A DNA stretch of 64,000 bases from Atriophallophorus winterbourni. Its lineage: Eukaryota; Platyhelminthes; Trematoda; Plagiorchiida; Microphallidae. The translations under genes were made by a program, and so were the position numbers. Positions 1 through 64,000 of this stretch are shown piece by piece. The notes beneath the pieces were generated by a model. The model was not told where the DNA came from and ran no database searches. It saw only the letters and a program-made list of their open reading frames with translations. Positions within the stretch are counted from its first letter, which is position 1; each line of letters starts with the position of its first letter. The stretch covers positions 124,001-188,000 of the forward strand of contig JACCGJ010013258.1 in NCBI GenBank assembly GCA_013407085.1, given 5' to 3'.

Positions 1-1
1 T

Positions 2-181
2 GACATTTATTCAATTATTTATCAAAAAGATAATGAGGATCTAGTCACTACTGATCCGCCCACAATAAGTCAGGCTTTCTCTTCATTGTTCAGCAGCTCA
101 TTTAATATTAACATTTACCATCCATTGGCAAACAATAGCGTTCCCATAAATACTATTGACTCCTTTACTTTGACTTTAAGA
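2..181 (+). pseudogene. LINE fragment, region between EN and RT, cut by window edge
   Basis: One frame stays open from base 2 to the stop at 179-181. It contains ISQAFSSLFSSSFN, which resembles the linker just before the reverse transcriptase domain of jockey/CR1-type LINEs, where an 'AFxxxFSSxF' pattern is common. The left part lies outside the window, and a SINE copy begins about 25 bases after the stop, so only about 60 residues can be read. The clade cannot be fixed from this piece. Seen: open frame and motif. Inferred: LINE origin. Confidence 0.5.
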
Positions 182-238
182 TAAATAAAAGAGATTTCCC
201 GTCGAACGCTTAATTGCGATCGGTCAAACGGTGGACGG

Positions 239-293
239 TAGCCCAGTCATTAAGGCATGGGACTACAATGGTGATGGTCGGGGGTTCAAATCC
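239..293 (+). promoter_or_regulatory. Internal pol III A and B boxes of SINE copy 1
   Basis: The A box TAGCCCAGTCA is at 239-249 and the B box GGTTCAAATCC at 283-293. The 33-base gap is in the usual range for tRNA-type internal promoters. The B box fits the GGTTCGANTCC consensus with one change. Confidence 0.7.
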
Positions 294-312
294 CACCCGA
301 AGCGAAGGATAT

Positions 313-357
313 GCACTGCTGATGAGCTCAAATAAGAGCGAAACTCGAGTCCAGTGC
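313..357 (+). ncRNA. Hammerhead ribozyme motif in SINE copy 1
   Basis: All conserved parts are present in order: stem I 5' strand GCACTG (313-318), core CTGATGA (319-325), stem II GCTC/GAGC closing an AAATAA loop (326-339), GAAA (340-343), a very short stem III, cleavage triplet GTC (349-351) and stem I 3' strand CAGTGC (352-357). The two stem I strands are perfectly complementary over 6 bp. This is the type I layout with minimal stem III known from schistosome hammerheads. Predicted cleavage is after C351. Activity is inferred. Confidence 0.8.
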
Positions 358-475
358 TTACATTATGGACCGTCGTGATCAACTTTGTGAATCGTTCGAT
401 GGGCTTGGCACGGATGAGTAGTCACAAACATAAAACAAAACAACATATTCTCCAAAAATGGCTTAAACAAAAATG

Positions 476-519
476 CCCATCAGATCTAATCGGTGTTAGC
501 TTACACCGTATCTGATGGG
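476..519. repeat. Imperfect palindrome between the two SINE copies
   Basis: CCCATCAGAT (476-485) is the exact reverse complement of ATCTGATGGG (510-519). An inner pair CGGTGT/ACACCG extends the hairpin around a short loop. It lies between the tail of SINE copy 1 and the start of copy 2, and its role is unknown. Confidence 0.7.
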
Positions 520-533
520 AAGACCTGACGCGG

Positions 534-892
534 AGATCTGTTCGGTTGGGCGACCACAACAGATGTTGCTGGCTCCTTCTGAACTGGTCGGGCAAACAAA
601 GCTACTCAAATGTGCCAGTCTGGAGAACAGTTCATAAACGCTTAATTGCGATCGGTCAAACGGTGGACGGTAGCCAGTCGTTAAGGCATGGGACTACAAT
701 GGTGATGGTCGGGGGTTCAAACCCCACCCGAAGCGAAGGATATACACTGCTGATGAGCTCAAATAAGAGCGAAACTCGAGTCCAGTGCTTCCATTATGGA
801 CCGTCGTGATCAACTTTGTGAATCGTTCGATGGGCTTGGCACGGATGAGTAGTCACAAACATAAAAAAACATATTCTCCAAAAATCGCTTAA
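534..892 (+). mobile_element. tRNA-derived SINE copy 2, longer 5' end, with hammerhead motif
   Basis: The core (from 636) is near-identical to copy 1. It also has about 100 bases of 5' sequence that reappear in the diverged copy at 43,086-43,430, which shows that the full unit is roughly 350 bp. The A box is near 671-680, the B box at 714-724 (GGTTCAAACCC), the hammerhead motif at 744-788, and the tail has A-runs. The 87-residue reading frame through it (546-809) is an accident of the SINE sequence, not a gene. Confidence 0.8.
744..788 (+). ncRNA. Hammerhead ribozyme motif in SINE copy 2
   Basis: Same layout as in copy 1: CTGATGA (750-756), stem II GCTC/GAGC (757-770), GAAA (771-774), GTC (780-782). 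Stem I is ACACTG (744-749) against CAGTGC (783-788), so the outermost pair is an A-C mismatch and five pairs remain. The core itself is unchanged. Confidence 0.75.
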
Positions 893-1289
893 ATAAGCAA
901 TGTACTCGTCATGGGGTGTGTGCGATGGCTAGTCATATTACTGTTGAACTTTCAATCAAATAATTTAGTTGTTTTCCTAAGTATTTTCATGAACATGCAT
1001 TCCATTTTTCGTTAGCGTTTTCGCCCGCTTGATGATATGTTTAAAATAATACTACTGCCAGGAACTTGGGTGGACCCTAAACGTTCTTTTGGGTTGTTTG
1101 AGCTAGCACAAACTGCGCTCTAAGAATATCAGAGTTAGAACTTACTACCGAACCAAAGCATGACATGTTATCAACCAATGAAAGATTACCGACTTGAGCG
1201 TCCAAAGGATCCTTTTGTTCGTGTTCAGTCGTTTTCTTCGACGATTTTTTCAGTTTCCCTCATGTGCTCGAACGAAGCCAATTGAGTGC
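893..1289. other. No gene recognised
   Basis: AT-rich spacer between the SINE pair and the inverted duplication. No exon, repeat or RNA gene could be supported on either strand. Confidence 0.6.
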
Positions 1290-3100
1290 TGTAACCGACA
1301 ATTCGGTCCGGGTTAAATCGAGTTAAACGTCAACGATTTCACTCTGGATATAAACACCAATGTGTCTATCCAACGGTTGAGTGACGCGTCAAGTATTCTT
1401 TCATAACTAGTATTTGAATTTATCATTTTATGTACGAGGGACCGTGAAAATTCTTGCCATTGCTGCATTGTCCTCGTTTAATTTATTTCATTGAAACTAA
1501 CTTTATTCATATTCTCCAGCAATTATTATGCCGCTGATCTGGCAAACTTGGAGTATGTTGTAGATGGCAGCAAAGGGATGTGGAGATTTGCATCATGTTT
1601 TTAATACACGTGAAGTTATTACCCTAACTTACACAGAAGAAAAATTGAGATACTCAATTATTCAGCAGATTTGAATCAACACAGATTTCAATAAAAAATG
1701 CAACGCTATTTGTGACAAATACAATTGCTTTAATGTAGCAAACAAATCATTTTCAATGTTCCGCGTGTTTAATACGATAAATCTAGGCTGGGCAGAAAAA
1801 GTGAGTCATCAACAGAAAACAAATTCGAACGAACAACATTGAATACCACATGAATCTAAATCTATACATACCCTTTTCAACTTACCCAATCGCTTTTTGG
1901 AGCAGGGCCTTTGAATCGGCCATGCTCAAAATTATTGTTTTCATGCGTTTTTATTTTTTCAGTCAACAAGGTAACTTTTGTTTTTGAAGCGGTTTAACAT
2001 GTCGCGAACATGTAAACAAAGGACGTTCGATGCCCCGCACGCTTTAAATGCTGTGAAATATTTTATTTTGTAGGATGGGGAATTTGCTGCGACGGTCAGA
2101 AAAATGCGAGAGAAAACTTATACGGGGGGTTTAAAAATCGTGCAGCATTGCTTTCCACAATCACAAAGCCTAACGCCTGCAGACGAAACCGAAGATGTTT
2201 TGATTTTGAATGTGACTGGCAGTCTCGAATTTTCCCATCAAAGTTTGACGTCCCTCTTATTCGTATTGAAATTCTGCGTTTATGCTAATTTGATTAACTG
2301 AAAATTCGGTTTAACGCATAAATGTTAATTCTTCTTCTTCTTCTTCTTCTTCTGTTAAAACGGATTCTTATAACGCTTCATTCATTCCTTCTGCAAGTGT
2401 ATTGAGGTCATTTAAATCAGGTGGCATTTCATTCTTTTTGCTTTGTCTTCTGCGGATTCATCCCGTACACGATTTACTGAAAAAAACGTTTGATCCACCA
2501 ATATGAAGATTTATAACGATAATGTCTGGAGCAATTTTGTCAGGGGAAAGTGTTGCTGCTAATATTTGTAATGAACATGTGAGGAAATTAGCTGAAATAA
2601 CGTGATCGTGAGGATCAGCATGATGAGTCCATCAACAAATAGCAACAAGCGCTGATTCGACCTAATTTGTGGTAATAATAATCATCTTGGTAAAAGTATC
2701 AACGATGATACTAATCGAAAAATTATAATTTATGACGGCAAAATCAATTATGTTTCTCAAATCCTATTTATCATTCTTTCTCGAATAAACATGTTTCACG
2801 TTGTGTAATATTTGTATAAGAAGCGAGGATTCTAACAAATAAATATGTTCTATATTTGAAGCAATCAAATGATTTAGCCAGATAAGGATTTCTCTTTCTG
2901 TCGCTGCAACTTATACTCATCATAATTGTTTGATCAGTCTTGAAGAGTTTTTCGATCCAACCATCTATTGTTTACCGTATGTATTTTTAATAGCAAAGAA
3001 AATGCCCTGTAATGTACCACAATTACAACCTTCCGAGGCTCGGAAAGTAAAAGAACAGCCCGCCAATCTTGCGTCCTTAAAGTAGAATGTCAGATTTTCG
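1290..3100 (+). repeat. Left arm of a long inverted duplication
   Basis: Read on +, this segment matches the reverse complement of 5,950-7,440 block after block. Examples are GGAGATTTGC near 1,580, GAACATGTGAG near 2,570 and the near-palindrome TTCCGAGGCTCGGAA near 3,034. Gaps are frequent, and an extra stretch of several hundred bases lies around 1,960-2,370. On the minus strand, about 2,370-2,545 is a decayed version of the reading frame at 6,554-6,778. The nature of the unit (old transposon or duplicated genomic segment) is not recognised. Confidence 0.75.
2330..2353 (+). repeat. TTC microsatellite
   Basis: About eight uninterrupted CTT/TTC triplets inside the extra stretch of the left arm. 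Confidence 0.9.
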
Positions 3101-3159
3101 CACGCACCTGGCTGGAATTGTAACATATAATGATAATTAATATAGTGAACCTTTGTTCA

Positions 3160-3400
3160 CATCCCTCGAAATCACACAAAACTACCAATTTCTGGCTGTT
3201 TGCCGTCATCATGTGGATACAGTAATATTAGGTTGTACTCCAATTCCACATTAGTGGAATGTTATTTAGGAGCATGTGAGCAACACACCACTTCGGTCAT
3301 CCCTAAGGGCATAGAGATTTTGTCCACGAGGCACCATGTGGTTTAAGGATTAATCATCGTGGTTAGTTGTACGAACCCTATGCAAAAGTAGCATTCAATT
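3160..3400. repeat. Relic of the hammerhead satellite: forward piece plus inverted piece
   Basis: About 3,175-3,235 matches the ribozyme segment of the 48.8-50.6 kb satellite units (CTGTTTGCCGTCATCA, then CAGTAATATTAGG). About 3,270-3,400 matches the other half of the same unit in reverse orientation (ATGTGAGCAACACA, later CGAACCCTATGCA read backwards). The ribozyme core is damaged: CTGATGA reads ATGATGA on the minus strand. The forward-plus-inverted arrangement recurs at 53.7 kb and at the end of the intact array at 32.8 kb. Confidence 0.65.
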
Positions 3401-4560
3401 ATAATCATAGTAATTATTATAGGTTACAATAAGTGCATGATATTAATCAGCTGTGGCGCCATGGATTAAGAAACAACAACGGGGGTGCCATGTACATCCA
3501 TCACCATCAAAAATTTCATCTCAAACAATTTTAATTTACTTCAGAATATATTACTAATATATGATTACAGTAGCGTAAATTCGCATAAATTCATCGAAAT
3601 TTGACCGATAAGGAACGTAGCATCAATTCTGACTGAGTAGATAAATTTGGCAGATTTTTGATATTTTCGTATTCTACTGTAATGTCCCTTTCAAGCAGCT
3701 CCATTAATAATCTATTATATGGTACCATTAAGTACAATTTTATAATAATAAGGCCGTAAATGTAAAGTAAATAAATTTATAATCTTATAATTTACGTGAG
3801 GTGCTCCCAGAAATTGAAGTTTAGATTTTGAAGAGTATTTTTCTATAAATCGATTGTCCAAAAATAAAACGAGTTGGCACGAACTTATATATTTAGCGCA
3901 TTCGCCAAACCGCACATTTATAATATGTTTGGAAGGATATTGAAAGCTTTGTGACTCCAAAACGATGATGAGGCCAGATGCTCAGGCAAGGCTGAAAAAC
4001 CTTCTTTCCAAAATATCAGCATATAGTCTATTGAATTCGTGTGAAACATGACAACATACAGGGAACGTTAATCGACGGAGATCAACTCTCAAAAATTGAA
4101 AAGCTACCTATAAAAATGTATCACTTTTGGTTCTGACTCAGTTATCGACCAGTGAGATTGATACTTATAAGTTAATATATTTTAAATGACTATATACAGC
4201 AGTCATTTATTAATGTGGTTGAAAATTCCTCATGGAGGTGATTTTATTGCAAATTAACTTAGAATCATGGAACATTGAAAACATTTTCTGATACATTATA
4301 ATTTCTGTGGTGCATTCGGTCAAGACAATTTTAGAAAAGGGCCACAGAACAATATAACGGGAAATTTGACTAAACACATCAAAAATTCCTATAGGAGAGA
4401 TAATTGCAATACAACGATCAATAAAAACATCAGCAAGTCAATTAGTTGTTTGCAGGTCGGAAACATATATAGCCGACAATGTAGATCACCATATTACAGT
4501 ATTACAACCCCTAAACGATCAGGCAAATTTGTGAACAAAAATCCCGATAACGCTCGATGA
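3401..4560. other. No gene recognised
   Basis: AT-rich spacer inside the loop of the inverted duplication. Short open frames are present on both strands, but none has a family motif or convincing splice signals. Confidence 0.5.
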
Positions 4561-4569
4561 TTCTACACA

Positions 4570-5480
4570 AGAAATTTATGCCTGTTATCTTGATATATCC
4601 CAAACATAAAATGGTGTTAACCTCAACCTGCTGCTGTAAGCAAATGTGGAAGAACGAACCTCAACTGCTAACTCCAGAGGAGTCAGATTGACATATATTC
4701 TACACTCCGCTTGCTTCCTTTTCTACAGCTAATAATTGCTGAGATAAACTGTTGTTATCTAGATATCTCAGAGAGCAGCAAAAGATTGAATGTCATCATA
4801 TCACCGACATTTTGTTGAATTGGCTTAGTGACTACCTAACAAAGCGCACTGATCTGATCCGATTCTTCTTTCTGATCTATGTCAATGAAATACCGGAACT
4901 TGTTCGATATAACATTTTGCGATCTGCGGAGAACGTAAAGATATGGAGGTATATGTGTAACAAATAACACTGTCTTCTATTACAAAATGATGTTGGTACA
5001 CTTAACCGTCGGTTGTAAAAGAGTAAACTGCAATTTAACTTCATCAGATATAGGTTTATTAACGGAGAAAATGGAGTAGATTTCATATATCGTTTAGCTT
5101 AACATGCACCTGTAATTTGTAGATGTCAGGATATGCTCGAATTATAAAAAAACTCATTTCGAACTATCGCTGCCATTAGAAATACAACATGTGCCCCCGA
5201 CATACTCAAACAGGTATTTGGGAAATTTTCGCCCAAGGAATGCCCAAGGATCATAAATATATTCTTGAGACCATTCATTGAATACGGTGTGAAGACATGG
5301 TATCCATGACGTGAGATAGATTTAGATCTTATGCAGCGAATGTATCACCGCTTAACAAAAGTAGTTCTCAGATCAACTTAATTTGTTGCACATTTCCTTT
5401 CGACGAATTGAAGAAGACCTATTGCTAATTTACGAAATATTACCTAATCCAAGCCATCGTATACAGAGCCCAGTCAAGCG
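4570..5480 (+). pseudogene. CR1-like LINE reverse transcriptase relic
   Basis: In shifting frames the + strand shows, in order, YLDISQT-NGVN (compare the RT motif YLDxSKAFDxVxH), then LLNWLSDYLTKRT, YVNEIPELV, SAENVKIWR (a degraded FADDxKxW catalytic block) and, near 5,261-5,350, FLRPFIEYGVKTWYP followed by LMQRMYHRLTKVV, which is the thumb/C-terminal region of CR1-type RT. Stops and frame changes are frequent, and the catalytic aspartates are gone (SAEN instead of FADD). The remnant is inactive and lies in the loop of the inverted duplication. Confidence 0.75.
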
Positions 5481-5949
5481 AAATGGTACGAGGAATTATC
5501 TGACACAGGAATAAATTGTGGTTTAGTACCTACAATGATCGTGAGCAGTGTCGAAGATAATGATCATTTAAAATCTGTCTATTTAGTCCTTCTAAACACT
5601 TTGAAGCATTAGATCATAATATACCTGCAATGTATATTAATAGTGTATACCAAACAATCGATATCAACAAATAGTTATTCTTCTTGTAATGTCCTCGTTT
5701 GTACAGGATTTCCAAATAATCTGGCAAATTAATCTTAAAGCATCTTGCTTGATCTTCGTTTCAGAGTAACAAAGCATTCAATGTCATCCAAATATAAACA
5801 AAATGAATATCATTCAACAAACATATACAAAAAGAAAAAAACGTTCTATATATACAAGCAGCACTGTAACCGATATCTGAAGATTTGTGGTTATCAAATG
5901 CGCTTAATGTATCAGTTCGTGACAACTCGTTTTATTAGGGTCAATCGCT

Positions 5950-7440
5950 TTATAGAACAGCTATTACTTCATAATGATGTACTTTCCGAGCCTCGGAAGG
6001 TTGTGAGTGTGGTACGTAACGGGAAATTTACTTAGCTCATTAGAAATTCATATCATACCGAATATATAGTTGGATCGATAATCTCTTTAAGACTGATAAA
6101 TAAATTTTGATGCCTATAAACTGGAGAGAATAAAAGATAAATGTAAATGTAAATAGATAATTCAATTGCGTGAAATATAGAACGGTTACAATTCTAGCAA
6201 ACGTAACTAAAATCAACGTTAAAAACGGATTCATACATTCTGAATTCCGAGTTCAAAGTAGTCATGGAATACAGGAACACCATTTTAAAACAGCAGTTAG
6301 AACAATCCTCGCTTTCTATGCAAATACTAAACCATGTTAAACAAGTTAAGATGAGCAATAATTTACAATACGATTCATGAAACACATTTGACTTTGGCTT
6401 TCCGATTTATTATTTTTGCATTAGTATCATTGTTGTTTTTACCTTAATGAATAGTATTAACAGACGTTCGATTGATTCGGCGATAGTAGCGTTTGGTGCA
6501 TAGACTCATCATTGTGATTCTTACGACCAAGTTATTATGGCTTATTTGCTCACATGTTCATTGGAAAGATTAGCAGCAACTCTGACAAAATTGCACCACA
6601 ATTTATCGTTGGAAATCTTCAGACTGGTGAGTCAGCTGTTGGTTTACTACATCGCATAGGCGACAGAATCCGTAGAAGAGATACTATAAAGAAAGAAATG
6701 CATGATGGTTTCAACGATCTCAATAAACGTGCAGAAAAAATGATTAAAGCTTCAGAAGAATTTGGTGTAACGGAGTGATTGGGCAAGTTCGAAAATGGAT
6801 GCTAGATTTAGACTCATGTGGTATACCTGGATGTTATTAGTTAGAATTTATTTCCTGCTATTGAATCACTTTTTCGGTCCTCCTTTGGTTGATTGTATTA
6901 TATATGCGGATCTCTGATAACGAATTGATTGTTACGTTGAAGCAATTGTATCTGTCACAAATAGCGGTGAATTTGTTTTTCAAATTGTTCTATGTTTGAC
7001 ACTGCTGAATAATTGACTATATTTATTCTCCTTTGGTAATACTTAGGATAATAAATTTCGATGTTATGTGAAGGTGAAGCAAATCTCCAAGTTCCTTTAC
7101 TGCTATCTACAAAACTCGCATGGCCTCCAAATGTTCGTTCATTGTTCGCTGAATGATGAAATCGGCCAGTTTTCCACTTTTGTCGGTAATACTCCAAGCT
7201 TGGCAGATTAGCTACCCATCACGGTACGAAGAATATCAATATTGTCGGTTCCAATGAAATCAATGTAACATGGACCATATAGGAACGACAATCATTGTCA
7301 CTTTCCTCGGCCATAATATGATAAATGTGAATGCTAGTTATGAAATTATCAATGCATCAAAAAACATCGTAGTTCCGGCTCAAATGGAGACGGACTTGCA
7401 ATTCACACCGAAACCTAATTGTCAATGTAAGCCGGCGAGA
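5950..7440 (-). repeat. Right arm of the long inverted duplication
   Basis: Reverse-complement partner of 1,290-3,100. This arm is less interrupted. It contains two open stretches: 6,554-6,778 on + (LLHRIGDRIRRRDTIKK, then NDLNKRAEKMIKA), whose diverged counterpart in the left arm lies at about 2,370-2,545 on -, and 6,955-7,197 on - (SSKGTWRFASP), whose counterpart lies at about 1,560-1,690 on +. Neither frame was recognised as a known family. Either could be a former exon or part of an unclassified transposon. Confidence 0.75.
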
Positions 7441-7559
7441 CTTTTAAGAAGCACACATATTTTACCATAGTAAGAAGCTGGACCAATAACTTTGGTTTAC
7501 ACCTCGTGATTACTCACTAAATGTAATAGTAAGTGCATGTGTACAAAAGCGAACAACAA

Positions 7560-8060
7560 CATAATAATTGATTTGTACGACAATTGTAATAAAATGGCGC
7601 CAGACATATTTGCAATAACAGAAACGTGTTTCAATGCCTCATTGTCTGATAATGAACTCTCTTTGACCAGTATGTCTCTATTTCGGCGTGATCGTTCTGG
7701 TGATTGCGAATGAGCAGCACTTTACTCGAAACAATCGTTTATCTGTAGATCTATGTACGTGCAAACACTTGATATCACTTTGGTGCACTTTGACGCTTAC
7801 ATCAGTAGACCAATACATTTTTGGATTAATTTGTCGTTCTCCAAAAGCAACTTTCCACCTTAACAATACACTGATTAATATTTTGCGCTGTGTAGCAACG
7901 CGGTACAATACCCAAATTTTAATAATAGAAGATTTTAACTTTCTATTGCTCTATAGCTAGAATGATCATTCATCAGAGAAACTTGAAAATGAACTTCGAG
8001 CCGTTTCGGACTATGCACTCCTTTATAACCACGTTTTTGGATTAAAATAGATATATCATT
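7560..8060 (+). pseudogene. CR1-like LINE, endonuclease domain relic
   Basis: The + strand reads KMAPDIFAITETCFNASLSD followed by MSLFRRDRSG, which matches the start of the apurinic-like endonuclease domain of CR1 LINEs (DIxxITETWL, then FRRDR). Further on, RYNTQILIIEDFNF near 7,900-7,945 matches the catalytic NPQxLLLGDFNxP block with the GD pair changed to ED. Several frame changes separate these blocks. It belongs with the RT part at 8,721-9,955 as one decayed element of at least 2.4 kb. Confidence 0.8.
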
Positions 8061-9955
8061 TATAAACCGCCAATCGGACGAAGCGATCACGTTGTCCTAG
8101 AAATAGAGTACGTTTGTAGTGCTACACGCAATAGTGACGCTACGGAACGCGTTAAAAGGGTGAACTACCGTGCTCTGTGTGCCGAGTTACAAAGCACTAG
8201 TTTCGCAAAACTCATTACTCCGATCACAATAGTCATTAGCGTTATTTCTTCGAGCACCTGAAATCTATAATGAAGAAACTTTCAATATTTGTTTTGAAGA
8301 AAACGTCTTCACTTCATCAATGTTTTCTTCGAAGCGAGACACAAAGTGGATAAAACAGAGGGCAGTAACATGGGAGTTTCCCAAGGATACCAATGACACT
8401 GATAGTTTGACACAATTTATTCGACCCTGGAACAAAGTTATCCGCCTAAACAAAATGAAGAAAAAGGGTTCCAATGGCAACTGATTTCTAAGATGCAACA
8501 GAATCAGTAGCTCTTGTATAGACTTGTAAACGATGGAACGAATATTAAACCAGGATTTTTTTCACTAAAAAAAACATCCGTCTTCACAGAATCCACAAAC
8601 CAGACCGCTGACCAGTTAGCAGAATTTTATGTCGGAGTTTTTGCGCCGAAATCCACAGATGCTGATTAGGAACTAATCGTTTGACTTGACCGACCTACCT
8701 TGAGTGAAGTTTAGATCACTTTGCTTGTGGTAGCGCAGCTCGTACAAAAATTAAACGTTAAGAAATCTCCAGGACCATACAAGATAACTCCAAAGCTGCT
8801 TAAAACGGGTCATGCGCTGCTATTTACAACTATATTTTGCATCCTCAATAATTTGCTCCGAGCTGCCGTACTGCCACAAGACTGGAAACTGGGACAAATA
8901 ATACCCATTTACAAAGGTTTTTGCCGTTCGCAAGTTAAACATTACAGGCAGGTGACCTTGCTGTCTTCGGGATCAAAAGTTTTTGAGCGGATAATTACCG
9001 CAGAAATCGTGCGACATCTGGAAACGAATCAACTTTTGGCAGTTTCCCAACATGAAATTCGCTGAAATTGCTTTTGTCTAACAAATTTACTGACAAGCTT
9101 AGACGATTGGACGAGAATTGTAGATGCGGAAGGCTGAATTAATGTGTGCTTCCTGGACACATCTGAAGCGTTCGACAGAGTTGATCACAATTTAATCTTG
9201 AAGAACCTGAGGAAACACGGTTTTGTTGGAGGACTATTAGAATTAATAAAACATTATCTCAGCAACAGACACATACGAGTTCGCGTGGACGGCTTATTAT
9301 GGAAGAACATCGAGGTCACTAGCAGAGTTCCACAAGACTCCGTTCTTGGTCCAAAACTTTTTGTATTCTATATGAACGACTTAACAATATCAAATGATAG
9401 TAAGATGTTTTTGTTTGCTGACAATATAAAACTATGGAGGCGAATCAGAATTGATGATGATTGTATCTTGCTGCAAAACGATTTGAGGGATTTGTCTAAC
9501 TGGTCATCCGAAAATATACTGACATTTAATGTGTCAAAGTCGAAGAGGATTCAGATCGGTCGTGACCTTAACTTTTTCTATCCATACAAGCTTGACGGCA
9601 TAAACCTGGAGTACATCGAAGACGTGAAGGACCTAGGCGTCTCGATTTGCTGCAGTTTAAATAATGGTCCACAATGCGGAACCGTTTACTTAATTGCATC
9701 TTGGCTGCCCGACATATTACGGCATATATTTGGACGTTTTTTCCGGGCTGTTTTCCTCTCATGATGGATACATATATACAGCTGGTTCTAGTTTATGCCG
9801 CACAAAATTGGACATCAATGCTCTTAAATGACATGTTACTCCTGTATCGCATATATCGGAGACCTTTTAAGCTTGTCATTGGAAAATCAGGCGACTGGAG
9901 ATGAGGCCATTTTCAGAAAAAAGAATGCGAGGTGATCTCATGCTCGAATACAAAA
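8060..9955 (+). pseudogene. CR1-like LINE, linker and reverse transcriptase
   Basis: After a decayed linker (8,060-8,700) the RT blocks follow in order: KKSPGPYKITPKLLK (8,760), PQDWKLGQIIPIYK, FERIITAEIVRHLE, CFLDTSEAFDRVDHNL (9,150; RT motif A with the first Asp), VPQDSVLGPKLF (9,330; usually VPQGSVLGPxLF), FLFADNIKLW (9,410; FADD has become FADN) and DVKDLGVSI (9,630). The C-terminal LVYAAQNWT and GDLMLEYKIV follow to 9,955. Main stops are near 9,063 and 9,139, with a frame change near 9,660. The loss of the catalytic Asp in FADN argues against activity. A head-to-head Penelope-like copy starts immediately downstream. Confidence 0.85.
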
Positions 9956-9984
9956 TAGTCACTACTCTGTAATAGAGGAGAATA

Positions 9985-10235
9985 TACGTATCTCAGAATG
10001 GAGATTTTGTTCGGATGGTGTTCACCGAGCTTGTGTAGTTGTTGGTGAACGTTTCGTCATCAGGCTAGATGACATCATCAGCAGAACTTCTTTCGAAGTG
10101 ATTTAAAATTAAGATTCATTGGTCCATAGCTTGTAGCCAATTGAAGGTGTTTGTTAATCGATGCTGTTGTTGAGTGTAATGCTTCGATAAATTCTCGCGC
10201 TCGTCGGTTGTTTACTTTTGCCAAAATCCTCGGGC
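9985..10235 (-). mobile_element. Penelope-like element, 5'-truncated copy in inverse orientation
   Basis: The minus strand reads AKVNNRRAREFIEALHSTT and LQLATSYGP, which is the same protein end as the + copy at 10,236-11,060 (AKENNRRAREFIKAWHSTT, LQLATTNGP). It is followed by the same 3' region with a hammerhead-like stretch. Only the last 75 or so codons plus the 3' part are present. It is joined head-to-head to the + copy at about 10,236. Such inverted partial copies are typical of Penelope-like insertions. Confidence 0.8.
10041..10087 (-). ncRNA. Hammerhead-like core in the inverse Penelope-like copy
   Basis: On the minus strand: CTGATGA, then a hairpin (TGTCATC with TGATGAC), then GAAAC and GTT. 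This is the order of a hammerhead core. A convincing stem I between the flanks was not found, so this is a candidate or decayed ribozyme. Penelope-like elements are known to carry hammerhead motifs. Confidence 0.5.
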
Positions 10236-10236
10236 A

Positions 10237-10866
10237 ACACATTGCAGCACGCCGCAACTGATAAGAAAAGAAGAAGAATACTTGTGCAAAGTGTTCCAGA
10301 GGAATGGATATCCAAGAAGCTGCGTACTACGCAACAAGTTCAACCGTAACCAGCAAAGAAACGATGATGAAAACAGAGTCAGACGCGCTCTTCCGTATGC
10401 GCAGAACATATAAGAAATCGCAGCTTGGGTACTTCGGCAATTTGGAATAGAGGTCGCGCACACACCCGTGTCAGTATTACGCAACCACCTCAACAATATG
10501 AAAGACAAAGTTGCGAGAGAAGAACAATCGAATATTGTCTACAAGATTACGTGCAGAGATTGCGAGAAGAAATACTTCGGACAAACCGCCTACAAGCTAA
10601 GCACAAGATTAAACGATCACCGGTTAGCTGTACGAAGGCACGACCCAAGCTCACTGATTTCAATACATGTTGATCAATTCGGACACAAATTCCATTGGGA
10701 CAACGCGAGGATTTTGGCCAAAGAAAACAACCGACGAGCGCGAGAATTCATCAAAGCGTGGCACTCAACAACAAAATCGATTAACCAGCACCTTCAATTG
10801 GCTACAACCAATGGACCAATGAAAACGCGATGGAAAAGATTGCAACACATAAATTCCACCAACTAA
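10237..10866 (+). pseudogene. Penelope-like element, C-terminal part with GIY-YIG endonuclease
   Basis: The frame ending at 10,866 encodes a GIY-YIG type nuclease domain: NIVYKITCRDCEKKYFGQT (GIY as IVY, YIG as YFG, with a Cys pair between them), then LSTRLNDHRLAVRR with the expected Arg, and RRAREFIKAWHS with the expected Glu. In Penelope-like elements this domain follows the reverse transcriptase and cuts target DNA. Upstream in the same frame, ALPYAQNI is followed by a TAA at 10,411-10,413 and then EIAAWVLRQFGIEVAH. The N-terminal blocks near 10,278 are in another frame. Most of the RT is missing, so the copy is 5'-truncated and broken, but the nuclease part itself is intact. Confidence 0.85.
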
Positions 10867-11060
10867 CGGGCGTGATGGCGAACGGACAGACGGACCTGAT
10901 GAAAACCAATGAATGCCAATTTCAAGTCACTTCGAATGAAGTTCTCCTGATGATGTCATCTAGGCTGATGACGAAACGTCCGCCAACAACTACACAAGCT
11001 CGCGAACATCATCTGAACAACAGTCACTATTGTTTCCGACACCCTGGATATATTATTCCA
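10867..11060 (+). ncRNA. 3' region of the Penelope-like element with hammerhead-like core
   Basis: The core CTGATGA near 10,947 is followed by a hairpin (GTCATC with GATGAC), then GAAAC and GTC at about 10,978. This is the same arrangement as in the inverse copy. Stem I pairing is not evident. Homology with the inverse copy runs through CTACACAAGCTC near 10,990. Confidence 0.5.
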
Positions 11061-11437
11061 ACTTTGAATTCCCAGCAACAGCCGTGGCCATGGTTGCAAG
11101 ATGGAAAAACTAAATTTCAAACGGAACTGCCACGTATATTTATTCGGTACGTGTGTGCTTTGCATGAAAATCCCTACGTTCCGATTTGGTAAGCTCACAA
11201 GGTTTCTGTTCATTCAAATCAATACTTGACGATAATATAAGAGGTAATCCGAATTTTGCACAAAACTATTAATAAACTATCATCGTCTCTTTGATTTCGA
11301 TTAAATTTATACTTGCTCATATATACATTTTCATCTATAGTTACACTCTGCGGTTATTTGAAGTAAATTGCTTTTTGAACCATAAATCCTGAATTTTGAA
11401 TCTCGAAACTTATGTTACATACATTTGCGTACAATAA

Positions 11438-12775
11438 TTAGACACTGGTTATTGGTTCTTCCGAAACTAATCCTGTTTGGCCAAGTCGAAGCACTGGAGA
11501 AAGCTGCACGTTTTCTGGCGTGCTACTTAGAGCAGGTGCATCATTTGCGGCTGTATCTTGCGTTGAGATAACATACCGCTGCTTGACAATTGAGATTGCG
11601 TCCATAGAAGAGAAGGAACTACAGGAGTCACCTGTCCGGGTGATATCGTCCATTGCGCTAAGACAATTAACGTCATCTGGGCGGAGATCAATACTAGTGG
11701 CAAATTGCTGTTCACAATGCCCGTCTGTGACTGAGTAGCGTTTTGCTCTGCTTAATTTTTCTCCTATTGAAATTACAATATACTGCCTAATCTGGAACGG
11801 AGGGTTGTCAAGCTTTTTGTGAAGTTTGGTCCAGCGTTGCGTTAGCGATATACTTAGCCCTAGAAGGGAATTGCATCCCGATCCGCCTGGTAATTGAATT
11901 CAAACAGGATTGATCCTGGACAGTTATTCATCCTCCATCATCCTACACGGTTTATTAGCATTGTGTGAGTAGAAGGCTCCATACCCATAATTCAAAGGAT
12001 ATCTTTTATACGCCTGCAATGAAGATATCTGCGAGAATAAGATTTCTTAATAAATGGTTCTGCTTGGTTAGAAACTGGTACATTTCTAGTTCTAGATTTG
12101 AGAGCAGATGAATTGCAGTGCAGTGTTTCGATTTGCCGATGCAAACCATTCAATTCCTGGATAATTTGTTCCAGCACGGGTGAACCGACATAAATTGCAC
12201 GTTGTCGTTTTCGTGTACTGTCCTTACTGATCTTAGTACGCTTCTCATAGGTTTCACCTACATTTGTTACCTTGTTAGTGGTAGCTCCCATCTAGGACGG
12301 GTTACCTGGCTAACCGGTTCGACTTTTCCTTTTGCTGCAGTTAATCTGGATTCTTTAGTTGCAGGTTTTTTTAAGTTCTCCTTACATTGACCTCCTTGGG
12401 AGGATGGTGTAACTGGTTAACAATGTCAACTCATGTATTGACTTCAGTTGTCTCCGGGCTCATATTTTTACGCAAAAATGATGAATAAGTTTGAGTGAGT
12501 ACGGCGTTCGAAGAGTTAGGCAAAGGTTCACTATTTTAAGGTTTCACGATAAAATGGAGCAGCTTAACGGGCAGCCTAATGGCAAAAGGTGCAATGCCAA
12601 TGCAACTAGCGGTAATTTGCATAAATCGCATAGTAAGATTTATGTATGCCAGAACAGCTAAAGTGAGCCCAACGCTTGCAATCGGTGCACCCAATGCCTC
12701 TGACCAGCTTTTAACAGCAATTGCCGTTGTGTCAAACATTAATTGTACTCACCTCACAATTAGAGTGATTTAATC
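11438..12775 (-). pseudogene. PHD-finger ORF1-like relic, probably from a CR1-type LINE
   Basis: Read on -, 12,740-12,540 gives IGCTDCKRWAHFSCSGI, then YYAIYANYR, then HWHCTFCH. This is the second half of a PHD zinc finger, with three in-frame stops. Further down come coiled-coil-like EQIIQELNGLHRQIETLH (about 12,160) and a long open stretch from about 11,886 to a stop at 11,438. ORF1 proteins with PHD fingers are known in CR1-like LINEs, so a LINE ORF1 is the favoured reading. An alternative is a host pseudogene or gene: a GT-AG intron from 12,011 to 11,887 would join two open blocks in phase. No matching ORF2 follows on -. Confidence 0.45.
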
Positions 12776-13250
12776 ACAAGCGTAATTTATCAGCAGTAAA
12801 TATAATGAACGATTTGCTTTTTCAAAATATCGTAAAACAGTTTGTCTATTTTACAGTAATTTCACAGAAGGGCGAATATATGTAATGATGTTTTGAAAGG
12901 GCGTAAGATATACAACCAAGTTAAGCGTACCACGCAATTTCGCTGTGACTCATGGGTTTGTTTCTATTTGCAAATATAATTAATCTCCCTCTGAAGTTAC
13001 TATTAGTTCGACACTTATTTCGTAAACACTGAAGGCTTGAGCAACTTACATTGGTAAATATAGTATTCTAGTTGAAATGATGCAAGCACTCTTGTTTCTG
13101 GATATCTTATAATGTAGTTGTTCGTCATAAGCATGTTAAGTGGCCAGGAATGCCTTAAATTATGAAAAAAAACGTAGGGAACAATAAACCACATGTTTAA
13201 GTTTGTGAGTAATTATCCCGTCGAAATTTTTTTGAAATTTATATCACAGC
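12776..13250. other. No gene recognised
   Basis: AT-rich spacer. Nothing with a motif or splice context was seen on either strand. Confidence 0.5.
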
Positions 13251-13264
13251 GGTTCATATTGAGA

Positions 13265-13400
13265 GCATTCGGCTAATGTTTTGCTCTTATTTGAGCTCAT
13301 CAGCGGTGAAAACGTCTGCTTCGCTTGGGATTCGAAGCCCCGCACGTCATTATTCCAGTCCAAAGTCTTATCATCTGGGTCACTTTTAACCTTCTCATCG
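13265..13400 (-). mobile_element. Diverged SINE fragment with hammerhead remnant
   Basis: On the minus strand the B box region GGCTTCGAATCCC is followed by GCGAAG, then CTGATGAGCTCAAATAAGAG, which is identical to the other SINE copies through core and stem II. The next bases read CAAAAC instead of CGAAAC, and the stem I strand is changed, so the ribozyme is probably inactive. The A box region is barely recognisable. Confidence 0.7.
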
Positions 13401-14504
13401 AACAAACACCACGCATATACTAATCCCTATATAAGATGTTTAAACGCATATAAATGTGTTTGTGGACAGGCAATTGAGCAGGTTGCTTTTAACGCCCATA
13501 TCATGTTCTTGACATACACGAGCATTTAGTTCTCAATGCATCCACTCTATTTAACCATCCAAATCGTTATTGTACTGTCCCTATCTGATACGTGCACACT
13601 ACATGGGAAAGATTGTGGTATGTGTGATATGGAAAAGCATTGAAATTCGAAATTCTATTCATTATTATGGTTTGTCACGCAAACTACATGCGTTTAGGCT
13701 AAACTGATTGAGCAATTGTTTTTACCAGCTTTTCCGATCTGAGGTTTAAAAGGTCAACTTGTTTATGCGGGAGCTCAACAGATTCCAGCGAACAATCTTA
13801 CTATTTGAGAGCCTATTTCAGTAGATCAACACTCTCTTACCGAATACCCACAGGGTTGTAGCGATAATGCTTGAAGAAATCATATATGTATGTAGAAGAT
13901 AGAACGCCCGATCATATTCACTAAACGCTAATGTGATTTTAGCAACACAATGTGATAGAAAATTTTTCCCAGCGATCTCTAAGAATTTTGGATGCAACAA
14001 TAATTCAAAAAAGGGGTTAACTGATTACACCTTGATAAGGTGGTGAAGAATATATCCATGTGGATATGTTGCTTTAGCTTTTTGGATTTTTATAGATCGT
14101 AAATTCACAGCAGTCTTTACAAAGTGTTACAATCATGTTTACACAAAATAAGCACAGTCGAAACGGGGATAAACGATCATCGTTTTTATTGTTTCAAAAC
14201 TATTTACATTTGAGGTCACAATTTTCAGACAAATGCATTCACCAAATGAAGGAATTCAACACACGTACTATACAAATGGTTCGTGTCATCCGAATATAAT
14301 TAAGGTACCCTATGGTGCTGCTGAAGACTATCATTTTGTTGCATCCTGGTGAATTGCCCACTTTCTATTGTACTATAATTATATCTATAGAATATTACCC
14401 TATTTATAAAATTTAACATTATTGTTTTAGTATATTGGTTGACGTGTTTCACACGTTTAATACTGAATTATCTTAGATGCGAGACCATGGAACGTTTCAA
14501 GGAC

Positions 14505-14509
<5 letters not shown>
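13401..14509. other. No gene recognised
   Basis: Spacer with only short open frames and no supported feature. Confidence 0.5.
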
Positions 14510-14570
<61 letters not shown>

Positions 14571-14586
14571 ATATATATATATATAT
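14510..14586. repeat. TA microsatellite
   Basis: Alternating TA for about 75 bases with a single C interruption near 14,569. Confidence 0.95.
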
Positions 14587-15106
14587 GAGATAATATTCAA
14601 TTATATTGAATTACGGTTTCAGGCATAACCACATTGTTTAAAACTCAAACAACTTGAAAGCTCATATCGAAATTAAATAAGCGACATTGCTTTGGAAAAT
14701 GTGTGAGCAATAAATCAGATGAATTTATTTCAGTGCTCACGAATTCCATAGGTTGATGAAATTCTCCTTCCTATATCGTATTATGCATCGAAAATGAAAT
14801 CAGGTAACAGTTTACCTGAACGTTTCCTAAATTTTGTTGAATAATATTGCAATAACTTATTTCTAATATGCATGAAAAATGCTATTTACTAATTGATATG
14901 CGGCAATATGGCGCAAACAACTTTTAATTGCACTAGTAAATATTTCTTAATTTAGCATTCTTTTATGTCAGAATTTTAATTGCTATTTTGGCACGTTGGA
15001 TACAGGATTTTCTGATATATTCACAAATCAGAGGATGCAAAAATGTCGCGCAATTTGTGGAGAATATTGTCCTAATGTTAGTGATAACATTTCGCAAGTT
15101 GCTCAC

Positions 15107-15174
15107 AACGATGCAATATGGCAATAATGGAGTGGGTTTTTGTCTTAGTTTATTCCGTCCCCGGAGCATATCCT
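15107..15174 (-). CDS. Exon 9 of the unidentified minus-strand gene
   Basis: The acceptor TTAATTACAAAG precedes the exon and the donor GTGAGC follows it. Two bases complete the codon begun in exon 8, then EDMLRGRNKLRQKPTPLL and PYCIV are read, ending on a codon boundary. It is basic and short, 68 nt. The next exon downstream was not found, so the gene's 3' end is unknown. Confidence 0.55.
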
Positions 15175-15895
15175 CTTTGTAATTAACAAACAAAAATCCA
15201 AATATCTCAGTTGCAAACTTGAGCTTTACGTTCAAGTCTACGGTCGTCCGTCGGAAACAAAACCACGTGTGAACATCTATGCTAATTTTTCTAGAATGGC
15301 AAATTTCACATTTTGTTGTTTAGAACAGCAAGATTATTGAAATTATTGAAAATGATATTCGGTTTTTCTATTTTATCCCCGAACGTTCTAAAATTGGTTA
15401 AAAAAGCATTTCTATCAGGCTTCACAATCAGTAAAAAAACATCAAGTTACGTCACAATGGTAAGCTGTAGATGAGGGTGATTGAGGCTTTTATCGTGAAC
15501 ATTTCCTTTGTAAACATTCCACCCAGACCTCATTGACTCATGGCATCGATTATGGTAAGCATACTGAAATTTCTTTCAAATCACAAACATACTATTCTCA
15601 CCCCCATGCATCTTCGACGCATTCAAAATCATTAGTCAAAATGAGAACTTAATGAAGCCAAATTTGAAACTTTCAATTCAAATTAAAAACACGAAAAACT
15701 GCAGAAAGCGTTACAAGAACTTCTTCTCTTTTGACATCAAGCGTATGTTCACCCGTCGTGTGATGTTTTGTTCTCGCAATGCACTCAATAGCACAAGTGG
15801 TGCATTCCAAAAAGGATTTGATATCCGCGGGTATTTCCCTATATTGATGCTAATGACCATGTGTACTAAAGTTGTAATTTCGTATTCCTTAACAC

Positions 15896-15941
15896 CGGCA
15901 CATTCGAGCGTTTTTTCCTGCATGGTCAGCATACCTTGCAT
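15896..15941 (-). CDS. Exon 8 of the unidentified minus-strand gene
   Basis: The acceptor GCAATTTTTAG is followed by a frame starting on a codon boundary (MQGMLTMQEKTLECA). The donor taken is G|GTGTTAAG, leaving one base, which suits exon 9. The frame stays open to 15,711, so a later donor is possible and this 3' border is the weakest in the model. The intron to exon 7 is only 76 bases. Confidence 0.5.
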
Positions 15942-16017
15942 CTAAAAATTGCAAAGAATTTAGTACTAAACATTGAGCTAGAAATAGACCAGCTTCGTAG
16001 TATGAAACTTCACAAAC

Positions 16018-16085
16018 CTCTTTACAAATTTCGGTTGTGGTCCTCAAACCCTGAGTCAATTCAGTTTCGAAAGTAGCATGCAAAT
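16018..16085 (-). CDS. Exon 7 of the unidentified minus-strand gene
   Basis: The acceptor CATCAATTCACAG is followed by two bases that complete the codon split after exon 6, then LHATFETELTQGLRTTTEIC and KE, ending on a codon boundary before GTTTGT. The peptide is strongly helical and, with exon 8, may form a coiled coil. Confidence 0.6.
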
Positions 16086-19000
16086 CTGTGAATTGATGAA
16101 TGGCGAAACACTGAAATGATTTCTATGTTTTAAAGTTTAGCTTCAAAAATTTAATACAATTTGATATCACAGACCATACCGCGTTCGATAATAAATTTGA
16201 TGTTTCAGGAGTTAAAGCTTTAATATTTCCGCTATTTTTGTAGACTAAATAGGCGAATCCAGTTCAAGTAGAAAACGTGAATTCGCCCCTTACCAAGACA
16301 AATACAACGGTTGAGCCTCAGCTAAATCAGCATCAAGCCATTTTGCGATACTACTCCTTACCATTTAGATAATAAAACCCATATAAGCCTAAATATGAGG
16401 CTCGTAACTTAAAACGTGTTGAGGTTTATTGCGTAGATCGTGTCCTAACCAAAGTGAATGTTATTGGTTATTCAGTTTTAAAATATTGTAGTGTTGACTC
16501 ATAAAAGCAACACCTGGATTCAAATATGCGGAATACATATTCTTATAAAACGTGAAATATCTTATGCAAACAAGGAATTTCATAAAGTTTAATCCGTACA
16601 GCTTTTTTTTAAATTTCTCACAGTCACTCTCTTATATCATAGCGGGTTAAGTCGAACTACATTAAATCGTTTCCTTTTAACTAGGTACTCAATCGAGTCT
16701 ATTTCAGGGGCGATTTTTTTTAAGAAACGCTAGTCTCGTCCTATGACTTCTGTATTTAGGAGAAATTCTGAATAGTAAAAACCTTTGTTTTTCATTACCG
16801 CTTCAATGAAGGTTATGGTGTCTGCATAAGGAATGATGTTAGTTTTACCTGGTAAACAATAGCGTCGTTATAATTCACGTCAACAAAAGTTCAACAATGG
16901 GACACTCTATTTCGTTTGTAGACAACGTAATCAGAGATCTCAATATTAAAAGAACGTTGGCGCTATGACTTAAAATATCATAGGATATAACATTCGAAGT
17001 TCATCATAGATGGGCGCTTGAAACCATATATCTTATGATATGTAGAACTGTAACCTTAGTCACACTATAAGAACAATCATAAAAAAATTGCGACGCGACA
17101 ATCGTGAACCTTGGAAATTTCAGCTTTTGGATTGATTCAATTCGAACAGTTTGCTCCACATGTTTAGCGTAGAAACCAAACTAGTTCAACATTTTTCCAC
17201 AGTTGCAATCACATGCAAACGCTGATCGTGCTGCCGTAACATGATGCATGCAAACAGCACAAATCTGGTCGTGGTGTAGTGTATGTGACGGTGAGGCATG
17301 CAAATCAGCTTTTCGTGTATGATTATATAAGATGAACAATCGAACGGATCGTTAATATAAGATTTATCATTTATCTTGGTAATCAACCTTTTGTAATATA
17401 TTGGACTTACTGACTTTGTTCGTTTCAGTGCCATTGTGAACATAATCTGTAGGAAATGTATACATAATAACGAATGCAGATTATCTGAATATATAAAAAA
17501 GCTCTTGCATTAAAATCACTCAAATTACTTGCGTATCCAAAGTAAAGGATACTTGAATTTTTCATTCAAGTTTAAACAATCCGATGATATGAATAATCCT
17601 CATTTTCATACATCTTCATAAAAAACCACAGGTTATTGAGACATGAACATAGAGAAGTCAAACATACAAATGTGCTAGAGAAATTGGATGACACCATTAA
17701 AAAATACATATCAATTAATTAGCATAACAACATGAACATCAAGTGATATTCATGTCACCTGTCGATTATCTCAGTCAGCGTTGGTTCAAAATATGTACGT
17801 TTCTCTAAATTCCAACACGATTGATAATCACCCGTCGAATTCATGTGAAAACCTGACCTCAAGACAAATTACGTTTTGATCAGCCATATATAGACTTTGA
17901 CAATAGGAATCAATCGAAAGCACGTGATGTTTGTACAATCCAACACGCTTTACGTGACTCAGCAATCTGCTTTCTGAATATCGATGTTTAGCACAGGGTA
18001 CCCAACGATGTGTGTTATTCGGTTTCGACAAATGGAATGAGTAACACCTCGAAATTAACTATAATAAATTACGTTTCATGTTCAATTAAGGCGATTGAGA
18101 TCTAGATCTCATATGTTGCCTTGACAAGAAATTAAATTTCATTTGCGAGCATTTGATCACAAGAGGTTTTCAGTCGTCTGAAGTCCAAGGTCAGATAGAT
18201 AATGTGTTGAAGAAATCGCTCCTTTCTAGCTTGTTACCATATTTTTTAATGCTTATAACAACCTGGTTAAACGGGGTATTACAATGAAACAAAGTTACAC
18301 AATTGTTCTTTCGTGTTGCGAGACAGTTGAGAAAAAACGTTTAAGGCGCTGTTTCTGAGTTGACGTAAAATTGCACATTCGAATACTTGGCCAATGTAGT
18401 CATTTTTTGCACACATCACATGCTAACTACGTGTCCAGACTGTGCGATCAGTAGTTTTCAAAATGGTATCCTAAATGGTTTCATTTTTTTCGAATAGTGC
18501 AGCGATAATGTATGCGATCAGTAGCCAATTTAACTGAGCCCAATTGTAAGGTCTTTCATTGTTCGGATGTTATCCTGTCATAAACAAGGCAAATAAGAGA
18601 AAGGTAAGGCAATGTTGACGGTTTCCCATACTCAAGAACAGATGATAAAAATAGGTTTATCCAACACAGTCTACTATAAAACAAGATTACCAATATTTTT
18701 AAGCAAATTCAGAATGTAAAAAAAACGGCCATATGTTTCACTTGTAAAGTTTGAAAATCAATAAATAGTTTTTCAGAAAGATGTTGAAACTTTTATTTTT
18801 TATCCATTTGCTTTGCACAAATTCCCTAGACGTTCATATTTTATGACGTGTGTATACAGCCCTCAAGTAGAGACGGTAATATTCATTTGAGTCTATCCTG
18901 AACAGTGAAGAATGTTTAAGCGAACTCGGTGTGTCAGGTTTCATATACATATGGTTCCTACAAATGAAACACGGTGTTCAATAACGAAATCACTAGGTCC

Positions 19001-19318
19001 TTTTTTGTAAGAGCTACAATCTAAGAAATTACAACCAATGTACAGTGTTGCTCACATCCGCCCCGCTTGAATGGCTGTATGCTGTTGTAATATATTTTCT
19101 ATTGAAATATCATATAAACTTCATTTTGAGATACGCTAAGTTGCAATTCTCTGATATAAACAAAATATACAGCGTAAAAAACTTTATAGTACTTTCGTTT
19201 CGGATATGTTTGTTTCTCAGTAGGCATTTTCAATTAATGTTAGTATGTTTTCACAAAATTGTTATGTCAATCAGACAACCGATTATTAAAAATTTCAATG
19301 CTGAAAATAGAAACTCAC

Positions 19319-19562
19319 AATAATGTGAATTTTCCGGCGCAAACCAGACAGATACATCTTTGCTGGTTAGAAAGGACAAATCGATTCGAAATTTCAGGAG
19401 ACCAAGTTCGCTCATGTATTGTTGACGATCCTTATGCGGTGGGAATTGTAATTGGAACATCACGACATTTGGCGAATTGTCTTGTTGGAACCATTTCAGA
19501 ACCAAGCAATGATCCGTGGTTAGATTATGAAATTCTTCTGCTTCAATTAGTTTTCCAATGAG
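19319..19562 (-). CDS. Exon 6 of the unidentified minus-strand gene
   Basis: 244 nt, open throughout, with acceptor AACATTCTCAG and a strong donor GTGAGT. It reads LIGKLIEAEEFHNLTTDHC at the start and LTSKDVSVWFAPENSHY at the end, with FQLQFPPHKDRQQYMSEL between. The frame is open upstream of its first Met right to the acceptor, as expected for an internal exon. The opposite-strand frame 19,259-19,561 is treated as a shadow. Confidence 0.7.
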
Positions 19563-19982
19563 CTGAGAATGTTAACAAAACGTTAAATTTAGTTTTCAAA
19601 ATTGAAGATTCAAGATTCATGATTTAGGGTTAAAAACGTAACTTGCTGTACACTATTATGGGATATACGTATAAAAATTAAGAACATCGTTACTTGTATG
19701 ATCATAACCGTGTTCTCCATAGGTGGAGAAAAAATAATCCTTAATGGCGACACAAACTGAAAGATGAGAATCTTTGGATGGACGGTAGTTCCGTGTGTAA
19801 AACAAAAATATATACATCAATAGGTAGGAGCCAATGCAGTAGTTCTCAGCATAAGGATTCGTACCCTGTGTGCTATTTCGCTGAGGTAACAATATCTGTC
19901 GGCAAGCTTTTCCACAAAAAGCATACACAAACAGCAAAGAGGTGACGACGACATTTCGAACGTGACTTTGGGAATTGAAGGG

Positions 19983-22130
19983 TCAAAGGATGGTGCGTGG
20001 GAGGATAAAAAAACCGAACTTAAAAAGGTGTTTGAGAGGGTGGTATTTCGCGTAGATGTTTTGATATTTCAGAGTGAGATCGTGTAGGATACGTCTGCAC
20101 TCGAAGGTGCGCGATCCAAGTCTGGTCAGTCGCTGCTCAAAAATTGAATTATTCAATATGGTAACCATTTTGGTTGCGTCGTGATGAATTCGTTCGACGA
20201 GTGATGTGTTTTTTCCCATCTATGACGTTAAAGGTTGTACAGCGTAGTTAACTTCAGAATGTATGTGAGAGTTCAATATTATCGCGAGTAAATGTAGTTG
20301 GAAATGTCCGAAAATGTGTTTCACTGAACCGAAGAAGCTGCACGCACTCTTGTCAACGGCTTCGCACTGAAGGCTGTTCTTCAAAATGACAGACACCTAG
20401 ATCCCGATAAGTTTTTTTGATGAATTCCATTGAATCGGTTGACTGCTGAGTGTATAAGTGAACGGAAAAGGTTTTCTGACTTGAAACATTTTGCAATTTT
20501 TCAAATTAAATGGCAGTTTGTTTGAGATTGACCACTGGTGCAGCTTAATCAAACCTTCTTGTGAACTTGACATTCGTCGATAGATTTGACCTTCGTCCAG
20601 ATTTTTACATCGCTTGCGAATAAAACAAGCTTACTTGCGAGTATGTTAGGTAGATCGTTTATAAATATGAAAAACAGTATCCGACCAAGAATCGAACACT
20701 GAGGGACTCTGCTCGTGGCTTCATTTTTTGGGAAAGTTTCACCACCTTTTCTGACTTTCACTTTGCGTTCAGACAATAACTTGTGAACCATGTAAGTACC
20801 TTTTCGATGACGCTGACATTATGCAGCTTCTGAAGCAGTTAGGAGTGAGTTACTCTGTCGAATGCTTTATATATATCTAAGTAAACGGCACGGACCCAAC
20901 CCCATTGGTCTAGTGCTTGCGTCCAGTCATTTAGAGTCATGAGAAAGTTAAGCAAACGATAATTTGTTTTCCTTACCCCGTGTTGTGTGACTGGTAATAG
21001 CGGATGATTATCAAGATGTTCAACAAAGCGTTTACACACAAGGCCTTCCAAAATTTTAGAAACGCTGTAAGGAGCTCTACTGGGCGGTAATTTGCCGGAT
21101 CAGAACGACTGCACCTTTGCAGATTTGTGTGATAACCCCTGTTTTTTATTAAGTTGGTACGGTTTCCCTATATAATGAGTGCCTAAATAGACCACATAGT
21201 GGGCCACAAAGCTTCAGCTCGCATGACTGAAGAACACCAGGTGTTTTTTCATCCTATCTGGGTAAATCTTTTGCATAACCACAGGATTTACCTCGATGTT
21301 ACCTAGGCATTCAACCTGTAGTGGGCGCGCAAAAAGGCGCCAGAATTGACACGTTCTTTTTATAAAATACTTGCGCATAAAATGGAATTAGGCATCAGCT
21401 GTATCCTTGGCATCATCAGTCTGTCTGTTTTCTGTCTGGATAGGAGATACACCTGGTTTAAACTTGGTCGCGGTGTTTACGATGGTGTACGTGGTTTGGA
21501 GGTTGAAACCAGATCTAGAATGCGTGATTCAGTTAGCCCCCTTTGTTGTTTAAATTAATGGACATGGTTGTACAGCGGATTGAAAGTGATTATCTTACGA
21601 AATTCGTACTCAAGGGAATTCTGAGTGTGCACACTTTTAGTGTAGATATGTGGGATGTTAAAATCACCTATTATTAACAATGTGCATTCTCTGAGGTTTT
21701 CAGCGTGGCGCATCATTTGTAACAACGTTTTATTGTGGGCATCGAAATAGTTGGGGGAGCGGTAGATCACACCAAATATGCAGTTCTCTCCAGGTTTTAC
21801 GCGAAGGCTACCTCGCATGGTGTCCTATAGCTCAAACCTTGTGTCAGGTACAGCTGTGAATTAAAGACGTTCCTTATAATACAGAGCAACTCCACCACCT
21901 GATCTTGAACGGTCTCATCAATGTAGGATCATGTTGGGAAGTGCTAGCATGCAATCGTTCACCTGATCGTAAGCCAATGTTTCGGTTACAGAAATGATGT
22001 TAGCAGAAAACTGAGCATTAAATTGGGATAATTGGGCTATTTTGTTCCGCAAGCATTCTGCATTCGTCTTTTGACATTTAACAGTGGTTTTCGTGTGTAG
22101 CAAAATTACGCGCATCATGTTTGTATGTCC
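19983..22130 (-). pseudogene. CR1-like LINE ORF2 (endonuclease plus reverse transcriptase), broken
   Basis: Read on - from 22,118: endonuclease blocks NIISVTETLAYD, GVIYRSPN and LIIGDFNIPHI (catalytic GDFN intact), then a decayed linker, then RT blocks FVEHLDNHPLLPVTQHG, AVYLDIYKAFDRVTH (motif A), VPQCSILGRILFFIFIND (motif B, normally VPQGSVLGP), LFASDVKIW (FADD changed to FASD) and a C-terminal RIHHDATKMV and LGSRTFECRRILHDL. Stops and frame changes separate the blocks. It lies within an intron of the minus-strand gene and in the same orientation, which is unusual for tolerated LINEs but harmless here as a decayed copy. Confidence 0.85.
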
Positions 22131-23041
22131 GACACCCTGGGAGCCGGATGAATGCCGTTTTTAGAAACAACTTCGAAGTTTAGTCTGTCCGTGTCTTCGC
22201 ACGGCGTTGCTGCAGCTTGCGTTTCGAAGGCAGCCTTCGGTATGCTGAGTCTGAGGTCATTGAAGATATTTTTTAGTGTATTGTCAATTTTGTCTGACAA
22301 TAACTGTTAAGGCAGAAGTTAGGAAAGTGAGTTTTAAGGGAAGTGGTCAATCACGTATGTTGTTTTCAGATTTTCGTAACCTGAAGGTAATCGCGACAAC
22401 CCTTTTGCGTGCTCCAATCGCTTCTGCAACGTATAACCAATGTATTTAGATTGTTGTTGTTGTTTCGCTGATTCTGTTGTACTGGTATCTTCTGGAACGC
22501 CTGGAAGATTCAGATTGCACTCACTGTTTTTCTTACGGACGCATCCAACTCCTTTTAATTCTTATCAAGTTATTTCGGCGTAGATTTCCTTATTGCCCGC
22601 TGAAATGTCACGTACCATGTAAGAATTAAGAAGAACAATCTAGATATTCTTTTCGCTGATTAGTGTTACTTTTAGTAGCCGCGCTTTGCCGGAGTGTGAA
22701 GAGCTATGGTGGCGAAACAAACGTGAGCAGCTGGAGATTTGTTCCGTTTTTAACCACATCAACGTTGAAAGTGTGAATCCTTGTTCTAGGTCGTATCGTT
22801 GTCTATTCGCCAGAATTGTATGGCTAGACTCTTGTGTGTTGGTACAGAGTACAGAGAGATTTTCGGCGATTTTTACGGCGGCAACATCAGCTGGTAAAAC
22901 CGATTGTATTAGCGGAACTGGTGGGTGCTCCGTGCAAATATGGACCGATCTTTTATGGGTTGCACATTTGAATATGAATTGCACAATGAGGTCATGGAAA
23001 AGACGTATAATTAGGTTGGTATGCCTAATCTGCTCAATCAC
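22115..23041 (-). pseudogene. Probable ORF1 of the same CR1-like LINE
   Basis: Directly upstream of the ORF2 endonuclease on - lies an open block 22,640-23,041 ending HHSSSHSGKARLLKVTLISE, then in another frame LNTLVIRCRSDWSTQ near 22,430, then 22,115-22,300 up to the ORF2 start. 'GKxRLLKV' followed by an 'RSDxSxxER'-like segment resembles the ORF1 C-terminal part of CR1-type LINEs. Assignment rests on this resemblance and on position. The open + frame 22,686-23,066 is a shadow. Confidence 0.5.
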
Positions 23042-23070
23042 TAGAGCCCAGACTTATGAACTATGATTTT

Positions 23071-23420
23071 AAACCCATGGCCATGAATAAAAGCTTATTT
23101 TAATCATTTTCTCCTCACACTACAACGGGTGTCAGGTTTGTGTATTTATCCGTTATAGCAATAGGATTAGGATGCGTTAGCGCTCGAAACGGTGAAAGAT
23201 TGGCTAAAATTTGAGCTTTGATGTTTCATATATTTGGTTTTACATCAAATTAGTCCACACGTATGCGGATTTGGTCTAAACATATGATTATGAAAATTGA
23301 TTATTTTCATGCATTTCCAGGACACAACTACGACTTATCAAGTGGAGACAGTAAGATTAGGATACGCGTGCACCAAATCAGTCCAATGAATGCATGACTA
23401 GTCCGTCTGTTCAAAAATAT
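23071..23420. repeat. Diverged relics of the hammerhead satellite
   Basis: 23,071-23,200 follows the intact unit at 31.4-32.9 kb (AAACCCATGGCCATGAA, later AGGATTAGGATGCG and GCTCGAAACGGTG). 23,290-23,420 carries GTGGAGACAGTAAGATTAGG again. The ribozyme cores are no longer recognisable. Confidence 0.5.
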
Positions 23421-25080
23421 GGACCATAATACTATCACTGTTATATGTGAATGCAACCAATGATAAAGCTTCATTTCTTTTTGCACACATAAAATGATTT
23501 ACGCTAATACCGACTCCCCAATGTACGTTTTACAACATGTGTATTTTAGTTACTCAAAAAAATACGTTATTAATGCAAAAAAGGAAACATTTTACTAAAT
23601 TTTAATTTGGGCTTTTTAGCTATGTTCCTTGCAGATATTTTCATAGGTTTCTTGAAAAGTGCTTTTTTGATAATGGGAAAAATACCCCATTTTTCAACAT
23701 TCTTAATCATATCCACTACACAGCAAAACGTTAGCATACTCATTGCCTATCATACAGAAGGTAATCAATTAAATTTGTTTGTAAATCTAAATGCTTAGAC
23801 AAAAATAACACAAATTGTTCAAATATGTGTTACTTAAGTATTTGCGTTATCCGGTTAGTCTGAGATTCCCACAAATTATATGATCCACTGAAAGGAATTT
23901 ATGCAATATTAACCGATTTAACTCCTGTCATTATTTTGAAAATATGAATTTTAGCTTTCAGCATAAACCTCACGATGCTTTGCCGATGTGTTCAAACTTT
24001 AGCATTAATGTAGGTGGTTGACGGTGACAAGATTGGATTAGCGATCAAGAGGCGATAAGGCGGTCCACTGGTCTAATTGGGAATTCCTTAAAATGCTCTT
24101 GAAATAATTTTATCTAAAGTACATCAATATTATTTTGCAAAATAGAAGCACCGATAATTTAGGCAAAAATTTTATGATCGGCTCATTGTTCATATGTGGA
24201 TCCTCTTGTTTATTACATCTGCTTCACTGCCAGTAGATACGTCAATTTATTAATATTAATATTGATCAAAAGCAATACTATAAACATGGAGATAAATCAC
24301 AAATTAAACCAGCATCTTATTCTCTATATCTGGGGTTAGGGGATAAATTTATTCCCAAGTCCCATTCGCTGCTTCCGAAAACAATTTTGAGAAATATTTT
24401 CGGCATGTAGTTATTCCGATCTCCAACCTAATCAGTACAAATGTTCACGGTAAGCTATGTAAATATTGTTTAAGCAAATAAATAAGAAAATTATTTAAAT
24501 GCTTATATTTTGGCTCATTTGTTAAGTTCATACGACATGGTTCGCTCATTATGTTTATGCTACATTCAGAACGATCAACATTGACTAAAGTCGAAACGCA
24601 CATAGATATATTACAACATTCTATCAATTCTTCCAAATATTTTTCTACGTCTGTGTTCTAGTTAACATAGTTTGATAATAGATTTCAGATCGAAATCGAC
24701 CGATAGAAAGCGAGCATCAATATTTAATATTCTTTAGACACATTTCGGGAGATTTTGAATGGTCAATCGATGTAATATCACACGGTAGTCGATAATAAAC
24801 AGTTGATTGTTTCTCGCGGAAATCATCCGGTACACACCTAACTTACGTTTGCAAATTTAGTGGAAACTGTAAATTTTCTTCTCATGTATATGATTAACTA
24901 GCATTGCATGACATTTTTGCGTATTACCATCCCTGCTACTTTGACAGAAATCAATTATTCGCGCCATATTTTGAGAGGCGTGATTGTTTTGAGCATATGA
25001 GTTACATAAAGGCCGAATAAAATCAATTTTACAGGATAATGCTTAATGAACAAAATTCATCAACAAGGAAATTCACTTAC

Positions 25081-25133
25081 ATTAGCACAAGCGTCTTTCA
25101 TTGGGTATTTAGTTTCCAACATCAAATGAACCA
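25081..25133 (-). CDS. Exon 5 of the unidentified minus-strand gene
   Basis: A 53-nt exon between a clear acceptor (ATTTGTTTCACAG) and a perfect donor (GTAAGT). It enters with two bases and leaves on a codon boundary, exactly what exons 4 and 6 require. It reads VHLMLETKYPMKDACAN after the split codon. The rest of the longer open frame here is intron. Confidence 0.65.
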
Positions 25134-26539
25134 CTGTGAAACAAATATTCAGTTTAACGTATAGAATTATTTCCATTATGTTTTCATAAAAAACGGAAAA
25201 TATTGTTGATGAGAAGAAAGGCAAGAAACGTATACTAGCTTCCAATGAAAACCATGAAATAACAATATCGAAAGAAATCGTCTTTTGTAGTTTCACACTG
25301 AAATTCGCCTTCTAAGTTCAAGCAATTAATCAAAATTTCATTTTGAACAGAAGTCAACATTTAAGTGAATTATTATCCTTCAAAAAATAGTTAATCTTCT
25401 TGTTTTTTAATGCAATCGGCAAAATCGACTCACAAACTTACACTAGTAGTATATGCATACAGAACTTCATTCTACAAATGTCCATAGTGATCCCCTTACC
25501 AGCATTAAAATATTTATGCTGTTGTTCCGTGTTTTGTTTGTGTGAAAGTATAGGTTACGTAGCACTGGTTCTTTTCTTCCGCGCGGGTGCCAAATAAATT
25601 TTGATGGATCAAAATTATTAGCATACAAGGAGAATAGGACGGAGAAAAGGACGAAAAACATGGAGAAGGGAATAACCTTTCTAGTGCAAATCAATTTTCA
25701 GAAATTATTTTGATTCCTCCACAAATGTTTGAAAACGTGACATGCATAAAAGAACGCAAGGTTGATCCATACCCAAATGATTTCTAGTTAGCCAGAAATA
25801 TATAGATATGCCAATGAATTTGAAAATAAAAGCAAGAACAGTGAAAAAAATCTCAATATCGGTTATCAAATTGTCAGCTGCATTTTTCTGCTTATCGTGC
25901 CTGGTGAAGCACAAATGCGATTCTTAATTTTGAATTCTGAACAACGTTCAAGCAATGATGTTCCTATTCAGTGCTTGTAAACAATGACATGTCATGTTTT
26001 TGATCATACTCTTTTATTCACGAAAGTGATGATCGGAATAGTGCTCAGCATTAAATTCTGAAAAAAAGTACCAAACTTGGAATAAACTTAATACCAATTT
26101 TGATCACAAGAAAATCGATTTCCAGAGGCCAGGAAAAAATTTTGAGGATTGATCAAGCTCCAATATTGTCGTAGAGTAATCTGCATCTCGAATCTACTAT
26201 ATATTTCACACCATCTGATATATATATATATATGGCATCTTTCGGCAAACATTATATATACAATTCAGGGAAAGATAGCAGTTAGAAAACCCAGAAAATA
26301 ATTTGTCCATTCACATACACGGTTTATACATTTATTTGGTTTTTATTTATGATTGAGATTCCAGTAAAATTCCGGAGAATAAGAACTAAAGCAATGTTTT
26401 CCGATGTTACTGTTTCTTAGCCATCATTACCAATTTGGTCATGATAACAATTTCTCATTATCTTGGATCCCTTCCAGTCAAGCACGTCCATTACTCCTGT
26501 GCTAGTCCGGAGCGAGCCTTTTTATGCCACTATTTCAAG

Positions 26540-26990
26540 TTAGCGACTGACCACCATCAAAGTTTTCCCCGTCCGCACCACCTGACGCCTAGTGTGCTCC
26601 GCGTGGTAACCGTTCAGGTACATTAGCAGACCCTGTCCTAAAAAGCAGAGTCGACCTGAGTTAAAGCAACTTTCTTCCTTAAATGCGGCGTCAGACGTCA
26701 GACGTAGTGTTGCAATGGTGCGTAATTTATAGTGTGCAAAGAATGTTGGTTGATCATCTTCGGCCTCATAACCACCTCTGCGCAAAATCTTCAACCTTCA
26801 AATGAAATAAGCAATAAATATTGTCCTCATTAAAATAGAGCTTGCTATTAAGAGTTAGGCTTGAATAATATATCTTAAAGATTCCCTTTAACCTCGAGAA
26901 TGCCATCATGGCTTTTGCAATTCTGGACGTTATTCCTTTATCAATCGCATCCTCAACAACCGCTAAACGTCCATAAATAGAAAACAAGAT
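26540..26990 (-). pseudogene. RTE-like LINE fragment, C-terminal RT region
   Basis: Read on -, IDKGITSRIAKAMMAFSRLK and IFKIYYSSLTLNSKLYF resemble the post-RT region of RTE-type LINEs (pattern D.xxRIxKAxxAFxxLKxIW...LSxxxKxxxF). The frame is open from about 26,960 to 26,770 and then decays. It lies in the intron between exons 4 and 5. Confidence 0.5.
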
Positions 26991-27159
26991 CACTTATTGC
27001 CAAATCTGTCACCGATTATGCTTCTTCCTGAGGATACTTTTTAAATGTCATTTAGAGAGAAACTTTATAGCAACGTATTTCCGCGGGATTGCATTGCGAA
27101 TTATTCAGACATAAAGCGGAACTATAAATTGAATCAAAAGCAGCTCAAACATTCAAAAA

Positions 27160-27350
27160 CCGCCATATAGTTTTGCCGACGATGCACTCGTCAGTGTTCT
27201 AGCAATTGACTCAGAAGAAAATCGTATGAGCACCTATAAACCACAAACTGAAACCTGCTTGCTCTTCGATAAAAGTGTTCTCAGTACCGATGTTAGTTTG
27301 CAATTAGAGATAGGTGGTATACCGTACAAGAGGATCGATTGATTCTTCCT
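27160..27350 (+). pseudogene. Possible reverse transcriptase scrap
   Basis: The + strand reads YSFADDALVSVLAIDSEE and later LQLEIGGIPYKRI in one open stretch, which could be an RT catalytic FADD block with the following palm segment. The scrap is too short for a clade call, and the match could be chance. Confidence 0.25.
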
Positions 27351-27354
27351 CCTT

Positions 27355-29108
27355 CCATTATAAATTGGTTGTAACATGGATTAAACCTAATAGTCGCGTC
27401 TAATCTCATACAAACAAGCATTGGAGAAGAGATTCAGTGATTTGTTCTGAATTTCTTGTTGGTCTTTACAAAATAGAACGACAGTCTCATTGAAGCGTAT
27501 TTTCAACTGTCGCTTGAAAAATAAGATTTCTATCCGCAATTTTCACACACAAGCGAAGGCTTACGAAACTTAGTAATGCAAAGGAGATTGGAAATGTTAT
27601 TGCGGTGGAAGAGTGTCTGAGGTAGCGGGATTACTAGCCTTACTTCGGATGTTTGTTATGCGCGAAAAATCGAACTCAAGAATGGTTTGACTCAAGCATT
27701 ATGACTTTAGATCCAGGATACGATACCATTGGCTGAGCCCTCACACTCGCCGTTTAGATGAGGCTTGTTTTGTCTCGTCGAACCGATTGATTTTTGTTTC
27801 ACCTCTGTTAAACCACAATCAGTGGAACAACACTGTTTACGTAAAAGAAATCGTTATCAATATTGTCCGTTGTATCGCGTTGAATCTCATTCAATTGTTT
27901 GTCACCCAGCAAGACATTTATTGTATGATGAACAACATCGCTCCCTATTGCACTGCCTCTACAAAGTACACAATTTTTCAAACGCTAATCGGACGTTATT
28001 GCTTGTGCAAAACTTTACTATATTTGCGAACCGCTGAATGCCAGACGATCCGGTTAAAATGGTTACCGAGTATGTAGATCACATTCCTTGCGGTTTGTTT
28101 CATACATGTAGTGTAGCACATGCAGTAATAACCGCAAAGTTTGCCAGTGTTTCCCGTGGTGGGTTTCATTGATTTCAATTAACATTCGAAAATCGTACCA
28201 TACAAATGTAGAAGGAATATTAATTTTCATATGTAAAACTCACCGTAGTACGGCGCACTCTCTAATTCAACAAGGAAATAAATTTGTTTTATTCAACGCT
28301 GTCCAGGATATGGAATTACCAAAAACAGAGTTGTATTTTAACTTTCTGTATATGATATATGCTAGGAAGTACGAGATAACTAAACATAAGGCATTAAAAT
28401 ATCATTTACAATACGGTATTGCTCTACGAAATTGTGAGCGTTGCAAACACAGTTCTGATGACGGGTTGAATAACACGTGTGAAGTTCTTTCCTTAAAATA
28501 GCAATCTCATTTAACCCCTTTTACATTAGGCACACATCATGCCAAATTTTATAAGGCAGTATATTCTCTGTATCTAAGAGTGCACTTACTGCCTGCACCT
28601 GTTAACAGCTCGAAATCACACATTAACGCCATTTTTAGTCGATAAACTAAAAGCAAGTTTTGTGCAAACAGATCAGACCAGAAGTAGTTTATTGGTAAAG
28701 CAACCGGCAAGTGTTTGCTTTTGTGAAGGAAAATTCGAGTTAAATAACAAATGGGATACAAAATACTTTGAGTTACATGACTTCAATACGCCGAGCAAAT
28801 TTCACAGACAGGAAGCGATTTTATAGAAATCATTATAATTTAACATTTGAGCATTTTATTCCTCAACTATGAGCACCAGAATATACTCTGTGTTTATGAT
28901 TTTGAATATGTTGTTTCCTTGTACGATCAACAAATTACAGTTGTTTTTAAGTATATGACTGTTCACACAATCATGCGATGTGGTCTAAAAAGTCATAGTT
29001 TTCGCGCAAAGAAACGCTCCTTATAGTGTTGTATTATGTTCGCGTAAGAGCAACGTATCGCTTTTAGATATAAAGGGACACAACCTAATAAAGCGAAAAT
29101 ATACGCAC
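27355..29108. other. Intronic spacer, no gene recognised
   Basis: Part of the intron between exons 4 and 5. A 110-codon + frame at 28,169-28,501 has no motif, start context or splice support and is not called. Confidence 0.4.
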
Positions 29109-29355
29109 CGAAGTTCTGTTGCAACTCAAATTCGAAATTCCTCACAAATTGCGATTCCACTGGAAAATCGATTTTGCATAACATGTTCGGGGTTTGATGC
29201 CATCGTTCCGGATACCCGTACCACAGAGAGGCCTTGTTCGTTTCCATGTACCATGCATTCACAAACCAATCGTACACAGAAAATTGAGACACTTTTCTTT
29301 GGACTAAGCTCAGAACAAAATTCCACGATTTGTAAAACGGAATACCTTTCTTCAC
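29109..29355 (-). CDS. Exon 4 of the unidentified minus-strand gene
   Basis: 247 nt between acceptor TTCTGTTTTAAAG and donor GTGCGT. It begins on a codon boundary (VKKGIPFYKSWNFVLSLVQR) and ends with one extra base. Rich in aromatics (YDWFVNAWYMETN, LWYGYPERWHQTPNML), as in a folded globular domain. No family motif was recognised. The opposite reading frame at 29,126-29,404 on the same strand is out of phase with the neighbours. Confidence 0.7.
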
Positions 29356-30084
29356 CTTTAAAACAGAAATAAAATTTGAACGAACAACTTTTGTGTATTT
29401 TCATTGTAATTGATTACGAACGAATATCTATTGCTATGACATTGAATTATGAACATGATGCGATGAACAATTTAAAACACTGACTATATAAACTGATTAT
29501 ATTTATATATTCTCAATTCCACTCAAACGTAGTCACATTTGCAGATATCAGGCATGTTCCCAACCTGGCTAGGTTGGTAAAATAGACCAAATGTTTCGTG
29601 CTTTGTTTCAGTGACTTGTCACACCTGGAATGTTATTAAGCTAACAGTGATGCGCTGTGATGTTCGGTTGAAACATTACCTCTTTTCTCATATATGTGTC
29701 CAACCATTTCGGATAACTCATAGCAAAACACGGAAATTGATATGCAAATTGGCTATGCAGCTGTCATATTCTGGCGATTGAATGTTCGTATTTAGGGTGA
29801 ACGAACGTTGACTGTAAAGACAAAGATGATGGTATACAAAGCGTGCGTATTAAATGCTTTACTGTACGAAAGTATAACTTTGTCCACCCATGCAAGACAC
29901 GAACGAAAATCGTATGCTTTTTATCCACATAGCAACTTTCGTATTTTGAACATAACGAAAATTGACCATGCTTTTGACAGCTGATCTACAAAGCATTTTT
30001 ACCTGGTTACAAACATGACGCTTGCTGTGACTAGGTCCTGTTTACGGATTGGAAAATTATAGTATTTCTAATGATGAACACTAT

Positions 30085-30335
30085 GGTGAGTTGCAATCGG
30101 GAAGTCGAACATTGAGCACACCACACTTGCGGTACAAGGAGGTTTGCAAAAGAGATATGAAAGCTGTTGGCATTGACCCCACGAGTTGAGAAGACGTTGC
30201 TCTTGACCGCTCACAATGGAGCATTGTGTAGAGCGTCGTCTGTAATCTAAGGATCAATATATAGAGCTATTGGCTGCTGAACGCAAATCATGCCGCCGGC
30301 GTGCAACTGTCGCGATAAAACCGAGTTCGAACAAT
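30085..30335 (+). pseudogene. RTE-like LINE, 3'-terminal coding fragment
   Basis: The + strand reads ELQSGSRTLSTPHLRYKEVC followed by KRDMKAVGIDPTS, a stop, then DVALDRSQWS, and later CRRRATVA-type residues in another frame. It matches the end of the RTE-like LINE at 58.4 kb (GRPHLRYKDVCERDMKSLD). It is a 5'-truncated insertion in an intron, antisense to the host gene. Confidence 0.75.
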
Positions 30336-31392
30336 CGTTACAAGCGCTGTGGGAAAGATTGTTCCTCCCAAATCAAAATAATTTAATTAATTTAATAAGA
30401 TATAGAACATGAGAACTCATGCAACTGCGATGTTGTATCCGTGATCAACATCGACCGAAGAATGAAAACAACAATAGTTTTACGACCGAAAATGTTCGAT
30501 GTTTAGAGCGCAAATTTATTAGTTTCCCTGTTTCGAATATCACCCTTGGTAAGACGAAATTGTTTGCCTAAACGAAACGTTATTCTAAATTAGGTTGACC
30601 GATTGCTTCCATTTTACAATTCCATGAAGATACTTTTCAAATGTGGTTTTAATCAAGCAGAGGAATGAAGTGATTATAACATTGAACTTTCAAAATATCT
30701 CGGAAACCACATTACATTAAGCTCATTTTATGAGAAGCCGTACGTTCCGGATATAATCTTGAAAGTTCAACATTTAAACTAATTCCCGAGTTTTACCAAA
30801 TTGAATCATGTAAAGCAGACTTCAGCGATAATAGTCGGATATCGATGGTTTGAGACCTACCGTGATTACACATTTCGGTTACAGAAAACACAGATCCCTG
30901 GGTGTGAAATTGGCAACATATACAGAAGCAAAACTAACCTCGACATTATAGCGCTTCGTTTACTATTTGTAATCATATTGTGGAAAACTGAAGTGCATTT
31001 GAAACATTCACCAACATATGTCAAATGAGACTTTAATAATGAGTTAATGTTGATGATGTTAATTAGACTTTAATGACAGTTTGTACTAAACCTGTTCGCA
31101 CGAAGTTGACTGGCGAATCAGTTCGAAGGGGAAACTGATACAGTCATGATGAACACAGTGTTATGTTAACGGCATTTGCATACGCTTAACCAATTAGGAT
31201 TCTCTTGTTTATGTGATTTGGCGGTAAACGTGTTTAGTGTTAGAAAACGTTGACCAGAAGTTCACTTGTTGCGTTCTGTGTTTGAGTTAAAAGAATTATT
31301 AACCTATGGTTACCAGCTATTAACTTATAATCAAACGTATCACCAAATGGCATAACTTTAAAAAAGATGAATTATTCTGCAAACGTGAAAAC

Positions 31393-31405
31393 GATATTGT
31401 TGGCT
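31393..31405. repeat. Left 13-bp direct repeat flanking the ribozyme array
   Basis: GATATTGTTGGCT, identical to 32,897-32,909. It lies immediately before the first satellite unit, so the two copies fit a target-site duplication. Confidence 0.75.
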
Positions 31406-31442
31406 CAAAATATACATTTACATGCTTTTCCGTCACAAAACA

Positions 31443-31484
31443 CCCCACGACCGGGATTGTGCTGTTTGCACTCATCAGGTAGGT
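31443..31484 (-). ncRNA. Hammerhead, unit 1, core damaged
   Basis: CTGATGA and stem II are intact on the minus strand, but GAAA reads AATC. Predicted inactive. Confidence 0.7.
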
Positions 31485-31676
31485 ACAGTAAGATCAGGAT
31501 CCGCATGCGCTTGAAACAGTGGAGAAATGGTAAACAAGGAGCGCTTGAGTGCCACTGTTGGATAAGGCTGGTACGACCAACCTGTTCAAAGCATGTGTCC
31601 AAACACATGTTAAATGGGGTTAAACCCATAACCATGAAACAAAATATACATTTGCATGCTTTTCCATCACAAAGCA

Positions 31677-31718
31677 CCCCACGACCGGTTTCGTGCTGTT
31701 TGCACTCATCAGGTAGGT
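31677..31718 (-). ncRNA. Hammerhead, unit 2, intact
   Basis: On -: stem I 5' strand ending CCTAC, CTGATGA (31,706-31,712), GTGC-AAACA-GCAC, GAAA, CCGG, triplet GTC, then GTGGGG as the stem I 3' strand. Stem I pairs over five to six positions including one G-U. Stem III is minimal, as in other animal type I hammerheads. Confidence 0.8.
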
Positions 31719-31910
31719 ACAGTAAGATCAGGATCCGCATGCGCTTTAAACAGTGGAGGAATGGTAAACAAGGAGCAATTGTGTGCCACTGTTGGATAAA
31801 GCTGGTACGACCAACCTGTTCAAAGCCTGTGTTCGAACACATGTTAAATGAGGTTAAACCCATAACCATGAAACAAAATATACATTTGCATGCTTTTCCG
31901 TCACAAAACA

Positions 31911-31952
31911 CCCCACGACAGGTTTCGTGCTGTTTGCACTCATCAGGTATGG
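31911..31952 (-). ncRNA. Hammerhead, unit 3, core intact
   Basis: Core, stem II and GTC triplet are as in unit 2. Stem III reads CCTG instead of CCGG, and stem I has one mismatch (CCATAC against GTGGGG). Confidence 0.75.
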
Positions 31953-32144
31953 ACAGTAAGATCAGGATCCACATGCGCTTGAAACAGTGGAGAAATGGTA
32001 AACAAGGAGCGCTTTTGTGCCACTGTTGGATAAATCTGGTACGACCAACCTGTTCAAAGCATGTGTCCAAACACATGTTAAATGGAGTTAAACCCATAAC
32101 CATGAAACAAAATATACATTTGCATGCTTTTCCGTCACAAAACA

Positions 32145-32186
32145 CCCCATGACCGGTTTCGTGTTGTTTGCACTCATCAGGTAGGG
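32145..32186 (-). ncRNA. Hammerhead, unit 4, weakened
   Basis: The core CTGATGA and GAAA are kept. Stem II has lost one pair (GTGC with ACAC), and the first base after GTC is A, which breaks the inner stem I pair. Confidence 0.7.
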
Positions 32187-32378
32187 ACAGTCAGATCAGG
32201 ATCCGCATGCGCTTGAAACAGTGGAGGAATGGTAAACAAGGAGCGCTTGTGTGCCACTGTTGGATAAGGCTGGTACGACCAACCTGTTCGAAGCATGTGT
32301 CCGAACACATTTCAAATGGGGTTAAACCCATAACCATGAAACAAAATATTAATTTGCATGCTTTTCCGTCACAAAGCA

Positions 32379-32420
32379 CCCCACGACCGGTTCCGTGCTG
32401 TTTGCACTCATCAGGTAGGG
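32379..32420 (-). ncRNA. Hammerhead, unit 5, core damaged
   Basis: GAAA reads GGAA. The rest is as in unit 2. Confidence 0.7.
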
Positions 32421-32612
32421 ACAGTAAGATAAGGAACCGCATGCGCTTGAAACAGTGGAGGAATGCTAAACAAGGAGCGCTTGTGTGCCACTGTTGGATA
32501 AGGCTGGTACGACCATCCTGTTCAAAGCATGTGTCCAAACAGATGTTAAATGGGGTTAAACCCATAATCATGAAACAAAATATACATTTATATGCTTTTC
32601 GGTCACAAAACA

Positions 32613-32654
32613 CCCCACGACCGGTTTCGTGCTGTTTGCACTCAGCAGGTAGGG
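32613..32654 (-). ncRNA. Hammerhead, unit 6, core damaged
   Basis: CTGATGA reads CTGCTGA. The rest is as in unit 2. Confidence 0.7.
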
Positions 32655-32710
32655 ACAGTAAGATCAGGATCCGCATGCGCTTGAAACAGTGGAGGAATGG
32701 TAAACAAGGA

Positions 32711-32890
32711 GGCTTGTGTGCCACTGTTGGATAAGGCTGGTATGACCAACCTGTTCAAAGCATGTGTTCAAACACATGTTATGTATATTTTGTTTCATGG
32801 TTAGGGGTTTAACCCCATTCAACATGTGTTTGGACACATGCTTTGAACAGGTTCGTCGTACCAGCTTTATCCAACAGTGGCACGCAAGCG
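32711..32890. repeat. Fold-back palindrome at the array end
   Basis: The left arm 32,711-32,780 and right arm 32,821-32,890 are near reverse complements (about 70 nt each) with a 40-nt loop. The right arm is the start of the inverted partial unit. Either strand would form a long hairpin. Confidence 0.85.
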
Positions 32891-32896
32891 CTCCGT

Positions 32897-32909
32897 GATA
32901 TTGTTGGCT
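32897..32909. repeat. Right 13-bp direct repeat flanking the ribozyme array
   Basis: GATATTGTTGGCT, identical to 31,393-31,405. Confidence 0.75.
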
Positions 32910-34247
32910 GTTTATTGTTTAGTTTTCGAGCGTTCCATACTTGTTGACATCTGACTCAACACCTATGTGAGAAACGTTTATCAAAACTGAAAATAACATT
33001 TTATTATAAGAAAAATGTTTGTGACAAACATTGTTTAGTGAGATAAAATAATGATTCCATTGCGCCAAGTGTAACCCAATTTAATTGCAGTACAAACGCA
33101 GAAGAGCAGTAATAAAATATCAGATAAACTACTTGAGAAGATGATATTATATATTTTTCTGGGGTCAAATTTGGGAGGGAGCTAATTATTCGCTAGAATA
33201 TAGTGCGAACTCCAGTAAATACAGCTGTGAGTTTTTGAATCAACGTGCGCCTGTCAAATAGTTTGACAAATCTATACTCTGTGGTTTACACGTTATTAAA
33301 GTAAAACATCGCAGCGAAATTCTTGATTAAAAGCTCGGGACTCAAGCCAGTGGTCTTGTGAAGAAATCCTTCGCGTTGAGGAACATATGAGTGTTCCAAC
33401 AATGGTTCGTTTCAACAATAAACTAATGGTTTATAGTTTAATTTGTTTTTATAATTGTGCACTTGTTCAGGGTAAACCTAAGCTTACTTTCTACAACTGT
33501 TATCATCACACGACTAGAAATCTGTTACGAAGCCGTGAAGCCGGCAGCAAAAAGTAACAGTAAATTGTATATTATATTTTATGGTTCTCTCGTTCCCAAA
33601 CAACAACGAGCCAATAATGTGAATGCAAGCAAAACAAAACATGTCGGTCCCTATTATAATACTTTTTCTATATTCAACACACTGTGTAGTGTTTGTCAAT
33701 ATTATCGTTGGGTTGCATGTCGCACAACGCAAACAAACGGATACAAAATTCTGAATACGTGCCTATTGTGATTGCAAATGTTAATGTCTGTTATCCTAAT
33801 CGAACGGCTGCCATTAAACACTAATTATCTCTACAGGTCACCAGCTACGCATTTATCCACCAATTTATGTAGATCCTACTTTGTGTTTCAGAGTGGATGT
33901 ACATTAATATTATAAATATTACATTATTGTCGAACGTCATCATATTGAATGATTTACTTTAATCAATAAATAAACCGAATAGGATTTACTGTATCAATTT
34001 TCCAACGAATACTTATGAAATTGCCTAACTTATTAGCCCCTCATTAGTTTCTCAATAATCGGTCTCCAGTATTTCCTAATTTAAATCATGATTTAAACTT
34101 GAACAAACACATCTAGTAACGTACAAATTACACCTGGACGCAATTTACCAGCAAGCTTTATATGTAACACTGGCAACACATTGAGCAACCCAGTTTCATT
34201 GTGCCTGATACAACATTCCACAGAATTAACGAAATGTATAAACTTAC
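32910..34247. other. Intronic spacer, no gene recognised
   Basis: The intron between exons 3 and 4 continues. The open frames near 33.5-33.8 kb on both strands have no motif. Confidence 0.45.
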
Positions 34248-34336
34248 TGCATCCATAGTTTCCGATATCACTTTTCCGTTCAATTGAAAATAGGGTGTTT
34301 TCTCGTTGGTGTACGAATGCGTTACCATCGCGAAAG
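34248..34336 (-). CDS. Exon 3 of the unidentified minus-strand gene
   Basis: 89 nt between acceptor AAAATTTACCAG and perfect donor GTAAGT. Two bases complete the split codon from exon 2, then FAMVTHSYTNEKTPYFQLNG and KVISETMDA, ending on a codon boundary as exon 4 needs. Confidence 0.65.
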
Positions 34337-37310
34337 CTGGTAAATTTTGTAAATGAATTAACACAAACTATCTATGAAACTCGAAGCAATACAACAGCTG
34401 GAATTTAAGGGATGTGATTAATTTTCACGGATGTAAAATTGACTGTGGCAAAACAAAGAAGAATGATCTGAAAAAGAACCCTATATTTCGAAAGAATAGT
34501 TTAGTTTGATAAATTATGTGAAGACTCATCTTCTATGAACGTTTGCCAAACTAACTTTATGAAGCACAGTATATCCTCACAATTCTACGTATTAGTGATT
34601 CACATACTCGAGACGCAATTATTGTTTTGTAATTGAAAATGATATGATCGCGTCGTTTAGTAATTTCCATGGAAATGAAATATGATTGCAATCAACAAGA
34701 TCAGTATTGTTGGAAACATTGCACCTCTGACACGCAAACCTCGTCCATCCAGAACAACGAACGTGAATAATTCACGCAGTCCACCAACTTTCATTAGTCT
34801 AACACTAGCAAAATATTGAAATATTAGGGTTATCAAAACGCGTTACCAATCACTATGTCGATGAGCTTGCGTAACCAGCACCTAACTAACGACCGATTTA
34901 TACTGAGAAGCTTGTGCACAATAGAATGTGTTATTTGTATAACTTACGGTATTGAACAATCTTACGATTGAGATATACATTCATGGTCAACATCGACCGA
35001 AGGAGGCCAACAACAAGAAGCCGTATTGGTTTATATGAAATCTACTAGCGTTAACGAAGATACAATTGCCAACCAAATTTTACAAATGTATTGTTTCAAT
35101 AAATGCAATTCTAATAAAGGATTTCTAGATTCAAGCCCATTATTTGCTTTCACCACGGAAAAAGGCTATGAATAAATATGTCAAACGAATAAGTTATATC
35201 ATATATATGGCTCACGAAAATTGTTCGTTTATAACTACTAAATTACACATTCGCTTTAAATATTGTCATGCATGTAGAGTCAATCACATGTTCAGGTAGA
35301 CGATTTCACAAATATAAAACGGACAGAAATACGTGGCGCCGGCTATGAATATTCGTACATGGGATGTTGGAGCGAAAGTGTACCATAAAGTGTTCCGTTT
35401 TTGCTACACCCTAGAAATTAGTGTCTTCGTATATACAACACCCAGATGTCCTAATCTTTCGTCGTAGGTAACATCTCAAATACCTATCGATAACTTAGTG
35501 GCTATGTGATAAATTCATTTATCTATGAGGGAACTAATTATTTAAGGCCATAAGCTCAAGCTTGAACGGCATTAAACAACGTTGGATGATTGCACACGAT
35601 CATCTATCCTGAGAAAGTTGCTAGCAAAGCTTTCAAATGGCACTGCATCGGAAAATTTGTAAAATCAATATGATGCATATTATGATAAAAAGGAAGTGCT
35701 CCCACTTCATTTATGTTGTTAACACTAACATATCAATGCATTGCACGTACTCAATTCCGGACTTTCCAATGTTCGTATATCTGCTGCAGATCGAGTAAAA
35801 ATTAGTTATTTTAAACCGGTATAATAATATATTCAAATTTGAAGAACAACTATGGTAAACTAAAATATGGGACGATATGTCACCAAGTTTTTAAACATTT
35901 AAAACATAATTCTTCGGATGAGTTTCATGCCTAGGAAACATGTAGCGATTATTGCGTTTGAGGGACCCGTAAATGAAATTCTGAAATTTGACACACAAAA
36001 CATCACTTTACATTTGGTTGGACAAAATGCTGGGGTAATAACGCGACATTTAACTTAATTTATATTAAAAAAGCATTTTATTGTTGTTTCAGCGTTATTA
36101 TCAATCTATTCGTATTTCACATGTTTAGCATTTTATGAAGTGGCGTTATTTCTGAAACACCTTAGAAAATTCAGCATGTACTGGATTAATTTAATATTCA
36201 TTTGGGTGGTTGATGTAACATTTTTATGTTCTTCTACGTTTACAGCGCTTGTAAACTAAGTACCTTACTGTACGCCAGTGAAACCTGGTCAATACAAGCA
36301 AGAGAGGCATGAACAATAAATGCATTATCAAATCACAATATCGGCAATAATTCTGGGCCGTACGGAATAACACTTCTCATATTTGAAGATTGTGTCAATA
36401 TTTATACCATCCACTCTCACATTTATATAAGAAGAAAACTATCAGATGACGTGAGTAGTACAGATTGGAAACGTGGAAAAATTAATCAGATGATTCTAAT
36501 TATTCACCTGTTACTCTGTTAACAGTGACTTTCAAATTATTTGACTTTTTGACGATCTAGGTATCATCTGCAGAAGAATCAATTGATTTCGAGAAAACTA
36601 CGTGGATTTAGACTGAATTATTCCTGTTGGTATAATTCACTGATGATCTAAAATGATTGCAACAATCGCTAGATAAATTCAAGCTGTACACTATATGCCA
36701 CCTAGATTAGTTCAAATAATTTGATGGCGCGAAATATAGATTAATATTGCAGAAGCTTGTATGGCTCAATATCTATCGAGAGTTGTTAACTTAGCTGAAT
36801 GGCTATTAAACATATCACACTATACAGATACGTTTTTAGGTGCGTTATGAAAACATATTGCTGCAACTAGCAAAATTCCCAAATTGTTTAAAACTTGCTT
36901 CAATCATCTTGCTGGTTCATGTTATTAAATTATCCGAATTCTCTTGATGTTACATTTCGTTATTGGCGTAAGACCTGATGATATGGCGTTGCATCCGTAG
37001 GCCAGAAAACTGCCAGCTATCACCATTAGATTATTTTGAAAAATAAGCTCCCAGTTTACTTCAACAAATTCAAGCTGATGATAATTAGATTCCAGTACAT
37101 TTCGCAAAACATATATCAGCTCACATGTACCTTAAAATCGCAGCGATTGGAAGGATTTGAGTATATGGAGATGAAGCAGTTTACAAACTGTACTTCAATA
37201 TAACTATCATTTCCATGTCAAAAAGGGGCTTAAAGTTTCTTGGCATTATAAATACATACTAGGCAGCTGTCATGAACGTAGCTCTGCTGTCACGGTCTAC
37301 GTGGTTCAAA
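34337..37310. other. Intronic spacer, no gene recognised
   Basis: Part of the intron between exons 2 and 3. AT-rich, with no motif-bearing frame and no clear repeat. Confidence 0.45.
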
Positions 37311-38405
<1,095 letters not shown>

Positions 38406-39288
38406 GATAATGTATATTGTTGGATACACCAATTCATGCAATGCATGAACATTTGAATGTATTACTAATGCACGAAATATATTTTCGCTAAAAAAACTAG
38501 TTCTCAGCATACAGATGAAACCTCAGGAAAACAGATAGCTCTCCTGATTCTGTTCCACTTTATATGACAACGAATCGGTAAGGACCTGATCCTACTTTAC
38601 AAGATATTACATTCCCAAAACAGAGAAACCGGGAATTTGAACCGAAATTAGACCTTTTTGTATTAAATAATTTGATTCCAGAATAATTATATACTGAATA
38701 AACATTCTTGATTTACTATGACATATTATCAAAACAATCTTTCCGGTAGCTTTCCACACAATTAAAGAAATTTACATTTTTCCAGCTATGAAGAATGTAT
38801 CGCAATGTTTGACAATCTGACTCATTAAAGATATGCTATTGCATAGAATTTACAATCATGCAAATGAATTACAATGTGCTCAACAGTAACTAGCGTAATT
38901 AGAACAAAAGAAGAATCTGTGCAACCCCGCAACATTAATATAAGCATACAGCTTGACGTTATACAAAATGCTCCAACTAGACTCAAGCTGATTGAGCAAA
39001 AGGCTATTTAGCGAAAGAGAACAGATCACTCTTGCCCATCTTGGTACAAAACAATATTGAATGAAACCTAGTCAGGAGTTCTCAGTCGTATACTTGATTT
39101 CTCACAGAACATTATGAAAATTTAATTGGAATAAGTACATTCCCTCTCACATGCATCGCGTTCCATCATGCTGACCGGTTTTAGTTACCCGGGAAAATAA
39201 TCATAATAAAATGTTCTTCATTTCGAGTGATCTAACGATAGTGGATTATGAAAATTCGCAAAAGCTATTGATTCGAAATGTAACTCAC
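38406..39288. other. Intronic spacer, no gene recognised
   Basis: Sequence between the purine tract and exon 2, with no supported feature. Confidence 0.45.
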
Positions 39289-39517
39289 GTTCAATAAATT
39301 CCAACGGAATGGGCGTTATTGCGATCACATTGAATCCCTTTCGACGATACGTTCCCTTCATTTCCATTCTCAACTCCATGAGCTTCTTATCCGATGACTT
39401 ATATGTCTTATGTGCTTCCTCCGATAATCTCATTCGTACCAAATATTTTTCATCTTCAACGAAATACATGAATCCGGTCAGATTGCAGGAGATTCCAGAT
39501 TCATTGAAAGACATTTT
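39289..39517 (-). CDS. Exon 2 of the unidentified minus-strand gene
   Basis: 229 nt between acceptor CTACACGATACAG and donor GTGAGT. It starts on a codon boundary (KMSFNESGISCNLTGFMYFV), continues through VRMRLSEEAHKTYKSSDKK and MEMKGTYRRKGFNVIAITPI, and leaves one base at the end. Charged, mixed alpha/beta character. The pattern ELRxEMxGxYRRKGFNVIxI faintly recalls an RAP-type fold, but this is not claimed. A TA microsatellite lies just upstream of the acceptor. Confidence 0.75.
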
Positions 39518-39537
39518 CTGTATCGTGTAGACACACA

Positions 39538-39539
<2 letters not shown>

Positions 39540-39578
<39 letters not shown>
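39540..39578. repeat. TA microsatellite
   Basis: Pure alternating TA in the 124-bp intron between exons 1 and 2. Confidence 0.95.
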
Positions 39579-39581
<3 letters not shown>

Positions 39582-39641
39582 GCAAGATATTGTTTGGATA
39601 CAAGTTACATATCATTAATCATTGATTATTGCTACACGTAC

Positions 39642-39736
39642 CTTGCATGTTTCTTGTAACAACAAATTTTCCAGATTACCCGAACGTTCAGCTTCTTCGA
39701 TTATCACGGAATTCGCTATTTCCAAGATCATTTCAT
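39642..39736 (-). CDS. Exon 1 (first one found) of the unidentified minus-strand gene
   Basis: 95 nt between a pyrimidine-rich acceptor (TTTCCTTTTCATGGTATCCACAG) shortened here to its last part TGGTATCCACAG and the donor AAG|GTACGT. Two bases complete an upstream codon, then EMILEIANSVIIEEAERSGN and LENLLLQETCK follow, ending on a codon boundary. It is internal, so earlier exons must exist further up; none between here and 47 kb could be confirmed. Confidence 0.7.
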
Positions 39737-39904
39737 CTGTGGATACCATGAAAAGGAAAAATGGTTAGATTAAAGACACCAAAATGTGTTAATTCGTTTC
39801 TTTATATAGCATAACGAATCGTGTCATTGAACTGGTATCTTTATTCACACGTAAACAGAAGACATACAATAATTATGTGATAAACAAAATTAATTGGAAT
39901 CGTA

Positions 39905-40015
39905 GAAAGATCCTCATTTCCATGCATTTGCAACACTCAAAAACATTGATCCGCTTCGTATGGTACGCGTTGATCAGATAGGGACAACAGTATCATGATC
40001 CTTGGAAAGTGAAGG
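39905..40015 (-). repeat. Diverged hammerhead-satellite relic
   Basis: Resembles the unit from TTCCATGCATTTGC through CAGATAGGGACAACAGTATCATGATCC. On - the core reads CTGATCA, and CGAAGC stands in place of CGAAAC. Confidence 0.45.
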
Positions 40016-40839
40016 ATTTGTAAATTATTGCGCTTGAACGTCAACGTACAATAAGTTTGAAACGACAAACCAATTCAATCCCATTAGCCGACACGTATGT
40101 GCTTTTCAAAGACGCACTCATCACCCATCACTCGGACACAGTACAAACAGAATTCACTCAGTAACATTCAATCACAGCAGTAGGTTTCACTTATCACGAA
40201 GCAGTGGAGGAACCTACACAAATTTCAATCTTTGCATGCGCCGACTGATTTGTCCAAAACATTTGAAAATTGTTCGTTGGGGCATAGTACGTTGTCCCTC
40301 CAAGTTCTATAATGTTTCATTGAATTTCTCACACACCAGATACAGATTTCATTTTCAAGTGCATCAGAGCTAGTAATAATGTATACTCAAATGATCACTG
40401 GAAGTTGAGTCATCATTTCATTATTTCATGAATATTGCCATCACACCAAATCACATCTCGCGAAATAGTACGACGAAGCGGTATAAAATTTGAAGAAAGT
40501 TTAACCAATGATGGAGGTAATATAATTAATAATATTTATATTGTTTTGCTGCTTGAAGTGATAGATTTTATTAAGTTGGAGAAAACTCAATAATTATTTT
40601 GGTTGTTAGGCACGAAACGGCAGCGAACTAATATAAAGCGGTTGTAACTAAACACATACTTGTACAATCCTTGTGTTGTGCATTTAGGAACGACATTTTT
40701 CCATGAGGCACAACAACGTATGAATTAAATTACTACTTAAAAAGCGGTTTTGTCAATTCATTTATTAAAATGGATGATTCACTGATATATATATATATTG
40801 AAATAATTTGCTGCTAATACATAATATCATTGAATTGCC

Positions 40840-40930
40840 ACCACAACCAATTATCATATGCTTCCGTGTTTTATTCACGTATCAACTGTGGGCAGTAAGA
40901 TTAAGATCTGCGTGTCTCAAAAATAGATAC
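40840..40930 (-). repeat. Diverged hammerhead-satellite relic
   Basis: GGGCAGTAAGATTAAGATCTGCGTG matches the unit in two pieces (GGGCAGTAAGATTAAG and ATCTGCGTG). On - the core reads TTGATAC, followed by a CGTG/CACG stem II and GAAG. Inactive. Confidence 0.45.
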
Positions 40931-43085
40931 ATTCAAATTAGCCTATTCGAATAGAGTCATTTTTCTTCTTCTTCATCTGCTTCTCTAATGTAATCTTTAA
41001 ATCGAAACCTATACAATGAATGACCGAACACAATTTTGAATCTTGTGATACTTTCAAGTTATGAATAATGTATCTACCTGATGGGCGCGAACAAAAGGAA
41101 ACCGGGCGTGTTGTGTGTGACTGTAAGATATAAATACATACATATATGCTCGTTTTTCTCCAAATCTATTCGGTTACCCTGATGCAAGTTTGATTGATCA
41201 CGTTTGTACGTGCCTGGCAACAACCTCATAAAAATTACAAAATTAGTTTATTTCTATAATCCCTTGTCCAGACTACATTCAGATTATTTGAGAAGTTGTT
41301 TCTGCCGCTCAACATTCGAATAGTCCTGATTAATGCGATATGTTCCATTAAACCAATCTGCCATTCTAAACCAAATAGGATTGTGTATCATTTTATTATG
41401 ACGAAATCTACCCATTTAATTAAACTTAACGAAAACATATGGCGTAGATTCATCTAGGGCATCTCACGATGGAACAAAAAAGTGTTTCTTGAATGTATTA
41501 TATCAGACTCATTAATTCGTTGAACATCTCGCAAAATTTATATATTTTCATATGATATTTCAGATTTGGTACCACGAGATCTTTACCGTATTCTGTTTAT
41601 ATAGGTGGATGAACACGATTATCATACGCTGCTAATGGCCAAAGGTAAAACAATCTGTGCTAGTATGAATTTTCCTGGCAAATATTTGCGAGGTTGTTTC
41701 TGAGACTAAATTGCTGTAGCATAACTTGTGAGGTGCATTGTGACATTATGAAAACGTTCATTTGGATTTTATTGGGTTGTACATTTTGGCAAATATCTAC
41801 CACCATCGTTGCCTCTGTGTACAGAATACTTTGTTCATGTAATGAGTGGTTGAATTATACGACACATTCGGTATGGATATCGGTATGGATATGCGGAACA
41901 TGTTTCCACAGGTGTTGTCAAGAGTGACATCGTTCCTCATTATAGACCCCATTTTAAAAGTAAATAGATGTAAATGTGATATAGAATGTCGCATTTCGTG
42001 TCCAAAATACCTACTATCGCAGCGATACATATATTTGATGGAGAAAAATGAACTTACTTTCATCGCCTGAATGTTGTAACATCATGCGATGAGTATTAGT
42101 TTATAGACTTTATAGCAAAATGTGTGTGAAATAATAATACGGTATTCAGACTTGTGTTCAAAAATGGACGCTTCACAGTGTGTCAAGTCAAGAGGTCAGA
42201 AACTGACAGCTCCCTCGTATTCGTTAAAATGGTGAATTGTGTAATATGGGTGATAATTGCATGTAGTCATTCAAAGTCAAATCAGGTCACACATCTAAAT
42301 GTACAAACTTCGTGTATGCTCACTGCAAAATTAACCACGTCATCACAGATGGTCGCATGGTCTCATGAGGCCATGTAAACTTTCAATTTTTAATCCAGTT
42401 CACTACGAAGACAAAACTGCGAGAAAACCTAAATCGCCTAAATGGTTCATTACACTGTATTTTAACTGTATGTGAAATTATATGATATTTCAATAAATTC
42501 AGTGGCCATTGTTACATTTTGAATTCCTGAAATGTAAAAAGTTAAATCGCTCCGCTCTATATTAATGCATATAAAAGTTTAGAAAAAACTGTGAGTTTTG
42601 TGACCAAATGTATTTATAACATCAAATGCGATGGTTGCCTAGTAAACAACTTGCATGGTTCATATATATCGGCATTGATTTTTCTGTTTTGCAGATGTTT
42701 GGAATTAAGGTGCATTACACCGATTGTGCTTCAAAGTTTATTCAAGCAGATATTCTCAGCTCCTTCACACAAAATAACTGATTAACAGTGTAACGCAGCA
42801 TTAGTCAATGAGTCGTCTTGCATTGATCGCGCTATTCTGTCTTAAGTTGTTTAGGATTGGAGAGATACATTATTTTTGAAACAAACCCATGTTAGTTTAA
42901 ACACGAAGCATTTAACGAAGAAACCGACGAAGCTTCTGTACTGCAATCTGTCCTTTTTCGACTATGGATTCACACAAGGTCACATAAAGATTGAAAAAAT
43001 TAATCATTCATATCAAGCAATCAACACGTTGTGCACCTCAGACTGACGTTCACGAATCGTCTGTCATTTATTAACACTTAACCTG

Positions 43086-43430
43086 ATCATTCCTGTTGGG
43101 CGATCAAAACATATTTTGCGTGCAACTTCAGGACTCGTCGGCTAAAAAAGCTAATAAAATAGGCCAGTCTGGTAGCAGATTCATAAACGCTTATTAGCGA
43201 TCGGTTGAACGATGGAGTGTGGCCAATGTCGTGAGCCGTAGGACTATAATGACGAAGGTCGGGTTTCGAGTCACACCTTATCGTAGGAATTGCATTGGGA
43301 ATTAGCCCAAAAAAGTACGAAAGTCGAGCCTAGTGATTTCGTTATGAACAGTCGTGATAAAATTTGTTATTATTTTAATAGTTTTGACACGAATGGGTTA
43401 ACGTTTTCATATAAGTATGCACTGTAAAAC
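43086..43430 (+). mobile_element. Old full-length SINE copy, ribozyme destroyed
   Basis: Matches copy 2 (534-892) over its whole length: GTTGGGCGATC at the start, GGCCAGTCTGG, CGATCGGTTGAACG, the B box region GGTTTCGAGTC and the tail around GACACGAATGGG. At the ribozyme site CTGATGAG has become GGGAATTAG. It confirms the 5' end of the SINE unit. Confidence 0.7.
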
Positions 43431-43579
43431 TATTTAGGCAATCCTCGCAAATCCTGAATTCTTGTGGGTGTGGTGTTTAGCATATCAACCTGGAACTGCC
43501 TACTGACACTACTGCTTGGTTTTAAGCTCAATTTACAAGAGTGCAGGCTCATGTCAATAAACAGTTTGGGTGCATAAAG

Positions 43580-43725
43580 CTTACCAAATAGTGGCTTGCA
43601 TGATCAACTGGTTTACAATTATTCCGCTGCTTCAAGCACATGAGGCTTATGATACTACTGTCCCTACCGTATAAGTTCATACAGCGCGAAATCTGTCGTG
43701 ATGTGTGCGCGATGCAGATGCGTGC
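43580..43725 (+). repeat. Hammerhead-satellite relic in opposite orientation
   Basis: Reads as the ribozyme strand on +: GCTTCAAGCACATGAGG, then ACTGTCCCTACC, a changed core CGTATAA, a GTTC...GCGC stem, GAAA, CTGTC and GTGATG. It therefore lies in the opposite orientation to the 31 kb array. Confidence 0.6.
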
Positions 43726-46700
43726 AAATGAACTTATATGAACTTATATGAGAGAGCACACACCTTATTTAGGTCCGTGTGTCACTTTCTCAATCACTCT
43801 TCAAACAAGGGTCTTCGAGGGAGTCTTTGGAGTTAACATCATTTTGTGTATGACCAAAATACTAAATCTAATTCGATTTACAAACATTCAATTTTTTTAT
43901 ATTCGTGGCGTGGTTGAGTCTTGAACCAAAACAACTTAATCGTGATCAACTTTATCATGTAACTTTTCATTCGGAGTTGAACACCAATTTACATGAGGGA
44001 TGAAAATGTGGATAAAAATTAATTGTCGACCCTTTAAATATTTGTGCTACGGATTTCATTCGCAGAAACCTGTGACTGTTTGTAAGCAGATTATATAACA
44101 TAAGGTTGAATAATTTATCGAGCATTTCTCTGAAAGAATACTCGCGAAGTTCCCGTGATTGTGAATTGAATTTGATTTGAATTTGATTTTCGCTTCTTTC
44201 TCCATAAACTAGACAGGATTAATTTGGTTTTTGCACTATATATAATGTATACCCAAAAGTTCCAATTTGTTTTTGTGGCTTTGTTCATTTGGATATAATT
44301 TTTTTAACCAGAATAAATAAAATCCTATTTTCAAAAAGAGCATCGAATTAATGAACTTTCTCTTATGCATATTTAAATGTTTTGTATAATTTGTTGGAGC
44401 TCCGCAAGCAGTTGAATCATATATTCGTAATACGAGTTTCTGTTCTGAAGCTCCACGAATTTTCTGTCAGCTCGGTTTGCGGCAAACCATTTTCTCATGA
44501 GTTTTCTACATTTGTTTTGAAAGAGTTCACCTAAAGCACAATTTCTAGCCGTGTGGTCGCATTTGGTGCTCCGGCGATATGTATAGCGGGCGAATTTGGG
44601 ATGTACACGGATTGTCATATTGAAATAAGTGAACTCGAAATGATAGTTTTTAGTGACACATGATCAATCGAGGCTAAATTGACAATGCTGCAGTATGCTA
44701 ATTCACTGTAAGCGTGAAGTATGATAAACGTTTGGTATCGCGGTTCCCTTAGTAACACAAAACATAAGTGCGACATGTTTTTTTTATTTTGAATCGCCAT
44801 TCTTATGTTAGGAAATATATGGGTTGTGAATTCCGTATGAAATATTACAATAGAGTTTATTCCGTCTTAAAATCAACCTTCAAAGATAATGCCTTTGTGG
44901 CGATAAATATATCAGATATGTCGTGTTCTGTGTTGTTTAACCTGCATTGTGATTGTCAACCAACGGTATACTTCGACCAAAAAGTGTATTCAAAATTCTT
45001 TCAAACAGTTGGAAAAGATTTCTAATTTGAATCTGATCCGTTGGGGGTAAGTGCAGCTAATTGCAGAAAATGTGCACAGTATTTTGAATTACATGAGAAT
45101 TGTTTTCATGAAATAGCTATTAGAATCAGAGATGCAAATGTTGGAAATATGTTTTACAGAATAGGACTAGTTTTAATTTCGTAATAAATTGATCCAGCAG
45201 ATGAAGGACAAGTTTGCACAGGTTTGATTTTTCAGCAAATGATTCAACATTTCTGTTTTTCCCAACTACAAGCCAAACTAGGTCAATCATGTTGAGAAAA
45301 TAACTTTGTTATATAATTTCTTTTACAGTAATTATTTCGTTTGCAAAGTAAGGAAATGATATACTGTGTATCATTACCAAAGGTTTAGAATAATTCTCAT
45401 AAATTCAATGAAAACCAGCTCGGATGGTGTAAATCTAAACTCATCCAAACCTTGCTTGTCTTATTTTCGGATACAAGATAAACTAATTCACATCACAGAT
45501 AATAATAAACTTTTCCGGATGAATCTCTGCGTCACTGTATAAATATCCGGCGTAGTAAACATTTCATTATACGACTAGCACCAACGGGCAAATAATCGTT
45601 TAAAAATGGACATCTTTATTTCATAATAAAATAAATTGCACTTATGTTCAGACCTCTTTATTGAATTAGATCAAATTCGTATCACTTTTAGAAAAACACA
45701 TGTAATGTATCTAGATAAGGCAAATTCCATGAGAGATCAAATAATAAATACACAACTCATATGGGAAAAATTGTTTGCGTGTGAGAAATGTCATATAAAT
45801 GTACAATGTTCAAATTTTGTGACATTTTTCAATATGTTTCTAAATTGATGGTCTGCTTAGTGACCTCACCGGATTGTATTTGGTATTCACCTGCAAAAAA
45901 ATATATATTATATTGTCATTCGTTTGAGTTATAAATTTCAATTGTGAAAAATTAATAAAACTTCGATGGATAATTAAATTGATCAATAATTATGGACATG
46001 TATTGTGGTTATTACCCAAAAAATAATAAAATAATAATCTAAATAAAAAAGGTGTTCTACAAAGAAATATGAATAAACTGAAGTGAAATAAAACGCAAGT
46101 CATTGCTTATTTGTATAAAACACATTAATAGATTCTGCATTTTCTTTTGTTGAAATCTATTTCACAATTTGAGAAGTGCCTCTCTTAGTTGGAAAACACT
46201 GGGGTGCCATACATTGCAAAGTCTTTCGTTTTCAATAGATAAAACCGCTCACCATATTTGAAACCAACTAATGGTGGAAAAGGTTGATTGTTCAATTAAA
46301 TCAAAAAGTGTTGTTGAATTTATTCGGTCGATGTCGACCATGCATGTGCAACAGAATCGCATAATGATTTCATGTTACAAAGCTATTCAAATGAATAAAC
46401 ATTCCGATTTATGAGGAACAAACTCTCCCACAGCGATATGCATTACACGGTCTCTATGCGTTAGTTGCTCGCATGCGGCGTTACCTTCGTTTAGCAATGA
46501 AGAGCTGTTTCTGCTCCACACCAGCTTGCAAACAACGCTTTAAACAATGCCTCTAATGTGCGTGCTAACTAGCAAATTCCTCATAACTAGCGGGGTCAAC
46601 GCTAATTTTATTGTCAACACTTAGATCTATCATGTAAAAAATGTTGAAGTAATGCTCGGTTTGGTTAATTTGAAATTTAGCATTAGATATCTGTTATTTG

Positions 46701-47066
46701 TAGCATTGTGTTGTTTGACGTGCGAAACGACAGATTACGATTGGTATATCACATCATGGTCACAATTTGAAAAACTTATTACAATTAAGTGAATAATATA
46801 TAACAAAGGTTTTTTTTCCTGCCGTTTTATTATTCACAAAACATGATCCTTATAGCAAAACATCCACTCGTCTTGTGAAACCAGTACGATAAGTATTCAC
46901 ATTCACAATAGTCGGTAAATATAGACATGCTCGAACTTACATATATCACATTGAAAAAGTGTAAGTGACCAAACTGCTCTAGCACTTCTAGGTGCACGCT
47001 AAAGTGTATAATCCATGAGATTAAACAATTGGTAAAAAGCATTATGCATTTCCATTTCACACACAC
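43726..47066. other. No gene recognised
   Basis: AT-rich spacer. An 81-codon minus frame at 44,373-44,618 (MTIRVHPKFARYTYRRS) runs from ATG to stop but has no motif or splice support, so it is left uncalled. Confidence 0.4.
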
Positions 47067-47185
47067 GCATTCTCTTGTAGTGATTTCTTGTTGCTTGCTC
47101 TTCACAGGTGTAGATGGCACGATCGGAATCAACAGACTTTGCCACTGTGAGGCAAGGCTGCCATTTGTAGACCGATGTGTCCCGT
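47067..47185 (-). CDS. Possible exon B of a minus-strand gene
   Basis: After acceptor CATATGATTGTAG, 119 nt are open and join in phase with the block at 47,522-47,590: GTHRSTNGSLASQWQSLLIP, then IVPSTPVKSKQQEITTRE. Ser/Thr/Pro/Gln-rich, as in a disordered linker. The donor (GTGTGT) is weak. It could be an upstream part of the gene whose exons start at 39.7 kb, but the phase fits only if another donor or exon is used. Confidence 0.35.
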
Positions 47186-47521
47186 CTACAATCATATGTT
47201 AATAGATTTAATACATGGGCTTTAAAAAAAATCTCATTTTTTTTCATCATAAACACACATCTTGAATGTTTTTTTAAAGCATGCGCTTATCAGATGGAGA
47301 CAACGCGGTTAGTATCCTCATTCATATAGCGTAAAACAGTTGAGCAAACTTTGAGTAAAATTTAGCGATTCATACTGCGTTATAATTTATATTTCATTAC
47401 CGCAGAAATATGGGAAGTTTCATAATATTAGCAAATATATAATCGAGATACAACGACCAAATATAACCTGTGTATTTGATTCGTGAATAGCAATGTCATC
47501 TAAAACAACGGAGGAAAGTAC

Positions 47522-47590
47522 CTTCTGGTTTTGGTTGTGGGAATAATACATTTGCGGCTGTTCTTTGTATTTTATAAGGCGACGTTCCGG
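47522..47590 (-). CDS. Possible exon A of a minus-strand gene
   Basis: 69 nt between a good acceptor (TTATATTTGTTTTCAG) and donor AAG|GTACTT. In the frame that continues into exon B it reads GTSPYKIQRTAANVLFPQPK then PE. Two frames are open, so the choice rests on the joining phase. Confidence 0.35.
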
Positions 47591-47619
47591 CTGAAAACAA
47601 ATATAAGTTGCTTCCATAA

Positions 47620-47622
<3 letters not shown>

Positions 47623-47663
<41 letters not shown>

Positions 47664-47666
47664 ATA
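47623..47666. repeat. TA microsatellite
   Basis: Alternating TA with one TTA interruption, just upstream of possible exon A. Confidence 0.95.
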
Positions 47667-48124
47667 ATGAAAATTGAACCCGCTGTAAGGTCCTAATCAA
47701 ATAAGTAAAATTGTTTTGAGCACGACATTTTATAAATTGATTTTTAAAAGTGTTAATTTGTCGTATCCGATCAGTCAGTACAAAAAGATTTCCACTTTAA
47801 AGTAACAATTATCTGCTTCTGCTTCGTTTTAGAATTTTAATATTCATTAAGCGTAGACCACCACTGAGTACTTCGCGCGTTCTAATTTAATTCTAACATT
47901 CTCAGTGGTACCATACCAAACACATTTCCCCTAAAGCCGCAGATCCAACAAATTAAATCCTGATGCTTCGGAATAATTTATTAAATTAACTCTTGATCAA
48001 GCAACCGAAACCTGGGCGTTTTTAAAAACTAAATGGAGAGTACACAAACTTCCAACAGCATTAAAAAACAGTTTTTTAAGCTATTAACATTGAAACAATT
48101 GGATATAACTCATGGCATTCCATA

Positions 48125-48830
48125 ATGATTGCACATTGTTTGCTTACGAATCCGCATGGACGATGTTTACATTCATGATGACGGTAGGATGTTTCTGTTC
48201 GCCGATGATTTCAAACATGGAGTCGACTTAGAAGCATTGTTTTTTACTGCATGCAAGCTGAATGCATTGCACAAACGGGCTACTCAAAATGATCTTCTGC
48301 TGATGTTAACATTTTGTATGATTATACAGGTTTGCTACAAACAGAAATGGTTGCATTTTACTAGCTTGATGGAAAATGCCAAGCTTGTACCACTGAAAAA
48401 AACAATTTATGTATTTAATTTGTGGTAGATATGAAAACGCTTCTAAATTCGCTGCGTCTTCTAGGCATGTTACGGCAAAGTCCTGAACGGTTTTTAGAGA
48501 AGCATTCACTAGTAAAATGAGCAAAACGTTCACCTCGTTTTGATTTGATCTGTTCACGCATGAAAACAATGGCCTCAAATATATGTTGTTATTTACTGTT
48601 TATGTAAACTACGGTTTAATTTTGGAGATGGCTTTTCAAATATAGTATGACTTGAGGGTATTAGACAATTGGGTCTAACAAATTTCACAGAGAAGTAAGT
48701 GGGATAATTTTATCCTAACGAGCAATATGTTTCTAAAAACGTTTTTAACACCAGGTAATTTATATCGTATACTCTATGTATTTAGACGTAATAGAAAATG
48801 CATTAGTGATGTGTTCCTTACATTCTCAGA
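48125..48830 (+). pseudogene. CR1-like LINE fragment (RT palm and thumb)
   Basis: The + strand reads DDGRMFLFADDFKHGVDLE (RT catalytic FADD intact) and then, in other frames, LHKRATQNDLLL and LRLLGMLRQSPERFLE (thumb). From about 48,440 the sequence is repeated, diverged, at 50,715 downstream of the satellite. Confidence 0.65.
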
Positions 48831-48834
48831 AATT

Positions 48835-50634
48835 GAACTGCCCTACTGGTAACCGGCTGTTTGCCGTCATCAGGAGGAGAGAGTAAGAGCAGAACAGTGG
48901 ATAAATGTTGAACAAATGTTAACTTGAATCACACTGTTGCATAGGGTTCGTACAACGAACAACGGTGTTCAAACACGAATCACTTATTGATTCGTGCTAA
49001 AGCACTTATTGCCCCAATGAATGAGCAAAGTGACGTGTTGCTCAACATCTCCCGAAAATACACTGCACTGCCGGTTTTTGGCTCTTACCGTCATCAGGTG
49101 GAGAAATTGAATTAGGTTCATTCAGGATTGAAGCAGTGGATGAATCGTAAACAATCGTATACTTTTATGCCTCTGTTGCATAAGGATCCTGCAACGAACG
49201 ACGATGTTTAAACACAGAATCACATAGTAATTTGTGCTGGAGTGCTCCATGCGCTAAAGAATGACCAATGTGGGGTGTTGCTCAACATCCCAGGAAAATA
49301 TACTGAACTGCCGGTTTTTAGCTCCTTCCCGTCATCAGGTGGAGAAATTGAATTAGGGTTATTAAGAATTGAAGCAGTGGATAAATAGTAAACAATCGGA
49401 TACGTTATTGCCTCTGTTGCATATGGTTCATACAACGAACGACGATGTTTAAACACTGAATCACATAGTGATTTGTGCTGAACCACTCAATGCGCTAAAG
49501 GATGAACAAAGTAAGGTATGGCTCAACGTCCAACAAAAATACACTGCACTGCCGGTTTTTGGCTCCTTACCATCATCAGGTGGAGACAGTAAGATTAGGC
49601 TCAGTGAGTGTTGAAACAGTAGATAAATAGTACAAAAGTGTTTACTTCAATGCCAGTGTTGTATAGGTTCCGTAAAACGAACGACGATTTTCGAACACAG
49701 AATCACATGGTGATTTGTGTTCAAGCACTCTTTGCGCTTATGGATGACGAAAGTGACGTGTTGCTCACATCACCTTAAATTACATTTAACAACCGGTTTC
49801 TGGATGTTTGCAGTAAGATTAGGTTCACTGAGCCTTGAAACAGTGAATAAATGGTAAACGAGTGAATACTTTAATGCCACTGTTGCATAGCGTTCGTACA
49901 AGGAATGACGATGTTCAAACACAGAACCACATATTGTGTTGTGCTCAAGCACTCAAGACGCAAATGGATGACCAAATTGATGTGTTGCTCACATTTCCCG
50001 AAAATACAATGTACTTCCGCTTTTTGGCTGTTTACCGTCATCAGGTGAAGAGAATCAGGCTAGGTTCAAAGAGCCTTAAAACAGTTGATAAATCATAAAC
50101 AAGTTTATACTTTAGTGCCACTATCGCACGTAGTTCCAACAACGAAAGACGATGTTGAAGCACAGAATCACATAGTGCTTTGTTCTCATGCACCCAAGGC
50201 GCTTATTTATGACCAAAACGATGAGTTGCTCACATCACCCAAAATTACATTGCACTACCGGTTTCTGGCTGTTTACTGTCGTCAGGTGGAGAGAATTAGA
50301 TAAGGTTAATTGAGCCTCGAAACATGGTTAACATGTGTTTTGTTGAATGCTTCTATTTCATAGGGTTCGCACAACGAGAGAAGATGTTCGAACACATTAT
50401 CTCGAAATGTTTTGTGCGTTAGCATACAAGGCGCTTATGGAAGACTAAAAAGATGTGTTGCTCGCATCACACCAAATTACACTTAACTACCGGTTACTGG
50501 GTGTTTGCAGTCATAAGGTGAATACAGTAAGATTAGGTTCAGTAAGCCTTGAAACAGAGGATAAATGGTAAACAAGTGTACACTGAAATGCCACTGTTGT
50601 ATATCGTTCGTACAACGAACGACGATGTTTAACC

Positions 50635-50637
<3 letters not shown>
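48835..50637 (-). repeat. Old tandem satellite related to the ribozyme array
   Basis: About eight degenerate units spaced 224-241 bp (reference point CCGTCATCAGG at 48,864, 49,088, 49,329, 49,570, 50,035, 50,276 and 50,508; one unit has lost it). About half the unit is homologous to the 234-bp unit (CAGTAAGATTAGG, GAAACAGTGGATAAATGGTA, TGCCACTGTTGCATA); the other half differs. On - most units keep CTGATGA plus an AAACA-looped stem II, but GAAA has drifted and stem I pairs poorly. Confidence 0.8.

Positions 50638-50683
<46 letters not shown>
50638..50683. repeat. TA microsatellite
   Basis: Pure alternating TA at the right end of the old satellite. Confidence 0.95.
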
Positions 50684-50685
<2 letters not shown>

Positions 50686-50714
50686 ACTAAATAAAATATC
50701 TCAGGTATTACGTG

Positions 50715-51410
50715 TGTCGTAGATTTTAAAACGCTATGCAATTTGGTAAGTATTCTAGACATGTTCCGACGATGTCCTGAACGGCTTTTGGGAAGCATTT
50801 ACTCGAATAATAAAAATCATTACACGCACTCTGTCTTTGATTTGCTCACGCCAGGAAACAAATTCCTCACAAAATATGTTGCTATTTACTATTCCTATAA
50901 CCTACAGTTTATGTTTGTCGGATTCTTCCTAAATAATATATGCGTTGAGTGGTGTAGTCGATTGGGCCAAGGAACTATAACACAGAAATCCGTATGACAC
51001 GCTCAGCCTCACATACAAAGTGTTCTTATAAATATTTCATTTCGTCCTCCATATGTAATCGGACCAGCATGCTTAATAGAACACACTTAAAAATGAACAC
51101 ATCCAGATAATTATGTGAAATATTGCAAAAACAATTGTCTCTCCAACTGGTAGTCTCGCATTTTCGATCTTGAAAATTTAACAAATAATACAGTGTAGTG
51201 CTCTCAAAATCAGACGTAAATACTACACCACTTGTTTAAAGCAGCATTTTAAATAAACGCGAAACTTCACAGCTCAGCTCCGGAACCACGCCGCATTTGA
51301 GGAACATAAAAAAACATTAAACAGGAAAACAAAATCGTATTCACTAACCTTGCAATCCTTCGGCATCTATAAAATTGATCGGAGAACTAGTAAGGAGGTT
51401 TATTACCAAA
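50715..51410 (+). repeat. Second copy of the segment flanking the old satellite
   Basis: 50,715-50,970 matches 48,430-48,690 (LINE thumb region, LDMFRRCPERLLGSIYSN). 50,940-51,410 matches 56,260-56,790. It is either a 3' LINE region or a local segmental duplication. Confidence 0.6.
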
Positions 51411-53330
51411 AACATTACATAGAGTTAGCAATCTAATACAACCGACCAGTGTAAATTTCAATGCGAAATGTTGTGAAATTAAACATAAATTAAAATCATT
51501 GTAAGATAAACGAAACGTAGTTTTTTTTAATTACCGGATTTGTTATCTAGACTTCTTACGCTAAACATCTCGAAAACCTCGATAGAAGCTTGTGAGAAAA
51601 GAATGTCTTTAAGAGGAATGATCAGTCAAATCACAGATATGTTTTTCGGAAACTGTGATTCAAATCATAACCATTTCTGAAAAAAACTACAGTCATCAGC
51701 CACACATGTGAAGCATAATGGCAAAAAGACCGTAAACAATGTAACGATCGTAAGTGGTCGAATTGAAGACTTTGAACTTCAAATCTACAAACGTGTGTTA
51801 TTACATTCGAAAATATTTAAGGCAACAAAAAGTATTTTGAAATATTGTTGAATCCAGGTGAGTGTCATTCTGTTTCCCAGTATTAGTATTGAGGTTCTGT
51901 GAAAGAGAATACATGTTGGTTTTCCCTTGTAATATATTCACCCCGATCTCTTATAGCAGATTTGTCTACATCGAAATCCAGAACACGGCTTCTTTAAACA
52001 GGATTGCTACATTTAATTCGATGAAATAATTAATATTGGCCGTATACTTCAAATAGATCAAAAACTAATTTCAAGAATGAATAATATTGTGTTTCACCAC
52101 AACGCAAATGTAAAACTTGATCACTAAGTCAACCGACACTAAGTTCTATATTTCACTTTCGCCGATTGCCACAATGCATTTTATTTTTTTTGCAATAGAC
52201 AATTTTGCCTGAAACTATGATTGATCAGGAAATATATACTGGTTAAACAATCCCTACTGTAATGTTTGCGTCCTTGTACGAAAGAAAGTTTAATTTTTAC
52301 AAGGACAACTACACTGCGATCAGGAATATATGTTTTGGTTATTTGTTTTCCAGGTGTTTTAGATTTTTTTAAAGTGGCAAGAAGGGACTTTGCTAAAAAT
52401 GGCCCAACTCGGTAGTTTGTTCAAAATACACTGCACAATCGATTATACACAATGTATGTAACGATTATTTATTTGGGGTGTCTATTTTCCCACCCCATAA
52501 AAGCCAGGGCTTTGTAGTTATTCGAACCGTTTTCTGAGTTTTAGTTTTCATTATTTTAACACGGTAATGCTCCAGCTTTTGTTTCTCGAGCGGTCTTTGA
52601 TCTGCTTCTTCTGACGTCACTGTACAGTGTGATTGTATTTCTGAATATTTCTAACATTACACTTGATTGGAAAGTGAGTTTCAAAGATTTGGTCCATCAC
52701 CATTTTAGCTCGATGACAGGGGTGTACGGAAGAAATTTGTAGCGACACATTACCGCGTTGCCTCCGTTTCAGATATGGTAAGCGATTGTTTGTTGTCATG
52801 TTGTTGTTTTTTGGTGACCTTCATCCTAAAGGCAGCCTCTGAAACGCCCATAATGTTTAGACTAGTATGGATGTCCACCTTAAGAAAATAGAAATTTCCA
52901 TTTTATTCCGAACAGTGAAATTTTGCGTAGTTTCAAGTTTTACACTCAATAACATCACGTCCCATTTAATACTTTAATAGATCGGTTCAAATATCCATTT
53001 CAAAGTATCGTTAATTCGTTAAGTGGACGTGGTTTAACGAAATATGAGGAGTATGGGTAGCGAACCAAATGTTTTCTGAAAGTAGGTCTGATGGATTCGG
53101 AACGCATTATCTTACAGAGGTTGTAATATTGTTTCAGGTGGTTATTTCTGTCTACTAGAAAATAGTGACTTGCTCGATTAGGTAAATTTGATACAGATAA
53201 CACTAAACTTCTTTTCGAAAATTTGTGCATGATCGATTTATTGTCATCAGATTTATTCAGATTAACAGATGGCTTGATCTCATTCACCATTTTGATGTAA
53301 GAGGTGTTTAGGTGAGTTATGAAAATGACA
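51411..53330. other. No gene recognised with confidence
   Basis: Two minus-strand frames (53,290-53,000, SVNLNKSDDNKSIMHKF; 52,799-52,617, NVSLQISSVHPCHRAKMV) are open but show no family motif. They might be LINE ORF1 remains, because the repeat that follows also abuts an RTE-like LINE at 61.4 kb. Confidence 0.3.
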
Positions 53331-53715
53331 CTCCGTTTTATTAATGTGGAGAGTTAATAAAGGGAGTGCTGCGCAAGATTAATTGGTAAATATATAACGT
53401 TGGCGTCCAATGATCTGAGATGTATATTTTTGTCTCCTTGGTATTAGTGAATATATTTCGTGTAGCAGCTAAACCATATGTTCTCATCTTCTAGACATTT
53501 AAATGAATCGAATAATATTTGTAACCACAGCGCTAAAATCAACATGCGATTTATTTTAAACCAGTCCAATCCTCGTATGTTTCTCATTATTCTTTACATA
53601 TTTAGCCTGCGCTATGTATGTTATCTTCATTTAGGATCAAAATCACCTCCGCAATTATTTAATTGTCAAATTTTGCGTGACACGTGTTAAGCAGTTGCGA
53701 CACTTGACAGTTTTG
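53331..53715. repeat. Dispersed repeat, copy 1
   Basis: Matches 61,440-61,875 in the same orientation in several blocks (AATGATCTGAGATGTATA with AATGACCTGCCGAGATTTATA; TTCATTTAGGATC; GTGACACGTGTTAAGCAGTTG with GTGACACGTTTGAAGAGGTTG, shown here only as their common GTGACACGT). Identity of the element is unknown. Confidence 0.65.
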
Positions 53716-53724
53716 AACCTACGA

Positions 53725-53960
53725 GTAACACAATTGATGTGTTGCTCATATACCCCCATAATACTCTGAAGTACCGGTCTCTCGCTCTTTGCCGTCATGA
53801 GGATGAGACAGTAATATTAGTTTTTGTGCAACTTAATACAGAATTTCGGGGAATGTGAGCAACACATTAGATTGGTCATAAATAAACGCCATGTGTACTC
53901 GACCACAAATCACCATGTGATTCTGTGATTGAATATCGGGTTTGTTTTTACGAAATCTAT
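53725..53960. repeat. Hammerhead-satellite relic: forward piece plus inverted piece
   Basis: Forward piece 53,735-53,822 (GTGTTGCTCATATACCC to GACAGTAATATTAG), then inverted piece 53,855-53,940 (ATGTGAGCAACACATTAG onwards). Same architecture as at 3.2 kb. The core on - reads CTCATGA. Confidence 0.6.
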
Positions 53961-56190
53961 GTAACCTATAATTCAATTCGGCTATGTGCACGATGTTACC
54001 TAAGTGAACCAAAATGGAGATGTTTTCTATAAACCTAACTCTAAACCAGATTCTATTCCCTGCCACCGAAAGATATACGGTACTGGTGCCGTTAAAGTTC
54101 TCCCTGTTAGAAAGAAGGCCACATGACCAGCTATTGTGGACAAAATACAGCTAGTCCGCATTGGACAATGCGTGTGTGACTTATACACTCAATATATTAG
54201 AAAACGAAACAATGCAAGCAATTGTGTTATCTAAGGTTTCTTGATCAATATGTGTACACAATTGTTTTCTCAATTAATTAGAACCTACAGCTGTCCGATT
54301 CTCCTCGAAAGGAAGATCTTAATCCGCGTTAAAATGATAAAAACAGTTCATTTCATATTATATCGACACATTATTTTGCCTTCTGTTTCAGCTATGAATA
54401 ACAAATTTTCTTAAATGAAAGTATATTGTGCTCGTAAAACGAACATTCGTTACCGCATTCTTTGATGAGACAAAACAATACAAAACTCAGATCTGTTTTT
54501 CAAAGAAATATTATTCGATGTTAATGCGAAAGAGGTTTGCCATTTTCTAATATTTGAAGGAGCTCTTCTTATATAGATGAAAATGCACAGCTTTTATGTC
54601 TTCAAATCTGCATCCTCGAAATCGTTGGCTGCTTGGCATTCCCAAGTACAAGTACAATTAAGATTTTGGCACATTGATAGGGAAACTTTCATATTGACAA
54701 GCCGAAACAACGTTTATATTCTAAACAATATCCAATGATTCATTATAATGATAGCTGTTCCCGTGGATTCCATTTTCATGATAATATGAATCAAATAGTA
54801 ACGTTTTCACCGTAAACGAATGGACTCTATGTGAACAATAGTTCTTGTTTCGGGATGGTTAATTCATATTATTTATTCGACATAATATTTTTCATATATG
54901 TATTAGAAATGGGCGTTTAATTGACAAATGTGCAACGAAGATCACTGGTACGAATGGTTTGATGACATTCGTTAACGGTGAACGCATTTAGAACTCATCG
55001 CTTAGTAGGTGAATATAATTGTTATCTGATGAAGAAACACGATAATGACTTCAGATGTTGGGTAATGGTTGATTAAATGTGAGGTATCACACTGTCGTCA
55101 AACTGCATAGAAATGCGACGGTTTATATGTAACTCTAGCTCAAAAATATTTTTTTACTTTCCAAATAAGCTGAAATAGACCATCACTATTTTTTTAATTT
55201 AATCGACTGCAATGACCTTTCCTATTTAACTTGTTTGCATTTGCTTACATATTTTTCATTTTTTTATTTTTATTTTTCTAAGATAGATTTGCCTGGTCTT
55301 GTAGAATTAAGATTTATAATAGTAAATTTGAAAGCAACGTCGGAGGTTAATCATTAACGAGCATGTATATCTGCTCTCAGTTAGAGCTAAAGTTGATCTC
55401 GAAATGTCATCTTCACAAACAATTGTTGCACATGGCGTATTTCTTAAAACAACAATGCCTAAATGCCGTTTATATCACCAAATCGATTAATAGCATTTGC
55501 CTTATAACACATTTTCGAACAATGCATCATTCTTCAGACATTTTACATAATTGGATATTTGAAAATATGTATGATAAAGATGGGATAAAGATGTACATTT
55601 TCTCCTGTGAATTGATTTATGGCCAAAAATGAAAACACATTGCTTAACATAGGTTTTGTAGTCTGTTTCATGTTAAACAATCTCACACGGCCAAAATGTT
55701 TACTTCAATTGAGTCGCTATTGAGACACAGTCGAATTCAATGTGTAAGCCCTTAATTTATGTGAGCTTCATGAAAAAAAACATCAAGTATTTCAGCGGCT
55801 GAATTACAGTAGTCCATTTATTGAGTGGATAACGTGGATAATTTGAAAGCTCAGGCTTTTGATTCGCATTTTATTTGTCGTACCAGACATATCTCACCGT
55901 GAATTACATGTTTAAAATTTCTTAACTCATAATCCTTTTTTAAAACGATTTTTTTTATTTTGTTTTTTTACAAATAATTGCTCAATACGTACTCCGTTTT
56001 TGCGATGCGGTGCTAAATCCTGTGAAATAAACAAAAATGCTATTATTTTACAATGTGTTTCAAACGGTAATTTTGAAATGTTAGCTCTTTGATATCCACA
56101 ATTGTTTCGTATTTTAATCTCTTTTTGACTGTCATAATTAACTGGCATCGAATTATTCCCTGTAAACTTGCATTTAATGGCTTCATCATT
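53961..56190. other. No gene recognised
   Basis: Spacer. A 27-nt block at 55,993-56,019 on - (DLAPHRKNG) lies between a good acceptor and a GTACGT donor and could be a microexon. It is not called as a gene. Confidence 0.4.
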
Positions 56191-56790
56191 ATTAATTTAC
56201 AGAAGAGTATTACGTTTGATAAATAATTGCACTTTATTGAAGCTTATTGTTTTTGTTCTAATTATGATATATGCTGAGCTGTGTAGACGATTGTATCGGG
56301 AAGCTCTCACATGGGAAAATGTGGGATACGCATACACTCACATACAAAGTGTTTTGAATTAGTAATTGGACCTATATGTGTAACAGAATATACTTTAAAA
56401 TGAAAATTTAAACGCGTTGTTATTCGCTGTTAGATTGTTGTGTTAGGAATGCACTAGTTACAGTTATGGTATACATGAGCAGATCCATATATTTTTGTGT
56501 AATATTGCAAACACAATTGCCTCTTTAACCATCAATATTGCATCTTCCATCTGGAATCTTCAAATAAATCTGCCGATTAGTGCACGGAAAATCAAACGTA
56601 AACTCTAGCCCATATATTCATTGCAGCCCTAAAATAAACGCGAGGCTTCACAGCTCAGCTCGTGAACAAAACCGCTTTTTAAGAACTAACGGTACTTTGA
56701 ATGCAAAATGAAATTCAAACATACTAACCTGGTGTACCTTGAGCGGATTTTAGGTTGAATAGATAAATTAGAATGATGTTATTTTACCAA
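56190..56790 (+). repeat. Third copy of the 50.9-51.4 kb segment
   Basis: Diverged match to 50,940-51,410, including CACATACAAAGTGTT, AATATTGCAAA and CTTCACAGCTCAGCTC. About 5.3 kb downstream in the same orientation. Confidence 0.65.
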
Positions 56791-57776
56791 TTCCAATGTG
56801 TTACAGGTAATAATATGATAATCTGTTTACAACTTGATATGATCTGATAAAACCGAAGAAGGTATATCATGATGCGGAATGCTGTGTCATTACTCGGAGA
56901 TTTAAATGATTGAAACATAAGCAAAACTTCGTTCTTTGAAGTAGTAAGTTTTGCCCTCCTAAATAAATTACTTTATATTAACCATGGTGCTAGAGACTGC
57001 ATCTCCGTGTTTTAAACTGTTCTTTGTTCAAATTGACTATCTCGCGAACAAAAGTATATTATTGTTTCTAATCACCTAACGTTCTGCGATACTAATTTAT
57101 ATTTTTTTCGGCAAACTTTTGCACCATTGCTTGAAGCTATTAATTACAGACATGAAAAACCTTGGCATGATCATTTTCACCAACATACGATGGCTTCAAA
57201 GCGTATCGCGTTTGACGCAAAGTGCCGCGCTGTTAACTGCTGTACATGTGCTAATATACAGTCAACATTTTATGGTCAAGTGGTTTGGATAACCGTACAT
57301 TATATTTTACGTAAACTTTGTATTGTCCACAAAATCGATATCATAAGCGGTCTAACGCATGAGTCGTTATTTGGATCAAAACTGTTTATTAGAAAAACCA
57401 ATGTTTGCGTTCCGCTTCTAAACTACACGTATGCTTCGCACAAATGGTCAAAAGAAACCAAAATGCAATGGAATGTGCAAAAAATGTGCGATCTCGGCAT
57501 TTCTTACTCATACACTCTCAAAAAGGGGCGTGGATGATACTTTCGAAGAAACAAACAAATCTGTCTGGATTCTTGTTGATTAAACACGCGCTTCTCTCTG
57601 ATATACAGATTGTGGTGGATCTAGAAACATTTGTTACACGATCATGTACCGTGATAATAACCACGTACAATGAACAAGTGGGGATTACCTTCAATAACAA
57701 AACGTGAGACGTAAAGGAATAACCTATATTCACGTTTCATTTCCATAACACAAAGATCAAACATGTGTAATGGTTG
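56791..57776. other. No gene recognised with confidence
   Basis: A 136-codon + frame (57,127-57,537, MASKRIAFDAKCRAVNCCTC) and an overlapping 100-codon frame are open but carry no motif I know. Confidence 0.35.
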
Positions 57777-57957
57777 ATGTCCTTTGGCAGAATAATATTG
57801 CTTCTTATCCTCATTTCGGTGAATTCACATACACCCAGAAGTTGTAATCGTTCGGGCTACAAACCCTTGCAAAATCCCATCACTGATTTCGGTACCAGAT
57901 ACGTCTTCTGCATATTCCGTCGTATGGTAAATGAATACGTTCATTATCGGTTTTATT
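57777..57957 (+). CDS. Possible small secreted protein, exon 1
   Basis: ATG at 57,777 starts MSFGRIILLLILISVNSHT, a typical signal peptide with predicted cleavage near the SHT. The mature part begins PRSCNRSGYKPLQNPITDFG. The exon ends with one extra base before a perfect donor GTAAGT (57,958). A stop follows in the unspliced frame, which supports splicing. No family is recognised. It could also be an internal exon of a longer gene, because TTTGGCAG at 57,783-57,790 is itself a possible acceptor. Confidence 0.45.
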
Positions 57958-58035
57958 GTAAGTAGTGAGAATCTCCAAAATATTATACGAGAGTCACCTA
58001 GCAATCCATTGGCGTGTCAATATATATTGTGGCAG

Positions 58036-58259
58036 TGCTCGCGCTCTCCATGTTTTCACTAATACATAATCCAACTAACTCGATATCATATATTCAGTTC
58101 ATAATAGATATGATAAAAAGAATGTTTTTTCAAGATGGACTATTGTTAATGCCAAATAGTTCATGTCAGCCAAACGCCACTGAAATTATTTGGTCCAAAT
58201 TTTCATATGATCCGCGGAAAACATCAATTTGGAAGATTATATACGAGAATTCGCGTTAA
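58036..58259 (+). CDS. Possible small secreted protein, exon 2
   Basis: After a 78-bp intron (acceptor ATATATTGTGGCAG) two bases complete the split codon, and the frame runs LALSMFSLIHNPTNSIS to KTSIWKIIYENSR and a stop, giving a 134-residue product with exon 1. A Cys and an N-glycosylation-like NAT are present (SSCQPNATEI). Poly(A) signals AATAAA follow at 58,277 and 58,335. Confidence 0.45.
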
Positions 58260-58276
58260 AAGACCTCACCAATAAC

Positions 58277-58340
58277 AATAAACACGGAAGGATTATTTAC
58301 GGCTCTAGATTGGGAGCTTCCTTTGAATATATGTAATAAA
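58277..58340 (+). terminator. Two poly(A) signals downstream of the small + gene
   Basis: AATAAA at 58,277-58,282 and 58,335-58,340, 18 and 76 bases after the stop. They sit between this gene and the convergent RTE-like LINE. Confidence 0.4.
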
Positions 58341-58379
58341 GTGCAACTATATTCAAAACTCTGTTTTATTCCATCATTT

Positions 58380-61370
58380 TCACACCGGTTTATCAGCCAA
58401 GAGCTGTTTTAACTCCTCCTCTGTTTGCAGACGACGATTTACACAGTGCCTCCAAATTGAGCGGTCAAAAGCAAGTTCTTTCCAGCTTGCGGGTTTAATG
58501 TCAAGAGATTTCATATCTCTTTCACAAACATCTTTGTACCGCAAGTGCGGTCTGCCTAATGGTCGACTTCCTAATTGCAACTCACCTTAGAGTATATCAA
58601 TCAGAATACGACCATTTTTCATTCTATAGACATAACCAAGCCACCGCAGGCGGCACTGACGTAAGAGGCTGAACATGCTCTGTGGACCAGGTTTTGAAAG
58701 CACTTTAGAGTTAGTCACTCTGTCCATCCATCTTGCGTGGGTGGTTCAGGTTTCACTGCCGTATAGTATAACATTCATTACTACTCGCTGCATACCATCA
58801 TATTTGTCTTTACAATCAGCTTGCGGTTACCCCAAATACGAGAGATTAATTTGGACAAAATGACAGCTGTTCTGCCAATCCGTTTATCAATCTTCGTTTC
58901 TAGCGAGAGGTAATCCGCAATGGTTATACTAAGTTATGTGAAATGATTTACTGGTTCAAAATGACAGTTTCCAACAGTAATGATTAGTAGCGGTAAAATC
59001 CTTTAACCGAGGACTCATGTTAATTTTTAGATCAAAGTTTTTGCATGCCGACGAAAAACAGTCCATTAGCGACTGTAGGTTATCTTAGGAGTGAGTAATA
59101 AAGGCTGCATCGTCGGAAAACAACAGGTCACGGATTATCACATCCCGTAAATAGTTTTGTGCTCTCAATCGGTTTAGGTTTAAAAGCTTACCAGCACTTC
59201 GCGTGCGTATGCTAATGACTTTTGTTTTCGTCCTTTAAAGCGTGCTTCGGAATCAGAGCAAAGAAATTGCTGAAAAGCGTGGGAGCAAGAACAAACCCTT
59301 GTTAGACGCCTCGGCGAATTTTAGATGCTTCTGAACTGCAACCGTTGGAATGGACTGAGCCTATCATGTCTGTGTGAAACGAAAGAACGAATCTAAGCGG
59401 CCTTGGGGGGCAGCCTTTCAGATCAGGCATTTTGAAAAGATCTCGCATGCTGATGTAGTTGAGAACCTTAGTTTTATAAATAAAAACAGCGTATAATAGC
59501 ACACGCTGTTCCCGACAATTTTTTCGAACTTGTCTCAGGGAGAAGCTCAGGGCAACGTTCGATCTTTACTTGTGTAAGCCACATTGAGATTCAGACAGAA
59601 TTCTATGAGCTAAAACTTGCAGGCAGATCAGTAAAACTTTAGCAAACAATTTGCCCACAACATTCAGAAGGGAGATTTTTCTGTAATTGTTGCAGTCGCC
59701 TCTGTCACCTTTATTCTTGAATAGCGTTATGATATTTGCGTCTCGCATTTCTTGTGGGACACCTACCTCCTGCCAGCATTGCAAACTCGAGTGGTGAAGA
59801 GCCTGTTATAATGCTGCTCTACTGCATTTGATGAGCTCCGGTGGAATTCCGTCGTCACCACAGGGCTTTTCATTCGCTAAGTCGTCGATTGCCTTATTGA
59901 GCTCATCATGAGTAGAAGGGGTATCTAGATATTTAATGGTCGCAAACGTTCGACGTTCTCAAGTGCATGCGGTAGAACCGTACTGTCTCTAGAGCAGCAA
60001 GAGGAGATGTGCTCTACTCATCTTTCCACCTGTTGGGTTTTGTCGACAACCGGCTAATCAGATAAAGACTTAATGGGAGCCGTTTCATGATTGTTTGGGC
60101 AAATGGCTTTCTTGATCTCATCATACATACAGTGAAAATTTCGTGTATCTACAGCTCTTTGCATATTGAGGCTAACCTCAGTCCGATAGACGTTTGCATA
60201 TCGTCTCGCAGTCTGTTGAAACTTATTTCTAGCTGCGATTAGAAGACGTAAGTCTTCATCTGTTGGCATATATTCGAACCTCAATAATGCTGAGCGTTTT
60301 TCGTGCAGCACAGCAGTCATCTCCGAAGCGTTTGCTTTGAATCAATCGCTCGTTCGAGCTTTTTTTGGACCAAACGTAGATTGTGCGGCTCGCCATATGC
60401 AGCTTTCTATCAATTCTCAGTTTTCTCAAGCAGATTCAAGTTGCGCTGTCTTGTTCAAATACTATGTGAAGGCATTTACGATTCTCGAAATTCGATTAGG
60501 TTCGCACATGCGAGTGACATCTATCCTAGGCTTTGCAGACAATTTAGTGCGGTTGAATCTCGTGTTGGAAAGCTCCAGTTTTGTACGGACCAGTGAATGG
60601 TCAGTGTAGCAGTCTGCTGTATGATATGATCTCGTGAGGAGCACGCTTCCTATATCAGTTCGATTAACAAGAATAAGATCAAGATAATGCAAATGCTTAG
60701 AGCGAGGATGTTATCAGGTGATTATATGCTATGGTTTTGTTTAGAAGAATGTGTTACTGACACAGAGATAGAATTGTGTGCACAATTCTGAAAGGGGTAC
60801 CCTTTTTCATTTGTTTCCTCTACCCCGAACGTCATGAGACTGTTTGGCCTAGACTCGTAATCTGCAACAACTTCCGCATTGAAATAACCCAATACCTCTA
60901 CACAGTATTTTAGAGGCACGATTTTCAGGACGGCTGTGATGATATGATAAGGAGCGTTATTTTCAGCAGTCGTCGCACATAGCGTTGGTGCATAAACGTT
61001 GACCAACGTAATAGTACCAGTAATGCACCTCGGATTTAAAGTCCAAATCCGTTCGCCTCCGCTGCTGCTCGGTTCTGTTGCTTTTTCATGTCGATTAGCA
61101 CAGCAAAACCAACTCCATGCAGTCAAGGCTCATCGCAACCTCATACTTTTCAGAAAAATGTGTAATCACTTTGTGTTAGATCATCAGTTTCTAATAATCT
61201 CGTCTCTTGTAGGGCAGCCACGTCGACATTTAGCCTGTTTAGCTCTTTGTTAATCACAGCGGTCTTTTAAACGCCTCTGATATTCCGAACACCGTCATAA
61301 AATCCAGGAAGCAAGGACCGGACGTTCCAGGTTACAAGTTTCAGAACTGACTATTTTTGTTTGGTATTTC
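58380..61370 (-). pseudogene. RTE-like LINE, nearly full-length ORF2, multiply broken
   Basis: Read on - from about 61,355: TWNVRSLLPGFYDG and NVDVAALQETRL (endonuclease start), VGFAVLIDMKK, TLVNVYAPTL, LGYFNAEV (GDFNAxx block with D lost), LDLILVNRTDIGSVLLTRSY and DCYTDHSLVRTKL (endonuclease end), a linker RNKFQQTARRYANVY, RT blocks FKNKGDRGDCNNYRKISLL and LSESQCGLHK, GFVLAPTLFS, FSDDAA (catalytic block) and the C-terminal LGRPHLRYKDVCERDMKSL with the stop at 58,380. About ten frame changes or stops interrupt it. Domain order and length match RTE-type ORF2, though the exact clade is uncertain. A related 3' end lies at 30.1 kb. Confidence 0.85.
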
Positions 61371-61439
61371 GATTCGCTGGCTTGGTTTTATTACAATTTT
61401 TATGTCAGAGCAGTTTTTGTGAGACACGTTTGTGAGTGT

Positions 61440-61875
61440 TTTATAAATGTTGAATCTTGATGAATAGAGCGCTGCGCACGATACTAGGTTTAATATGTAA
61501 AAGTTAAACGTTCGCCATGAATGACCTGCCGAGATTTATATTCTGTCTGATTTGTATTGAAGACTAAATGTTCGAGTTTATGGTGGTTTTACTGGTAAAT
61601 CAGATCTTCTCTTCTTCTACTAGAATTAAAATTGATGTCCTCATTTTTGTGTGCACAGCGATAAGCTCAATATGCAATCCTCCAGCTTGTAATGCATATC
61701 AATGTTTTAAGCTGATCAACCAACGTTTATTTCTTCTCATCCAACTTTACAGATTTAGCATGCGTAAAAAAAATATTTTCATCATTTAGGATAGATGTCG
61801 CATCCGCGATTAAAGTTTTCTCACAATTTCCGTGACACGTTTGAAGAGGTTGAGACACGTGACAAATTACAGCTC
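61440..61875. repeat. Dispersed repeat, copy 2
   Basis: Partner of 53,331-53,715. It lies just upstream (on -) of the RTE-like endonuclease start, so it might be that LINE's 5' region; the first copy lacks an adjacent ORF2. Confidence 0.6.
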
Positions 61876-64000
61876 ACTGGTAACCACTTTCTCACAGTTA
61901 ACACATGGTTGGCGAACAGTATATTGTTTTTAATAACCTCATTTGTATTCATTTTAACCACACAATCCAACCGGGATTGTAAGCCAAAGAGTTAAGTAAA
62001 TCGAAACGGCACGCTTTGTGTTCAGTCTACTTTTGATATTGCTTTTACGAAATACACTACAAACGATTTTACCGAAAACAGTTCCGCTCACAGCCACAGA
62101 CAAAAAGTGGAATATCAATGCCTTAATCGTGATTCAGCGTTTGCGGAACAAGTTTTAGATACGGGTCAAAGCTCCGATTAAGACAATGTGTAAATATTGA
62201 AAGTGGGTAGCAAACATCATCATAGTTTTAGTCAGAATGATTGACAAATATTATACTGGACAAAGCAATCTAGAAAATGGCAAAGGTAAATAGTTTTTAT
62301 TCACTTCATACAGAATAGTTTATTTGATATTCGTTCTTTTCGAAACAGATCAACATTAGCACCATGTGTTATATTTTCACGAATGTATGGAGCTGTGATC
62401 ACTATTAATGTATTGACCTGGATACAAATTAGGTATAAAATTGAACACTGGTAGTGGTCATTCATACGAAACGTTAAACAGCATAGATGTAATACAAATG
62501 TTTAGGCTGTAAGTTAAATTTATTCATGCGCGTTGACTGGCAAAGATCCTTTTCTTGCAGAATTAAACGTTTATCCTAAAACCGATCTATCTAATGGCAG
62601 TCACATTTGTCAGCATTATGAATGCACGATAGGTCTTAAGCTTACACCAGTTGATTTATATGTAATTTTCCAAAATGTTGTGAGTTCTCGAACGAATGAT
62701 GATGACACCCATGCTCCGCTTACAAACGCGATAGCTCATTAACTCTCAGTCAGTGGTGCACCACAATTTCATATAACGGTGCAACAAAACAAAATTCGGT
62801 TATTGTATGAATCTTTCATCTTTTCAAAAGAAAGGCGTTCAAGGTTTCTCAAACGTTAAGAGAAAAACATTATGTATTTGCTTGCAACGTGGCGACCAAG
62901 TGCACCAACGATTCAGCTATATGCTTCATTGTGGTAAAATTGATTCAGTTTAGACAATTACCAATGCGCTTTGTACATTCGTGCAAAAGTGTTATTTAAA
63001 TCATGATATATTGCCCTTTTACAATTTACAGTGCGAAATGTGAATAATACCAATTTCGTTTTTGAAAACCAATATTTTCGCATAAAATAAGTGATAAGAG
63101 TATTTCTTTACATAATTGTGTCATCATATTTAATGCGTGATCCACGAAATGTTCGGCAAATAAATTTCATGCGAAGTTTGCCAAATCAATCGTGCAAATT
63201 ACGGTGAATAACGACAAAATGATTGACTGATATTAGCAGTTAAGAAATATAATAGTAAGCTACTCTCAAGTAAACAAATTTCATGCACACATTTAAAGTC
63301 GTAACTTCATCGTACAATTCCATCACCAGATTTACACAGCGTGCAGTACATTAGTGCATCTTGTGATAGAATGCAGCGACGAAAAAAACGACAGTAGGCG
63401 CACCGAAGGGCGATTTAAAGGCGCATAGAGCAGGGTTATCCAAAACGTATTGTTACAAGCCATTTCAGGGCAAGTGTATTGCAAATGTGAAGCAATACGT
63501 ATAATATTAAACCAGGCGTCCATTCGCGTAAAGTGTATGATAGAGAAAAATATCCATTCCGTTTTGATGCACTTCAAAGTTCAGGCACCTTTCTCTAGCA
63601 GTATTAACATCATTTACCGTATAATACTCAATGTATGTTTGTGTGTTTACCTAGAGCAGACTTCCATGGACTTTTACGCTTGAATCTATCAGACCGAAAA
63701 CGTTCCTGGAGACCGACACCGGATTAGAGGGAATATAAGTTTCTATGTCGTGATTCCGAAATTATGAAACACGTTTCAGATACTAGTGACAGCTCCGAGC
63801 TGAATATTGTGGAATTATTAGGACTGGGTAATAAACAGCAAAGCGTGAACCTACTCACGTTGACGTCGACTTTTTAAGTCAGGTCGGCTGGCGTATATTC
63901 AGGTGGACGCAGCAATCTAGCAAACGGCATTGATGTAATCTTAAGTATTTGTTATACACAATATACATACTGGTTAATGGATTTTTGTTTTCTTGAAACA
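61876..64000. other. No gene recognised
   Basis: A + frame at 62,533-62,742 follows a fair acceptor (CTTTTCTTGCAG) and reads LNVYPKTDLSNGSHICQHYE before a stop at 62,742. It may be a terminal exon, but nothing joins to it. Confidence 0.35.

What the first reader, a model, noticed from the sequence alone, without database searches (positions are those of the whole stretch)
31393..32909. A 234-bp satellite with a hammerhead ribozyme in every unit, inserted as one block with 13-bp target duplications
Seen: six units with an exact 234-bp period; on the minus strand each carries CTGATGA, a stem II with AAACA loop, GAAAC, a minimal stem III and GTC, with stem I pairing; two units keep a full core, a third is weakened and three have single-site core damage. 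The array ends in an inverted partial unit, and GATATTGTTGGCT occurs directly on both sides. Known: animal retrozymes are small tandem elements with type I hammerheads that yield circular RNAs. Inferred: this is such an element, and its circles or multimers were reverse transcribed and inserted together. A satellite that moves as a multimer with its own ribozyme and leaves a target duplication is unusual to see this clearly.
Basis: partly seen in the sequence, partly recalled or inferred. Interest (0 to 1): 0.9.

Follow-up and report, generated by a model that had tools for sequence, protein, structure and literature searches.

The report
Ribozyme satellite inserted as one block
Six copies (one incomplete) of a small DNA repeat, each with a predicted self-cutting RNA motif or its damaged remnant, entered this genome as one piece at a site that is still empty on a closely related contig, and were likely copied from RNA by the enzyme of a Penelope-type jumping gene, which bears on the open question of how such satellites spread.

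Summary
Window 31406-32781 is 5.9 units of 234 bp with type I hammerhead motifs on the minus strand, then an inverted partial unit (32782-32896), between two copies of GATATTGTTGGCT. A collinear contig about 98% identical (C2921) has that 13-mer once and no array, so the block went in as one piece. The family is large: 335 of 465 near-complete units aligned from 37 loci keep the ribozyme core. Other insertions share the anatomy: direct repeats of 8-13 bp at 6 of 11 insertions (0 of 110 mismatched flank pairs exceed 6), a recurrent 3' end 43 nt past the predicted cut (13 of 21 arrays within unit positions 229-242), and head-to-head 5' inversions (8 distinct). Penelope-like elements (PLEs) of this genome also end at fixed internal sites, 41-42 or 77-81 nt past a hammerhead-like motif that I read by eye and Rfam does not find. 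I read the array as a metazoan retrozyme likely moved by a PLE. One block mixes unit subfamilies, which favours a multi-unit RNA template over one RNA circle; a molecular-clock argument for the window block is inconclusive. Ribozyme activity, RNA circles and PLE action are untested.

The parts
31393..31405 (.). Target duplication, copy 1 (GATATTGTTGGCT)
   Evidence: Exact 13-bp direct repeat; present once in the empty site, L065
31406..31639 (-). Unit A1; 31406 is the sense 3' end of the array; ribozyme core damaged (GAAA reads AATC)
   Evidence: no Rfam match
31640..31873 (-). Unit A2; intact hammerhead core 31677-31718, predicted cut between 31683 and 31682
   Evidence: Only array unit passing the strict descriptor; Rfam 26.8 bits
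31874..32107 (-). Unit A3; hammerhead 31911-31952, core letters kept, stems I and III weakened
32108..32341 (-). Unit A4; hammerhead 32145-32186, core letters kept, stems I and II weakened
32342..32575 (-). Unit A5; hammerhead 32379-32420 with one core change (GAAA reads GGAA)
32576..32781 (-). Unit A6, 5'-truncated; hammerhead 32613-32654 with one core change (CTGATGA reads CTGCTGA)
32782..32896 (+). Inverted partial unit, head to head with A6
32897..32909 (.). Target duplication, copy 2 (GATATTGTTGGCT)
48805..50637 (-). Array B: degenerate related array (period 241); sense 3' end about 37-39 nt past the position of the ribozyme cut
3144..3403 (-). Short B-type insertion with a head-to-head inverted 5' piece
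53732..53965 (-). Short B-type insertion with a head-to-head inverted 5' piece
9971..11021 (+). Penelope-like remnant: inverted piece 9971-10232 head to head with a sense piece from 10234; GIY-YIG-type frame 10414-10866; hammerhead-like motif 10947-10980 (by eye, not found by Rfam); candidate target duplication AGTCACTA at 9957 and 11022

Best explanation
A block of 5.9 units of a 234-bp repeat with hammerhead motifs, plus an inverted partial unit, inserted here as one piece and duplicated 13 bp of target, and it was likely copied from a multi-unit RNA by the reverse transcriptase of a Penelope-like element in the same genome. Shown by the sequence: block insertion, target duplication, empty site, a recurrent 3' end 43 nt past the predicted ribozyme cut, recurring head-to-head 5' inversions. 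Inferred: the repeat is transcribed; its ribozymes cut some transcripts and leave others as multimers; a PLE protein would nick both target strands about 9-13 nt apart; one DNA end would prime copying at the fixed site and the other further inside, so that two cDNAs meet head to head. In family terms this is a metazoan non-LTR retrozyme.
For: Exact 13-bp repeat at both block edges, and one copy with no array on a collinear contig. Six of 11 insertions examined have exact direct repeats of 8-13 bp at their edges; 0 of 110 mismatched flank pairs exceed 6. Sense 3' ends fall at unit positions 229-242 in 13 of 21 arrays (P about 2e-11 against uniform, interval chosen after seeing the data). Head-to-head inversions in 10 loci, 8 distinct junctions; none tail to tail among those read. 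PLEs: 7449 first-look candidates, 150 scored, frames up to 924 aa. Of 12 PLE loci read, 5 (3 distinct) end at site 1 and 4 at site 2, 41-42 and 77-81 nt past a hammerhead-like motif; the window PLE is head-to-head inverted, sense end at site 1, inverted end at site 2. PMC3846280 (passages): rotifer PLEs with inverted pLTR, tail, 8-10-bp duplications, mostly head to head. PMC11167929 (main text): a PLE cuts both target strands, starts copying at two internal sites, and inserts RNA whether or not its ribozyme works. L037 mixes two subfamilies inside one duplication.
Against: No array unit reaches the Rfam gathering score; the best family units also fall short. The PLE hammerhead is my reading of letters: Rfam finds none, the strict descriptor missed it, and its stem I pairs only 1-2 bases next to the core, so the 42/43-nt match is weak; even if right, chance is about 5% by my estimate. 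The tails share no obvious sequence. Eight of 21 arrays end elsewhere. Five of 11 insertions lack a clear duplication, L027 and L028 among them, which end near the fixed site; three PLE copies checked show none. All window units share a rare variant (91C), which one circle would also explain. Broken ribozymes do not explain multimers: in L041 three of four hammerheads look intact. C2921 may be a duplicated segment rather than an allele.
Confidence: 0.62

Rival explanations
1. A single RNA circle was reverse transcribed round and round (the published circRNA model), by a PLE or another enzyme, and the tandem cDNA was inserted.
For: All units of the window block and its inverted piece share the rare 91C variant (7 own, 13 elsewhere); published life-cycle model (PMC7229834, Discussion; PMC7761336, passages). 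Within 500 bases of the site the two contigs differ by 35 of 993 (3.5%), about as much as units differ from their array consensus (3.6%), so unit differences could be younger than the insertion.
Against: L037 holds two subfamilies within one target duplication. With flank divergence of 1.75% over 3252 bases, or 3.5% split evenly between the two lineages, about 12-24 private changes are expected in the window block against 49 seen.
Confidence: 0.3
2. A LINE (non-LTR) enzyme moved it, the 5' inversions being twin priming.
For: Twin priming is described as giving inverted, truncated LINE-1 copies with duplications (abstract in a search listing); LINE-type reverse transcriptase remnants are in the window.
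Against: No poly(A) or simple-repeat 3' tail in the ends read; a fixed internal 3' end and head-to-head pieces as in PLEs of this genome. No LINE 3' end was compared, so this is not excluded.
Confidence: 0.25
3. An ordinary satellite expanded in place by unequal exchange, or entered as circular DNA.
For: Long arrays exist (L029, 30 units) and two copies of one insertion differ, about 6 against 7 units.
Against: Perfect duplication plus an empty site with one copy; recurrent 3' end; inverted 5' pieces. Later length change by exchange remains likely for long arrays.
Confidence: 0.05
4. The hammerhead motif no longer works in this family.
For: Sub-threshold Rfam scores; core positions only slightly more conserved than the rest, 0.978 against 0.968; unremarkable folding z-scores.
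Against: 335 of 465 units keep the core and 401 of 465 keep the palindromic stem III CCGG, a form known from hammerheads that act as dimers (recalled).
Confidence: 0.15

Closest known systems
Metazoan non-LTR retrozymes (PMC7229834; abstract, passages, Discussion)
   Same: Type I hammerhead in short tandem repeats (150-450 bp), G+C under 50%, no coding frame found, target duplication longer than 4 bp
   Different: Here an empty site, a recurrent 3' end past the ribozyme cut and head-to-head inversions are shown; RNA circles are not
Penelope-like elements (PMC3846280 passages; PMC11167929 main text)
   Same: Tandem copies, head-to-head inverted 5' piece, short target duplication, fixed internal 3' ends
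   Different: The array encodes no reverse transcriptase or endonuclease
Schistosoma Sm-alpha / W-elements with hammerheads (PMC8490949, passages and one section)
   Same: Repetitive, partly tandem, type I hammerhead, putatively mobile; one presumptive target duplication reported
Plant LTR retrozymes (PMC4918200, listing; PMC7761336, passages)
   Same: Non-autonomous, ribozyme-bearing, thought to use RNA circles
   Different: LTRs, type III hammerheads and 4-bp duplications there

Membership tests
Metazoan non-LTR retrozyme | Type I hammerhead in tandem repeats of 150-450 bp | tested here: met
   234-bp period; core intact in 335 of 465 units; Rfam type I matches, but below gathering
Metazoan non-LTR retrozyme | G+C below 50%, no coding capacity | tested here: met
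   45% G+C; no Pfam match above cut-off in 4 frames
Metazoan non-LTR retrozyme | Target duplication longer than 4 bp | tested here: met
   13 bp with empty site; 8-13 bp in 6 of 11 insertions
Metazoan non-LTR retrozyme | Expressed as self-cleaved linear and circular RNA | not testable with these tools
   No RNA data available
Penelope-like element | Encodes reverse transcriptase and GIY-YIG endonuclease | tested here: not met
   No such match in four array frames; at most a passenger
Penelope-type insertion (works like) | Head-to-head inverted 5' piece | tested here: met
   8 distinct junctions; 10 distinct insertions without one
Penelope-type insertion (works like) | 3' end at the same distance from a hammerhead cut as PLEs of this genome | tested here: inconclusive
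   43 nt against 41-42 nt, but the PLE motif is read by eye and not found by Rfam
SINE with tRNA head (Sm-alpha type) | tRNA gene-like part, or match to the Sm-alpha-like element in the window | tested here: not met
   No BLAST match to window 201-900; ARAGORN found no tRNA in the window, which does not exclude a degenerate promoter

The most novel reading that the evidence does not exclude
The ribozyme plus about 42 nt downstream is a docking module shared by Penelope-like elements and retrozymes: the satellite mimics it, parasitises the PLE enzyme, and spreads by having uncut multi-unit transcripts, not RNA circles, copied straight into staggered breaks.
Probability: 0.33. Interest if true: 0.85.

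Novelty: new member of a known kind. Interest (0 to 1): 0.64.

Why it matters
Which enzyme moves animal retrozymes is open: PMC7761336 says the repeats show no motif that helps deduce the partner, and PMC7229834 calls PLEs a strong candidate because both have type I hammerheads, tandem copies and co-occurrence (passages and Discussion). A recurrent 3' end, PLE-type inversions, target duplications and an empty site turn that into a testable claim in one genome. Mixed units inside one insertion also question the RNA circle as the only template.

Tried and rejected
Rejected: in-place growth as the origin of this block (empty site); miRNA matches as chance hits on the inverted-repeat hairpins; coding potential of the array frames (all below cut-off). 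Broken ribozymes as the cause of multimers: not supported, L041 keeps three of four. L045, a 40-bp insertion that could start exactly at the ribozyme cut: its duplication overlaps the element by GTG, so the 5' end lies anywhere in unit positions 192-195; not used as proof. Dropped rows: L047 (matched the end pattern, no retrozyme there); L022 (contig end) and L033 (second copy of L028) from the 3'-end count; L036 (5' flank N) from the 5' and duplication counts. L037's 3' end was moved from 6 to 234 by hand because its duplication aligns by chance. The 5 distinct insertions found were selected for ending at 234 and are not counted for that position. Apart from L028/L033, L046/L052, L048/L050 and the shared junction of L019/L026/L038, I did not check whether loci are haplotype pairs. 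Protein searches and a PDB search gave nothing. The organism is not identified.

Full report
What is there. The array lies at 31406-32781 (5.9 units, 234 bp) with its ribozyme on the minus strand, followed by an inverted partial unit at 32782-32896 and bounded by two exact copies of GATATTGTTGGCT. Rfam Hammerhead_1 matches 5 of 6 units at 23.5-28.5 bits, below the gathering score of 34. The best family units in five other loci score 32.9-33.3, so the family sits just under the curated threshold. By letters, A2 is intact, A3 and A4 keep the core with weaker stems, A1, A5 and A6 are damaged.

Empty site. A protein search showed that contig C2921 carries the window's Penelope-like frame at 100%. 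The first 6000 bases of C2921 align collinearly with window 29638-31405 and 32917-37137 at 97.5-98.1% identity and hold the 13-mer once, with no array. The join reads straight across one copy of the 13-mer. This shows one insertion of the whole block. C2921 may be the other haplotype or a duplicated segment.

Family. The genome (537 Mb, 15840 contigs) gave 547 matches after scoring 40 of 10068 first-look candidates. From 37 loci (L001 of the window plus 36 fetched) I aligned 546 units; 465 are near complete, of which 335 keep the ribozyme core and 401 the palindromic stem III.

Ends. Of 21 uncut arrays, 13 end at unit positions 229-242 and 7 at 232-236 (intervals chosen after seeing the data); position 234 is 43 nt past the predicted cut. 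Eight end elsewhere. Ends at 103-111 occur in three main arrays (L009, L017, L036) and two inverted pieces (L001, L013), a possible second start. In the older family B, three insertions of the window end at nearly the same unit place, 37-39 nt past the cut position.

Target duplications. For 11 insertions I compared 5' and 3' flanks in sense orientation, with boundaries set by hand. Six have exact repeats of 8-13 bp within 3 nt of both edges (L001 13, L041 13, L037 12, L045 10, L051 9, L049 8, the last extending to 11 with one mismatch); five (L046, L048, L027, L028, L013) have 2-6. Of 110 mismatched pairings none exceeds 6. Some edge bases could equally belong to the element.

Inversions. Ten loci have head-to-head joined pieces; three share one junction, leaving 8 distinct. 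In several of them one arm runs off the contig, so only the join is seen. Ten distinct insertions have a plain 5' end. I saw none tail to tail.

Which machine. PLEs are numerous (7449 first-look candidates, 150 scored, frames up to 924 aa, some in tandem at about 2531-bp spacing; [quoted passage not shown] Of 12 PLE loci read, 5 (3 distinct) end at site 1, 4 end at site 2, 3 run on into the next unit. Site 1 lies 41-42 nt and site 2 77-81 nt past the GTC of a motif CTGATGA...GAAACGTC. I take this motif for a minimal hammerhead, as reported for PLEs (PMC7761336, passages), but Rfam does not find it, the strict descriptor misses it, and next to the core its stem I pairs only one or two bases. 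The window PLE has a head-to-head inverted piece ending at site 2 and a sense end at site 1, with a candidate 8-bp duplication 6 nt off the inverted edge; three other PLE copies show no duplication. PMC3846280 (passages) describes inverted pLTRs, a tail, 8-10-bp duplications and mostly head-to-head joins for rotifer PLEs. PMC11167929 (main text) reports a PLE that cuts both target strands, starts copying at two internal sites (main start 111-118 into the ORF, ribozyme cut at 26, so 85-92 nt past it, nearer to site 2 here), and inserts RNA equally well with a dead ribozyme. The retrozyme insertions fit this anatomy. The 42/43-nt match alone is weak evidence.

Template. L037, with a clear duplication, contains units of two subfamilies. 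Its units have nearest external relatives at 0.9-2.1% and differ among themselves by 3.0-5.6%; the external set is far larger, so this comparison is biased, but the subfamily letters are not. For the window block, 49 of 1376 bases are private changes. Against 1.75% flank divergence this is an excess (expected 12-24), but within 500 bases of the site the contigs differ by 3.5%, and if all of that fell on one lineage no excess remains. All window units share a rare variant, so one ancestral master is likely. L041 is more uniform. A multi-unit transcript of an older array fits all three; a single circle does not fit L037 unless later exchange altered it.

Literature. Animal retrozymes as tandem repeats with target duplications, and PLEs as candidate partners, are published (PMC7229834; abstract, passages, Discussion). 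PMC7761336 (passages) states that no motif identifies the partner. Schistosome W-elements with working hammerheads and one presumptive duplication are known (PMC8490949; passages, one section). In the listings and passages of my searches I saw no report of a fixed 3' end or an empty site for an animal retrozyme; PMC6431247 holds 'empty site' and hammerhead terms but was not opened, and most subscription papers are not in that library.

Verdict. A confirmed example of a known kind, with new anatomical evidence on how the kind moves and an unproven but testable link to Penelope-like elements.

Noticed in passing
window 205-896 (+): Two tandem copies, 432 bp apart, of a second hammerhead element with a tRNA-like stretch (by eye); one ribozyme (313-357) passes the Rfam gathering score (37.4 bits) and both pass the strict descriptor. 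Resembles schistosome Sm-alpha by recall.
   Followed up: partly
window 13243-13790 and 43095-43730: Relics of the Sm-alpha-like element lie near relics of the 234-bp family at both places.
   Followed up: no
L028 (C1987) and L033 (C12762): The same insertion site with matching flanks carries about 6 units in one contig and 7 in the other, without a clear target duplication.
   Followed up: partly
L019, L026, L038: Three arrays share one inversion junction (unit 78 against 38), suggesting duplication of an already inverted array.
   Followed up: no
L065 against window 33650-34900: About 1250 bases without a single mismatch beside stretches that differ by 3-5%: a patchy pattern, perhaps gene conversion or an assembly effect.
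   Followed up: no
window 17120-17326: An old copy of the 234-bp family appears to have a 9-bp direct repeat TCAGCTTTT at its edges, read by eye.
   Followed up: no
L048:2628-2682 (+): Sub-threshold twister-P1 ribozyme match, 34.7 bits against 67.2.
   Followed up: no
window 37309-38411: Long AAT/AGA simple-repeat tract.
   Followed up: no
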